DNA from: Rosa chinensis
Lineage: Eukaryota; Streptophyta; Magnoliopsida; Rosales; Rosaceae
Length of the DNA stretch: 64,000 nucleotides
Assembly (NCBI RefSeq): GCF_002994745.2
Contig: NC_037090.1
Span: forward strand, 7,375,501 to 7,439,500
Reading direction: 5' to 3'
Positions within the stretch are counted from its first letter, which is position 1; each line of letters begins with the position of its first letter. This document shows, in pieces, positions 1 to 64,000 of this stretch. The notes below the pieces were generated by a model, which was not told the DNA's origin, did no database searches, and saw only the letters and a list, made by a program, of their open reading frames with translations. Position numbers and translations under genes: made by a program.

Positions 1-253
1 AAAAAAAAAAAACTTGCAGAGCTTGCTGCACGAATGCACTTTTCATGTTCTATTGTGGTATTGCTATTGATTTATTCATTTTATTTCTTCTTGTAGTTCT
101 CCACTATTTCAATTGCATTACAAAGTTCTATCAATTTGGCTGATCATTCACTCTATTTACAGTATCACCTGCTGAGTTATGTATACTCTCTTATTTAGCA
201 TAAAGCGAATTGATGACCATGTAATGCAAATAAGCCATTTGATAGAACTTTGT

Positions 254-1701
254 TCATTGGAGAACCAAATGGTGGCAACTTTTATCAACGACCTTAACTT
301 CTGCACGGTCGAAATACCAATCTCCGACGGACTGTGAGATTGTCTGCAAAACGTTCATCACACATAACATTAGATGCTGTAGAACTCTAAAGAAGATATT
401 GCATGATAACTTGTTTGGTGGTTTATGCTGCATGGTAACTTAATGTTTACTGCTGGATCAAGCTCACCTTGTTTCCAATGATTGTAGAATTGGCAGCATA
501 CCACGTTAGCTGAAACTGAGACTGACAGTGTGCATAGCATGAATCTATAAATATCCCACTTTGATTAGACTTTGAGAATGGCTTTAGTGCCTGTAGCATT
601 TGACTCCTGAATCCTGTTTTGATAGAAAACTCATGTTATAGCAGTACAGGTTTAGTAATAACTGTGTTTCTGAAGCTGCAAGAAAGAGTTCAACTGCTCA
701 TAATGGGAATACCTTGCAGAATATGCAACTGAGTTGGGGAACAGTTGGTAACGTTTAATTTGCAACTGTTCCATAAGCCGTTGGGATCAGCTGATGCTGG
801 GACTAAGCTGAATTGGAACTAATTTCAAGTCGGAAGATACAAAGGTTAATGCAATTAATCGTCTAGTAATGTGCTTCCGATAGTACTAAAAAATAAACAA
901 TTACCTGAAAAGAATCATATGCTGAGTTAAGTATAAACAGCGGGGTTTTAATGCCGGCAAGTAAGTTCTGAGGGAAGAAGCACTGCAATGCAGGACAAAA
1001 TAAAGGGGTTGGGGTAAGCTGAATGTCCTCGTTAAAACAAGCAGCAGTGAACAACCTCTATTTTCAAATTAAACATTGTAAGAGGAAATGCAGAGAAACA
1101 AATACCGAAGTAGGATCGAGGCGACTAGTACAAAAGTGTGGCAGATTTTCTTTCACCCCCTGTGATAAATCACAACAGTTTCTATAAGCATAAATTACAT
1201 AATTTGGTGATCAAAGTATCAATCAGGACTTTTTTTTTTTTTCACTTTGTATGCAGTTATATGGATGATATTAAATTGAAGTAGGAGGGTTTGGATCAAG
1301 TTTGACTTGGCCACGAATGTGGTGAATTAATACCTGCAAGCTTACAACATTACTGAAAAAATTCCTGAATGTTGGTGCACCAGATATGTCAACCCTACAA
1401 TACCATTCGAACAAAAATTTAGGTGTTAATGACTAGCTAGGAACATGCATATATGCATATCAAATAATCAATAATGCAGGAAAGAATAAGGGGACACTAC
1501 TCACGAGTCAAGGAAAAATCCAGCATCACTGAGGCACTTCACTTCAGTATTTCTTCGAAATAATCCCCGGAACTTATCACAGTGCAAAATAGATGTCAGA
1601 CCTCCAGCAGAGCAACCAGAAATAAGAGCCTGAAATAGGAGTGAAATATATGTTGCAAATATGTCATGATATGGGACAGAAAAGCCATTAGATGGGATCA
1701 A

Positions 1702-1735
<34 letters not shown>

Positions 1736-2901
1736 TAAGCAAGAGCAGATATCACACCTTCTTGGCGTGGCGCATGCCCAATGACATCAATTTTTCCATT
1801 GCAGCCAACCAAATGCGATGTCCTCTAAATTGCAGTTGTGCTTCCTAAAAGCAGAATGAAGTAGTATATTTTAGCATCCAGTGTACACATACGAGACTAG
1901 GTTATTCTCTTTCACCTACATCTCCCATACTCTTCCTAAGTTCATATGGTTTAACTTGGTGCAAATCTGTAGATATATGGGAAACAGATGGAGAAGTATA
2001 AGGTAAATGTAAATGGCAAGAACATCCTGCGAACCTTATTTTCACTGTCCCCAGAAAAAGAAGCACCGTCACAAGAGGGAAGCATTACTCTATTCCAGTT
2101 GAAGAAATCTGCAATCCCATATATTATGATAAGGCAAAGGGTCAAGACGGCTAAACCAAGAGCATTATTAGCCTTTGACAGTTAAACATAAAGTTGGAGG
2201 TGGAAACCTGGATTTTCTTCAGCTTTATAGCTTAGTAGTCCGGTGAATCCTGTCTCTGGTAGCATGAAATTTGATGATCCGAGCTGCGTTTTCTTGCGAG
2301 CAACACAATCCGTGATGTTGCCACACCATCCTCCTCCCTGCCACAACATGTTTTATAAACATACTTCCGGCAAGAAGATGGATATGATGCTACAAGCCTA
2401 CAACTATACATTATAAAATTTGTTATTGGTTCTGATTTATCTCACAGACCTGAAAGTGAACGAGCCAACTCTTTTTCCCTGACCCGTGTCCCCGATGAAA
2501 ATAATAAGCAGGTAATGTTCCATCCAAGCAGACTGCCAGTAATAAACAAGCAAGTAAATTAGGCCACAGCAAATATGAGATAACAGTAAGTATCTGAAAC
2601 CAGTCACTAGGAAATAATTAACACGGACTAGGACATATATTTATAAATAAATGTACACTCACTGCAACCATGCATAATCTGTTTGCTGCACTAATTTCCA
2701 AGAAATGATAAAAGAAAACAGAAAACTTATGGTACCTGCTCCTTTGGCATCAGCTCCTTGAATGAGGGTTAGTGATACCATCAGAGTGTTATTAATGATT
2801 TCAGTCTTGGGATCTCCTTCATGGCTGTACTGAACAAACCCATCAACCCAGTTGCTGAAAAAAGTTGCTATTACAATGCAAACCCACAAGAACTTCAACA
2901 T
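254..2901 (-). CDS. PAE: Pectin acetylesterase, tandem copy 1 (intact, 12 exons)
   Basis: Secreted CE13 esterase of the PAE/Notum family, which removes acetyl groups from cell-wall pectin. Exons (minus strand, 5' to 3'): 2736-2901, 2450-2532, 2208-2337, 2035-2108, 1758-1844, 1505-1629, 1334-1394, 1106-1159, 905-982, 713-818, 468-613, 254-343. All introns are GT-AG; the sum is 1200 nt, giving 399 aa in frame. The N-terminus ([10 protein letters not shown]...) looks like a signal peptide. Visible motifs are [16 protein letters not shown], the nucleophile motif GCSAGG (exon 6), NSAYDS (probable catalytic Asp, exon 9) and SCHHLV (probable catalytic His, exon 12). The C-terminal CPYPCD segment kept in copy 3 is missing. 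Length is normal for plant PAEs. An intact frame in all exons suggests a working gene; catalytic roles are inferred from the family. Confidence 0.93.
1704..1733. repeat. (TA)n microsatellite in intron 5 of PAE copy 1
   Basis: About 15 TA units lie between exons 5 and 6 of the first pectin acetylesterase gene. A simple sequence repeat, likely polymorphic. Confidence 0.9.
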
Positions 2902-3901
2902 GGCTCTTGATCTTCCTCTGCTTCAATCCCTCTGCCACCCCAAGTCTATAAAAATGAAATTAAATTCCTCAACTGAAATGAATTTTCGTGTACGTCTCAG
3001 TACAGCGTGAATCTCACACATTTTTTAATAGGACTCGAAGCAATATGTACCCAACTTGGCGTAACATATATATCCACTAATTATATTGAAAATCAAGAAC
3101 ATGTTATCTAGATGAAACACCAGCTGTATATTAAATTGAAGGAGAGAAGAAAACCACGGTGGGCTATTCTATCTAGACCTTGAAGTCTGAATAGGACAAG
3201 CCATAATTGGCAAGCATGGCATAAAACTACTAAACAATATCCAATTGACATAGAATGAAATGAACTGTTAAAGAGGGTTCATTTTGATTCTTCTTGGAGT
3301 TGACTGTTCAAAAGTCAGTGGAGTGTGAATGTGAAGTGGTTAATGCTTCAACATGCTCCCTAGTATTAAAGTCCACAAACCATCCTTAGCGTTTTAGCAA
3401 TTTAGTCTGTCAACCTTGTAAATCTGGTTTACCATCCCATCTGTTTATCAATTGCAAACGCAACACATACAGAACAAAAAATGTTTCAATATATATATTT
3501 TTTTCATGTGCTTGATGAATTTCATATTTGAATGTTTTCACAATCAGTCTATGCCTCAATATGAGTTGCAAACATTTTCATTGATATGCTACTGATTTTC
3601 TAGCACCAGAATCAGAATTTTCATCTTCTTTTTTTTTTCATCCCACTTTAAAACGGATACTCGTACAATTATTCCATTCATGTTGTATAGAATCATTTCA
3701 GTTTTCATTTATTGGATACAGAATAATGAAATGAAGCGCTTTCACCAAAGCAGTACAGCAATGCGAAATGCTTCCCGATTGCATCTTGCGCCTCCCAGCA
3801 GCCTTAATTAAATATGTTATTATAGTCTTCATTTCTGTATTTCTTGTTCATGGTAATCTTCTACTGATTCCAAATGCATTAGCCAATTCATAAAACGTTG
3901 C
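2902..3901. other. Intergenic spacer between PAE copies 1 and 2
   Basis: One kilobase of AT-rich DNA holding the promoter of copy 1 (minus strand) and the 3' flank of copy 2. I see no further gene or recognisable element. Confidence 0.6.
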
Positions 3902-6376
3902 TCACTGCGGAACCAAATAGTGGCAACCTTCATCATACACCTTAATTTCTGCCCGATCAAAATACCAATCTCCGACAGATTGTGAGATTGTCTGAAAATT
4001 ATTGATCCCACGTAACGTTCATTAGATAATTAGAAATTCTAATTCTTAAGCACATATGCAAATTTCTTGTAGTTTGTTCTACATAACAACCTCATATATC
4101 AGTTGGATCAAACTCACCTTGGTTCCAATAAGTGTAGAGTTATCAGCATGCCACATCACTTGATACTGAGCTTGACAGTGCGCATAACATGAAGTCACAG
4201 ACATCCCATTTTGTTTAGACTTGGAGATTGGTTTTAGTAGATTCAGCATTTGGTTCCTGTATCCTGTAATGAAAAGAAAAAAATTGAATGTGAAGCTGCT
4301 ATCAGTGTTAAGAGTTCAAACTATTGCTCATGTATGGGATTACCTTTCATTATTTGTAACTGAGATGGAGAACAATTTGTAAGGTTTAGTTTGCAATTAT
4401 CCCACAAACCATTGGGATCTGTTGATGCCGGAACTAAAATGGCGTAAAACTGGTTTCAAGTAAAACACAAGTTAATGAATGCTTCTCAAATAAGATCCTA
4501 TAAACTTGAACAGGTACCTGATATATGTCATATGCTGAATTGAGTATAAATAGTGGTGTTTTGATTCCGGAGATTAAGTTCTGAGGGAAGAAGCACTGCA
4601 AGGAAGGAAATTAAAAAGGGAAGGTTGGACACTGAATCAGTTTAGAGCTAGCAAAGCAGTAATGGACAATTTATCAATTTCCAATCTTTATCAAATAGTG
4701 CAAGAGAAAAGATGAAATAAATACCGAAGTAGGGTCAAGGTGTCTAGTACAAAAGCGTGGCAGATTTTTTTTCACCCCCTGTGATAAGTCGTGATTTTCC
4801 ATAAGCATACATTAAAAGCATGATGCCCTAGCTTATAGTAGAAAAAGGCCAGGAATACAAGATGGACTTGATTTAAACAAAGTGATACCTGCAAGCTTAC
4901 TACACCACTAAAAAAATTTCTGAATGTAGGTTCACCAGAAATATCGACCCTACAATTCCATACAGGATCACCAATGAAAATTTATTGAACTGTCAATAAC
5001 AAGCTATCAACATGTCTGCATATGGTAATGTAGGTAAGTAAAGGCATATAGAATAGCTAGACTCACTCGTCAGGGAAAAATCCAGCATCACTCAGGCACT
5101 TCACTTTAGTACTTTTTTTAAATAAGCCACGAAACTTATCACAGTGCAAAATAGATGTCAGACCGCCAGCAGAACAACCAGAAATAAGAGCCTGAAAGAG
5201 AAGTCGTTGATAAGTTGCAAAATTGCCATGAGATTGGAACAGAATATAATCAAATAAATCTTAAGCAAGAACATAACTTTACCCTCTTGGCATGGCGCAT
5301 GCCCAATGACATCAACTCTTCCATGAAAGTCAACCACATACGCTGTCCTCTAAAATGTAGTTGTGCTTCCTAAAAGCAACATGAGTCTCTATTTTAGCAT
5401 CTGAGATATGATTGAAAATAGAAAATAGTTAAGTGAGCACTAGCCGATCCATACCCTTATCGGTGTAAACACAACTATATAATCAATACCACTATTTGAG
5501 GTAGAATGCAAATGGAGATCATCCTACACACCTTATTTTCACTGTCCCCAGAATAAGAAGCACCATCACAAGAGGGAATCAGTACTCTATTCCAGTTGAA
5601 AAAATCTGCAATGATGTATGAGATGATAAGGGTCCAAGTCTCAAGAGAGCTAGGTACAGAACACAGTCATCAGCGTTCAACAATCTAACATCAAGTTTGA
5701 TAACGAAACCTGGATTTTCTTCAGCTTTGAAGCTTAATATTCCAGTGAACCCCGTCTCTGGTAACATGTATCTTGATGATCCAAACTGAGTTTTTGTGCG
5801 AGCAACACATTCTGTGATGTTGCTACACCATCCTCCACCCTACCACAACATGAAAATAAGCAAGAGGATATAATGAAACAACAGTGCATGAGTAAACAAA
5901 GTTACTGTTTACCTGAAAGTGAACGACCCAACTATTTGCCCCTGACCCATGTCCACGGTTAAAATAATAAGCAGGCAATGTTCCATCCAAGCAGACTACA
6001 GGAGCCCAAATCACAAGTGATAGGTAGATTGCACCAGAACAAACGAGACAGAACCTCAAAAGTACTTGTATCTAGCATTCTAGCTATCTAAATTCTCAAC
6101 TCACTGTCACTAAGAATTGAGATATGCTTGCCCTAAGTCAGTTTTGCTGCACTAAGTTTCCATTAAAGTGTCCAGAAAATGACAAAAGAAAACAGAACAC
6201 TGAAAAGTACCTGCTCCTTTGGCCTCAGCTCCTCGAATGAGGGTTATCGATACCATCAGTGTGTTATTTATAATTTCAGTTTTGGGATCTCCTCTCTGAC
6301 TGTACTGCACAAACCCATCAACCCATTTGCTGAAACAAAATGCTACTACAATGCAAACCCACAAGAACCTCACCAT
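3902..6376 (-). pseudogene. PAE: Pectin acetylesterase, tandem copy 2, with a 1-bp frameshift in exon 3
   Basis: Same 12-exon layout as copy 1: 6211-6376, 5913-5995, 5710-5840, 5532-5605, 5283-5369, 5067-5191, 4889-4949, 4725-4778, 4518-4595, 4344-4449, 4118-4263, 3902-3991. Every splice site is canonical and every exon length equals copy 1 except exon 3, which is 131 instead of 130 nt. The extra base lies in a run of three T at 5820-5822 (two T in copy 1), just after the GGGWC motif. It shifts the frame and brings in a TGA at 5721-5723, about 120 residues into the protein. Downstream exons still encode GCSAGG (exon 6) and a C-terminal GCHYLV. Either a very recent pseudogene or a homopolymer sequencing error; the preserved remainder makes the second a real possibility. 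Confidence 0.85.
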
Positions 6377-7128
6377 GACGCTTCAACCTCTCTACTACCT
6401 TAGTATGGAAAAACTCGGACTATGAATTCAACTGCTATACCCAACAAGATTGCTGTGTATCAAGTACTGCAGAGTCTCACTAATTATTTTAGGAGGTTGA
6501 AAGCAATGTGTACCCAACTTGCCGATAACAAATCAATTAACTATAGTAAAGGTCTACAACATATTATATAGAAGAACAACCAGCTATATTAGATCCACGG
6601 ATCAAGCAGAAGCAAGCTATGGTGGCCCTTCTTCTATCCCAAAGTCTAAAAGAGACAAGATCGGGAAAGCTATAAACAATATCTAATTGACAGAGAAAAG
6701 AACGTAAAAGAACGACTTCGTTCTTGTTCATTTAGAAGTTGACTGAACAAGATCTGGTTTACCCTTTATGTCTTTATCTCATGCTTAATTCTTCTTCTTT
6801 TCCATTTTACTAATAGATTGGAAAAATGAAACACACAAAGAACTAGTTCCTTGATGTCTGTTGATTTTCCCATTTGGATCATACCACATTGAAAAGGCTG
6901 CAATGAAGAGTTGCAGACATTTTCATTGATGTGCTACTGAATTACTAATACAGGAATGAGTTTATTGGAAACATTACATTAGTACCTAAAAATATGAAGA
7001 CCTTGCTGATGACATTTGCACTTCTCAGCAGGCCTTCAGGTTTATTGTCTTCTATCAATTTCAATTGAATTACAAGACTATTTCATAAGGGGAATAATTA
7101 TTAAAATGTAAAGAGCCAGCTGATTACT
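6377..7128. other. Intergenic spacer between PAE copies 2 and 3
   Basis: AT-rich DNA with the presumed promoter of copy 2 (minus strand) and the 3' flank of copy 3. No other gene or repeat recognised. Confidence 0.6.
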
Positions 7129-10100
7129 CTATGCTTCTTGGAAGACCAGATTATGGCAAGAGTTGTCACAAGGGTATGGACAATCAACTTCCTTAGCACC
7201 CTTAACACCGGTTCGTTCAAAATACCAATCCCCAACAGCTAGTGCAATTGCCTGCATATTGTCGAGATCACACATGGCATTAGATATATCAAACTTGTTG
7301 CTATTGGAACTTAATATATTCATTTCCATGCATCAGGCTCACCTTGTTTCTGATGACTGGAGAATTGTCAGCAAACCATGTATCCTGCCTCTCACTTTGG
7401 CAATGAGCAAAGCATGAATTTATAAACAACCCATTTTTATCAGACTGCGCAAATTGTTTCACTACATTGAGCATTTGATTCCTGAATCCTGTTAGTCATA
7501 AACAAACGATCCAAATTTAGTCACTTTGTTTCATTGCTAGTACGTTTCAAGAGTTAACAGTTCAAATATATGGGGACTACCTTGCAGATATTGAATCTGT
7601 TCTGGGGAACACTTTGCATGATTTAATCTGCAGTTCTTCCAGTAACCGTGAGGATCTGCTGATGGTGGAGCTAAACTGGATTGGATCTGATTTCATGTAG
7701 GGAAATATTAGCATACATTCTTTCACCAAAGCCTAAATTATTTTGTACATTACAAATTTCAGCTAGAATAAAATACTCAGACCCTACAAAATTAAAGAAT
7801 TACCTGCCATGAATCATATGCTGCATTGAGTATAAACAGTGGGGTTTTAATGCTGTTGATTAAGTTCTGAGGGAAGAAGCACTGCAAAAGGAAAACATAA
7901 AGGTACTTTGTCAAAACATAAGAGAAGGTGGTTAGAAATTATTTCTTATGTTTCCACCTATTCTTCAAATCAAGGACTTGAAAAATAAAAAGAAGAAATG
8001 ATTACCGATGTAGGATCAAGATGGTTAAGACAAATGCGTGGTAGAGTTTGTTGCACCCCCTGTGATAATCAGAATAATTTCCACAAGTATACATTCAAAG
8101 CATGGTCCCAAAGCTTACAGAAGAAAAGTCCATGAATCCAAAACTTAAAATTTCAGTAAATAAGATCGGGTCAATACCTGCAAGCCAACAACACCACCAT
8201 ATAAATTCCTGAGTGTGCGTCCACCAGAAACATCAGCCCTACAGGACAAGCAATCAAATTCCAAGTGTCAATAAATATCTAGAATATTTCTCCATAGCAA
8301 CTGTGCACAAAAAGTACGCGCGTCAAGGTTAGTGCTTACGCATCAAGAAACAATCCAGCATCACTTAGGCACTTCACTTTTGTACTTCTTGAAAATAAGC
8401 CCTGGAACTCATCGCAGTGCAAAATAGATGCAAGGCCGCCAGCAGAGCAACCTGAAAGAAGAGCCTGAAATAGGAAGTTAAATAAGTTGCAAGATGTGCC
8501 ATAATATGGGAATGAGAATAGACCATCAGCGAAAGAAATACAATACCTGCTTAGCATAGCGCATGCCCTTTGACATCAAATCTTCCATTGCAGACAACCA
8601 TATACGTTGTCCTCTGAATTGTAGTTGTGCTGCCTGAAACCAGAATCATTACGGTTTAGCATCTGGTATATACATATAAAAAAATTTAATTTAAAAAAAA
8701 AATAAAAATAACATTTATGTACCATTCTTCACTGACAGAATCATGTTGGATTTATTAGTTTTATATATCATAGTTCATTCTCTTCAGTGTACCTCTGTAC
8801 CACTAGTCTTATAGGTGAATCTTTCTGCAACTGTAGATATTGTAATATAGGAAAGTATAGAGGTCAATTTTAAGTCCTATAGAGAAGCACTAGAACCATC
8901 TGAATTTATATCTTCGTTGCTCAACTTATAGCAGCCAACACCACAATGCGGTGAAAAAGATTAAAATCCCACCAACCTTATTTTCACTATCCCCAGAAAA
9001 AGAAGCACCATCACAATAGCGAAGCTTTACTCTATTCCAGTTGAAAAAATCTGCATCATCACCATATGATAAGATAACTGTAAGACTGCTAAATCCACAA
9101 ATAGCCCAAGTACGCAGGATAAGAAGATTTCAGTGTTTGACAATTTAAAATTTAGTTCGAGGAATGAACCTGGATTTTCTTCAGCTTTATTGCTTAGTAT
9201 TCCGGTAAATAGCAACTGTTTTTCCATAAATTTTGATGATCCCCGCCTGGTTGTTTTGCGGTAAACACAATTTCTAATGGTGTTACACCATCCTCCCCCC
9301 TACACAAGATATTTATTCAAGTCAAGTTCTATAAAGTCAGAATTTTAAAAAACCATCTTAAAGATATTTCTTATCACAAGTTCATTAAGCATAAATGTAA
9401 ATGTTAAATGATATGATCAGGAATTGCTATGTAACAGTCAACAACTATACGTAAGTGCATAACTAAATGATGTCACTGTTTCAGATTTATCTCACACACC
9501 TCCAATTGAATAAGCCAGCTATTTGCTCCTGACCCGTACCCACGATGCAAATGATATCCGGGTAGGGTTCCATCCAGGCAGACTGCAAGGGTCAAAAGCA
9601 AAGTAGGTAAATTAGGACAAAAAAAAATGAAACAGATCTCAAAATACAAAAGCATCAAGCGTGTCAAGTCAATTCAATGATCAACTGAACAGTGATTAAG
9701 ACAGGATTTACCAAATGAACTTAAAAACAATAGATTGACAATTACAATGAAAACAACATCACAAGATAGGTCAGGGCACACATAGATTAACACATCTAAC
9801 AACAATTTATGAAAGCGTCTGAAAGGTAGTATGCTACCAATTCCAGCAGGCAGAAGAGAGAATCTTACTCACAGTCTCACACAGTGAACTACAAATTAAG
9901 GAAAACTTGAATTGGAAGGAGAAAAGCAAAGGAAACAGAATTTCAAGTAACAAGCAGGACTGCAATTAATGTTTTCAGGACAACTATTATCATGTAAATG
10001 CAATTTACAGTAAACAATAAATAGATAGAGGACAAAGCAATCCAGATTTAGATTACCATGCCACTAACCACATGCAATCCTATTAACTCAAATAAACCCA

Positions 10101-10413
10101 GAAATGATACTAGACAGAGAAAAGATACAATCTTTATCTACCAAGACCAAGCAAAAAGTCCAAAATTTGGATAAAAAAATAAAGAAAAACACAGTAATGG
10201 TTAGCTAATTATAGGAGTGAATGTACCTGCTCCTTTGGCACCAGCTCCTGGAATAAGGGTTAGTCCTACCATCACCCCAGTTACAGCAGCCTTGGATTCT
10301 CCATAGCCCTCCAACCAGGACAGCTCTGTTTCATTAAAACTATGCTCCGCAAACCCATTAGCCCATTTGGTGAAAACTAGCACTACAACAATGCCAACCC
10401 ACAAAAACTTCAT
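7129..10413 (-). CDS. PAE: Pectin acetylesterase, tandem copy 3 (intact, 12 exons)
   Basis: CE13 pectin acetylesterase, the most canonical of the three. Exons (minus, 5' to 3'): 10227-10413, 9500-9582, 9170-9299, 8977-9050, 8547-8633, 8340-8464, 8178-8238, 8006-8059, 7804-7881, 7581-7686, 7343-7488, 7129-7251. The sum is 1254 nt, giving 417 aa, all introns GT-AG. The start at 10413 ([10 protein letters not shown]) gives a clean signal peptide; an in-frame ATG 10 codons upstream would spoil it. GCSAGG is in exon 6. The C-terminus keeps the typical [14 protein letters not shown] block, lost from copies 1 and 2. Exon 1 is 21 nt longer than in the other copies and intron 1 is about 640 bp. Probably the ancestral-type copy, from which the other two diverged. 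Confidence 0.93.
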
Positions 10414-10528
10414 CTTGGGTCTGCTCTGTTTCAATCTCTCTACCACCTAAGAAATGGAAAAATTGAACCACAGAACAGAAAGATGCAAACTTTGATATTG
10501 CATTCGTGTATTTGTTTCTGGCTGTAAA

Positions 10529-10559
<31 letters not shown>

Positions 10560-10703
10560 GTGTTTTAGCTGGCTACAATTAATCACATTCAATAGCAAAT
10601 CCAGCGAAAGATAGAAGGGTACATGGCCACAAATGAGGCAAGTATGGAAAGGCAATCAAACTCAAAATGTGTAGCCAAAAAATGGAAGAAGGCTCAAAAA
10701 GAG

Positions 10704-10738
<35 letters not shown>

Positions 10739-10808
10739 GGAGAGATCTCGCAGACAGGAGTCTTTGCGAGTGTCTTTTTAAGGTTTTATTACCAGAAGGC
10801 ACGTTTGG
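10414..10808 (-). promoter_or_regulatory. Presumed 5' region of PAE copy 3 with (TA)n and (GA)n tracts
   Basis: Upstream region of the third pectin acetylesterase gene. It carries a TA tract at about 10529-10554 and a GA tract at about 10700-10736. GA/CT tracts near starts are common in plant 5' leaders. No unambiguous TATA box can be told apart from the TA repeat, so promoter function is inferred from position only. Confidence 0.45.
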
Positions 10809-12416
10809 AATCTCAATTACGTAACATTATTAATTCCAGCGGTGGGGAGAGCTAAATCTACAGCCTTGGCTGTTTCACAGACGACTTTTGGCCGTTGATG
10901 AGGGTTTAGTAAAAGATGATTATGACTGCACAATGGAAATTGGGGTCCAGATTTGGAGGGAAAAAGACTGATTTGGTTATCTGGAGAGCGGGAGAGGGGA
11001 TGTGGGAGTGGTTAAATTATGCTAGCTAGGCCCGCAATTAAGGCGATTAACTCCGTAGTTAGTATGACGTTAAATTTCAGTCGATTATTACAACAATAAC
11101 TACGCACAATGATTACGATTATAAGTGCGCAATGAATGACCATCATAAATACGCAATGAATGACCATCATAAATACGCAATTATTAACCGTTATTAGTGC
11201 AGTAATAATTGTCATCATAAGTGTATAAATAAATGTAGTCATAAAAGCAAAAATAATGACGGTTTGTTCCCCAAGTAAGTCATCACTTCGGCTCGACGTC
11301 CTAGTAATCAATCGAATTCCAACTCTCTCTACTCCACTACTAAGAAACGTAACATTATTAATTCCAGGAATCTCAATTACGTAACATTATTAATTCCAGC
11401 AGTAGGGAGAGCTAAAGCTACAGCCTTGGCTATTTCACATACGACTTTTGGCCGTTGATGAGGGTTTAGTAAAAGATGATTATGACTGCACAATGGAAAC
11501 TGGGTCCAGATTTGGAGGGAAAAAGAGTGATTTGGTTATCTGGAGAGCGGGAGAGGGGATGTGGGAGTGGTTAAATTCTGCTAGCTAGGCCCGCAATTAA
11601 GGCGATTAACTCCATAGTTAGTATGACGTTAAATTTCAGTCATGAATGCGTCGATTATTACAACAATAACTACGCACAATGATTACAATTATAAGTGCGC
11701 AATGAATGACCATCATAAATACGCAATGAATAACCATCGTAAATACACAATTATTAACCGTTATTAGTGCAGTAATAATTGTCATCATAAGTGTGTAAAT
11801 AAATGTAGTCATAAAAGCAGAAATAATGGCGGTTTGTTCCCTAAGTAAGTCATCACTTCGGCTCGACGTCCTGGTAATCCATCGAATTCCAACTCTCTCT
11901 ACTCCACTACTAAGAAACATAACATTATTAATTCCAGAAATCTCAATTACGTAACATTATTAATTCCAGTGGTAGGGAGAGCTAAAGCTACAGCCTTGGC
12001 TGTTTCACATACGACTTTTGGCCTTTGATGAGGATTTAGTAAAAGATGATTATGACTGCACAATGGAAACTGGGGTCCAGATTTGGAGGGAAAAAGAGTG
12101 ATTTGGTTATCTGGAGAGCAGGAGAGGGGATGTGGGAATGGTTAAATTCTGCTAGCTAGGCCCGCAATTAAGGCGATTAACTCCGTAGTTAGTATGACGT
12201 TAAATTTCAGTCATGAATGCGGCGATTATTACAACAATAATTACGCACAATGATTACTATTATAAGTGCGTAATGAATGCCTATCATAAATACGCAATGA
12301 ATAACCATCGTAAGTACGCAATTATTAACCGTTATTAGTGCAGTAATAATTGTCATCATAAATGTGTAAATAAATGTAGCCATAAAAGCAGAAATAATGG
12401 CGGTTTGTTCCCCAAG
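10809..12416. repeat. Partial tandem triplication, units of about 560-570 bp, across a solo-LTR left border
   Basis: Units start at about 10809, 11368 and 11939, each opening with a form of GAATCTCAATTAC and then TAACATTATTAATTCCAG. Each contains non-LTR flank followed by GGGGA and the LTR start TGTGGGA (LTR starts at 11001, 11571 and 12131). The first two units end within the LTR; the third continues after the Harbinger insertion, at 19050. Each unit also has an internal minisatellite of about 21 bp around CATAAATACGCAATGAATGAC. ORFs of 75-99 codons on the minus strand here are repeat-derived and not genes. Confidence 0.85.
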
Positions 12417-12670
12417 TAAGGGGGGTGTATTCAATTTGGATTTTAAATGATTCTATTTGACTTTTTATAATTCATGGATTCTCATGGACTTTGCAGAATC
12501 CACGGATTGTTTTAATTCCATATAGATTTGAACAAATTCTACTATATTTTATTGGTAAGATTTATTTGGATTTTAACAGATTCTACTATATTGTATTAGC
12601 AAGATTTTTTTTTTACTGGTTACAAATTCATATATAAGGATAACTTATATCTCAATTCCCAAACATAGTT

Positions 12671-14596
12671 TGACGCGCTAAAAGCAAGCGCATAATTTAA
12701 CCCTGAAAATTATCGTTAGTAGTATAAGCAAATAGGGATCGTTCTATTCCGGGGATTGAGGGTACACCTGTAATTGTGAAACAAATAAAGAAAAGTATTA
12801 TTTACAAAAATAAAATAAAGAATATAAATATATACAATTGTATAAACAAATAAAGAATTAAAATAATAAAGTATTATTTACAAAAATAAAATAAAGAATA
12901 GAAATATATACAAGTAACAAAATAAAAAGGGGGGGTTTAAGAATTATAGAATTGAAAATTAAGATAAATAAAATAAAGAAAATGTAAAAACATATATGCA
13001 AGGAACAAAGATCAAAATCAATTCCATATAATCAAATTCGATTCAAACCCTATAATTGTTCTTCCAAGTCATGAGAGAGGAGTTGATCATGTGAAACATT
13101 CGAAAGCAAATGATTTCCCATATTTTACTTTTCAATGCTAATTAACCTAAGCGAAAGCACCTAGATTAATCCTATCAAACATGCAATCAAGCCCTAGAAA
13201 GCTAGTCAATCATGACATGTTCAACGCATTAGACATAGAGAAAGGCTATCAACTCAAGTGTACAACTTAGTTATGGAAAAGTCCACCTAATTGCAATCCT
13301 CTTCAATTAAATTCGATTCTTGTCCAGAACCTTTACTACTTTTGATTCAAGTTACACAAAACGAAAAGTCGATTTCATGTTCTTAAACCTAGCACCAATT
13401 ACATGCAAATCCTATAAGTGTCGACCCAAATAAGATAAACATATAAAAGTTTTCTGTAAAGCAAATTTAATCGAACAAACTCACATAAGCAACTTAGAAT
13501 CACAATTATAGAATTCGAAAACTTTATTTAAACATAGAAATTGGGCTTAAACTTTGCCCTAAACATTATTGTTAACTAGAAACAAGTTCATACGAAATCA
13601 AACAAGGAAAACAAAAGATCATTACAAGGAAAAAGAATGAATTACACCGTGAGGGGAGATGGAGATGGAGAGCTAGATGGTTGGATCTTGAATCTTGGAA
13701 GCAAGCCTTCAAGGTGGATGATGGAGGATATGATCTTCACGGCTCATTCTTCTTCTTCCTCTCCTTGCTTGAAAATGCAGAACTTTGCAACTAGAGAATG
13801 GAGAAGGAAAATGGAAAGGAAATGGAGAGACAAAGAAGATGAAATGGATGAAGGAATTGGTGTTATGAAATGGTGAATTGGTCTCTATTTATAGGCTTCC
13901 AAGCAACACTATTTGGCTTTTAAACAAATCATAATGGGTTAGGTTTGAGCACTTAAACACTTGGTGGATTTGTTAGGTGAGAGCACTTAAACACTTAGTG
14001 GATTTGTTAGGTGAGATCACTTTCTCTTCCTTTATTCCTTTAATTTTTATCTCCACTAAGAACTCAGTTTTAGCCTTTGACTTCTTCATATGAAATGTTC
14101 CACTATGAGTGTAGATCATTGTGGTAAAATTTCAGAATGTATTGCCATGTGGTTGGGCCGGAAATGCTGCTGGACCTCTTACAGGTCCAGTTTTCCGGTT
14201 TTGCTTCTGTAGAAAATTGGGCTGATTGTTTGAAGGCCTTCCACTCATAGTTTGCTCTGGCACTCTTCATAAGAAATGTTCCTTTGGGTGTCTAGAATGG
14301 ATCTGGAAGGTTTCAGCTCATTTGAAGTTCATTTAGTCAGGCGGCCGCTCTTACTTCTTTGCTTGGCTTGGTTTCTCCTAGCCGGAGTAGGAATATGTGT
14401 AAAATTGATCTTTTAGTACATTTCCATTTTTCTCCATCATTTCCAGGTAATTATGGACCTAACGCTCATTTCACCTTCATCTACTCCAATGTACCTAAAA
14501 ATAGAAATTGAATTAAAAATCGATTCAGTTAAGGAATTAACTAAGCAAAATGTGAGGAATTAACTATTAAAATACTGCATTAAAATGCTCCTATCA
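12671..14596 (-). mobile_element. Solo LTR of the WUS-carrying retrotransposon family
   Basis: Starts TGACGCGCT and ends CTCCTATCA, flanked by a perfect 5-bp duplication TAGTT (12666-12670 and 14597-14601). The sequence is closely similar to the LTRs at 33059-35230 and 40239-42413, but shorter (1926 bp), mainly lacking the GA-rich stretch matching about 34240-34640. Orientation (minus) follows the full-length element. The clean duplication without an internal region indicates LTR-LTR recombination after insertion. A TATA-like site (TATAAATAG on the minus strand) lies near 13886-13895. Confidence 0.9.
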
Positions 14597-14601
14597 TAGT
14601 T

Positions 14602-16880
14602 CCCAGGTGTTTTCGTCATATTAAGGTTTACATTCCAAACCATTTCATACATGTATGGATTAGTAAAGCAATTCAACTTTGAGCGATTGACTACAAGTCC
14701 AATAATTAGGGCGTTTAATATCCGGTAGGCTCCAACGACGGAGATCTCCATCATCCTCAATGTACTTAAGCACCATTTCCACATGATCCATGTCCTCAAC
14801 TTCTAAAGAACTGATTATAAGCATTTATATGCGTGTAATTATATCTAAAACACTATAAATAAGCAAATCCTCATGTCAATTAATATGTAATTAATCCATT
14901 TTTATTTACTTTGTAGAAAATAAGCGGAATTGCGAAAACGAGATAAAATTGTGTGAAATTGGAGCAAATTGGAGTTTCCGACAAAATGACTAAATAGTCA
15001 ATGCGGGTCAACCGTGGTCAACACCATTAAAGGAGCGGAATCCAATTATCTCTGATAATATGTGTGGAAGTGTATTGAGAAGAGAGAAGAAAGAAATAAT
15101 GGGGAAACCGGAAAAGAAAGAAAGAAGAAAGGTGAAGAAAAGAAGAAAGAAAAAAAAAATAAATAAATAAATAAAATTCTGATGTGATGACGTCATATTG
15201 ACATCAGCATTGGCATCACATCTCCATCTCTTTTCTTTCTCCCCCACGTGCTACCTCTTCTTCTTTCTTTGTTTTTTTTCTTTTTCTTTTCTTTTTCCTC
15301 CCTCCTATCCCATGCTGCCACATGTCCCTCTCTCTTCTTCCTTCCTCTCATACCAGCCACACACCCAATTAAACCTAATAATCCACTCTCCCCATATTTT
15401 TCTTCTCCCACATGCCGCACACCAGAGAACACAAGCCGCAGCACACCTAAAATAGAGGCAGCCCCTTTGGGCTGCTCTCTCTCCTCTCCTCTCCTCCTTC
15501 TCCTCCATTTTTAAATCTCTTACCATTTTCTCTCAAGATTGGAAGGAGGAATTAAAGGTTTTCACTTTACTTCATCAAGGCTTCATCACCACAAGGGATT
15601 TTGACTTTGGTAAAGAGTGGGGACTTAATTTCAAGTTGGGTTCATATTTGCCTCTAGCAATTTGTGAGCTTAGCTTGTGTTCATTCTCTCCTCTATCATT
15701 TCTCTTAATTTCTTATGTATTTGATGATGTATTTGATAATGGGTTGTGAGTAGTTTAATTTTGGGAGTTAGGGTTGTGAAGCCCTAACTCATCTTGTATA
15801 AATATTGATGCTTTAATTTTAATAAATGCAATTTTCATTGTGTATGCTTTAAATCCGAATTTATTGGTCCTTAGAAGCATGTTTCTAGGCTTTGTCACCC
15901 TTTGAAATTATGTTGTGGGCAATTGTGATGAATAGATTGATAAATTGACAACTTATTGGTTTTGTTGCATCTAGGATTTAAGTGTGGTAACCATTAGTTA
16001 GCTTAATTGTAGCTAAGCTTGCTTGGGTCTCTATTATCTTGCACTCTAGGCCTCTAATTTTAGATATTGCGGCCTTAACCGGCGTAATGCCTAAATTAGA
16101 GAGTTGATTGTGGCCCTAACCGGCATAATCAATATACCGAAAGGATAATTGGTTTAGTAGCCTTGACCGGTACTAAATACGGGACTTAACACATATAGAA
16201 AATGCATGCATTTATGAAATTGGCACCGATATTTGCAAGATAGTTAGTGTGAATCACCCGACGCTTCCATATTCCCATTAATTTGAAAACCCAAATTTAA
16301 TTTTCTAATTCGTTAATTAGTTGTTTAGTTTACTTTTCGGTTGCGTTTAATTTAGTTGATTCCCAATTCAAAACCCCCTACAAATTTCGACTCATTTGTG
16401 CATATCCACCACTAGGCTCTTAGTTTTGATTAGGCTTTGGTGAAAACCAAAACCGAGCATTGCTAGGGCTTGGTGCCTTAGATTAACATTTTTATTTATT
16501 TTCTTTTTCTTTTCTTTGTTTGCTAAGTGTCTTTATTTCCGATTACCCAAGGATTGTGGGTTAGCCACTAATCCCCGTGGTACGATAAACTTTGGGCATT
16601 ATACTTCCCTATCTTGACAACGATACGTACGCTTGCGTAAATGTGTATCAAGTCAAGAACTTGCATCCATTCCCTAATTTTAAACAAAACCAAAACGAAA
16701 CTTTATCTTAAACATCACATTCATGTATACCTAAATTGCAAGTGAAAGACTCAAAACTTCAACTTACATCATTGCATTCAATATCAACAAGCTTAGCAGA
16801 TTAGTAATCATACGCAACACCTAGAGCCACTCTTGGAAGGATATCTTCTGGAATGGACTCTGACCAAGGCAGATAATTGG
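14602..16880 (-). pseudogene. Unidentified coding-like fragment, split by a solo LTR
   Basis: Once the solo LTR at 14812-16655 is set aside, the flanking minus-strand DNA reads as one open segment. It begins MDASSLEVEDMDHVEMV and runs on to LRRWSLPDIKRPNYW before stopping near 14660. A second open piece (WSESIPEDILPRVALG) lies near 16830-16880. I do not recognise the family. The codon-like character suggests a host gene piece carried inside the Harbinger-type element, but this is weak. Confidence 0.3.
14812..16655. mobile_element. Solo LTR of a second retrotransposon family
   Basis: 1844 bp starting TGATTATAAGC and ending TATCAAGTCA, flanked by a perfect 5-bp duplication AGAAC (14807-14811 and 16656-16660). 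It contains a CT-rich tract (15240-15510) and a near-terminal stretch ACGATACGTACGCTTGCGTA. No internal retroelement region remains. Inserted within the Harbinger-type element, so younger than it. Confidence 0.85.
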
Positions 16881-17045
16881 CCATCTATTTATATACTAGC
16901 AAGATTTGCATATCGACAACAAATATCACATTTTTAAAATATTTGATCTTTATCAACTTATAATTTTTAATTTTCATTGTAGTAACCCAAAGAAGTAACC
17001 AGCATACATGCATGACTTTATTTAGTACATCCATTTTCAATCAGA

Positions 17046-18177
17046 TTAGACATGGGGTTTCTTAGAACAAGCTTGATTAGACACTGCAACCATTTTCTCT
17101 AGGCTGACCCGACATTGCAGATGTTGGCAAAAGCTTGTGTGTATTTCATTCTGCATATGTCGATAGCTTCCCACATCGACTCTGCATAGGAAAGAACTCC
17201 AGTTCAACAACTGAGAGATACAATCAATAAAGTGTGTAAAAAAAAAAAAAATCTGATAGCTAGGAGAACATACAAACATCTTGAAGCACTCCCAGTCATC
17301 CACTAGATGTTGTCCCTAAGGCCTCACATTCATCAATACTTTTGAGCTCTTCTCCAAATAGAAGCTCCCCTATTTTGGTTATGCTGTAGTCCACATGCAT
17401 GTTTCCTTTGAGCAGTTTCATTAAGTCGCTGCTTTTGAGCTTCTCATGAGAGCCAGGTTGAGCTCTGTTTACCTGAATATTAAATGGAGGTAATGTAAAA
17501 CATTTTGATATTATTAAGTACTTGGAGTTCAGTACCCAGAAATCAACTAGTTTATAGTGTAAAATAAAATTTCAGAATTGAAGTTTGGAAACCTTTTGCT
17601 GGGAAAGAAGGAGGGCTACATCACTTATCTCAATGTGAATGTACCAAAATCACAGAAGCAATAGAGTACTGATTAGCTTTTGATTTAAACTACTTTAGAA
17701 AGTCACTAGTTAGACAGTATCATATAAACAAAAACTCTAAATTTCTCTTACCAATTCCTCCAGCCAGAAAATATTATACAAGTCTTCCAAACAAGTACCG
17801 AATTCTTTAGGAACATGAGGATCAACATAACAATTTGTTGCATAACTATTCTCTTCTGCATTTGCTGCTGTAGTAGCATAAATATTCATTTTCTTTAGAA
17901 CCAAACCCTCAAACATACTCCCAGACTCACAAGCTTCAAGGTAAAACACCTTTTTTTTTTTTTTTTTTTTTTCAGCCAAAGCGTAAAAAAGTTCTTAAGT
18001 TTATGGTTCACCAAAATAATAGTTGAAACCTATAGTGAGGGCAGATTGTATATCAATTACTACTGAAGTGAAAACTCTCACTATGCTTTTGTAACCTTTA
18101 GCAGCATGCTTCTTTTTCAACATATGTATTAGATGATTTAGATCTTTAGCATAAACAACGTCATTGTCACTAGGCAT
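17046..18177 (-). pseudogene. Legumain / vacuolar processing enzyme fragment
   Basis: Minus-strand remains of a C13 cysteine protease. Near 18082-18177: YAKDLNHLIHMLKKKHA. Exon 17752-17949: [17 protein letters not shown], with the EACESGS motif holding the catalytic Cys, then [11 protein letters not shown]. Around 17290-17472: MHVDYSITKIGELLFG, the linker/C-terminal part; 17046-17300 matches the C-terminal VDDW...QAC prodomain. The N-terminal half, including the HGGPG catalytic His region, is absent. A long T run (17951-17972) sits next to the acceptor, and in-frame stops occur after TTSSG. Lying wholly within the Harbinger-type element, it looks like a captured, decaying gene fragment. Confidence 0.8.
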
Positions 18178-19394
18178 CATTGACTATGTACAATTGAAAG
18201 ACAACTAATTAAGCTTTAATAACCTGTGATCCCAAAGGCATATGTGGAGCACAATACAACGTATGCTCAACCTATACACAATTTTGACAACTAAACTTTA
18301 CAAGCTAAACTCTATGAGCCCATGATGCAATCTTCTAAAAATGGGAATGGGTGGTTGTACAAGTATTGGTATATTCATCCATGCATCACTGATCATCGAT
18401 CCTTACTCAGCCAATTAGCGATCCTTACTCACCCAATCCTACCAAAACAAAGCTAAACAAAAATTTCAACCTAAAAAATAAAAAAAATCCAAAAGAAGCC
18501 AAGCAGTATTTGAACCATCAATATATTCAATCAAACAGATAATAGCAGCCTTGGTACATGAAATCCTTAAGCTAATCAAAAATGCTCTTAATGTCAAAAG
18601 AAGAATGATATGTCCACATAAACTTTCTAACCTGATCAAATTAGCCAAAACCAAGTGATAATTTCCCCCAAGTCAGGTTGAGGTCACTTCGAGGTCAGCG
18701 ATTGAGATCAGTTCATCTTCTCTCTTTGGCGTCTTTTTCATCTTTAGAATGAGAGAAAAAAAAAATTGAAAGACGTCAAAATCTGACCTCTAAAGGGTGG
18801 ATTTCTGATAGGGTTTGGTATTTATACCAAGCACCCTAGAATCCTACAAAATCAAGCATTTAATAAATTCCTTCAAAATCATTAGGTTTTTGAATACCAC
18901 CAGAATTGAAAGGACTTTTTAAAATCTTGATTGAATACCTCAAGTTTTTAAATGACTTTTTAAAATCTAAATTGAATGCCACAGGATTTTAAATGAATCT
19001 TAAAATACAAAACAATCCTATAGAGTCCTTATTGAATACACCCCCCTAAGTCATCGCCTCGGCTCGGAGTCCAAGTAATCCATCGAATTCCAACTCTCTC
19101 TACTCCACTACTAAGAAACGTATTGACTTAGGCATCGGAGGGTTTTCTGCAGGTACCCCCTGCTCCTCGAGCCGACGGTCAAACTCTGAGTCAACACTCG
19201 AGGAATCGATCATCTCCTGCTCCAGTCCGCATTCATTTGTGAGTCAAACTCCTCTACGGAATTTTTCGTCACCAACAGGGGATGATGGTGAAACTAGTAA
19301 TGTGGGGTACTGGGGGGTTTAACGTAGGGTTTAAGCCCTGGATTTACTGTTTTGCGTGGTGTAAAAAGTAATTGAAGGAGTTGAATTACTTGAA

Positions 19395-20868
<1,474 letters not shown>

Positions 20869-20877
20869 TTAGTTGAA

Positions 20878-22541
20878 ACTGAGAAAGAGGAGGGAACTAC
20901 TATGTTCTTAGTTTTACCTGATCTTTTTTTTTACTGTGTCATTCTGGAAATCTGTTACAGATTGCTTCATTTGTTTCCATTGAAAGAGTAGAGAAAGTTA
21001 TGACTTATATCCATGTGTTCAAAACCTTAAGAAGCTATTTTGACCAACAATTTAATAAACTTTGATTGGAATTTACCATGAAAGAGAGGATCTTTGACCA
21101 GACTATATTATGTAACTATGGGGGTTAGATTTTTAATCAGTGTTCAATAGGACATGGATAACAATAATTATGATCTAAATATTAGTTAGATTTAGAATTG
21201 TAGTTCAGTGATCCGATCCGATAGTACGCTGCCCGCATTTCATATATTATTGATTATGCTGTAATAAGATTGTTAAAAATAAGACAATAAAATTGATTTC
21301 TCAATTTAATAGGAAATAAATATTCAATATATGTTATTTTATGGAAATTCAACAACTATGTTAAGTACCACCCGTTACTGTTTGCTATAATAACAATATC
21401 TTTCGTCCCTTAAAAAAAAAAAATATTTTTCATTTGATAAATTAAGAGTTCAAGAATTTGACTCACTCGTCCCGAGACGAGTAGTTATTAAATAATTAAG
21501 AAAAGAAGAAAAAAAAAACTACTTTGAGCAACAAATATATATCTTGAACAACTCCACATCTCCTAATGAGCCCTTCTTTCACCAACTCACAAGTCATAAG
21601 TCATAACAAATATGAACAATCTACAACCGCTCAATAAAAATATCGACGGGTCACTCTAAAATAAAGTAAATAATAAATCATCTATTAATTTACAAAGAAT
21701 GAAATAATTAATGTAGAGGGTCTTTTGGTAAACTCTCATACCGTAGTGATTTCCCATTGGTCGAGCTGAAAATATCAATGTATTAAATGCATGTGTATGT
21801 GAGAATGTGAGACTCGTTGACGCCACTGCACAAAAGATGATGAGATATTTTTAAAATTGACGCGAAAAAAGTTGAGATGAAGTAGATAGGGCTAGAGCTA
21901 GTTTTGATCCAGGGCTACGTATTTTCTACTACAACATTCCAAACCCTTCACTACTATATACATGCATTCATGCAAGCAATGATAAGACTTGGATAACCAA
22001 GCATAATTGAACTGTGAAAACAGGGTTAAGTAAAATTCTTCGAGGGAGCTAAACTCGGGCAGCTCTGCCGACAATTAAGGTATACGTAAACATGATGTAA
22101 GGATCAATGGAGTGTGTGAATGGGAGGCATGAAGCTAGCTTTCCCTGAATCTAACAAAGCTACCAAGCTTGGAATGTTCGATATGAACAAATGATTTGAT
22201 TAATGGATCCCTTTCTCACATCAATGATTGTTTATTGGACTCGATCGGCATGAGCTAGCTGGAGAGTACATTCTTTTCAATGCTTCCACAGCGACCCGAT
22301 ATTACTTGGTGTTGTGATCAATCATTTAAAAGCCTTTAAGCTAGCCAACTAGCAGACGCATACGTACTAGTCCCTAATTCGAGTCCCCAATTAAACCATA
22401 TCTCAATCCTTTGCGTCCACGCAACTAAGTTCTATATATATAAAACATACATGCACAGCTTGTAGTCTACGTTTGATTATAAACTAAAGACTTTAGTTAT
22501 GAAACAACATCGAAGTTAGAAGGTCACCATCCTACTTAGCA
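20878..22541. other. Intergenic DNA, no gene seen
   Basis: AT-rich sequence with no convincing ORF or paired repeat. A short imperfect palindrome (ACTCGTCCCGAGACGAGT) lies near 21466-21483. Confidence 0.5.
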
Positions 22542-22557
22542 ACTGGGGTCGTCATCA

Positions 22558-22560
<3 letters not shown>

Positions 22561-22606
<46 letters not shown>

Positions 22607-22697
22607 CCCCACCCCTCCCCACCCATGATGGGGCTCGAACTCCTGACCTCCCAAATGAGAGTTCAGAGCCTTACCACCCCACCAACACACACACACC
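22561..22697 (-). mobile_element. tRNA-derived SINE with 19-bp target duplication
   Basis: A 43-base T run (the A tail on the minus strand) is followed by a body ending at 22697. Both sides are flanked by ACTGGGGTCGTCATCACCT (22542-22560 and 22698-22716). The minus strand has a pol III A-box-like TGGTAAGGCTC and a B-box-like GAGTTCGAGCCCC, as in tRNA-derived SINEs. The body is only about 95 bp. The perfect duplication points to a recent insertion. Confidence 0.82.
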
Positions 22698-22716
22698 ACT
22701 GGGGTCGTCATCACCT

Positions 22717-23835
22717 GCCATACACCATGCATGATCTAATTTAATAGTAATTTAGTGCTATTCCTAACTAATCAAAGACTATAATGAACCCCAATTATTT
22801 TCGGGGAAGTCTTATTTACAGATATGCAAAATACAAGCTAAATAAAATAAGAACGAGCGAAAACGTTGATTGTATTTCTTTCAACATTCTTCACTAATAA
22901 TTTTTCATTATCTTGTCCAAATAAAATCATTCATGTGCTTCTCTTTGAAGATATGTAGATATAAATTATCAAAGAGCGATTTGAAAAATTATCGATTTTA
23001 AGATTAATTATATACATGGTATAATGAGAATGAACAAGAAAAGGCCTGATAAAGGATGAAGTTAATTGGCTAAATAGTTATTCTCAGAATAAATTGATCG
23101 ATTATGAAATTATAGAAAAATATGAGGCGGTGATTACTTTAATATCTTAATAGGGATCGATCTAGGATTTCTACCAAACATGCACTTTGTTTCTCACAAT
23201 ATGCTGATTAAAGCTAGCGATTTTTTTTTTTTCAGACAAGAAACAGATATTGGCAGCCGGATTTTTTGAAAAATTTGGAAACCATATAACTATGTCGTAA
23301 TCACGTGAAGAGACGTACTCTATATGATGCATCTAGTTTTGTAGAAAACTATCATATTAATTAAAAGGAAAGGGGCATGTGAGCCTCTCTAAGGCTCTTG
23401 GTCCCATAATCACATGCATCTTTTGAGCTTGAGCTCACCCATCGAGTGTTCCTTCTGTCACGCACTAGCAGCTTATAAACGCGCGCAACAAATCTGGGTC
23501 TGGTCTGCACTGTTATATTTTACAACTCCACAAACACCCACTATTAATTAGTAAGCTAGCTTCAACCACACAACTGGTATCAATGTCATAGCCATTATCC
23601 ACATCCAATACAAATAAGAATATCATCATCATATAGTATCTTTGAATCTCAATCTATCTATATAGCAAAAGGGTGCAGTTAATTAATTCTCCTGCTTGAT
23701 CGGCGTAATACAATCAATTAGTTTTTTTTTTTTAAGATGATCAAAAGATTTTATTCCTATCACATGATAAGTTTGATACAACATTTAGTTATAAGGTCCT
23801 GCTTTTACTAATATAGAAAGTTAGAAACTAATAGC
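22717..23835. other. Intergenic DNA, no gene seen
   Basis: AT-rich sequence without coding potential or recognisable repeats, apart from short homopolymer T runs. Confidence 0.5.
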
Positions 23836-23920
23836 GACACTACAATAAAATGCCTGAACACTATCCTAATTCTCGCATTTATCTCACTAGGATAGTGTCC
23901 AGGCATTTTATTGTAGTGTC
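23836..23920. repeat. Near-perfect 33-bp inverted repeat with CACTA-like ends
   Basis: Arms 23836-23868 and 23888-23920 are complementary at 32 of 33 positions, with a 19-nt loop. The outer ends read GACACTACAATAAAATGCC. CACTAC ends resemble CACTA-superfamily TIRs, so this may be a tiny MITE; it could also fold as a small-RNA hairpin. No matching 3-bp target duplication was found. Confidence 0.8.
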
Positions 23921-24559
23921 TCGGGTTCCACTCTTGAAAAGCTTCGTTCATGGCCAAGGCCCTACAAAGAAAAATAGGAAAAGCTTGAAAGCTCCACAGC
24001 CATGTGCATCAGTGCATCATATTGGAATTTGGATACATCAACAAGTTATGAAACTGGTAAACTATGATGTGTCCCTTTCCTGTCAAGCACAAACAAGCAT
24101 GCAATTATGGATTTTGAAGTTGGTGTTATTTAGGGATTAGGGGCATGAATATGTTTGGGCAGCTTGGTTTATGTATTGGGTAAGAGTGTAAGACCCTTTG
24201 GTGCCAACTTTTATGGGGTCATTATATTTGGGCCTGAACTCAAATTGATGTCACTGTGTTCTTAGTGATTTTCCAATTCCCAAATGATTCTCCACAACAT
24301 CAAATAGTGGCCTAGGTTGGTCACTGTAGAAGCCTACTTAGAGGCCCAAAACTATATTTCTAAGACTAGCTAGCAGCCTTTACATTTAACTCTCTGGTAT
24401 CACATTTGCATGTGAAGTTTATTAGTCTGTGATATCACGTTTTAATGAAGTTCATCTTCTGAACAGTTTGATAAATACAAAACTTCACAACCAAAGAGAA
24501 CACAGTTCAATGAAGTTCATCTTCTTAACAGTTTGACCTTCACAAAATTCGCACTTATA

Positions 24560-24785
24560 GTTTGGTTCGCGGGAAACTATCCACATCTGTTTCGCTTTTC
24601 TTTTCAGGTCGGATGCCTTCGTTCGTATTGCTTTAGCCTCTACCCTCTTAGAGGGGTTTGCTCTCCGGAGTTTATTTTGGGCTAGTCGATCTGTGTTTTT
24701 ATTTTCATTTTCTTTGTGTCTCATTTTTGAGTCTGTACGAATTGTTGTTATTAATAAAGTTTTTCTTTTGCCGGCAAAAAAAAGA
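24560..24785 (+). mobile_element. Possible LINE 3' tail
   Basis: Sequence ending AATAAAGTTTTTCTTTTGCCGGC followed by an A run resembles the 3' untranslated end of plant L1-type LINEs. No coding part is attached and no target duplication is clear. The 126-codon minus-strand ORF here looks spurious. Confidence 0.35.
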
Positions 24786-25180
24786 AAGCTATATATGGCA
24801 GCTATTTTCATTTTCTTTTGATCTCGAAGAAATTGCAAGCTATTTTCATTTTCTTTGTGTCTCACTTGATGAATATATGGCAGTAATTTTATTAAACATC
24901 AGAAAAATTCCAATATATTTGTATTTAAGAAGATAGATACAATCCATTCAAAAGTTTTCACACATTCTCAAAACAGCTTGCCCCAAACCCAAAATTCTAA
25001 AACACACAAAAACAAGATAAAAAGAGAGACTGCCACCCATTATCTATCATTCTACAATTTTCAAGCTCAGTAGCTTAACTGGTTTAAACTATTTATCAGT
25101 CCCCATCTCACTTTTCCTCAGTGAGCTTCCTCCCCTGAACGCTTTGGTTAATTTATCAATTTTCATAAACTTTTATTCTC

Positions 25181-25339
25181 TCTGTTTGAACAGAGGAGGC
25201 TTCTTCAGTTGTAACCTTTGCTTCCATTTTCATTTTCAATAAGAGGTAAACTTGAAACCTTTTCTACGTTCTCTTCTGTTTGAACAGAGGAGGCTTCTTC
25301 AGTTGTAACCTTGCTTCCATTTTCATTTTCAATAAGAGA
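25181..25339 (-). repeat. Tandem duplication in the 3' end of the NPF gene
   Basis: A 65-bp stretch at 25275-25339 recurs at 25181-25246 (start-to-start offset 94 bp). The downstream copy has one extra T (CCTTTG against CCTTG), which changes the frame and ends the protein with GSKGYN rather than repeating KVTTEEASS. It changes only the cytosolic C-terminus. Confidence 0.85.
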
Positions 25340-27925
25340 AGCTTTATTAACTTCCTCCACTTGCACCTTGGTATCAGGCTCTTCTGTTTTGTACTTGTAC
25401 CATGAAGCCCAGTACAGATAATTTACAAAGTTAAGGCAGCTGAGGATGGCCAAGAAAAAGTAAAAGAGGTTCACATTGTTCTGGTTGATGTCTAGTCCAT
25501 GTAACCAACCCAATTTGCTTGGAGCAATTCTTGCTGTCACAGCATTTATGATATCCACAAAGATCGAACTCAAGAAGTATCCGAAAGAGAGTGACAGCCA
25601 TGTGAATGAAGTCGAAAGCGATTTCATGCCTGCCGGTGCTTCCCTGTAGAAAAACTCTAGCAGTCCAACTAGAGTGAACATGTCTGCAATTCCAAAGATG
25701 GCATACTGGAAGGAAAGCCAAAAGAGACTAATGCCGCCAGGCGCTAATGGGCTATGGGCCAACGCATAGTGCCTTCTTTTCACTTCAACCAAGCCAGCCA
25801 CCGTCATTGAAATTGCCGAGAGAACAAGTCCAATACCAACTCTTTGGAGCTGCGTGATTCCCGCGGGGTGTTTTGTGATTTTCCTTGCAAAGGGAACGAA
25901 GAGGTACTCGTAAAGAGGAATGAGTATGGACATGAAAATGAGGGGGATGACCGGGATTGATGGGGCGGGGACTTCAAAGTTTCCCAATTTACGGTTCATG
26001 GATCTGTTTCCTTGTTGGACTGAGAAAGTTTGGAGCTGTGCCAAGCAAGTGTTCATTATGATGGTGCTGAATAGAATGGGAAGCATTCTTGTTAGGACCT
26101 TGACTTCTTCCACTTGTGTTACAGTGCAAACCTTCCATGGCTCCGCCTTGGTGCCTTTTCCTAGTATGGCAGCTCTGTCTAGAAAGCTGCAGGTATAATA
26201 ATAGAAGCATTCTTCAGTACTTGCACTAAGCTACAATCTAGTAGTCTAACAAACTTGATCAAAAAACTTGACAAACTTCACATGTAGTCATTTCCATCCA
26301 ATTTTAGAAAGCAAAGTCTCCCCACTTTACAGAAACTTTGATGTAAACCTTTCTTAATTTTATGTGTATTTTTTGGATCCCCACCAAAATTTGGAGAATT
26401 TTTGCCTGCTGAGATGGGACATCGGGTGTGATAATTCTTGTTTGGTTATGTTTGACATGTTCATATGCAAATATAAACTTCCATAACTAAAACCCCACAT
26501 TGATTGTTTGTATAAATGGACCTCATCCCTGATCACTTTTATAATGGTCTGCACCAGTCACATGCATATGCCCGTGTTTATTGACCATGAAATCCATGAT
26601 TGGAGAATCTTGAGGATAATTTAGTATTAGTACCTGAATTGTTTTGTGTGTGAAATTTTCTCGTTAGTAAAAGCTGATTCTTTTTCACTGATCTCATATA
26701 GTTCTGCAGAGCTCCCTGGCAGTGATAAGCTTCTGTTTTTTATTGCCACTGCTATAACCTGTCAAAAGAAAGAAAGAAAAGTTTGAACTCTGCCAGACAT
26801 GCACTTCAAGCATGTCAATAAGTGTGAGCGTCACATGCATAAGAGCATTTGAGACGGTCACACATGCTAATTATAATTATTTTTGCTTTCGTAGAGAGAG
26901 TGTGAAGAAAGAGTTGGGAGACCTGAAAGATGCGGATGAGGGGACTGTCTCGGGGGACTTGGAGGCGGTAGAAAGGCTTTCCCAGTGCGAGAACAATAAA
27001 ACCAACAAGGGATCCCATGGTTGATATGAAGAAACCCCAATACCAACCCTTGTTCATGCTAACCCACACAACAACAGTGACTCCAATAGTTGCTCCAAGA
27101 GTAGAACTGAGCATGAACAAATTGAAAAAGGTTGCTAGTTTCTTTGCTTCATCCTTGTAACCAAACTGGTCACCACCAAGTGCCGGCAGAGCTCCCTTCA
27201 CACCACCTGAACCTAATGCCCACAAGTACAAGGATGCATAGAAATAGAATCCGATACCGCCTTCCATACAACTTGACTTGCCAACGCCACAAAATTTTGG
27301 CTGCAAGGGCTTTGCATAAGCTTGAATTGTCACCAGCGACAAACCCTGTTTACATACGTGTAACGGTGTCATAGTTAGAATCAAACGAAGAACAAGCCAT
27401 TAGTACAATTTGAAGGTGTTAGTTCTTTACCAGAACTTGAATTGAACCGAAAATCAAACATGTAGTGTATCTGCTCAGGTAAGTATCGGAAATGAAACCT
27501 CCGACGAGGGAGAGCAAAAAGGTTGTTCCCATGAAGTTTGTTAGAGTATTGGCAGCTGTAGCCAGATCGAAGTACATCGGTCCCAAGAAGTAGAGGACCA
27601 TGCTCACCATGTTTGCAACAAACCCCATGTTGTCCAATGCCAGCAACACTGCACAAACAAGAAGAACAAAATGCTATATATATATCTGAATCTAATAGAA
27701 CAAGTTGACAGAAATGGTTTTCGACTTTTCATGTGCTTGATTGCTTACCAAAAATGAAGATGGAGGCAGTATATCCACCCCTTTTCTTGTCCATCGGCTC
27801 AAGGGAGTTGTTGCTCTTTCCTTCCTCTTCTCCCTATGTGCACGAAACACATTAGTAATGGCCACACATGCAAAAAATCGACTTACACTGAGAAAGGGAT
27901 TGTGGGTGGCCTGATCGCTTACCAT
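25205..27925 (-). CDS. NPF (NRT1/PTR) family transporter, NPF4-like
   Basis: Plasma-membrane-type proton-coupled MFS transporter; the family moves nitrate, peptides or hormones such as abscisic acid. Exons (minus, 5' to 3'): 27923-27925 (only the ATG), 27749-27833, 27431-27648, 26923-27345, 26634-26758, 25205-26186; 1836 nt, 611 aa, in frame throughout. The protein begins MGEEEGKSNNSLEP. TM1 reads LLALDNMGFVANMVS, an NPF4-type sequence lacking the ExxER proton motif of many NPFs. Other family marks are GGFISDTYL, ALGSGGVKGALPALGGDQF and SFLDRAAI. About 12 membrane segments fit the length. The C-terminal tail carries a duplicated LIENENGSK segment. NPF4 placement is by eye; the substrate cannot be told from sequence. 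Confidence 0.9.
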
Positions 27926-30900
27926 GGTGGAAACTGGAAAGTTGTGAAGGAGTTTTTTGGATGAGGAAGAAGCACGATATGCCTTGAAGCAGAAAGCCTT
28001 AGAACATATAGGCTACAAGAGGCCCTAGTATATAACGTTTAGGGCATCAGTTTAAACGCCGTATTGTTCTCAACTTTGTTTTCTCTCTCTATCTATCTTA
28101 CTGTCTCTCGCTGTCTATCTTTCTCCATCAAAGTGTGTCCCTCAATACCTCATAAAAATTGAAGAAATGCAGCTTAATATAATTATGATTTCATATTTTC
28201 ATCCATAGCCCTTTATTTGGTGAGTTTTTTCTATTTCAACTTGTAGCTAAACGTAGGTTCTAACTATTTTGGGACTATGTGCAAGGTTGGCAATTTGTAG
28301 GCACCAATTAAACAAGCTTTTTGTTGGTATGAAGTCAATTCATTCATGCCCTGCCAAATAGTAGCATTTTGATACTGCCATGCATATTATTGTATTTTCT
28401 TAGGAAGCAACATTTTGATAATGCAAACTCTAGCTAGTAGAGAAAAATATCCAAAATTAACAGCAACCTATTCCTAGTTTAGAAGAGCAATGGCTTCAGC
28501 AAAAAGTAAAACAAATCTCGAGTACCATATGAATGTTAGTTTGATGTATATTATTAGGTCAGAGTAGCTGGTCAAAATTAATAGTAGTAACTTGAGTCAT
28601 AAGTTTGATTCCTCATTCTTTGATTTTCTATAGCTAATTAACTATCTTTATCTATCTGTTTCAGAAACTGATGAAAAGAAAAAGAAAAGGAAATTTACTA
28701 TCATAACTTGATGGTGCATCTCCATGGTCATGATTTGTAATTGGCCAGAGTTTATAATGTTGTCCATAGCACCCTAGCTACTAAAATATTTTCTCTCATG
28801 TGAGTTTTAGAAACCCATTTTATGCTATTACTTGCCTTATCTGTTATATCTTTTGCCCATGCTTATAGCACTAATGGTTTTAACAAATCTATATATTCTC
28901 TTTCAAGGCAAAACATGCAAAAGTAGACTCTGGGACCAAGCTCACATTGAAACATCTCCCCAGATGCAAGTTCAAAAGGGGTATCCTTATAAAGAAGGGC
29001 AGGTAGCCCAGGAAACCTCATCTCATTTTTATCCAAATACTTTTTGAGAGTTGATAATACAGCTCAAAAGAAATACTTGATGGTTTTTCTGGACCCTAAT
29101 TTAGTTAGTGCCATATCTCACTAGCATGCATAAGAATTTAGTAGACCCAATTGAGAATACTCCTGTTTCTAGGTCTTTTAGTTTCAAATCGTCCTGATAA
29201 TAACTATGCATCACTCTTGAAATCCTTGGGGCCATTTGGTGATTTCACATCGCTGTGTGACGGATGAAGCAAGGATCAAATTGGTATCATATGTGGTCCT
29301 TTTTGGTAAGTGTTTCTCTTCTCTTGCTAGTTAATTTTATAAGCTGGTGTTTAGTTATAAAGAAAGAAACATATCCAACCAAAGCTATTGAAGTAATGGG
29401 ATATGCCCTCTCTAAGTCTCGATCAGTTTGTTCAAATTTGAAGAGATGTAAGAACAAAGTGGAACTCAGAAACTTAACCCGGCCTGGAAGAAACTCAATC
29501 TTTTAGATCCTGGCTCCATGCATAAACAGTGATAAACTAATCCAGGTTCGCTTTTACATATTGGATGACCATTACATACACTTGCTTCTGAGCTTACATA
29601 AACTAGTATTATACACAATAATTTGTGCCAGCTAAAGATGAAAATGCCATTTGATAAAAGCAGTTAGAGCGGCTTTAGGACAAATTTGGATAAAGCTAAG
29701 AGGGGAAAAAGAGTATAGTACCTAGTGCAATAATATTATTGAGAATTTGAGGTTTGAGCTTGAAATTGTCAATTAAGTAGGATTCCATGAATGCTTATAT
29801 GATGTGAGCAGCAATACAAGAAAGGGAAGATATTTTTCAGTTTCCGGGCAGAGCATGCAATCTTTTGGTGGAGTTTCGATCAATTAGGACCCGAGAAGGG
29901 TTCAACTAATTGATGTCATTTTCAACTTTGATAGGGTAAGATTGAATATTAGCCTCCAAACAAGGAACTTTATTTGGTGGGAACTGTTAGAACTTGGTAA
30001 ACCCTCTATAAGAGTTGGTTGGACCATCAATTAATTTGGTCATGTTTCTTTATAGCGAGTGTTCCTGTATTATATAAGGACTCTCTCTTTTGGCCAAACC
30101 TCTAAAATGGTTTGCATGCAGTTGCAGTTGAGAAAAGGCAACCCACAACACAAAGTTGAGGATGCTTCCCTTTCAGCCCTTCAGAACAAGAACACCATTA
30201 TGTATAGTCCGTAATCATTCTGGAATCTGTGCATTAACTAAAGCAGGACCATGCCCCCACTTTTCCATCCAAATTCAACGTTTTGCTTTTCAGGGATGCC
30301 CCGATTTTAAAGTTGTTACATGCTCCACCTTTAACTAGATATATGCAATGCAGGCTCTAGGTATAACGGTATCTGACAAGAAACAAATGTTAGACGTTTC
30401 GAGCCTTTTTTTTAAAATAAAAATAAATTAGGGATGATACGACATTAGTTATTTAGAGGCAGAAAATTTACGAAGTAAGTCTCACCCTCAAATTCAAAGT
30501 TAAAGGATCTACCACACTATGTGAGTGTCTTCTTATTTATATTAGATAATTAGAGGTTTCGAGGTTAGGACCTCAGAGATTCGACGTTTTGATATAATGT
30601 TAGAAAATTGACTCAAAAGCTTAACATATCCGAAAGTCTATCAACGATGTATACCAAGCAAATAGTCGCCTACAGTCATATATTTGTATGTACATGTGAG
30701 GCAACTAGTGGATGTGGACCCTATCATGAAGTCATCTCCTAGACATGTTTTCAGTGAGCATTAGGCTTCCCAATTAGAACAACAACAAATATGGCTGATG
30801 ATTCCGTTTGGGCAGTGCTGATCCTGAGAATTCAGGGGCTTAAGGTAAATTAAATCCACAGCCTTTCCGACAAATAGTTCGTCAGTAAGAACCAATCACT

Positions 30901-30994
30901 TTTTTTTTTTTTTTTATAACTTTTTTGTGTGCAAAGCATTTGGCGACAAATACTGTATTAGCAAAGGTGTTTCCCTACCCCTTGAGAAGGGCTC
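27926..30994. other. Intergenic DNA upstream of the NPF gene
   Basis: The promoter of the NPF gene should lie at about 27926-28150; a TATA-like GTTATATA (minus strand) sits near 28032-28040. Beyond that I see no gene. Short plus-strand ORFs (28832-29047, 29264-29506, 30156-30338) have no recognisable domain. Confidence 0.5.
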
Positions 30995-31384
30995 TAGAGC
31001 TAACCGGTTAGCTTCGTATTAAGAAGTTAACTATTTTTTAGACTAACTTTTCAGTCACATATTGGTATATTTACTATTCAGTTTTAAGATCCCTATGAGT
31101 AGATCACTTTTGCAAATTTTTAGCAAAATTGATGATCCGTTTAGGTATTGAACTATATCAAATCAATCGATGAACTAAATCTGTCCAACATGAACAATTC
31201 GTGTTTATAATTAGTAAATTACGATTATAAATGTCCAAACGATAATCAATTTGGTTGAAAAATTTGCAGAAGCGATCCACTCATTATGATCTAAAAACTG
31301 AACGATACAGATACCGACATGTGACCGAAAAGTTAGTGTAAAAGATGATTAGCTTTTTAATAAGAAGCTAACCAGTTAGCTCTA
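30995..31384. mobile_element. MITE-like element abutting the second Harbinger element
   Basis: The left end TAGAGCTAACCGGTTAGCTT pairs with the reverse complement of the right end (TAGAGCTAACTGGTTAGCTT), with similarity continuing for about 40 bp. The length is 390 bp, with no ORF. The right end directly meets the terminal GGGTGTG of the next element. Superfamily not assigned. Confidence 0.55.
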
Positions 31385-31833
31385 GGGTGTGTTTGGTATG
31401 GCTGTGCTTTTTAGAAAAGCTGGCTTCTGCTTATTTCTGAGAAAAAGTAGCTGAAAAGCAAAGCAGCTGAGTGTTTGGTAAACTGGCTTTTTTTAAATGC
31501 TGTCAGTGGCAAAAAGCAGTGGCAAAGTGTTTGGTAAACTCAAACTGGCTTGTGCTTTTTGTTTGTGGAATGACCAAATTGGACATAAGAGATTATTTTG
31601 TCTTGATTGTTTGATAATACAATGTTGATCAAATGCTTTTGTAATTAATTTTAATCTTTATTATGTCCTTATTAATTTTTGTCAACTTTTAATTTTTATA
31701 AATTATGGTGAGCATATGATTAATATTGGACAATTTTAAAAATAACTTATACAAATATATTAATAACATTAACAACAATTGGTTTTTGGTTTGCATAAGT
31801 AACCACAAAAAATTTCATAACACATTCAAATGT

Positions 31834-32430
31834 TCAAGTTCGTGCACTCATCAAACTTTGAGTAATGCTATTTCTTATCATTTCCATTTCTTGTGCACCA
31901 TGACCATGATATTCTTCTTCTACATCATCATCCATCTCTATCCCATGACTTGACCCATCACCTTCTCTTTCTTCACTGTGAACAAAATGCCTATCACGAT
32001 GTGCATGTCTCCGTATATAATTATGAAGTGTCATGGTGGCAATGACAATCTATAATTATGAAGTGTCATGGTGGCATGTCCTTTAAAATCTTCCACTTTT
32101 TTTTCCAAACTCCAAATGTGCGTTCTATAACGCTTCTAAGAGAAGAGTGTGCTTGGTTAAATACCTCCTTTTCATTTCTTGGTTCTTGCCTACGATATTC
32201 TTGAAAATGTTGTCTTGGACCTTTGTAAGGTCCCAAAAACCCACTCATTTGAGGGTATCCCGAATCTACCACATAATATTTTCCTGTCAAATAAATACAT
32301 ATTAAAAATTTGACAAAACTTCATTCATAGCATTAAAGATTTACAAAAAAAAAAAACGGTAATTAAATATATTACCCGGTGGTGGTTTAGGAAAATTCCA
32401 ATCTGGATTTCGAAGAACCGATAGAATCAT
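31834..32430 (-). pseudogene. PIF/Harbinger transposase (DDE type), C-terminal remnant
   Basis: Two exon pieces join exactly: 32376-32430 (VLRNPDWNFPKPPP) and 32283 downward (GKYYVVDSGYPQMSGFLGPY, then VIERTFGVWKKKWKILKDMPP). YYVVDSGY carries the second catalytic Asp and VIERTFG the catalytic Glu of the DDE_4 superfamily. A small direct duplication (about 26 bp, 32017-32042 and 32051-32076) breaks the frame before IVIATMTLHNYIRRHAHRD. The first catalytic Asp and the N-terminus are missing, so it is dead. Confidence 0.85.
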
Positions 32431-32627
32431 ACAAAAAATAAAGGGACACTGTCTTTAAAATCATACGTTTTGTAAGCAGTTAGAATCAAGAAAAGGCACC
32501 ATTTGGAATAGATGTAGTCCAACAACCCAAGTTTCATCAATACAGAGAGAGAGAGAGAGAGATGCAAGACAGTTTTTTGGAAGATCGAATCTAACACATA
32601 GGACCAATGACTAAATAGGATACAAAC

Positions 32628-33003
32628 CAATCCGTTAAGGTCTCTATTATATTCCCAAGCTGTCCAGGTTTCAGATCCCTCCCAGCTGCAAACTGAACCT
32701 GCAAATAAAAATGACTGTCAAGATTACTGATTATAGTTGAAAACATGTGACCAGGAAATTATAATGAAAGGGAAAATATAATCAAGCAACATATTCAACC
32801 TCAACAGATCTTTTCAAATGATCTAACTTCCCTTTGATTATGCCCTATAAATAAAACACAAATATTAGGATTGTCAGTTTAGGATCATCTTAAATTTAGA
32901 TTATACAAGCTCTAGTATACGTGCATTCATTGATAGGAAAGTCTTCAAGTTCACATACATTTGAAAGATCAAGTTGCTCAAGGAGTTTATCATAGGATAG
33001 AAC
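32628..33003 (-). pseudogene. CSN7: COP9 signalosome subunit 7 (CSN7) exon fragments
   Basis: Three minus-strand exon pieces with GT-AG borders: one starting at 33003 (VLSYDKLLEQLDLSN, then CELEDFPINEC), 32800-32844 (GIIKGKLDHLKRSVE) and 32628-32698 (VQFAAGRDLKPGQLGNIIE). In order they match the end of the PCI domain of plant CSN7. Upstream exons are cut off by the LTR retrotransposon or were never captured, and no downstream CSN7 exon follows. Introns are kept, so this was a genomic, not mRNA, acquisition. It lies inside the Harbinger-type element on the same strand as its transposase remnant. Confidence 0.75.
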
Positions 33004-33058
33004 CTGGCAAAAAGAGAGAAATTAAAAACTAAAAGTCCACAAATCCAGTTTTGTATCT

Positions 33059-35230
33059 TGACGCGCTCAAAAGCAAGCGCATAATTTAACCCTGAAATAT
33101 CGTTAGTAGTATAAGCAAATAGGGATCGTTCTATCCGGGGATTGAGGGTACACCTGTAATTGTATAACAAATAAAGAAAAGTATTATTTACAAAATAAAA
33201 TAAAGAATATAAATATATACAATTGTATAAACAAATAAAGAATTAAAATAATAAAGTATTATTTACAAAAATAAAATAAAGAATAAATATATACAAGTAA
33301 ACACAAATAAGGGGGGAATTAGGATTCTTAAAATTAAAATTAAAATAAATAAAATAAAGAAAATGTAAAAACATATATACAAGGGTGGAACGCAAGGAAC
33401 AAAGATCAAAATCAATTCCATGTAATCAAATTCGATTCAAACCCTATAATTGTTCTTCAAAGTCATGAGAGAGGAGTTGATCATGTGAAACATTCGAAAG
33501 CAAATGATTTACCATATTTTACTTTTCAATGCTAATTAACCTAAGCGAAAGCACCTAGATTAATCCTATCAAACATGCAATCAAGCCCTAGAAAGCTAGT
33601 CAATCATGTCATGTTCAACGCATTAGACATAGAGAAAGGCTATCAACTCAAGTGTACAACTTAGTTATGGAAAAGTCCACCTAATTGCAATCCTCTTCAA
33701 TTAAATTCGATTCTTGTCCAGAACCTTTACTACTTTTGATTCAAGTTACACAAAACGAAAAGTCGATTTCATGTTCTTAAACCTAGCACCAATTACATGC
33801 AAATCCTATAAGTGTCGACCCAAATAAGATAAACATATAAAAGTTTTCTGTAAAGCAAATTTAATCGAACAAACTCACATAAGCAACTTAGAATCACAAT
33901 TATAGAATTCGAAAACTTTATTTAAACATAGAAATTGGGCTTAAACTTTGCCCTAAACATTATTGTTAACTAGAAACAAGTTCATACGAAATCAAACAAG
34001 GAAACCAAAAATTCAAACAAGGAAAACAAAATATCATTACAAGGAAAAAGAATGAATTACACCGTGAGGGGAGATGGAGATGGAGAGCTAGATGGTTGGA
34101 TCTTGAATCTTGGAAGCAAGCCTTCAAGGTGGATGATGGAGGATATGATCTTCACGGCTCCTTCTTCTTCTTCCTCTCCTTGCTTGAAAACGCAGAACTT
34201 TGCAACTAGAGAATGGAACAAGAAAACTAGAGAATGAAAAAGAAATATGGAGAGGAAATGGAGAGACAAAGAAGATGAGATGGATGAAGGAATTGGTAGG
34301 AAATGGTGACTAAGGAAAATGGAGAGGAAATGGTGAGACAAGGAGATGAAATGGATGAAGGAATGTCTTTTAGAATGAGAGGAGAAGGTGTTTATATAGG
34401 GAAGAAAAAGAAGAGTGAAATGATGAGTGGAAGAAAAATAATGAAAGTGAAGTATGAAAGTGATTTGTAAAATATGGAAAAGAAAGAGAAATGATGAAAT
34501 GAAAGCAAAGCATGATGGTGCAGCAACATGGAAGTGATGATGATCTATTAAAGAGATTGTAGAAAAATATATCCAAGGAAAAAGAGAAAAGCATCTAGCT
34601 TTCTTCATGTGGGTGGGAAACATGAATATGTGGTGTTGAGCTGTTTTCAGGTCAGTTTCTTTCCCTTTATTCCTTCAATTATTTCTCCAACACAACTTCA
34701 TTATATGCCTTCGACTTCTTCATATGAAATGTTCCACTATGAGTGTAGATCATCCTGAAAAATTTTCAGAGCTTCAATCCATGTGGTTGGGCCGGAAATG
34801 CTGCTGGACCTCTTACAGGTCCAGTTTTCCGATTTTGCTTCTGTAGAAAATTGGGCTGATTGTTTGAAGGCCTTCCACTCATATTTTTCTCTGGCACTCT
34901 TCATAAGAAATGATCCTTTGGATGTCTAGAATGGATCTGGAAGGTTTCAGCTCATTTGAAGTTCATTTGGTCAGGCGGCCGCTCCTTCTTCTTTGCTTGG
35001 CTTGGTTTCTCCTAGCCGGAGTAGGAATATGTGTAAAATTGATCTTTTAGTACATTTCCATTTTTCTCCATCATTTCCAGGTAATTATGGACCTAACGCT
35101 CATTTCACCTTCATTTACTCCAATGTACCTAAAAATAGAAATTGAATTAAAAATCGATTCAGTTAAGGAATTAACTAAGCAAAATGTGAGGAATTAACTA
35201 TTAAAATATCACATTAAAATGCTCCTATCA
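33059..35230 (-). repeat. 3' LTR of the WUS-carrying retrotransposon
   Basis: 2172 bp, the downstream LTR in element orientation. A minus-strand TATA box (CCTATATAAA) lies at 34391-34400. GA-rich ORFs across 34057-34623 occur identically in the other LTR and are not genes. Confidence 0.93.
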
Positions 35231-37034
35231 AATTCCCCCACACTTAGCTTTTGCTAGTCCCTTAGCAAAACAAAACAAAAAAAAAAAAAAAATCCAAAAC
35301 AGAACAAAGACTTGACAAAAAGCAAGTAAATGACTCTATTGCTCCTAACTGTTGTCTCAGAGACTCCAAACTCATGGCTTTCACGTTAAACACTTAATCA
35401 AAATCACAAAGATAATTCCATGGTTAATAAACCTGTGACATTCATATGACTAAGCAAGATATGGAGAACTTAAGTTATACAGTGAATGATAGCATGTTTC
35501 GAACAAGTCCAATCCAAACTCACAGGGCATACTCTCGATTTTTCTCTCAGAAATGGCTATGCTTAAAAGCTTCACACTCAAATATATGCAAGAGAACAAA
35601 TTGTAAGGCAACAAACAGCTTGCATATTTCATCAATAAACACATTTTGTGAAGAATTTTTAAAGACCTCATGAAATGACTAAGTGCACAAATGGACCTAA
35701 ACCATAAGCTCGACTGCGTAACTGACTCCACTAACCAAAGACTGCCCATCTCAAGGATCAAGTCAGCACTTAAAACAGGTTGTAATGGGGCTAAGCTAGG
35801 GTTTTCGAAATGAAGATTAAGGATACAAAAAATCCTAAGGACCTAGCAGAGCATATAAGGACCACCTTATGTCATCATTTTTGTAGACCAAATATCATTG
35901 TTTTGGGCCAAACCTTCACTCTAACCAACATGGGAATGGACAAAGGCATAATTTTCAACTTTGAGCCTTCTACAAATTTGCAAGTCCAAAACCACACTTC
36001 AACATTTTCCCAAGAGTTTTCTTTTCAATTTTTCTTCTCTTTTGCCGCTTTTCTTTCTTTCTTTCTTTCTCTTTTTTTTTTTTTTTTTTCAAGGCAAAAT
36101 TTTTTTTCTTTTCTTCTTTTTTTTTCTTGGATTTTCCCCACCCCATACTTGTCTTTCATCGTCACCCCTACATACTATGTCATGCTCTACTAAGTCCTTA
36201 AGACAAGGGTAGAGATATCCTGTACTAAGCTCATGGTAGGGTAGTGAGGGTGATGAAATAAAGGTTTTCAACGTAGGCTCAAAGGGGTTCATTCTAAGGA
36301 GTCCCACGACGGGCACAATTGGGGACACATGCTTGTTTGGCTTTGGTGGTTACCTTAATGCCTTCTATCCTATCCAGGATCAGTGCATATTATGGCATAC
36401 AAGTTTTGACAGTCACAACAGTCGAGTTCTAGTATTCTCTAGTCCATTAAAATCTATGGCACATGATCATTGGATTTCCAAAGAATGATGAGGTTTTGCA
36501 AATACAGCCACGAAATTCTAGAATTATCAATAAGCACTCGAAAAGAAAGTATTTTAGCTCAATAGCTCACTTCAGGTCAAATGAATTAGACTTAATCCTA
36601 GCATGCTTAATGAACCAAGTTACAATCCTATCTCAAATTTTCATACAAGTATCACAATGTCGATTAACCACAGAATTCAATTAAGTCCTATTTTGATTGT
36701 GAAAACCTTCAGCCATGAATTCGGAGACATGTTCATCCTAGACGTTAGGAGCATCTTAAGACTCACACACACAAAATCACTCTAAAACGAACTTTTTTTT
36801 TTTTTTTTTTTTTTTTTACAATTTAATTAATTTCAACACTTAGGTACGGGAACAGGGAGTCTCGATGTGCAATGGGACTGAAACAGCTACCCTTTTTCAA
36901 GACTATGTTTAATCCAATATACCTTAGTGTATCACAACATCAACTAAAAACACAAAAAACACAATCCAACATCAACTATTTTTCATTTTTTTTTTTATAT
37001 ACTAACTACTAAAAACACAATAAAGCAATAACCC
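35231..37034. other. Retrotransposon interior without recognisable gene
   Basis: Begins with the polypurine tract on the minus strand, then AT-rich DNA with several homopolymer T/A runs (for example 36069-36089 and 36791-36817). No retroviral domain in any frame. The ORFs present lack recognisable motifs. Confidence 0.6.
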
Positions 37035-37287
37035 TTCCCCCATACTTAATTCATGCATTGTCCTCAATGTATAAACAAATATAAATCATGCAAAGCAGAA
37101 ATCAAGCATAGAAGAGAAAATGAACACAACGAAACCTAAAACAACTTAAAATTTAAGAAAATAAAATAGAAGGAAGAGTTCAAGAAAGCAAATCTGCGTT
37201 TGATGTCTCCTCCACAGCTACAGTTGAAATGGGTTGCCTCCCATGCAGCGCTTAATGTTTAAAGTCTTTCAGCCTAGACTTGTACCT
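37035..37287. repeat. Internal repeat block A flanking the cargo
   Basis: Shares an ordered set of landmarks with block B at 39230-39462: CCCCCATACTTAA, then GCATTGTCCTCAATGTA, AGCAAATCTG, and GGGTTGCCTCCCATGCAGCG at 37231-37250. Same orientation as block B. Confidence 0.75.
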
Positions 37288-37291
37288 CCAT

Positions 37292-37822
37292 TTACTCCTT
37301 TGGAGGAGCGGTATGCGGGCGAGTGGCAGCCCTCTTGCTGGTTTCAGCCTTCGGAGGCGGGTCCTCATGTTGTGATGCAGTAGCGTCCTTGCGAGGAAAC
37401 CCAGGAGGATAACTCTGCAAGTTATTGACTTCCTGAGCAAGCTTGTTTATTGCAGTGTGACAGCGGATCAAAGAGCAGTTCATCTCAGAGATGTAATCGA
37501 TCATGCAATTAACTCCCCAATCTGTCACCATAATACCATCGCGGAGAGAGGAACGCAAATCATCAATCGAATCCGACAAGCTTTCCAGGGTGGCCATAGG
37601 CCGAGGAGCACGAGTAGCTGGTGAGGAAGAAGACTCTCCGGGATGCAGTCTGGGAGAGCGACGAGGCAGAGGAGGGGGACTGCGGGTACGCTCACGGATA
37701 GGACGATGGTCCCATGGACGAGTAAGCCCAGCTCTAGTGGCTGCTTGACGACCTTCTTCTTCCAAAGAGAGAACACGGCGTTGATTGACGCCCCTGCGAG
37801 GGGTTACCTTGGTTCGAGCCAT
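37292..37822 (-). CDS. Unidentified 176-aa basic protein encoded in the retrotransposon
   Basis: Open frame from ATG at 37822 (MARTKVTPRRGVNQRR) to the stop at 37292. An in-frame ATG 13 codons upstream (37861) is possible, but the MARTK start is better placed. The N-terminal half is Arg/Pro/Ser-rich (RSPPPLPRRSPRLHP), the middle part looks helical (LESLSDSIDDLRSSLRD) and the C-terminus is Pro/Lys-rich. No zinc knuckle or protease motif is visible. It reads in the element's own sense and diverges from the WUS-type gene about 600 bp away. It could be a degenerate gag-like protein or captured sequence; I do not recognise it. Confidence 0.55.
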   Translation of the reverse strand: MARTKVTPRRGVNQRRVLSLEEEGRQAATRAGLTRPWDHRPIRERTRSPPPLPRRSPRLHPGESSSSPATRAPRPMATLESLSDSIDDLRSSLRDGIMVTDWGVNCMIDYISEMNCSLIRCHTAINKLAQEVNNLQSYPPGFPRKDATASQHEDPPPKAETSKRAATRPHTAPPKE

Positions 37823-38001
37823 GAGGAAGTAGAAGGAATTTGAAACTGCACGCTTAGACAAACCTTAGTAAAATCTGGAGGAGACAAAAAAGGATGTATA
37901 TGTAAAGCACAAAATAGGGTAGAAATCTCAACAGGCACAGGGTTTTAACAAAGCTTCTCCGGGAAGGAGAAGAGTTATAACAGTTCACGGCCCAAGAAAC
38001 T

Positions 38002-38314
38002 CCCCCACGTGTAAATATTCCTTTCTTTTCCTGGATTTATGGCATGCTTTCGGCTATAGCTTGTCTGTCACGGATCCTCGAGATTCGTTTGATTCCCCCA
38101 CGCGTCCTTTCTTTTCCTTAATTTACGGCAATCATACCTGCTTTCGGCTGTAGCTTATCTGTCACAGCTCCTCGAGATCAGTTTGGTTCCCCCACGTGTC
38201 CTTCACGAGCCAACAGCTTTTCCGTGTTTTCGGGTGACTTTAATCCAACGCGTAGATTTAATCTCAGAGATCGTCGATCCAACGGTGGAGATCTGCTCAC
38301 TCGTTCTATAAATA
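38002..38314 (+). promoter_or_regulatory. Presumed promoter of the WUS-type gene: G-box tandem repeat plus TATA box
   Basis: Two units of about 93-94 bp begin with CCCCCACGTGT (38002) and CCCCCACGCGT (38095); a third start CCCCCACGTGT is at 38189. CACGTG is the G-box core bound by bZIP/bHLH factors. Each unit also has a TTTCGGCTrTAGCTT segment and a CTCGAGAT segment. TATAAATA at 38307-38314 lies about 110 bp before the ATG, predicting a start of transcription near 38338. Confidence 0.7.
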
Positions 38315-38424
38315 GGTGCATTCTGAGCGACTGTTCACTCCAAAAGAAAATTCTTCCGAGTTCCAGTCTTTCTCTCTCAACCCTTCAGCCTTTCTTTCGA
38401 AACTCAAATCCTTTCTTCATCAAC

Positions 38425-39024
38425 ATGGAACCACGAACTCTGCAACTAATGGAGCAACAGACCCAGCAACAAATCGAGGATGGAGGAAACAACCAAGCAG
38501 CCGGGACTAATAACCGGTGGGCTCCCACACCGCCTCAACTAAGAATCCTCAAGGGCCTTTACTATGATAAGGGTTTTAAGTACCCAACTCCAGAGCAGAT
38601 TCAAGAGATCTGCCTTCATCTAAAACAGTATGGGCAGATCGAGGACAAAAACGTCTTCTTTTGGTTCCAGAACCTCAAGGCTCGTGAGAGGCAGAAGTTG
38701 AAGGAATTTCGGAACGTTCCGGTTGGTGGATCTCTCGATCTCAATTTTGGTTCCACTGGTTCTACTAGTAATGATAGATCCACTGACAGATCCATTGATC
38801 TAAACTTTGGGTCACGTGTCGGCTATGGTGCTGATGGATCGATCATGGAACAACGAGGAGAATATCACCAGGAGATTGAAACCCTTCCACTATTCCCCAT
38901 GCATGGTGAGGACATCTTGGGCAACATGAAGACTACTTCTGAGGGAGGTGGCAGTTATGGCGGTGGCTCTCACATTTCCCTTGAGCTCAGTCTCAACTCC
39001 TACAGAGATGCAGACATGGCTTAG
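38425..39024 (+). CDS. WUS: WUSCHEL-type homeobox protein (intronless, inside LTR retrotransposon)
   Basis: A 199-aa WOX protein of the WUS clade; such nuclear transcription factors set stem-cell identity in meristems. The start is ATG 38425 in good context (AACATGG), downstream of the TATA box at 38307; the frame is open back to 38224, but that lies upstream of the predicted transcript. Homeodomain at about residues 30-95, from [17 protein letters not shown] to [16 protein letters not shown]. The invariant Asn is kept; the next residue is Leu where WOX proteins normally have His. The WUS-box TLPLFPMH is at 153-160 and an EAR repressor motif LELSL at 186-190. Two extra DLNFGS repeats (about 105-110 and 125-130) are also present. 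Shorter than Arabidopsis WUS (about 290 aa) and without introns, unlike typical plant WUS genes. Intact frame with all key motifs suggests it could be functional. Confidence 0.92.
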
Positions 39025-39229
39025 TATTTTTATTATTATTATTATTATTATTATATTTTTTTTTAAAATATTTTTTTTTTTTTTTGTAAATAGCTGAATT
39101 TAATAAGACTGAATGAATGCAAATTTTTATTTTTTTATATTTTTTTTATTTTTTTATATAAAGGACTCAAAAATAAAAGACAAATATATAAATAGGACTC
39201 AAAATGAAAGACAAAAATATAAATCTCTT
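39025..39229. other. 3' flank of the WUS-type gene with TTA and T/A runs
   Basis: A short (TTA)n stretch starts right after the stop codon, followed by long T/A runs and AATAAGA-like sites that could act as poly(A) signals. Confidence 0.4.
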
Positions 39230-39462
39230 CCCCCACACTTAAATATTGCATTATCCTCAATGTAATCAATTAAAAGCATGCAATGTAATAAGTAAGCATA
39301 GATAGAAGACATTTACGAAAACAAATCCTAAAGTAAAAATAATAGAGAAAAATTGAAAAATAAAAAGAAATAGGGAAAGAGAAAGCAAATCTGATTATAT
39401 TCTGAATTGGGTTGCCTCCCAAGTAGCGCTTGTATTTTACGTCTTGCAGCCAGACGGTACCT
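39230..39462. repeat. Internal repeat block B flanking the cargo
   Basis: Second copy of the block described at 37035-37287: CCCCCACACTTAA, GCATTATCCTCAATGTA, AGCAAATCTG and GGGTTGCCTCCCAAGTAGCG (39409-39428), in the same order. Direct orientation; about 2.2 kb apart. Confidence 0.75.
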
Positions 39463-40215
39463 ACATTAAATAAAGTTAGTAACTATAATTAACAAAGAAA
39501 TACAAAATAAAAACAAGTATAACTATTAATTACAAACTACAAGTATATTGTACATAAGACACAAGTTAAGTACTCAAGTGAGTAAAAAAAACGTGAAAAG
39601 TATTTTTACAAGTTTAAAGTGTGAAACAACAAAATAATTTACACGTATAGAGTATTCACAAGTATTTCTTTTATTATAAACATTATTGATATCGAATCAA
39701 ATTCCAAGTGGTAAATCAAGTGGACGTGCGGCCCAAGTATAGTCGCCTAGACACAAACTCCCTTTCAAATCGTTTGGGCAACCTTACTGAAATGGCCAGG
39801 TGGGGGAGGACGAACACGAGAGGAAAAATCCATTTTGGCATGAGCTACTCCCACATAGTGGTTTAGGCCCATTTGCAAGCACTTCTGGATTCAAAAACCC
39901 GTCATGAACGTTGTCCCCTTCCTAGACACCATTCCACATAGGCTATACTTACTAAGATGAAAAAGTTCATAAGTGTGAAGACAGTTCAACAAGTGTTAAT
40001 AAAGGCTGCCCTCAACCTTAAGGGACCTGAGCTAGGTACCAATAAGGGGTTTAGGCCAATATTAACAAAAGAGACTTCACCTATTCCTCTCAATTTACAA
40101 CCTACAATTAAAATTCGTGTTCAATAATATAAATAATATTTAAACTAAGTTTTAAACAATTTATATACAACAAATATATACAATAAATGACACAATTTAG
40201 CAAGTGATTTTTCAA
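39463..40215. other. Retrotransposon leader region
   Basis: DNA just downstream (element sense) of the primer-binding site. No ORF of note; contains the element's untranslated leader. Confidence 0.5.
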
Positions 40216-40233
40216 TCCCCGGCAACGGCGCCA
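40216..40233 (-). other. Primer-binding site complementary to tRNA-Asp
   Basis: The minus strand reads TGGCGCCGTTGCCGGGGA, the complement of the 3' end of plant tRNA-Asp including CCA. It lies 5 bp inside the 5' LTR, where reverse transcription would start. Confidence 0.93.
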
Positions 40234-40238
40234 AAAAT

Positions 40239-42413
40239 TGACGCGCTCAAAAGCAAGCGCATAATTTAACCCTGAAATATCGTTAGTAGTATAAGCAAAT
40301 AGGGATCGTTCTATCCGGGGATTGAGGGTACACCTGTAATTGTATAACAAATAAAGAAAAGTATTATTTACAAAAATAAAATAAAGAATATAAATATATA
40401 CAATTGTATAAACAAATAAAGAATTAAAATAATAAAGTATTATTTACAAAAATAAAATAAAGAATAAATATATACAAGTAAACACAAATAAGGGGGGGAA
40501 TTAGGATTCTTAAAATTAAAATTAAAATAAATAAAATAAAGAAAATGTAAAAACATATATACAAGGGTGGAACGCAAGGAACAAAGATCAAAATCAATTC
40601 CATGTAATCAAATTCGATTCAAACCCTATAATTGTTCTTCAAAGTCATGAGAGAGGAGTTGATCATGTGAAACATTCGAAAGCAAATGATTTACCATATT
40701 TTACTTTTCAATGCTAATTAACCTAAGCGAAAGCACCTAGATTAATCCTATCAAACATGCAATCAAGCCCTAGAAAGCTAGTCAATCATGTCATGTTCAA
40801 CGCATTAGACATAGAGAAAGGCTATCAACTCAAGTGTACAACTTAGTTATGGAAAAGTCCACCTAATTGCAATCCTCTTCAATTAAATTCGATTCTTGTC
40901 CAGAACCTTTACTACTTTTGATTCAAGTTACACAAAACGAAAAGTCGATTTCATGTTCTTAAACCTAGCACCAATTACATGCAAATCCTATAAGTGTCGA
41001 CCCAAATAAGATAAACATATAAAAGTTTTCTGTAAAGCAAATTTAATCGAACAAACTCACATAAGCAACTTAGAATCACAATTATAGAATTCGAAAACTT
41101 TATTTAAACATAGAAATTGGGCTTAAACTTTGCCCTAAACATTATTGTTAACTAGAAACAAGTTCATACGAAATCAAACAAGGAAACCAAAAATTCAAAC
41201 AAGGAAAACAAAATATCATTACAAGGAAAAAGAATGAATTACACCGTGAGGGGAGATGGAGATGGAGAGCTAGATGGTTGGATCTTGAATCTTGGAAGCA
41301 AGCCTTCAAGGTGGATGATGGAGGATATGATCTTCACGGCTCCTTCTTCTTCTTCCTCTCCTTGCTTGAAAACGCAGAACTTTGCAACTAGAGAATGGAA
41401 CAAGAAAACTAGAGAATGAAAAAGAAATATGGAGAGGAAATGGAGAGACAAAGAAGATGAGATGGATGAAGGAATTGGTAGGAAATGGTGACTAAGGAAA
41501 ATGGAGAGGAAATGGTGAGACAAGGAGATGAAATGGATGAAGGAATGTCTTTTAGAATGAGAGGAGAAGGTGTTTATATAGGGAAGAAAAAGAAGAGTGA
41601 AATGATGAGTGGAAGAAAAATAATGAAAGTGAAGTATGAAAGTGATTTGTAAAATATGGAAAAGAAAGAGAAATGATGAAATGAAAGCAAAGCATGATGG
41701 TGCAGCAACATGGAAGTGATGATGATCTATTAAAGAGATTGTAGAAAAAATATATCCAAGGAAAAAGAGAAAAGCATCTAGCTTTCTTCATGTGGGTGGG
41801 AAACATGAATATGTGGTGTTGAGCTGTTTTCAGGTCAGTTTCTTTCCCTTTATTCCTTCAATTATTTCTCCAACACAACTTCATTATATGCCTTCGACTT
41901 CTTCATATGAAATGTTCCACTATGAGTGTAGATCATCCTGAAAAATTTTCAGAGCTTCAATCCATGTGGTTGGGCCGGAAATGCTGCTGGACCTCTTACA
42001 GGTCCAGTTTTCCGATTTTGCTTCTGTAGAAAATTGGGCTGATTGTTTGAAGGCCTTCCACTCATATTTTTCTCTGGCACTCTTCATAAGAAATGATCCT
42101 TTGGATGTCTAGAATGGATCTGGAAGGTTTCAGCTCATTTGAAGTTCATTTGGTCAGGCGGCCGCTCCTTCTTCTTTGCTTGGCTTGGTTTCTCCTAGCC
42201 GGAGTAGGAATATGTGTAAAATTGATCTTTTAGTACATTTCCATTTTTCTCCATCATTTCCAGGTAATTATGGACCTAACGCTCATTTCACCTTCATTTA
42301 CTCCAATGTACCTAAAAATAGAAATTGAATTAAAAATCGATTCAGTTAAGGAATTAACTAAGCAAAATGTGAGGAATTAACTATTAAAATATCACATTAA
42401 AATGCTCCTATCA
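40239..42413 (-). repeat. 5' LTR of the WUS-carrying retrotransposon
   Basis: 2175 bp, the upstream LTR in element orientation. TATA box on the minus strand at 41573-41582. Three single-base length differences from the other LTR explain the 3-bp size difference. Confidence 0.93.
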
Positions 42414-43412
42414 TATCTCCATGATACATCAATTATCATCGACAGTTTAGGAAAAAGAAAGATAGATGTAGATACCACATTCCAAGTGAAAGAGTTTGAA
42501 TATGAAAGATGATGGCTCAGATCCTATGAGCTGTTTGAGGATATTGATAACCCAACAAATTTCTTGATTGGATGTTCAAGAGGGACATAGAGCAGACCCA
42601 TTTGACCCATTTTATTAAAAATTCTGGATATAGCAAAATCACAGGGTAGCAGATATATGACCCAACAAGCATTCACTCGATTCAATTTTCCTCCCTGAAC
42701 GGAGAAGATTGAACACAACATTGAGCAGACAAACACGAAAACTTAGTGGTGCCATTGAGCAGACAAGTTCGAAGAAGAAGAAGAAAAACCCAGATTTTGA
42801 AAGAAATAATAAATCAAAATCGACCATAACCCAGATTTGTAATTGTCAGCAAATCCCAGACAATTTGCAACTTGCAATCCACACAAATACTCAACCAACA
42901 AAGACAAGCCATCACATTCCCAATCAGAAAACCAAGCAAGGCATTAAAAATTAACTATCATGAACAAACACAAGAAATGAAAGGTGAAATAGGAACTGAA
43001 ATGGAAAAGGGAGGAGTTATTACCTGCAGAGCTTTCGATTTTCAGAGCCTGGTACGAAAATCTGGGGATTGGATTGAGGCTTCGAACACGAATGAGAGGA
43101 GGCAGTCAGGAGGCTGGAGGCTTCACTTTTCAATATGGAAGATAAGGGTTTGATGGCAGTGTGGTGTAATTGTTGAAAGGAAGAGAGGGCACAACCCGGT
43201 ATTTCGAAATGTTCATTAAACTACAGTAACTCCCGCTACAGTGGAAAAGCCAGCGCTGGCTTTTAAAAGCATGGGGTTGCTGGCTTTGGCTTTTCGACTA
43301 AAAGAAGCAGCGGCTTCTGCCAAAAGCTGGGCAAAAGCAAGTTTACCAAACGCACACAGGTCAGTTGCTTATAAGCAGGGGAGCAAAAAAGCCCCCCCAA
43401 AACGCACCCTTA

Positions 43413-43799
43413 GAGCACTCCTACCATTTTCATATACACAATCTTTCGGGCTTATTTGTTTATGGGTGTGGCTGGCCGCCTGGCCTAAAAGTTCAATAAG
43501 GAAACCGATTTCGACACCAAATTTCCGGTTTGATTTGGGTCGGTCAAAATATTGTGAGTGCTCACTGAAGTGCAAGTGTGACCCAACTTACTTAAGAGCC
43601 TAAACAGCAACGCAGGTAGCCCAAGTTATTTAAGACCCAATAGATGTAGTCAGTGTCTTCACTATCTTGGTCGTGTACGAGGGCTGGTTTTACTTGTTTG
43701 GGAGTAGGCGGGAAGCAGTTTCATCCCTAACCTCAAACCCAAAGCTTTCTCCTTTCTCTCTTCATATTACTCCTCTTCCTCTTCTCTTTGCTACATCTA
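43413..43799 (+). promoter_or_regulatory. 5' region of FEN1
   Basis: The second Harbinger-type element ends only 390 bp before the FEN1 start codon, so the promoter has been shortened or replaced by element DNA. No clear TATA box; a pyrimidine-rich leader (43745-43795) precedes the ATG. Confidence 0.45.
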
Positions 43800-46700
43800 A
43801 TGGGTATAAAGGTACAAACTTTACCAACCTCTTTTTGTTAATTTGCTTCTGGGATTCATTACTTTGCCATTTTTATGTTCATGAAATTGGTCCATTAGGG
43901 TTTAACGAAGCTGTTGGCGGACAATGCCCCAAAGTGCATGAAAGAGCAGAAATTCGAGAGCTATTTTGGCCGCAAGATTGCCATCGATGCTAGCATGAGC
44001 ATTTATCAGTTCCTTGTATGGATTCTGCTACTCCTTTTTCTTTATTTTGGGTCTGTATTTTGGCTAAAGAAGCTTTCTTTTCGATGTGGGTGTGTGTGAA
44101 ATTGTGTAGATTGTTGTGGGAAGAACTGGGACTGAGATGCTCACTAATGAGGCTGGTGAAGTTACTAGGTAACCCTTTTTAAAGTTCTTAGCTTTGAATG
44201 ACATAGGCCAGTTTTAGTCTAATTTGGGTTGAGAATTGATTTAATTATAGTCTTAGAAACATTTGGTTTTGCAAGTAATGACATGGGTTTCGTTTTCTGG
44301 GTACAATGTAGTCATCTCCAAGGCATGTTTTCGCGGACTATTCGGCTTCTGGAAGCTGGGATTAAGCCGGTGTAATTTGTTCTTTACCCTTGTTTTTTTA
44401 TTTTTTTTAGTCTTTGGATTGTCCCTCCTACTGCACTCATGAATTCAAACTATGGAATGACTAGTTTCTATGTTGATATGTTGTTTCAGCTATGTTTTCG
44501 ATGGGAAGCCTCCAGAGTTGAAAAGCCAAGAGCTGGCAAAGCGGTAGCTTTCTTACCGCCTAGTTCCATAAGCATGTGTTATTTATTGATGTGGTTTGTC
44601 CAATAATGCTTGTTGTACTGCAATTTTTTATTTTTTATTTTTTGCAGTTACTCAAAGAGAGTTGATGCTACTCAAGATTTGGCGATGGCCGTAGAGGTAT
44701 GTGTGTATTTCTGATTTTGGATTAGTAACTTTGAGAAACCAGAAATTGTACTTCACAGTTGTCTTTTCTTGTTATTGACTCATTGCAGTCTGGCACTAAG
44801 GAAGACATTGAGAAATTCAGTAAACGGACGGTAAAGGTGAGCTCATTGCTTCTACTTCCTTCATACTATCTGTACCGTAGTTAGCATGCCAGAACTTTGT
44901 ATTTGTCACTTAGATCCATTACATGAGAATTAGAAGGTTTGAGGTCATATATTTTATGCCTTGGCAGGTGACAAAGCAGCACAATGAAGACTGCAGAAGA
45001 CTTTTAAGGCTCATGGGTGTACCTGTAATTGAGGTTGGACATTATTTATCTCAAGTAAACTGCTGCATATGGGAGTTTCAGTTCGATACACAAGTAAATG
45101 TTTGTAATACTTTACTTGGATGTATTGACTTTCACAGGCTCCCTCGGAAGCAGAGGCACAGTGTGCTGTACTTTGCAAGGCAGGAAAGGCAAGTATTTCT
45201 CAGCCTGTTATACTGTCTTTTAGGAACCTTATAAGAGTACATTTACTTTAGGTTTTCATTTCCTATATTTCTATATCATCTGTATCAATGATCCCATTTT
45301 TGAAATAGGCTTCATTCTGTAGGAGTATTTTTGCCATTAACTTGTGTACATTTAAAAGGCATCATTTCTTTCCATTGCCTTGACATGTCCATAGGGATTT
45401 TAATATTTATGATAATAGTTAACTTTCAATGTTACAGGTTTATGCTGTGGCCTCAGAAGACATGGATTCCCTAACATTTGGAGCTCCTAAATTTCTTCGC
45501 CATTTGATGGATCCTAGCTCAAGAAAAATCCCAGTCATGGAATTTGATGTTGCTAAGGTGCTTACAACTTTTAAGACTCACGGTTAACTAAAATTTCCTT
45601 CACAGTTCTAGTGATGATCGCGTTTTCAGGTTTTGGAGGAGCTAAACCTTACTATGGATCAATTCATTGACTTGTGCATACTCTCTGGATGTGATTATTG
45701 TGACAGCATTCGAGGTATTTAAATTCCAAATTCAGTTTCTTGACTTGATCTTTCTCTGCTATTTTATTTTAAAACTTGTTTTCTATAGCTTGCTTGAAAT
45801 ATTGGCTATGCATCCTGTTTTACATGCCTTACTATTCTATGCTTCAGGTATTGGAGGTCAGACAGCTTTGAAGCTCATCCGCCAACATGGCTCCATAGAG
45901 AGTATACTGGAGAACATAAACAAAGAGAGGTCAAAATTCATTTGTTTTAACACAACTAATGACTTTCCGAAAGTTTACTTTATGAAAAGAAGAAGAAGGA
46001 TTTCTATAGGGCTAAATACTGGTTACTACCATGTGGTTTAGGTCCAAAATCAATTCAGTCCTTGAACTTCTAATTTTATCAAAAACACCCTTGCAGTTTT
46101 AATTTTGATCTAATAGGTCCAATATGTTAGTCTTCTGCTAATTGAGTCATTTAACTTGTTGACGTGACTCATATATGACCTATGTTTTATGATGTGGTGT
46201 TGAGGTGGCATGCATAGTCAATTTAGGAGTGAGTTTCACTACTAGAAATCTATCAAATAAAAAGTTTTTCATTAAATAATCCAACTATAAGTTGAACCCA
46301 TAGCAAAATATAACAAATTGGACCTATTAGATTAAAATTGAAAGTACAAGGGTGTTTTTGATGAAATTAGAAGTCCAGGGACTGAATTGATTTTGGACCT
46401 AAACCACAGGGTAGTAACCAATAGTATTTAGCCCATTTCTATACTTGTAATATGTTTTTCAGGCTATTGGTTAAATATGCTGGAGTACTGATTCTTATCT
46501 CATGTTATTATTCAAGTACATTTGTAATAGAGCTACATTCTAATCGTCTTTTGCTAGTTTACTTGGACATGTTTGAGCTCGAATTTGGATCAAGTTCTAT
46601 TTGTTAGTGCAATGTTTCTCTCATGGGATTATTACATCAAATGAGTTGTATTGTACTCTGGGATCAAATGGGTGTTTTATCATATTGAGAGTTTATTGTC

Positions 46701-48943
46701 ATCATTAATTCTTATTATCACACCAAAGTAGTCTTTATTATGACCATTACTTATGGAGGGAAGAATAATGAATTTGTTTTCTTGGTTACATTGTTCATAT
46801 ATTGACCAGTGTTGTGTTATTTTATAAATATAGATACCTTGTATTTTCAGGTACCAAATACCGGATAATTGGCCATATCAGGAGGCTAGGCAGCTTTTTA
46901 AGGTACCAGTTGCTTTAACCGATGACGAGCAACTGGAGCTTAAGTGGACTGCTCCAGATGAAGATGTATGAAATCCCAATTGATAATTGTTATATGATAA
47001 CCCATTATCTAGTTTTGACTCTTGAAAGTCAAAGTACTTTAATCGGCATGTTGTTTGTATAGGGGCTGATTTCCTTTTTGGTGAATGAAAATGGATTCAA
47101 TAGTGACAGAGTGACTAAGGTGTGCTCCCACTCATTAATATACAGGCTCTTTTCAGATCAAGTTGCATCTTTAGCTTTATTTATATTGATTTCTGTATTG
47201 ATCAGGCTATAGAAAAGATTAAAGCAGCCAAGAACAAGTCATCACAGGGCAGGTATGTGATTCTAGCACAAATGAATTTGGATTTAAGAGTTCCTTTTCA
47301 TTGGGTTTTAATCATTCATTTTATCATTTACAGACTTGAATCATTTTTCAAGCCAACGGCTACCACATCTGTACCCCTTAAACGGAAGGTATTGCTCCAT
47401 TCAGCTTTTTAAGCTCCCATCTTTTTTCTGCTTATATCTGTCTCTGTGTGTGTGTGTGTGTGTCTGTGTCTGGTTTAGAGGTAGACAGCGCTTCAGTATT
47501 CCTTTGCTGGTTCTGTTTTCTGTTGTGTGTCTGTGGCTATGTCTCTGTCTGTGTCTCTGTCTGGTTGTCTGTGGCTATGTCTCTGTCTGTGTCTCTGTCT
47601 GGTTTAGAGGTAGACAACACTTCAGTATTCCTTTGCTGGTTCTGTTTTCTGTTCCATATGTGACTGGGATGGGGTTCGTATTCAAGTATGAAATGCGTCA
47701 AGATGCTTCAGATTTCTTCGTCATATCTTGGCCCAAGTCGCATTTCATCTGCATTACATGTGCCTTTGTGCTCTATTTGGTCCTCAAAGATTTTGTTTTT
47801 GGTCCGCATTTCATCTGCATTACATATCTTTTGTACTTTTTAGTCTGAAGTACTAAGACTTCGATTATTTGCACATTTATTGAAGAGCTTGAATGGGAAA
47901 TCTTTTTAGGCTGCAAGCAATATGCTTATGCTGGAAAAAGACTCGATAGGTTGTCATAATTTATTGCTACATTGGATGACAGGATAGCAAATGTGTACTT
48001 AAACACCCCAAACCGGCAATCAAGAATCAGATGTTCTCTGTACAAGATTGTAACTCATCTAGGCCCAATGTCATTGGCAGTCTAAGCTTGCCAATTTATA
48101 ATTTGGGCGCCAATCATCTCATACCATTATCCAGAGGTGTTTGTTTTAGCACATGAAGCTGAAAACCTTGGTGAACCTTCAGAGACAATTTTGCTTATTC
48201 CTATGTTATTAATTCATATGACAGTTATTCTAGGAAACAAAACATCAATTGTTGTCATAATCTGCCACAACTAGAAACAGGGAACTGTATAGAAACTCAT
48301 CATGTCATTGAAGTTTTTACAGTTGTAGCTTCTTGGGATCAATTTCTGGCTGTTAGCAGAAACCCTTGGCTGTGAAAGTCCTTTTGCACTGAATGTTTCA
48401 CTCTTGGTTGCCTGTCACAAATGCACTTACATATCCATCACAACACCAAGTAGAAATTTGTAGCAAAGGTCGCCTGGAGGTTTAGGTCAGCTGCAGGCAA
48501 CCTTTTCTAAATAACATGCACTTAAGTTGGTTAGTGGCAAAGCTATCACTGTCACTCTCTATGTCCTTTGTGGTTCCTTCATTATAAGATTTCATAAACT
48601 ATGTCAGGTATTCTGTTCCTATTAACAGTGTCATTCTGAGTGTCCTCTCTTATGTATGTTGACTTTTAATGGATATAGTTTTTCTTAGCTGTGCGTTTAT
48701 ATTGTTGGCCTTTTGGAGTTATGTTTACTTTCAATTTACATATTTGCATCTTGTGTAAATCCACTCTTGAATTTAAATCTAGCTCCTGCATTCCATTGAA
48801 GTTAAATTCTATATATTCCGTTGAGATTGTTTATGAGGAGACTCAACGTTTGTTTATCCTTGTAACAGGAAACACCACAGAGTACTGCTAAAGAAACTAG
48901 TAACAAAAAGGCAAAGGGCGGTGGTGGCAGAAAGAAGAAATAG
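43800..48943 (+). CDS. FEN1: Flap endonuclease 1 (17 exons)
   Basis: Structure-specific nuclease that removes 5' flaps in Okazaki-fragment maturation and long-patch base-excision repair. Exons: 43800-43811, 43899-44015, 44110-44168, 44312-44371, 44490-44543, 44648-44696, 44789-44836, 44968-45033, 45138-45188, 45438-45557, 45630-45714, 45848-45929, 46851-46965, 47063-47119, 47206-47252, 47334-47388, 48869-48943. The sum is 1152 nt, 383 aa, the same length as I recall for Arabidopsis FEN1. N-domain [12 protein letters not shown] with [13 protein letters not shown] and VFDGKPP; I-domain [13 protein letters not shown] with SEDMDSL; H3TH motif [19 protein letters not shown]. The PCNA-binding box is GRLESFFKP, followed by a basic tail. 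Exon 9 ends at a GC donor (AAG|GCAAGT). An intact housekeeping gene. Confidence 0.97.
46009..46434. mobile_element. MULE-type MITE in FEN1 intron 12
   Basis: 426 bp with inverted ends GGGCTAAATACTGGTTACTA and its partner, pairing over more than 100 bp. Flanked by a perfect 9-bp duplication ATTTCTATA (46000-46008 and 46435-46443). No coding content; lies between exons 12 and 13 without disturbing splice sites. Confidence 0.88.
47440..47653. repeat. TG-rich minisatellite and direct duplication in FEN1 intron 16
   Basis: A segment of about 57 bp beginning TCTGGTTTAGAGGTAGACA occurs at 47469 and again at about 47600, separated by TGTCTCTG-type repeats. ORFs over it are intronic artefacts. Confidence 0.8.
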
Positions 48944-50345
48944 TTGAATTGGCTAATGGCCTATGAAAGACGAGTTGAGATTGTATTGTGATCGGTTGAA
49001 TTTCGCGCAAATTACCTTTGTGAGTTTGTGCACTCGTCTGTTTTCTTATGTTTGAATAGGATTGCGGGAGACTAGTTTGGTTTTTGGAGGATTATTGTAA
49101 AGTAGGTACTTTTGTACTCTGCTTAAATTTCAGTTTGATTAATGGGAAGTCAATGGCCCAGTCTATGTACTTCTTGTTTTGCATTTGGTGAAAAAGTTTC
49201 TCTAACCTTTCTATGCTTCATATGTTAATATATAAAGCTTGTTACATTTTGTGATATGAGAAAAAGAACGTATGAAAGAAAGAAGTAATAAATGGACCAT
49301 GGTGGACAAAAATATAAACAAAAAATCAGAGTTGTTGGCCCACTTTCTTTGGATAACTTTCCCCCGGAAATTATTCTATACACTGACGGTGCAAATGACC
49401 CAACACTTATAAGATGATCTCAACCCTTGATATTTATAATTAATATTTTTATTAATAATATAAAAGTGTATTTAATGCAATCTAACCATCCATTTATGTC
49501 GGTGCATTTAATCCTCCCTAAAATCCCCCCACTCTATATGATGAAGACATGGAGATTCGAGAATGAAAGATGGATATACGTGTAAATAAATATGGAACAC
49601 CAATTCATTATACCTGATGTAGTTCATGATGACAACATTGAGATTTCAATAGAATTTTCATCTATATTTTGTAGGATATAATAAATATAAATAAAATTGT
49701 GGTGAATCTTGAAATAGCCACCCACTCTACGTATAACCTTTATCCTTCTTATATCTCTAGATATACAGCGGCACAGTCGATTGAGAAGTTCAGTTCTCAG
49801 GTACGTTACGCTCTCTGTTTCGTCGATCGGCGGCCCCGTTTAGGGTTTTTCTATATTTTGCATGATTTGGAAATTATGTTTTGCTTTCCATTCGGCCTTC
49901 GGTAACTGCTTTATCTAGCAAACAAGAATTATCTATAATCGCTTCTAAAATTGCTCCACAAATATCTAATGCAGAATTGCAGATCTCCACTTTGCTACCC
50001 TCTAAACGCTAATGTGATGATTGATATGTTTTAGTTTTTCTGAGAACGTACGAGAATTTTGATTGAACATGCATGTGTTTTGTATGTTTATGTCAGATCT
50101 TCTGACATAATACCGTAATCCTAATATGCTGATGTTCATATATTTCGCTTGTTCCGTGTATCTTAAATTCTCAATCGTCTGACTCAAACAAACTCACGTT
50201 TTGCTAACTTGGTGCTGGGTTCGGATAACATACGAGAGCTTTTGTTAAACATGTGTATTGGATGGATTCTTGTGTTTGCAATTTGCAAGATTTCAGTTTC
50301 ACTCTTTCGTTTCTTGGCCATACTTTAATAATTATGTTGTTCAGG
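48944..50345 (+). other. FEN1 3' region and F-box gene 5' leader
   Basis: The FEN1 3' UTR occupies the first few hundred bases. From about 49700 a leader of the F-box gene is plausible: donor TCTCAG|GTACGT near 49800 and acceptor TTGTTCAG at 50344, just before the ATG. That makes a 5'-UTR intron of about 540 bp. No other gene seen. Confidence 0.5.
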
Positions 50346-51452
50346 ATGAGAAACAAACGCAGGGAGGATGTTGCCAGTTCCATCACTGAAGATCTCCACA
50401 TGGAAATCTTAGCAAGACTCCCGGTAAAATCTCTCATTCGGTTTCAGTGTGTATGCAAGCGGTGGAGGGGTTTGATTCGCAGCTCAAGTTTTGTTACAGC
50501 ACATATCAGACAACATTCCCATACCCATCTAATTACGGATGACCGCTCAAGTTTTGACCAGGTTGAGCTTTGTTACTCTCTTTTTCATTGTGAAAGATTT
50601 GAGCAGTCCCTGGAGTTAAAACCTCCCTTTCATCCCCAACTAGACTATAATTCCCGACTAGACTACTTCAAGATATATGGTTCAAAAAACGGTTTACTGT
50701 GTCTTGCTGGGAATGTAATGGATTCAAACAGCCCTATATACATATGGAACCCCTCTGTTAGGAAATTCAGGACTCTTCCACAACCAAGATTCGATCATTA
50801 TTGTGTGGACTGTTTTCCCAAGCATGTTGATATCCCTCTCTTATTTGGATTCCACCCAGAACTAAATGACTATAAGGTGATAAGGATGATGCTGCCTGGT
50901 TCCATCAAAATGGAGGTTTATACTCTTAGCACAAACTCTTGGAAGATTATTCAAGTCATTCCACCTTGGCTCAATACCATGAAGTTTTCTACTCGATCTG
51001 AATTTTGGAATGGAATGGCATATTGGCTTGCCACCAAAGATTCAATGGTTAGGGTTGTGTTGTTTGATACTAACAATGAAGAATTTGAAGAGCTAGCGGT
51101 CCCAATTACGATTTTGAGTGATGATTGGGATGCATATATCGAAGTGTACAAAGAATCGATTTGCCTACTTCATGTCAAAGTTGAACTGGATAACGACGTT
51201 GGCTGTGACTCTATCGACTTCTGGGTTCTGCAAGAACAGGATTTTAAGAAACTGCATACTGTTTATTTTCCTCAAGTATATCATGTCATTTGGGGCTTTA
51301 GTGTGGATAATGAGCTCTTACTAGAAGATTATTCATCTGATGGCGAATTGGCGTTTTATAATCTTGAATCCAAACAGGTTCAGAAAATTCGAATCAGTTC
51401 CTATTTAAGCGTACATACTTACATTGAAAGTTTAGTTTTATTTGATATGTAA
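50346..51452 (+). CDS. F-box protein with F-box-associated (FBA) domain
   Basis: Likely substrate receptor of an SCF ubiquitin ligase. The start at 50346 (MRNKRREDVASS) gives 368 aa; the frame is open upstream to 50253, but a splice acceptor one base before the ATG region argues that part is intron. F-box at about residues 14-55: ITEDLHMEILARLPVKSL, then VCKRWRGLI. FBA-type strands follow: IYIWNPSVRKFRTLP, FGFHPELNDYKVIRMM, VYTLSTNSWKII and WNGMAYWLA. Single coding exon. The target protein is unknown; this family is large and fast-evolving. Confidence 0.88.
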   Translation: MRNKRREDVASSITEDLHMEILARLPVKSLIRFQCVCKRWRGLIRSSSFVTAHIRQHSHTHLITDDRSSFDQVELCYSLFHCERFEQSLELKPPFHPQLDYNSRLDYFKIYGSKNGLLCLAGNVMDSNSPIYIWNPSVRKFRTLPQPRFDHYCVDCFPKHVDIPLLFGFHPELNDYKVIRMMLPGSIKMEVYTLSTNSWKIIQVIPPWLNTMKFSTRSEFWNGMAYWLATKDSMVRVVLFDTNNEEFEELAVPITILSDDWDAYIEVYKESICLLHVKVELDNDVGCDSIDFWVLQEQDFKKLHTVYFPQVYHVIWGFSVDNELLLEDYSSDGELAFYNLESKQVQKIRISSYLSVHTYIESLVLFDM

Positions 51453-51968
51453 TATAAATACTAGTTGATCATGGTAAAAACACTTCTTGGGTTGTTTTCT
51501 TCTTTTTTGTTTCTCCTAATCTGTGATCATGATAGTAGGGCTCTTAGTAAAGTTTTATATTCTGTTTTAGTTTTATCTGTAGTGACAGGAAAGCAAATGC
51601 GTGGGTTGGCTAATTAAGTTGTGATTGTGTTTTCGTTATGAAGGAGATGCACTCAATATGTATAGTTGTGAAAGGTGATATATATGTATGCAAATCCAAC
51701 TCCAGCTAGTTATTGTCGATCCCTTCATTGCGTACTGCCTAATTGAACAACACATATATATCAATTCAATTTGAAAACCTTAGGAGACACTGAGTGAACT
51801 TCGAAACACACATACAATCCGTCAGTAAATGTGAAATCACTCGAATACTATTTTGCAATCAAAAGATGAGTTTGATGACGCTGTGGAAAGCTTGTAGAGA
51901 TCTAGATAGAAACAGTTTAAACACCCTCACCCAAAATTGAGTCAATTCAATCGAGAAACATACATGCC
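51453..51968. other. Intergenic between F-box and PPR genes
   Basis: Contains the 3' flank of the F-box gene and the presumed promoter of the PPR gene. No additional feature recognised. Confidence 0.5.
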
Positions 51969-53753
51969 ATGTCGACAATCCATACCTTCCAAGCTTCGAA
52001 AACCAAAGCCATCCTAACCCTCTTGCAAGGATGCAACACCCTCAAAAGGCTCAGAAAAATCCACGCCCACGTCATCACCAACGGTCTTCAACACCACCCT
52101 TCCATTTGCAGCAAGCTCCTCAACTTCTGCGCCGTCTCCGTCTCAGGCAGCTTACCCTACGCTCAGCTGCTCTTCCATTATCACATCCCAAACCCACAAA
52201 CCCAAGACTGGAATTCCATGATCAGAGGCTTCTCCCAAAGCCCATCTCCTCTTCAAGCCATTTCTTACTACAACCACATGCTTTCGTCCTCCTCCGCTTC
52301 CGATTCCCCACCCGACACGTTTAGCTTCTCGTTTGTGCTCAAGGCTTGCGAGAGAGTCAGGGCAGAGAGCAAGTGCCGAGAGGTTCATGGAGTTGTGGTT
52401 CGCCATGGTTATGATATGGACGTTGTTGTTTGCACCAATTTGATGAAGTCTTATGCTGGCAATGGGTCAGTCGACAATGCACGGAGAGTGTTCGACGAAA
52501 TGTCTGAGAGAGACTTGGTGTGTTGGAATTCCATGATCTCGTGCTACTCTCAAGCGGGTCTTCACCATGAGGCGTTGAATATATTTAGTCTTATGAGAAA
52601 TCAAAATGTGGGTCTTGATGGGTTCACTCTTGTTGGGTTGCTTTCGTCTTGTGCTCACTTGGGTGCGTTGAACACCGGAGTCACAATGCATGAACTTGCT
52701 CGTCAGAAGGGGTTTTTGGGAAGTGTTTATGTTGGCAATGCGCTTATAGATATGTACGCAAAATGTGGTGACTTGGATGGTGCTCTTTGTGTCTTTGAGA
52801 GAATGAGAAAGCGGGATGCTTTTACGTGGAACTCCATGATTGTTGGGTATGGAGTACATGGTCGAGGGGACGAAGCAATCTATTTTTTTGAGAAGATGAT
52901 GATGGCAGGTGTGCAGCCGAATTCCATCACATTTCTCGGTTTGTTATGTGGGTGTAGTCACCAAGGATTAGTAGAGAAGGGTGTTGATTACTTCCATATG
53001 ATGAGCTCCAAGTTCAATATCAAACCTGGAATTAAGCACTATGGGTGTCTGGTGGATCTGTTTGGTCGAGCTGGGAAGCTCGAGAAGGCGCTTCATGTTA
53101 TTAGGGCATCACATGCACAGGATGATCCAGTTCTATGGCGGACTCTGCTCAGCTCTTGCAAGATTCATAAAAACGTGGAAATAGGAGAAGTTGCCTTGAA
53201 GAATCTAATCCGTTTAGGGTCATCAAATGCAGGGGACTACGTACTTCTTGCCACTATTTATTTTAGGGCGAAAGATGCAGATGGTGTTTCAAGGATGAGA
53301 AAATTGATTAAAAACCAGGGAGTGAGGACCGCTCCTGGTTGGAGCTGGATTGAAGTTGGCGATCAGGTTCACAAATTTGTAGTGGATGACAAGTCACATC
53401 CAGATACTGAAGAAATCTATCGAAAATTGGAGGTAGTAGTCCAACGAGCTGCTCTACATGGTTATCTGCAAGAGGAATCTCTTATCAGAGCCTGTGAATT
53501 TACCTCCATAGACACCAACTGTTCGGGAACTTCAGGTTCATGTCACAGTGAGAAGCTGGCAATTACTTTTGGCTTGGCAAGAACTCCAGAAGGAACATGT
53601 TTACGGATAGTAAAAAACCTGAGAGTTTGTAGAGATTGCCATTCATTTACAAAATTTGTTTCCCAAGCATTTAATCGAGAAATAATTGTTAGGGACCGAG
53701 TTCGGTTTCATCACTTCAAGGGTGGATTGTGTAGTTGTAAAGACTATTGGTGA
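51969..53753 (+). CDS. PLS-class pentatricopeptide repeat protein, DYW subclass
   Basis: 594 aa, intronless. Organelle RNA-editing factors have this layout: PPR repeats (for example NALIDMYAKCGDLDGALCVF and WNSMIVGYGVHGRGDEAI), an E/E+ region (PGWSWIEVGDQVHKF) and a complete C-terminal DYW deaminase-like domain. Zinc and catalytic residues are visible in CHSEKLA and CRDCH, and the protein ends in CKDYW. The start ATG at 51969 is the first in frame. The sequence closely resembles Arabidopsis At3g56550 as I recall it (KLRKIHSHVI, GLQHHPSI), so it is probably the ortholog. The N-terminus is not an obvious transit peptide, so mitochondrial or plastid location is open. Confidence 0.94.
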   Translation: MSTIHTFQASKTKAILTLLQGCNTLKRLRKIHAHVITNGLQHHPSICSKLLNFCAVSVSGSLPYAQLLFHYHIPNPQTQDWNSMIRGFSQSPSPLQAISYYNHMLSSSSASDSPPDTFSFSFVLKACERVRAESKCREVHGVVVRHGYDMDVVVCTNLMKSYAGNGSVDNARRVFDEMSERDLVCWNSMISCYSQAGLHHEALNIFSLMRNQNVGLDGFTLVGLLSSCAHLGALNTGVTMHELARQKGFLGSVYVGNALIDMYAKCGDLDGALCVFERMRKRDAFTWNSMIVGYGVHGRGDEAIYFFEKMMMAGVQPNSITFLGLLCGCSHQGLVEKGVDYFHMMSSKFNIKPGIKHYGCLVDLFGRAGKLEKALHVIRASHAQDDPVLWRTLLSSCKIHKNVEIGEVALKNLIRLGSSNAGDYVLLATIYFRAKDADGVSRMRKLIKNQGVRTAPGWSWIEVGDQVHKFVVDDKSHPDTEEIYRKLEVVVQRAALHGYLQEESLIRACEFTSIDTNCSGTSGSCHSEKLAITFGLARTPEGTCLRIVKNLRVCRDCHSFTKFVSQAFNREIIVRDRVRFHHFKGGLCSCKDYW

Positions 53754-54230
53754 GTGAGTGATCTAAAATTCTAAATCATCTGATTATAATCTGCAAGATT
53801 AGGGCTCACCTAACTGATTTCTCTTTCTTTTTTTTTTTCAGTAAGAAAGCTGTCCATGATATCTCCGTTTTTGGTTTTTGATTTAGTTACGATTTTGTAT
53901 TCTTCTTGAACAATGGTTCTAATCCTGAACAGCCTCGTCGAATCCTCTTCCCTAATGATCTTTTCAATCTTTGGCCCCAATTTACCAAAAAGAGAAGTCA
54001 TTTTGTACATTCAACAAGAAAGTAACAGGAGCTTCTTCAATGACAGCGCAAAATGATCCTACTTGGATCAGGGGCATAGAGAGGGTAAGAAAGTGAGGAC
54101 ACAAATGTATAGTGGTTTATCTCTCATTTTGAGGAGAGTATCACGTCCACTTATATGTTTTACTATATGTTTATTCTTTGCAGCCTAAGTAAGAATGTAA
54201 TAGAATATATTAAAAAGGAAGAAGTCACCT
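53754..54230. other. PPR gene 3' flank
   Basis: No gene recognised; a 66-codon minus-strand ORF here has no domain. Confidence 0.5.
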
Positions 54231-54239
54231 TTTATATTA

Positions 54240-55688
54240 GGGTTTTTGTCCATTTACTCTATTTTTAGAGATTTTTTTCCCACTTACCCCATTAAGTTTT
54301 TTTAATTCCATCTTTCCCAAAACACTATAAGGAGGTCTTCCCTAATACCCCATTAAGTTTTTTTTTTTTTTTTAAATTTTTTAATACCATTTTACCCTCC
54401 CCCTTTGTTACTTAGAGAGAAAGAGAGAAAATGGAAGAGAGAGAAACAATGGGAAACTTCGCCGGAGCTCAATCACAGGCCGCCGGAGTCCGGTCACCGG
54501 TCGCCGGATTTTGGTCAACTTTCGCAGGATTCCGGCCACCTGTCGCCGGATTCCGGTAATCGGCTACCGCCCATCAGAATTTGCTGAAAATCTCATTGGA
54601 AAGTTTTTTGCCCCCAATAGACATTTATTGCCCCCTAATAGACGTCTATTGTCCCCCAATAGAACTTTCAGTTGCCAGAATGGGAACTATTCTCCCTAAA
54701 TTTAGACAAATAAAACTTTGATTACAGAAAAAAAAAAAAACAAGGAGATTACATCAATTCAAAACGTCTATTGCCCCCCAATAGCCGTCTATTGCCCCCC
54801 AATAGCCGTCTATTGCCCTCCAATAGAACTTTAATAGTCTCATTTTACAAAAAAAAGAAGTAACAGTGAACCGAAAATCAAAGTATTGCAATTACAAAAC
54901 TCCGAGATTGAACCATAATCATACTGTACAATTTTTTCAAATTTACTGACAGTCAAATTCTAACAGCAGGTTCACAATTACCACAACTTCAAATCTACAC
55001 CACAGTAGAGCCAGTAAATAAACTTAACAGAGACCAATTCGATACAATTAGCGACGGATAAAACAAAACCGATACAAAATCCAATGAAATTTACCTTTCT
55101 GGCATCCAATACTGGACTATTCGGTGTTTAATTTGGAAAGCACGCTTTCATATCAGTCTTGGAAGTCAAACTAATCAAGCTCCGTATGTACGAATAGGTC
55201 GTTGAGCTCGATCTGGTAGAGCTCTTGGAGGCCATGCTCTCTGTAATTCGAAGCTCTCTCTGTAAAGCGACACAGGGAGGTAGAAGCAGTAAACAAGCAG
55301 AAGGCAGAAGAAGATCCATAGCTGTTTCTGGAAAACCCGAGGATGCTGTTTCTGAAACTAAGACCACGTAACGACGACGGCGAGAGGGAGGAGAGAGAGA
55401 GACAGAGATGCAGTCGACGGCGACGGTAGTCGAGGTTAACGGTGGCAACAACCGACCCCTGTTCGTCGGGGTTTTGGCCACGGCGGTCTGAGCCTAGGTG
55501 AGCCAGTCGCTGGTGACGACGCTGTGGTGGGCGGTCAAAGTCTAGTAGTAGGCAGAGTTGGCGTTGGAGCTTTGCAGGGTAGAGAGAGAGAGATCAAGGG
55601 GTTTATTAATTTGATTAAGGGATAAAAATTTCTTGCTGGGGTAAGTAGGATAACTTTAGCTCATTTTGAGGCTGTTGGTCAAGGACCC
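54240..55688. mobile_element. MULE-like element with possible captured sequence
   Basis: 1449 bp with ends GGGTTTTTGTCC and GGTCAAGGACCC, flanked by a perfect 9-bp duplication TTTATATTA (54231-54239 and 55689-55697). The subterminal CTTACCCCA motif occurs at both ends in inverted orientation. The interior is GC-rich and coding-like at 54450-54580 and 55128-55481 (minus ORF), unlike the flanks, as in Pack-MULEs. No transposase and no recognised parent gene. Confidence 0.72.
54607..54832. repeat. Minisatellite of about 21 bp with self-complementary units
   Basis: Two clusters (about 54607-54667 and 54763-54832) of units like CGTCTATTGCCCCCCAATAG. Each unit has CTATTG and CAATAG arms around a C run and can form a small hairpin. 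Lies inside the MULE-like element. Confidence 0.8.
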
Positions 55689-55697
55689 TTTATATTA

Positions 55698-56590
55698 AGG
55701 GACATTCATTCTTTTACATTTTTTCCCATGTGGGAATATATATATTTTTTTTTAGGTAGTCTTCACATATTTCCATTCATCTTGGAGCAAAGCTTTACTA
55801 ATCAATACTAACAATCTCAAATACTTTCTGACCTAGCACTCTCATTATGCTAGGGTTTATTGTGGATGGTCGTCGACGACAATTCTTCAAGCTTCAGCTA
55901 GCCTCCTCCTTTCATGGGGCTCTCCTCAGGCTTGGGCCTCCTCCTTCTCTTGTTGCACTTGCTGATTCCAAGATTTTCAATTGTTTGCTCCTCATAAACG
56001 ACAGAGGTCGCTCAAGCGTGGTTGATTTGGCTTTGCCAATGGAACATGACTTTGGTTGTATGGGAAAAGTTAGTGATGGTGATTGCTGGGAAGGGTGGGA
56101 TCGGAGTAGAAAGCCCGATCTGTTGTCTTTTTTCCATGGTGGCTTCAAGTGGTCGTTTTCACCTCACTGCGACGACGATGTTTTGAGATGGCTAAAGGTG
56201 GGCTTGCTTATTCTCTAGTCGAGTCCGACTAGTTTGGGAATTCCCCTTATTCTACTACGAACGGTCGAACCAAGGGGCTTGGAAATGGTTTTGGCAGATC
56301 TGTGGTGCACGAAGTTTATCCTGTGTGGTGATGGCGGTGTTCTCTAGGTCACGGAGGTAGCGGCGAAGTGGTGGCTGGTCTTGGGATCGGTGATGGAAGT
56401 GAACCTGGTGGCGGTGGGATTGCTAGGATAGAGGTTGCTAGGGTTTCTCCAAGCTGAGCTAGAGATTGGGCCTTTATTGTATGGGCTTGGGTCTATTTAG
56501 TTAGTTTTTCTCTTTTGTTTTAGTATTGGGTCTTCTCTTTTGACGATTGGTTTTTATTTATTTTTTATTTTTATTTTTTATTTAGATTAA
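55698..56590. other. Intergenic DNA with an unassigned 123-codon ORF
   Basis: A plus-strand ORF (55847-56218) contains no domain I know; the region has the GC-rich, GGCTTGGG-rich look of a retroelement leader but nothing decisive. Confidence 0.35.
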
Positions 56591-56762
56591 ATATTTGTTA
56601 CTCCCTGTACTTTGCTACCAAAAACAGTTCGGTCCCTCACCTTTTAAATTAAACAGGTTAGTCCTTCTTCTCTCTGATCCTCACACGATAAGTCCACAAC
56701 AGATCCAAAATGACTATCATACCCTTACTTCCTCTTTTTTTTTGTTTTTTTCTTTCTTTTCT

Positions 56763-56837
<75 letters not shown>

Positions 56838-57985
56838 GAACAGAACCTCAAAGCTTTTCACACTCTCCTCTAAGAAATTCAAAACTTCAAAAATCAAATT
56901 TCCGTTACAAAATGAAATTCCGATCGATCTGAGCGATGCAAAGACTCGAAACGGTGCCGCCTCACTTGAAGACGAAGAAGCTCTGGTCAAAACTATCTCG
57001 TCGGCGGCGAACCAGATCTCTCCGATTCTTTACTTGTTTCAGAAACCTAATGCTCACAGTGAGGCCTCGATCGAGTTATGGAGGAAAGGTGGTGAAGAAA
57101 GCGGCTGCCGGAGTGGGGTGAAGTTAACGCTTCTGAGTCATCGTGCGTGGAGTCTAATTTTGGAGCTGATATTGGAGGCTTCATTGAGAGAAATTTGAAG
57201 CTGAAGTCAAAGAGAGGAATTGCGAAGGTAATTGGAGGTTATAAAGCAGTTATCAAATTAGCGGTTTCCAAGTCTGATAAGGTCTCACTGAAATTCAAGG
57301 AGCAAGAGGTCATTTCACTCAACTCCGGCGTGCAATTGTGCTCGGAAGCGACAATATCGGAGTAAGAAGGTGAAAGATGCCAGTAATAGAGCACCAGAAC
57401 CGTAATAGACTATCGGAATTTGGACTCGGATTAGTCTACTGATAATGTTCTTGAGCTTTTATGGGCTCCGAAGCTGACGTAGATTCCTGGTCTTAGCATT
57501 TGGGGTGGCGGATCCATTTTGGTGATCGAGTGGGGCGTTAGATGAGGATCCGGTTTGGGGGTTAGGGTTTCTGGTTGGGATTCGGTGGAGTAGAAGAGGC
57601 AGAGGAGGGTGAGAGATTGGGGGTTTGAGTGGTGGGTTGGGAGTAGAGCTCGGTAGAGGCAGGTTGGTTCGAAATAGGATCGAAGCTGGGCTGGTCGGAG
57701 TTGGAATTGGGGTTGGGGAACTGGAGCGGGGAGCTACAAAGTCACTGGAGCATTTGTGGGTCTTGTCATGGAGGCCATGGCCGAGAATCCCCAATCCCAA
57801 GAGAGAGACAGAGCTGAGAGAGAAGCAGAAAAAAATATATATATAGAAAAATTAAAAATCTAAAAAGAGAGAAGGAAAAAAAAAGGAAGTGAGGAGCATA
57901 ATGGTCATGACCATCAATTTGGCTGAAATTTTGAACCTATTGTGTGAGAAGCCTTAATGACCATCAATTTGGCTGAAATTTTACA
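56591..57985. mobile_element. Candidate gene-carrying TIR element (Pack-MULE-like)
   Basis: The left part reads CCCTGTACTTTG...CGGTCCCTCACC, and the right end reads inward as CCCTGTAAAATTTCAGCC, so short inverted ends are plausible. No matching target duplication found. The interior after a CT tract (about 56766-56833) is GC-rich with coding-like frames at 56840-57198 and 57147-57365. A proline-rich minus-strand frame lies at 57459-57800. Near the right end a GACCATCAATTTGGCTGAAA segment occurs twice. No parent gene recognised. Confidence 0.4.
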
Positions 57986-58080
57986 GGGATGATCTATACA
58001 TTAGTACCTAAAAACTGAACGGTCGAGATGTGGATATGAGACCGAAAAGTAACCCTAAACTCCAATCTCACATGTTAATT

Positions 58081-58156
58081 TCAGAGTGAGGCCTCACTCT
58101 GAATAGGAATAATATTATATTATATTATATTATATTATATTATATTATATTATATA
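58081..58156. repeat. Perfect 22-bp palindrome followed by an ATATT microsatellite
   Basis: 58081-58102 equals its own reverse complement (core GAGTGAGGCCTCACTC). It is followed from about 58113 to 58156 by units of ATATT. The preceding 70 bp resemble part of the MITE near 31300 (CTAAAAACTGAAC and GACCGAAAAGT). Confidence 0.85.
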
Positions 58157-58562
58157 ATGAACAGTAGAACCCTATAATGAATAATGTAGTGACTATAGAA
58201 AATTGTTATTTTAGAGGGGCTATTACATTATCGATAAATGAATATTTATTAATTTAGACAGTGATTATCAAAATTTAGAAGATAGTTGCGTTCTACTAAA
58301 TATTTCTTCGAAAGAGGCATCTCACTCAATGATAACTTTGAATAACTACTTGCTACAAAATGAAAAAAAAATACAAAATTTGGTGCATACATTGCAGAAG
58401 ATTAAGGATGAAGTTCAATTCGGTTTAGATACAAGTAAAAGCAAAGGACTATAGAACGATATTTTGAGAAATAGTTAAATTGAGAAAATATGAATTGTTA
58501 AAAGTTCCTTAATATGCAATATTAATTTTTATGTACTATTTCTTTTATGTATTTCATCAATG

Positions 58563-59925
58563 GTCCGGATCCTGGGACATTATGTTTTACACAATTTTTT
58601 TACATCTCTTGTGAGCCCTTGGATTTAAAAATATTCTATGATTTAGATTTGTTGTCTGAGTGTTGTCAACACAATACCAAGTTATGTGAAATAAGCTATA
58701 GCATTACATATCTTCAATCAAACATTCTAATTTGATAAAACTTTTCTTTATTAAAAGAAAAAATAAAATTAAAATTTGGGAAATATTTCTCTTATAGCCC
58801 AATACCATTTGATTTAGTGGAATAAGTCTCTCCTTTCTAAGTGCGAGATGGTGAGTTTGACTCACAATAATCTAGTTGCTGTATATAAGTTGTTTGATTT
58901 GATCAAACAAAAAAAAACTCCTCTTATGAGAACAATACACGATCAAAAGGAAAAAAAAAAAAAAAAGAATGCCATGGGATTGGATGCTGAAATTAATGAT
59001 GGATAAAGACGAAGAAGAATTCGAAACGCAACCTTATTCAAGTTTCATCAAATCAGAAAGAAGCAACGGCGAAGAACATGATGTTGAATAACTCTACAAG
59101 GCTATACCACAATTAATATATCTGCGGTCTATTCAACGAAAGTGATTGATTATTCATGAAGAAATTATTGAGGATTATCAATATAATAACAAGCTTGCTT
59201 GGTTAGTTGAGACTTGAGAGAGGTAGTAGGTGTAAAAATGTGAGAGGCAAATGGTTTGGTCTCCTATAATCAAAGATGGATAACTACTCCATGATTTAGA
59301 GCATTCACATAGGTTCATGTTCAATCAATTGAGCATCTTCGTACATGCTTTTCTTAATAAAATCTTTTTCCACATGTTTAGTATGTAGCATGCTTAAGAG
59401 GGAATTTTCCATTCAAATCCAACAATTGTTCAATTCCATTCAATACCTTTTTTTTTTTCTTCTGAAAAGGAGTTTGGAACTCAGTCAAGCTGGGAGGCTC
59501 AGTCCCACGCCTATGTTATTATTTATTATAGAATGTCACATCGGGGGGGGGGGCGTAATACCTAAACCCCGAGCGCTCATAGAAGCTTTACAAAAATCCT
59601 CATAGAGGACATCCATCTACTTTTTAAAAGAGCTAAGATTTGAATAAGATGATCTTCTGCTTGTTGTCTGGCGTTCTTGTTCTTATGTTCTCTGTTCTTC
59701 TTTATTTTCTTTTGATTGTGTAATGTTCTCAGTATTTCTCAAGTTTGATTTTTTTCCTTTTCTAATTAGAATGTTTGATTGAAAATATGTAATGCCTTGT
59801 CATTTTCTACGTCATTGGGTGGTGTGTTGACATCACTCAAACAACAAATCTAAACCATAGAATGTTTTTAAATCCAAGGGTTCACAAGAGATGTAAAAAA
59901 TTGTGTAAAATATAATGTTCTGTTA
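58563..59925. mobile_element. Long-TIR DNA element, superfamily uncertain
   Basis: About 105 bp at 58573-58675 recurs in inverted orientation at 59820-59925; shared stretches include TTACATCTCTTGTGA and CCTTGGATTTAAAAA. Long TIRs suggest a MULE, but no 9-bp duplication was found, so exact ends are uncertain. The interior holds no transposase. Confidence 0.65.
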
Positions 59926-59939
59926 AAGGAAAATTGTTG

Positions 59940-60575
59940 TAAATCATCACACAGTGATTTTGGCAATAGATAAAAGTTCATGACATATTGAGGAACAGTT
60001 TGAGCAACTACCTTTAATCAGGACTTCCTTCCCAGCGATACTAAGAGTTTTTGATCTCCCACTGACAAGCTTCTTAGTAAGCTTTCCTTCATATATGCAA
60101 ACGTTGCAGTTTTGGATCTTCCCACATGTGAGACCAAGGTACTGCCCATGATCCGGCACACACTACACCTCCATAATGGAAGTCAATTGAGATTGGGTCT
60201 CCATACTCACATTAGAGTTGAACATCACACTACTTTTCTGCAAATTGATCTGTTGTCCTAATGCTCTGGCATAAATATCAAGAATTGATTTAACCTGAGT
60301 ACAATCAGCTTCAGTAGATTCCCCAAATAAGAAGCTATCATCTGCAAATAGCAGATGATGTATAATCGGAGCATGATGGACTCATCTTGAGGCCTTTGAG
60401 GGAACCTTGCTCAACAGACTTTGAAATCAGAGAAGAAAGACCTTTAACACACAAGATAAATAGATAAGGAGAAAGAGGGTCTCCTTGCCTGATGCCCCTA
60501 GTTGGGGTTATAAAACCAGTAGGTTCCTCATTAAGTAGAGCAAAAATCACTCTTACCCTTGATATTCTGATCACA
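59940..60575 (-). pseudogene. LINE (L1-type) reverse transcriptase fragment
   Basis: Minus strand reads GIRQGDPLSPYLFILCVKGL, then in another frame HHLLFADDSFLFGESTEADC, where FADD is the catalytic motif, and then GQQINLQKSSV. After a stop (MEV*) it continues with PDHGQYLGL and LSIAGKEVLIKG. At least one frameshift and one stop, truncated at both ends. Non-functional. Confidence 0.92.
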
Positions 60576-60599
60576 AGCGTGGCACATGTCTCTTTTTAA

Positions 60600-61712
60600 C
60601 AGAAATTTGACTAAATTTTAACGGAAGTATCTCAATAGCCTAACTTTTAAAGTCTAAGTACCTAATTGATCACTTTTAAAGTCTGGGTACTATCGAGTCC
60701 GGTTCAAGAAAGTTCAGACCCTACCGATGATAAAAACCCTTGTCTAAAACACCACTTCATCTAAAATTAAAAATTTATAATGAAATCATCTAAATAGTTA
60801 TTTTAATAAAATAAAAAAGAGCAGAAAAACATAACTATAAAAGAATTCAAAAAAGTGGGTGAAATTGAAGGGTTTTCATTAATCACACGTATCGCACGAG
60901 TATAAGATAGTGAAAGTGAGAAAATTTATATTAATCTATAAAACTTGGACTAATTTGTCACCCTTGAGTACTACACATGTGGTCCTCTTTTTTATTTGTA
61001 GCATATTCAAGAAACGTGCATTATTGTGTTTACATCTCATAAAGAAAAACGTTGTCATATCAGTATAATTGGTCATCAATATCTAGAGCCGGTGAAATTT
61101 TTAACCACACTTTTGTGGACTGGACCTAATATATCCTCATGCATGTATGCATGAATAAACGTGGGTATAATGCACTGGAAACAAACAAAACTCTGAAAAG
61201 ATGGTGGTGACTGCTCTAGTCGGCTATTGATGCCGCTATCGTCATCCTTTCTCGCTCTGTGAGGTTCAAATACCTGCCGGAATGCCCTCTACACATTTGA
61301 CAACTGAAACATATTACATGAATATTTATTCATAGGGCTAGCTTTGCTTATGTACGTTCCTGCATGCAAAATGAAGTATATAGAAGCTATCTAGCTTTCT
61401 CGATTTCATGTTTTTATCATCACCGCCAACTTATGTAACTCAATCATTTTATTGGAATAAAAAATAAAATAAAATAAACCTTCGCAAAATCCAAAGATGA
61501 CAATAAATAATGTGTGATCAGATATTTCTATCTTTAAATACATTCATCGTGAAATTTTATATTTGGCAGAAAATTTGAAATTGTTGAAACTATCCATTTG
61601 CCAGAAAAGAAAGACCTTGAACCCTCACCTTTCAGGCTTTCACTCTACTTCCTCTGTTTCATCTATCTTCAAGGATGGAGAAGCCTTTTACTTTTATCAA
61701 CTGTTATTATTT
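60600..61712. other. Intergenic DNA, no gene seen
   Basis: AT-rich; no ORF or repeat structure I can support. Confidence 0.5.
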
Positions 61713-62460
61713 TTTTATCAAATAGAGAACTATATTAATGAGAGCAAACTAGCCAGATTAGTACAAACAGGCCCACGAAGGGGAAGCCCACAAAGGGGTT
61801 TAGACATGACATAACACCTAATCTCACAATAGGGTACAACCGTACGAGCATAACACAACACAACACATAAAACAATGGCACCAAAACATGAGACCCAGCA
61901 AACAAGTGCCTAAACAGGAAGCCCAGCCCAAATCGGTGAACACCGATCACAAATCCATCACCATCTCCTAAGGGACAGTGCCGCCGTCGGGGGCGTTGCA
62001 GTGGTTCTGCCACCGTCTTCTCTCCTTTGCTCGCTACCATGAAGCTGCGAACCTTTCCGGCACCCAGGGTGGAATCTCAAGGGATCTCCCCACTCCTTTA
62101 TCTTTGAAAAAGATGGGGTCGTTCTAGCGTCCAAATCACCGTAATCTTGTCTCGGGGACGGATCCGGTCTCAGGGACGTTTCTCTAGCGGCAACGAAAGG
62201 GTGGAGCTTGCTACAATTAGCAGAGGAGAGAAGGGTTTGTGGATTGAGGTGAGGTGAGGTGGTTTGAGGAAAAAATAGAAGAGAAAAGATGGGAGGAGGA
62301 CATAGAGGAGAACTTTGGTTGCAGACATGTGGATATGAAGATAAATCTGTGGAACGCTAGGGTTGGGAAAAAACAAGCCGCAAAACTACCGGATTGCATC
62401 TAGATCCCAGCAAGAGAGAAGGGGGAGAAGGGTTTCAAATCTACTTTCTCTCTCTAGTTT
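61713..62460 (-). mobile_element. Possible short LINE-derived element
   Basis: A T run at 61713-61720 is followed by a stretch that on the minus strand reads AATATAGTTCTCTATTTGAT, resembling plant LINE 3' ends. The opposite end is GC-rich and leader-like. No RT domain and no confirmed target duplication. Confidence 0.35.
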
Positions 62461-62606
62461 CCTGAAAGAAGGCAGAGCATGGGGTGAAAAGTTAAGGACC
62501 AACATTAATAGTTATTAATGTAGCCACAAAAATTAGTACCCAATAATAAGGAAGCTAGCAAATCAAATGATGGCTCTCCATTGGTGGTCTTCTCTCTTAG
62601 CTGTTA

Positions 62607-62780
62607 GGCCATGTTTGGTTGACCAGAAAGGAAAGGAATCACTTTCCTTTCCTTTGAACCAAATTCCTCCACTTTTTCCTTTCCTTTGGGAAATTGTTTC
62701 CCTTCTTTGGCTGTCCCCAAACGCAGGAAAGAAAAGTATTTCCTTTCCCAATGCCCACTTTCTGGAAAACAAATATGGCC
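62607..62780. mobile_element. Tourist-like (PIF/Harbinger) MITE
   Basis: 174 bp with inverted ends GGCCATGTTTGG and its partner (CAAATATGGCC), flanked by TTA on both sides (62604-62606 and 62781-62783). The interior is built of AGGAAAGG/CCTTTCCT motifs. Short ORFs across it are spurious. Confidence 0.82.
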
Positions 62781-62783
62781 TTA

Positions 62784-63343
62784 TAGTTGTTCAGGTTCGA
62801 GTTCTAATTTCTTTCTTTGTATGAGTGTCAGCAACACCAGTAACCACCTCATCAATAAATCGACGTGGGTGGAAAACCAAAGCTTATAAATGTGAATACG
62901 GAGGAACACGTTTTAAGTTCACCATAGATGAGAAGATTTATTGGGTTTACAAATGAACGAGTAAGCATATGAAGATCAAGGAGAGAAATCAATTAAGAAA
63001 GACCAACAAAAAAACCATGGGTTTTAAAAATCCTCCCATTCCATTAATTCAAGGTTGGAAAAGTTCATCAAAGGGGTAACAGTAGTCTTCTACTTAAATC
63101 ACATGGCATTTTGTGGCGAATGGTGTGTGACTACACTTACCTTATCAGCTAAATCATCATATACTCCAATTTATTGACAACACACGCTACCAACCAAAAC
63201 ATATATCTTAGTCCACTACTCCACTTTATGGATTTCGATTATACAATGGCAGTTTGTGAAAGAAGAAGAAACACGTTTCCATTAATTTTAATTAATTATT
63301 AATATTGAATATTTTATATCATTGGTCCGTACAGTTTTAGAGC
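62784..63343. other. Upstream region of the terminal Cys-rich gene
   Basis: AT-rich; no ORF of note. Ends at the TATA box of the next gene. Confidence 0.5.
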
Positions 63344-63351
63344 TATAAATA
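63344..63351 (+). promoter_or_regulatory. TATA box of the Cys-rich protein gene
   Basis: TATAAATA in the context GAGCTATAAATAGCC, 82 bp before the predicted ATG; predicts transcription start near 63376. Confidence 0.75.
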
Positions 63352-63425
63352 GCCTCAAATGGCCTTTTCATTTCTCACACACCGAGTTGAGAGTTGAGTG
63401 AGAGAATACGACGAGTTTCAGAAAT

Positions 63426-64000
63426 ATGTTGAGAGTAAGTTTCTTAATGTTGCTTGCCATGGCTTTGGCAGCAACTAGTGCTCATGCTCGCCTAGATCTA
63501 TTTGGCCAGCTACTCACCTCCAAGGACCAACCAAATCCCAATTATGGTAATTTCCTGTACTAAGTTATCTTAGTTCAAGTTCAAGATTTACTTGTTCATA
63601 TTATTGTTTGTCTATGTTTTCTCATGTTGTTATATTAGTTAAATTATATCAGAATAGACGCATGTTATTGGTGTAATGGATTAACTTATCTATATATATG
63701 TTTTTGTTCAATTATAAGAATGCCAGAAAATTCCATTTCTACTATGCGGCCGTGTCTGTGACGCTTGCATTTGCGATAGACGTGCTCCAGAGTTTGCAGA
63801 GTGCACTTGCGGACAGTGGAAACCTTATGCAGAACTCCAAAAATCTGGTAATTTAACTAGATTATGAGAACATGAAATAATTTTGTTGTTCTCCATCGAT
63901 ATTAATTGTTGTAGTTGACACATGATAACTGATAGAAATTTTTTATTTTAACTCATATGAAAAAAGACAAGTACTTTTAACTCTTTCAGAATTATCCAAA
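63426..64000 (+). CDS. Small secreted Cys-rich protein, Bowman-Birk-inhibitor-like (partial)
   Basis: Exon 1 63426-63546, exon 2 63719-63847, exon 3 probably from 63990 and running off the window. Starts MLRVSFLMLLAMALAAT, a good signal peptide with likely cleavage near SAHA. Exon 2 encodes CGRVCDACICDRRAPEF, then AECTCGQWKP. The C-x3-C-x2-C-x-C and C-x-C spacing recalls one half of a Bowman-Birk serine protease inhibitor domain, but it has fewer cysteines than the usual fourteen. Such inhibitors are wound-induced defence proteins. The assignment is by motif resemblance only, and the gene is incomplete here. Confidence 0.6.

Follow-up and report, generated by a model that had tools for sequence, protein, structure and literature searches.

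Antisense additional open reading frames (aORF-3R) are known in plant Ty3/Gypsy retrotransposons, including gene23 of maize Grande, rice RIRE2 and Silene Retand (PMC7264820). For most antisense genes of plant LTR elements, that source states the origin as unknown (PMC7264820). Here we describe a Rosa chinensis retrotransposon that carries an antisense frame traceable to a host gene, WUSCHEL (WUS). It lies in a 64,000-nucleotide stretch of contig NC_037090.1, hereafter called the window. WUSCHEL is known for its role in plant stem-cell maintenance.

Results

A gag-pol-less LTR retrotransposon with an antisense WUS frame

The element occupies positions 33059-42413 of the window, with its sense strand on the minus strand, and contains the following parts.

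33054-33058, no strand: target-site duplication TATCT, left copy (sequence)
33059-35230, minus: 3' LTR (LTR alignment)
35231-35241, minus: purine-rich tract adjoining the 3' LTR, candidate polypurine tract (sequence)
35237-37291, minus: 3' internal region, 92-96% identity in L110-L112
37292-37822, minus: sense ORF of 176 aa (ORF list, Pfam search, locus comparison)
38168-38350, plus: promoter-like block in antisense, with a counterpart in L109, a Tat-like element that carries WUS
38307-38316, plus: TATA box TATAAATAGG; two of the three relatives that lack WUS have it unchanged
38425-39024, plus: intronless WUSCHEL-type ORF of 199 aa, antisense to the element (ORF list, Pfam, PDB match)
38512-38703, plus: homeodomain (Pfam), omega 0.18 among young copies
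38881-38904, plus: WUS-box TLPLFPMH (sequence)
38980-38994, plus: EAR-like motif LELSL (sequence)
39025-40216, minus: internal region from cargo to primer site (comparison with related loci)
40217-40233, minus: primer-binding site TGGCGCCGTTGCCGGGG, 17 nt, adjoining the right (5') LTR, identical in L111, L112 and L113
40239-42413, minus: 5' LTR (LTR alignment)
42414-42418, no strand: target-site duplication TATCT, right copy (sequence)

The two LTRs (2172 and 2175 bp, both with TG...CA ends) are identical at 2173 of 2176 aligned positions. The differences are three single-base gaps without any substitution, in agreement with the initial annotation, which had called the element young. The TG...CA ends, the TATCT duplication and the primer site it had named were likewise confirmed by the sequence and the LTR alignment; we take the primer site TGGCGCCGTTGCCGGGG to be of the tRNA-Asp type. 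Its claim that gag-pol is absent also held, as searches with the proteins encoded by gag and pol at the related loci L113, L110 and L109 gave no match in the window element at E <= 1, and the WUS control was recovered. With paired LTRs, a target duplication, a primer site, no gag-pol of its own and a relative that does possess gag-pol (the pol of this relative contains one in-frame stop), the window element is a non-autonomous LTR retrotransposon.

The 176-aa sense ORF is a feature that the initial annotation had not listed. It is common to the element family, was intact in 30 of the 33 loci examined, and evolves with an omega of 0.52; a Pfam search assigned it to no family.

Cargo copies and related elements in the rose genome

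A genome search for further cargo-bearing copies, proposed in the initial annotation, found at least 143 full-length copies of the WUS frame that are 91-100% identical, five of them with one stop. As these copies were retrieved by protein similarity, the set is biased toward intact frames and lower omega values, the contrast between homeodomain and remainder being less affected. The primer site and LTR edge were present at the expected place in 27 of the 30 top loci. Two loci, L111 and L112, are further complete elements, each bounded by a separate target duplication and with an LTR pair of its own (99.76% and 99.71% identity), and together with the 143 full-length cargo copies they exclude chance or mis-assembly. 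The view that the element has spread its cargo is thus well founded.

The WUS cassette is also present inside an Athila-like gag-pol element (L113/L110), which shares the primer site, the antisense WUS frame and the sense ORF, possesses pol, and has LTRs of 99.35% identity; the pol of L110 carries an in-frame stop. Most likely, the window element is a deletion derivative of such an Athila-type Ty3/Gypsy gag-pol element. In L110, WUS lies antisense between pol and the 3' LTR, and in L109 it lies antisense after pol, where no LTRs of L109 were found in the 10 kb read. The assignment of L110 and the window family as presumably Athila-like, and of L109 as presumably Tat-like, is based on features regarded as typical of each lineage and on motifs judged by eye. 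The 17-nt tRNA-Asp-type primer site is, we assume, typical of the Athila lineage, and L109 contains a second, archaeal-type RNase H (RVT_3), which we associate with the Tat clade and which was not detected in the pol of L110. With regard to a TRP28 antisense frame, five frames of L109 outside cargo and pol (four on the plus and one on the minus strand) gave no Pfam match.

The cargo is a processed copy of the native WUS gene

The 199-aa frame matched the Pfam Homeodomain family with 42.2 bits (cut-off 22.9), and its best PDB match was the WUSCHEL homeodomain entry 6ry3 (5.1e-22). Across 70 young loci, the WUS-box was found in 70, the EAR motif in 69 and the WFQN motif in 68. As homeodomain, WUS-box and EAR motif are all present, the cargo is a WUS-clade WOX frame, just as the antisense ORF had initially been annotated. 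It descends from the only WUS gene with introns that the genome search recovered (L046), to which the window frame is 73-79% identical in matching blocks; the proposed WUS origin is supported by comparison with this native gene and by a tree restricted to WUS-type sequences.

Native WUS has two GT-AG introns, both of which are absent from all nine older intronless copies. The cargo is therefore a processed retrocopy. One 3' breakpoint is common to seven of these nine copies, and both junctions are fixed, with overlaps of about 2 nt, by comparison with three relatives of the host element that lack WUS. Apparently, a Tat-like Ty3/Gypsy element already had an antisense promoter, and spliced WUS mRNA was joined to the element just 3' of it; Tat-like pol was present within the 1.5-kb flanks of only three of the nine older intronless loci. 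A candidate intron in the 5'UTR of native WUS was rejected. This 338-bp insert has a 16-bp direct repeat at its flanks and a run of T, and it fits no GT-AG register, so that an insertion acquired later by native WUS is the more likely explanation.

As judged from the sequences, retro-WUS originated in the Rosa lineage. In the tree, the R. chinensis retro-WUS copies and WUS-like proteins from R. rugosa occupy interspersed branches. If these R. rugosa sequences, examined at the protein level, are retro-WUS too, the capture would predate the split of the two species. In this sense, the youth proposed in the initial annotation applies to the element, but the capture of the cargo would be older.

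Retro-WUS and the published rose WOX genes

Rose has been reported to contain 381 WOX genes, for which a whole-genome duplication was proposed (PMC11405225). The RcWOX loci are described there as genes, and the string 'transpos' is absent from the main text of this study. The motifs that PMC11405225 prints for clade V agree with the protein encoded in the window, and chromosome 2 predominates in both counts. Very likely, RcWOX clades I-V are the same loci as the retro-WUS copies, and it is equally very likely that the spread of retro-WUS explains the 381 published genes, so that gene-family and expression studies in rose may count mobile-element cargo. The opposite view, a host gene family that was enlarged through duplication of the genome or of segments and lies close to retrotransposons by coincidence, corresponds to the hypothesis put forward in PMC11405225. 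It has a negligible probability in our opinion, because the copies are intronless and sit at a fixed place within elements with LTRs and target duplications, and because PMC11405225 itself found no collinear genes inside the rose genome.

The homeodomain is under purifying selection

For the codon analysis, 12 of 100 loci (L039-L046, L050, L057, L102 and L107) were excluded due to broken or partial frames, with the native locus L046 being replaced by its own spliced frame, and identical rows were merged, which retained 59 of 68 young sequences. The whole-gene omega of the young clade was 0.68 (2dlnL 6.8), a weak signal, and in a sub-sample taken down the ranking the whole-gene value of 0.78 was not significantly below 1. 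A strong signal emerged only after the homeodomain was separated from the rest. In the young copies, the homeodomain had an omega of 0.176 (2dlnL 18.0 versus 1), with internal branches at about 0 (2dlnL 11.7), whereas the cargo outside the homeodomain had 0.81; the sub-sample gave 0.175 versus 0.925. The homeodomain of the young copies is thus under strong purifying selection, and the remainder drifts near-neutrally. By these values (0.18 versus 0.8-0.9), the cargo, described in the initial annotation as "not yet decayed", indeed has an intact frame, but this wording understated the selection on its homeodomain. In the deep tree, omega was 0.57 overall, 0.45 for the homeodomain and 0.62 on internal branches (2dlnL 14.7).

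It is likely that selection keeps the homeodomain because it helps the element to spread. WUS could instead be a passive hitchhiker, useless to a successful element and intact only through the youth of the burst; the near-neutral evolution outside the homeodomain fits this view, as does the retrieval of all copies by protein similarity, which favors intact frames. However, a hitchhiker does not account for the constrained homeodomain with its internal branches near 0, nor for deep internal branches significantly below 1, and in the absence of selection about 19 nonsense hits would be expected along the lineage that leads to the window copy. We therefore consider passive cargo unlikely.

A resident promoter-like block and expression

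The promoter-like block and its counterpart in L109 are 68% identical over 198 aligned positions, and the 19 bp starting at the TATA box are identical. The TATA-bearing block was also found without cargo, in the WUS-less relatives. The WUS frame is predicted to be expressed from this antisense promoter of the element itself. That the TATA stretch is identical between the Tat-like and the Athila-like forms also argues against a useless passenger. What does fit a passenger is the rooting study, in which 359 of 364 Rosa-specific WOX members were almost unexpressed (PMC11405225), and the finding that the LTR and the upstream region contain no more WUS-type sites than 500 dinucleotide shuffles.

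As WUS is antisense to LTR-driven transcription, sense and antisense WUS transcripts could in principle form dsRNA and so adjust how strongly the element or native WUS is silenced, a possibility raised for antisense ORFs in PMC7264820. This RNA role is quite improbable, as the observed constraint falls on amino-acid replacement in the homeodomain, and 73-79% identity would make for poor targeting of native WUS.

Discussion

We propose that the rose element is a gag-pol-less derivative, most likely of an Athila-type element, with an antisense WUS under the element's own predicted promoter, whose homeodomain is likely kept for the spread of the element, and we assign a probability of about 0.72 to this account as a whole. 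Capture may have occurred via template switching onto spliced WUS mRNA, and a second RNA-level recombination would have transferred the cassette from the Tat-like to the Athila-like element. The window element would be mobilised in trans, and the WUS protein could be used as a nuclear accessory factor, by analogy with suggestions for other plant LTR-element antisense genes. A more far-reaching version, in which WUSCHEL is a selfish accessory gene of a retrotransposon family and the protein from the antisense promoter biases meristem cells, the future germline, toward element transmission, is tentative and possible rather than probable. In any case, a single genome shows the gene from which the cargo came, the two junctions, relatives that lack WUS, a resident promoter-like block and later selection, and the possible use of a stem-cell factor by a retroelement becomes testable.

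As in aORF-3R elements, the rose frame is antisense between pol and the 3' LTR (in L110; in L109 after pol, its 3' LTR not found), occurs family-wide and has its own promoter-like sequence. Unlike aORF-3R, for which PMC7264820 describes no similar host gene and calls the origin unknown, the rose cargo can be traced to the native WUS gene. The resemblance to Retand with its antisense TRP28 (PMC11963269) consists in an antisense frame whose product is predicted to bind DNA and, for L109, in RVT_3. In contrast to the Retand described there, the rose elements have a homeodomain in place of TRP28, the window copy is without gag-pol, and the pol of L110 is without RVT_3. Finally, the presence of host mRNA sequence within an LTR element is reminiscent of gene transduction by maize Bs1, named in PMC7264820. 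According to that source, a transduced gene usually has sense orientation and is present in one or a few copies, whereas rose WUS is antisense, has an open frame and is present in at least 143 full-length copies.

A recent element without gag-pol and its gag-pol relative

The window corresponds to C3:7375501-7439500 of assembly G000. The two LTRs of the window element differed by 0 substitutions and three single-base gaps. At an assumed rate of 1.3e-8 substitutions per site per year, the element is tens of thousands of years old at most, as no substitution had accumulated in ~2170 LTR sites.

Features of the window element and its gag-pol relative
33059-35230 and 40239-42413: LTR pair
Both ends: target duplication TATCT
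40217-40233: primer site, adjoining the right LTR
38425-39024, plus strand: WUS frame, antisense to the element
C4:43.49-43.50 Mb (assembly G000): gag-pol relative, loci L113 and L110

As the primer site adjoins the right LTR, the sense strand of the element is the minus strand, and the WUS frame lies antisense to it. Searched with the gag and pol proteins from related elements, the window element yielded no match. Its second frame (176 aa, sense orientation) belonged to no Pfam family and had six relatives in the database, both organism-named ones being from Rosa chinensis.

The gag-pol relative is arranged as 5' LTR, primer site, gag, RT-RNase H-integrase, antisense WUS, sense ORF, 3' internal region, and 3' LTR. 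Its 17-nt primer site is identical to that of the window element, and together with the RT motifs it points to the Athila lineage, to which we presume the relative belongs. The gag frame matched PF03732, the protease match was under its cut-off, and pol contained one in-frame stop. The antisense WUS is intact (259 aa, ~300 bp past pol), the LTRs are 99.35% identical, and the sense ORF and 3' internal region share 93% and 92% of nucleotides with the window element, which is most simply a derivative without gag-pol.

At 12670-14594, flanked by the 5-bp direct repeat TAGTT, lies a solo LTR that belongs to the family of the window element (92-93% identity). The window also contains ~0.56-kb tandem units (10807-12420, ~93-95% identical) and ordinary plant genes at 50229-53750 and 25208-27399 (an F-box frame, a PPR-DYW frame, and PTR2/POT transporter pieces).

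Copies across the genome

A protein search of the genome, with 150 of 696 candidates scored and listed and positions transcribed by hand, yielded at least 143 full-length cargo copies (at least 189 of 199 residues) that were 91-100% identical. Of these 143, 5 had an internal stop, in a list biased toward intact frames. The primer-site region and LTR edge were at the expected place and orientation in 27 of the 30 best loci, the exceptions being L015, L016, and L022. Two further copies were complete elements, L111 (LTRs 99.76% identical, target duplication CTTGC) and L112 (99.71%, ACGGT). Their LTRs were mostly 78-85% identical to those of the window over long stretches, whereas the main interior pieces were 91-98% identical, with short parts lower, indicating LTR subfamilies with one common cargo region. 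From these alignments, the LTR and cargo regions appear to have different histories, as though recombined between subfamilies.

Among the chromosome-placed full-length young copies listed, 139 of 141 fell within four blocks, whose limits were drawn from these same copies:

C1: 57-64 Mb
C2: 33.8-88.4 Mb
C3: 0.4-16.3 Mb
C7: 2.3-21.1 Mb

None of those listed was on C5 (chance ~1e-12), and older copies were spread over all seven chromosomes. The clustering could reflect a bias in insertion or, alternatively, a mosaic of parental haplotypes in 'Old Blush', a hybrid cultivar. One paper reports 381 RcWOX genes, 226 of them on chromosome 2 and 364 in Rosa-only clades, and gives 170 for R. multiflora and 105 for R. 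rugosa; there, whole-genome duplication is put forward as a hypothesis, with no collinear genes within rose (PMC11405225). The R. rugosa genome paper gives a WUS orthogroup row of 46/14/32.

Origin of the cargo

Native WUS (L046, C2:11.71 Mb) encodes 299 aa and is interrupted by two GT-AG introns, neither of which is present in any of the nine older intronless loci (L039-L045, L047, L048). The 3' breakpoint common to L039-L045 lies seven codons short of the native stop; past it their frames continue into element sequence, and the resulting tail (SGAADSA in L109) is still recognisable in L056, L059-L061, and L067. Because of this common breakpoint and tail, a single capture event is likely. An insert of 338 bp sits in the 5' region of the native gene (~927-1264 of the L046 reverse complement), marked by a 16-bp direct repeat and a T run; it is missing from L039 and L040 and looks like a SINE insertion later than the capture.

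An older setting of the cargo is the Tat-like element L109:

C5:87.69 Mb: pol on the minus strand, then WUS antisense

Its pol comprises RT_RNaseH, RVT_3, and integrase domains. Pol of this type adjoins WUS in three of the older intronless loci: L040, which coincides with L109, and L043 and L048, whose pol is 85-91% identical to that of L109 in amino acids; the remaining six had no pol match within their 1.5-kb flanks. The L109 and L110 pols are only 26-36% identical. Three loci with the L109 backbone and no WUS match (L114-L116) can be aligned with L109 on either side of WUS, to its start and again from its end, with ~2 nt overlap at both junctions as judged by eye. Other element sequence fills the gap in these WUS-less copies, indicating that part of it was replaced or reshuffled. 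Two of these three loci match TATAAATAGG exactly, so the promoter-like block also occurs where there is no cargo. This block is 68% identical between L109 and the window, and a 19-bp stretch starting at the TATA box is fully identical.

The native WUS of Rosa was nearer to each of the nine older intronless loci than the protein of Argentina or Fragaria was. A midpoint-rooted protein tree of 37 rows contained a 99/95 split between native WUS proteins on one side and Rosa retro-WUS (intronless copies) plus WUS-like proteins on the other. The native WUS of Rosa sits where the two sides meet, and WUS-like proteins of R. rugosa are interleaved with R. chinensis retro-WUS. Provided that these R. rugosa proteins are also cargo, the capture dates to the time between the split of Rosa from the Fragaria/Argentina line and the separation of R. 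rugosa from R. chinensis.

Selection on the frame

Selection was analyzed as omega (dN/dS) with likelihood ratios (2dlnL) against 1, in sets all biased toward intact frames. The young set comprised 68 intact frames, 59 of them distinct, and had a whole-gene omega of 0.68 (2dlnL 6.8), with 0.176 in the homeodomain (18.0) and 0.81 in the rest (1.65). On internal and terminal branches, omega was ~0 (2dlnL 11.7) and 0.24 for the homeodomain, and 0.97 and 0.75 for the rest. A sub-sample of 36 distinct frames, hand-picked at steps down the ranking, gave 0.175 for the homeodomain (13.6) and 0.925 for the rest; its whole-gene value of 0.78 was not significant (2.4). In a deep tree over 178 codons that combined the native frame with 20 older and 12 young ones, omega was 0.57 for the whole frame (42.8; internal branches 0.62, 14.7) and 0.45 for the homeodomain (internal branches 0.55, 6.0). 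About 19 nonsense changes would be expected if the lineage leading to the window copy had evolved neutrally, a figure that depends on branch lengths in a difficult alignment. Mean differences among 38 copies down the ranking were 3.5% in the frame, 4.8% in the 300 bp upstream, and 10% in the low-complexity downstream region.

The WF-N recognition motif was found in 92 frames (of 100 loci, native included); all 92 retain its Asn, and the preceding residue was variable. An older group with open frames (L047, L048, L053, L063-L066) has WFVN for WFQN in the recognition helix and, judging from this exchange, may have a changed DNA preference. The subfamilies differed greatly in their deep-tree distances from native WUS, which were 0.5 (L063), 0.9 (L052), 1.5 (L061), and 2.0 (L009) changes per codon, as if errors were added with each transposition round.

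Proposed mechanism and comparison with known systems

In the proposed mechanism, a captured WUS mRNA and a resident antisense promoter would give a transcript with the native-derived WUS frame, which would encode a predicted nuclear DNA-binding protein. To judge from the selection on the homeodomain, DNA binding is probably the property used. By analogy with the Grande GENE23 and Retand TRP28 proteins (PMC7264820, PMC11963269), we take the WUS cargo protein to be an accessory factor for the element. Two points count against such a role: no WUS-site enrichment was found in the LTR, and PMC11405225 reports near-absent expression in rooting samples, which do not include the shoot meristem. Searches of the open-access literature, which covers a minority of subscription-journal papers, turned up no report of WUS within an LTR element.
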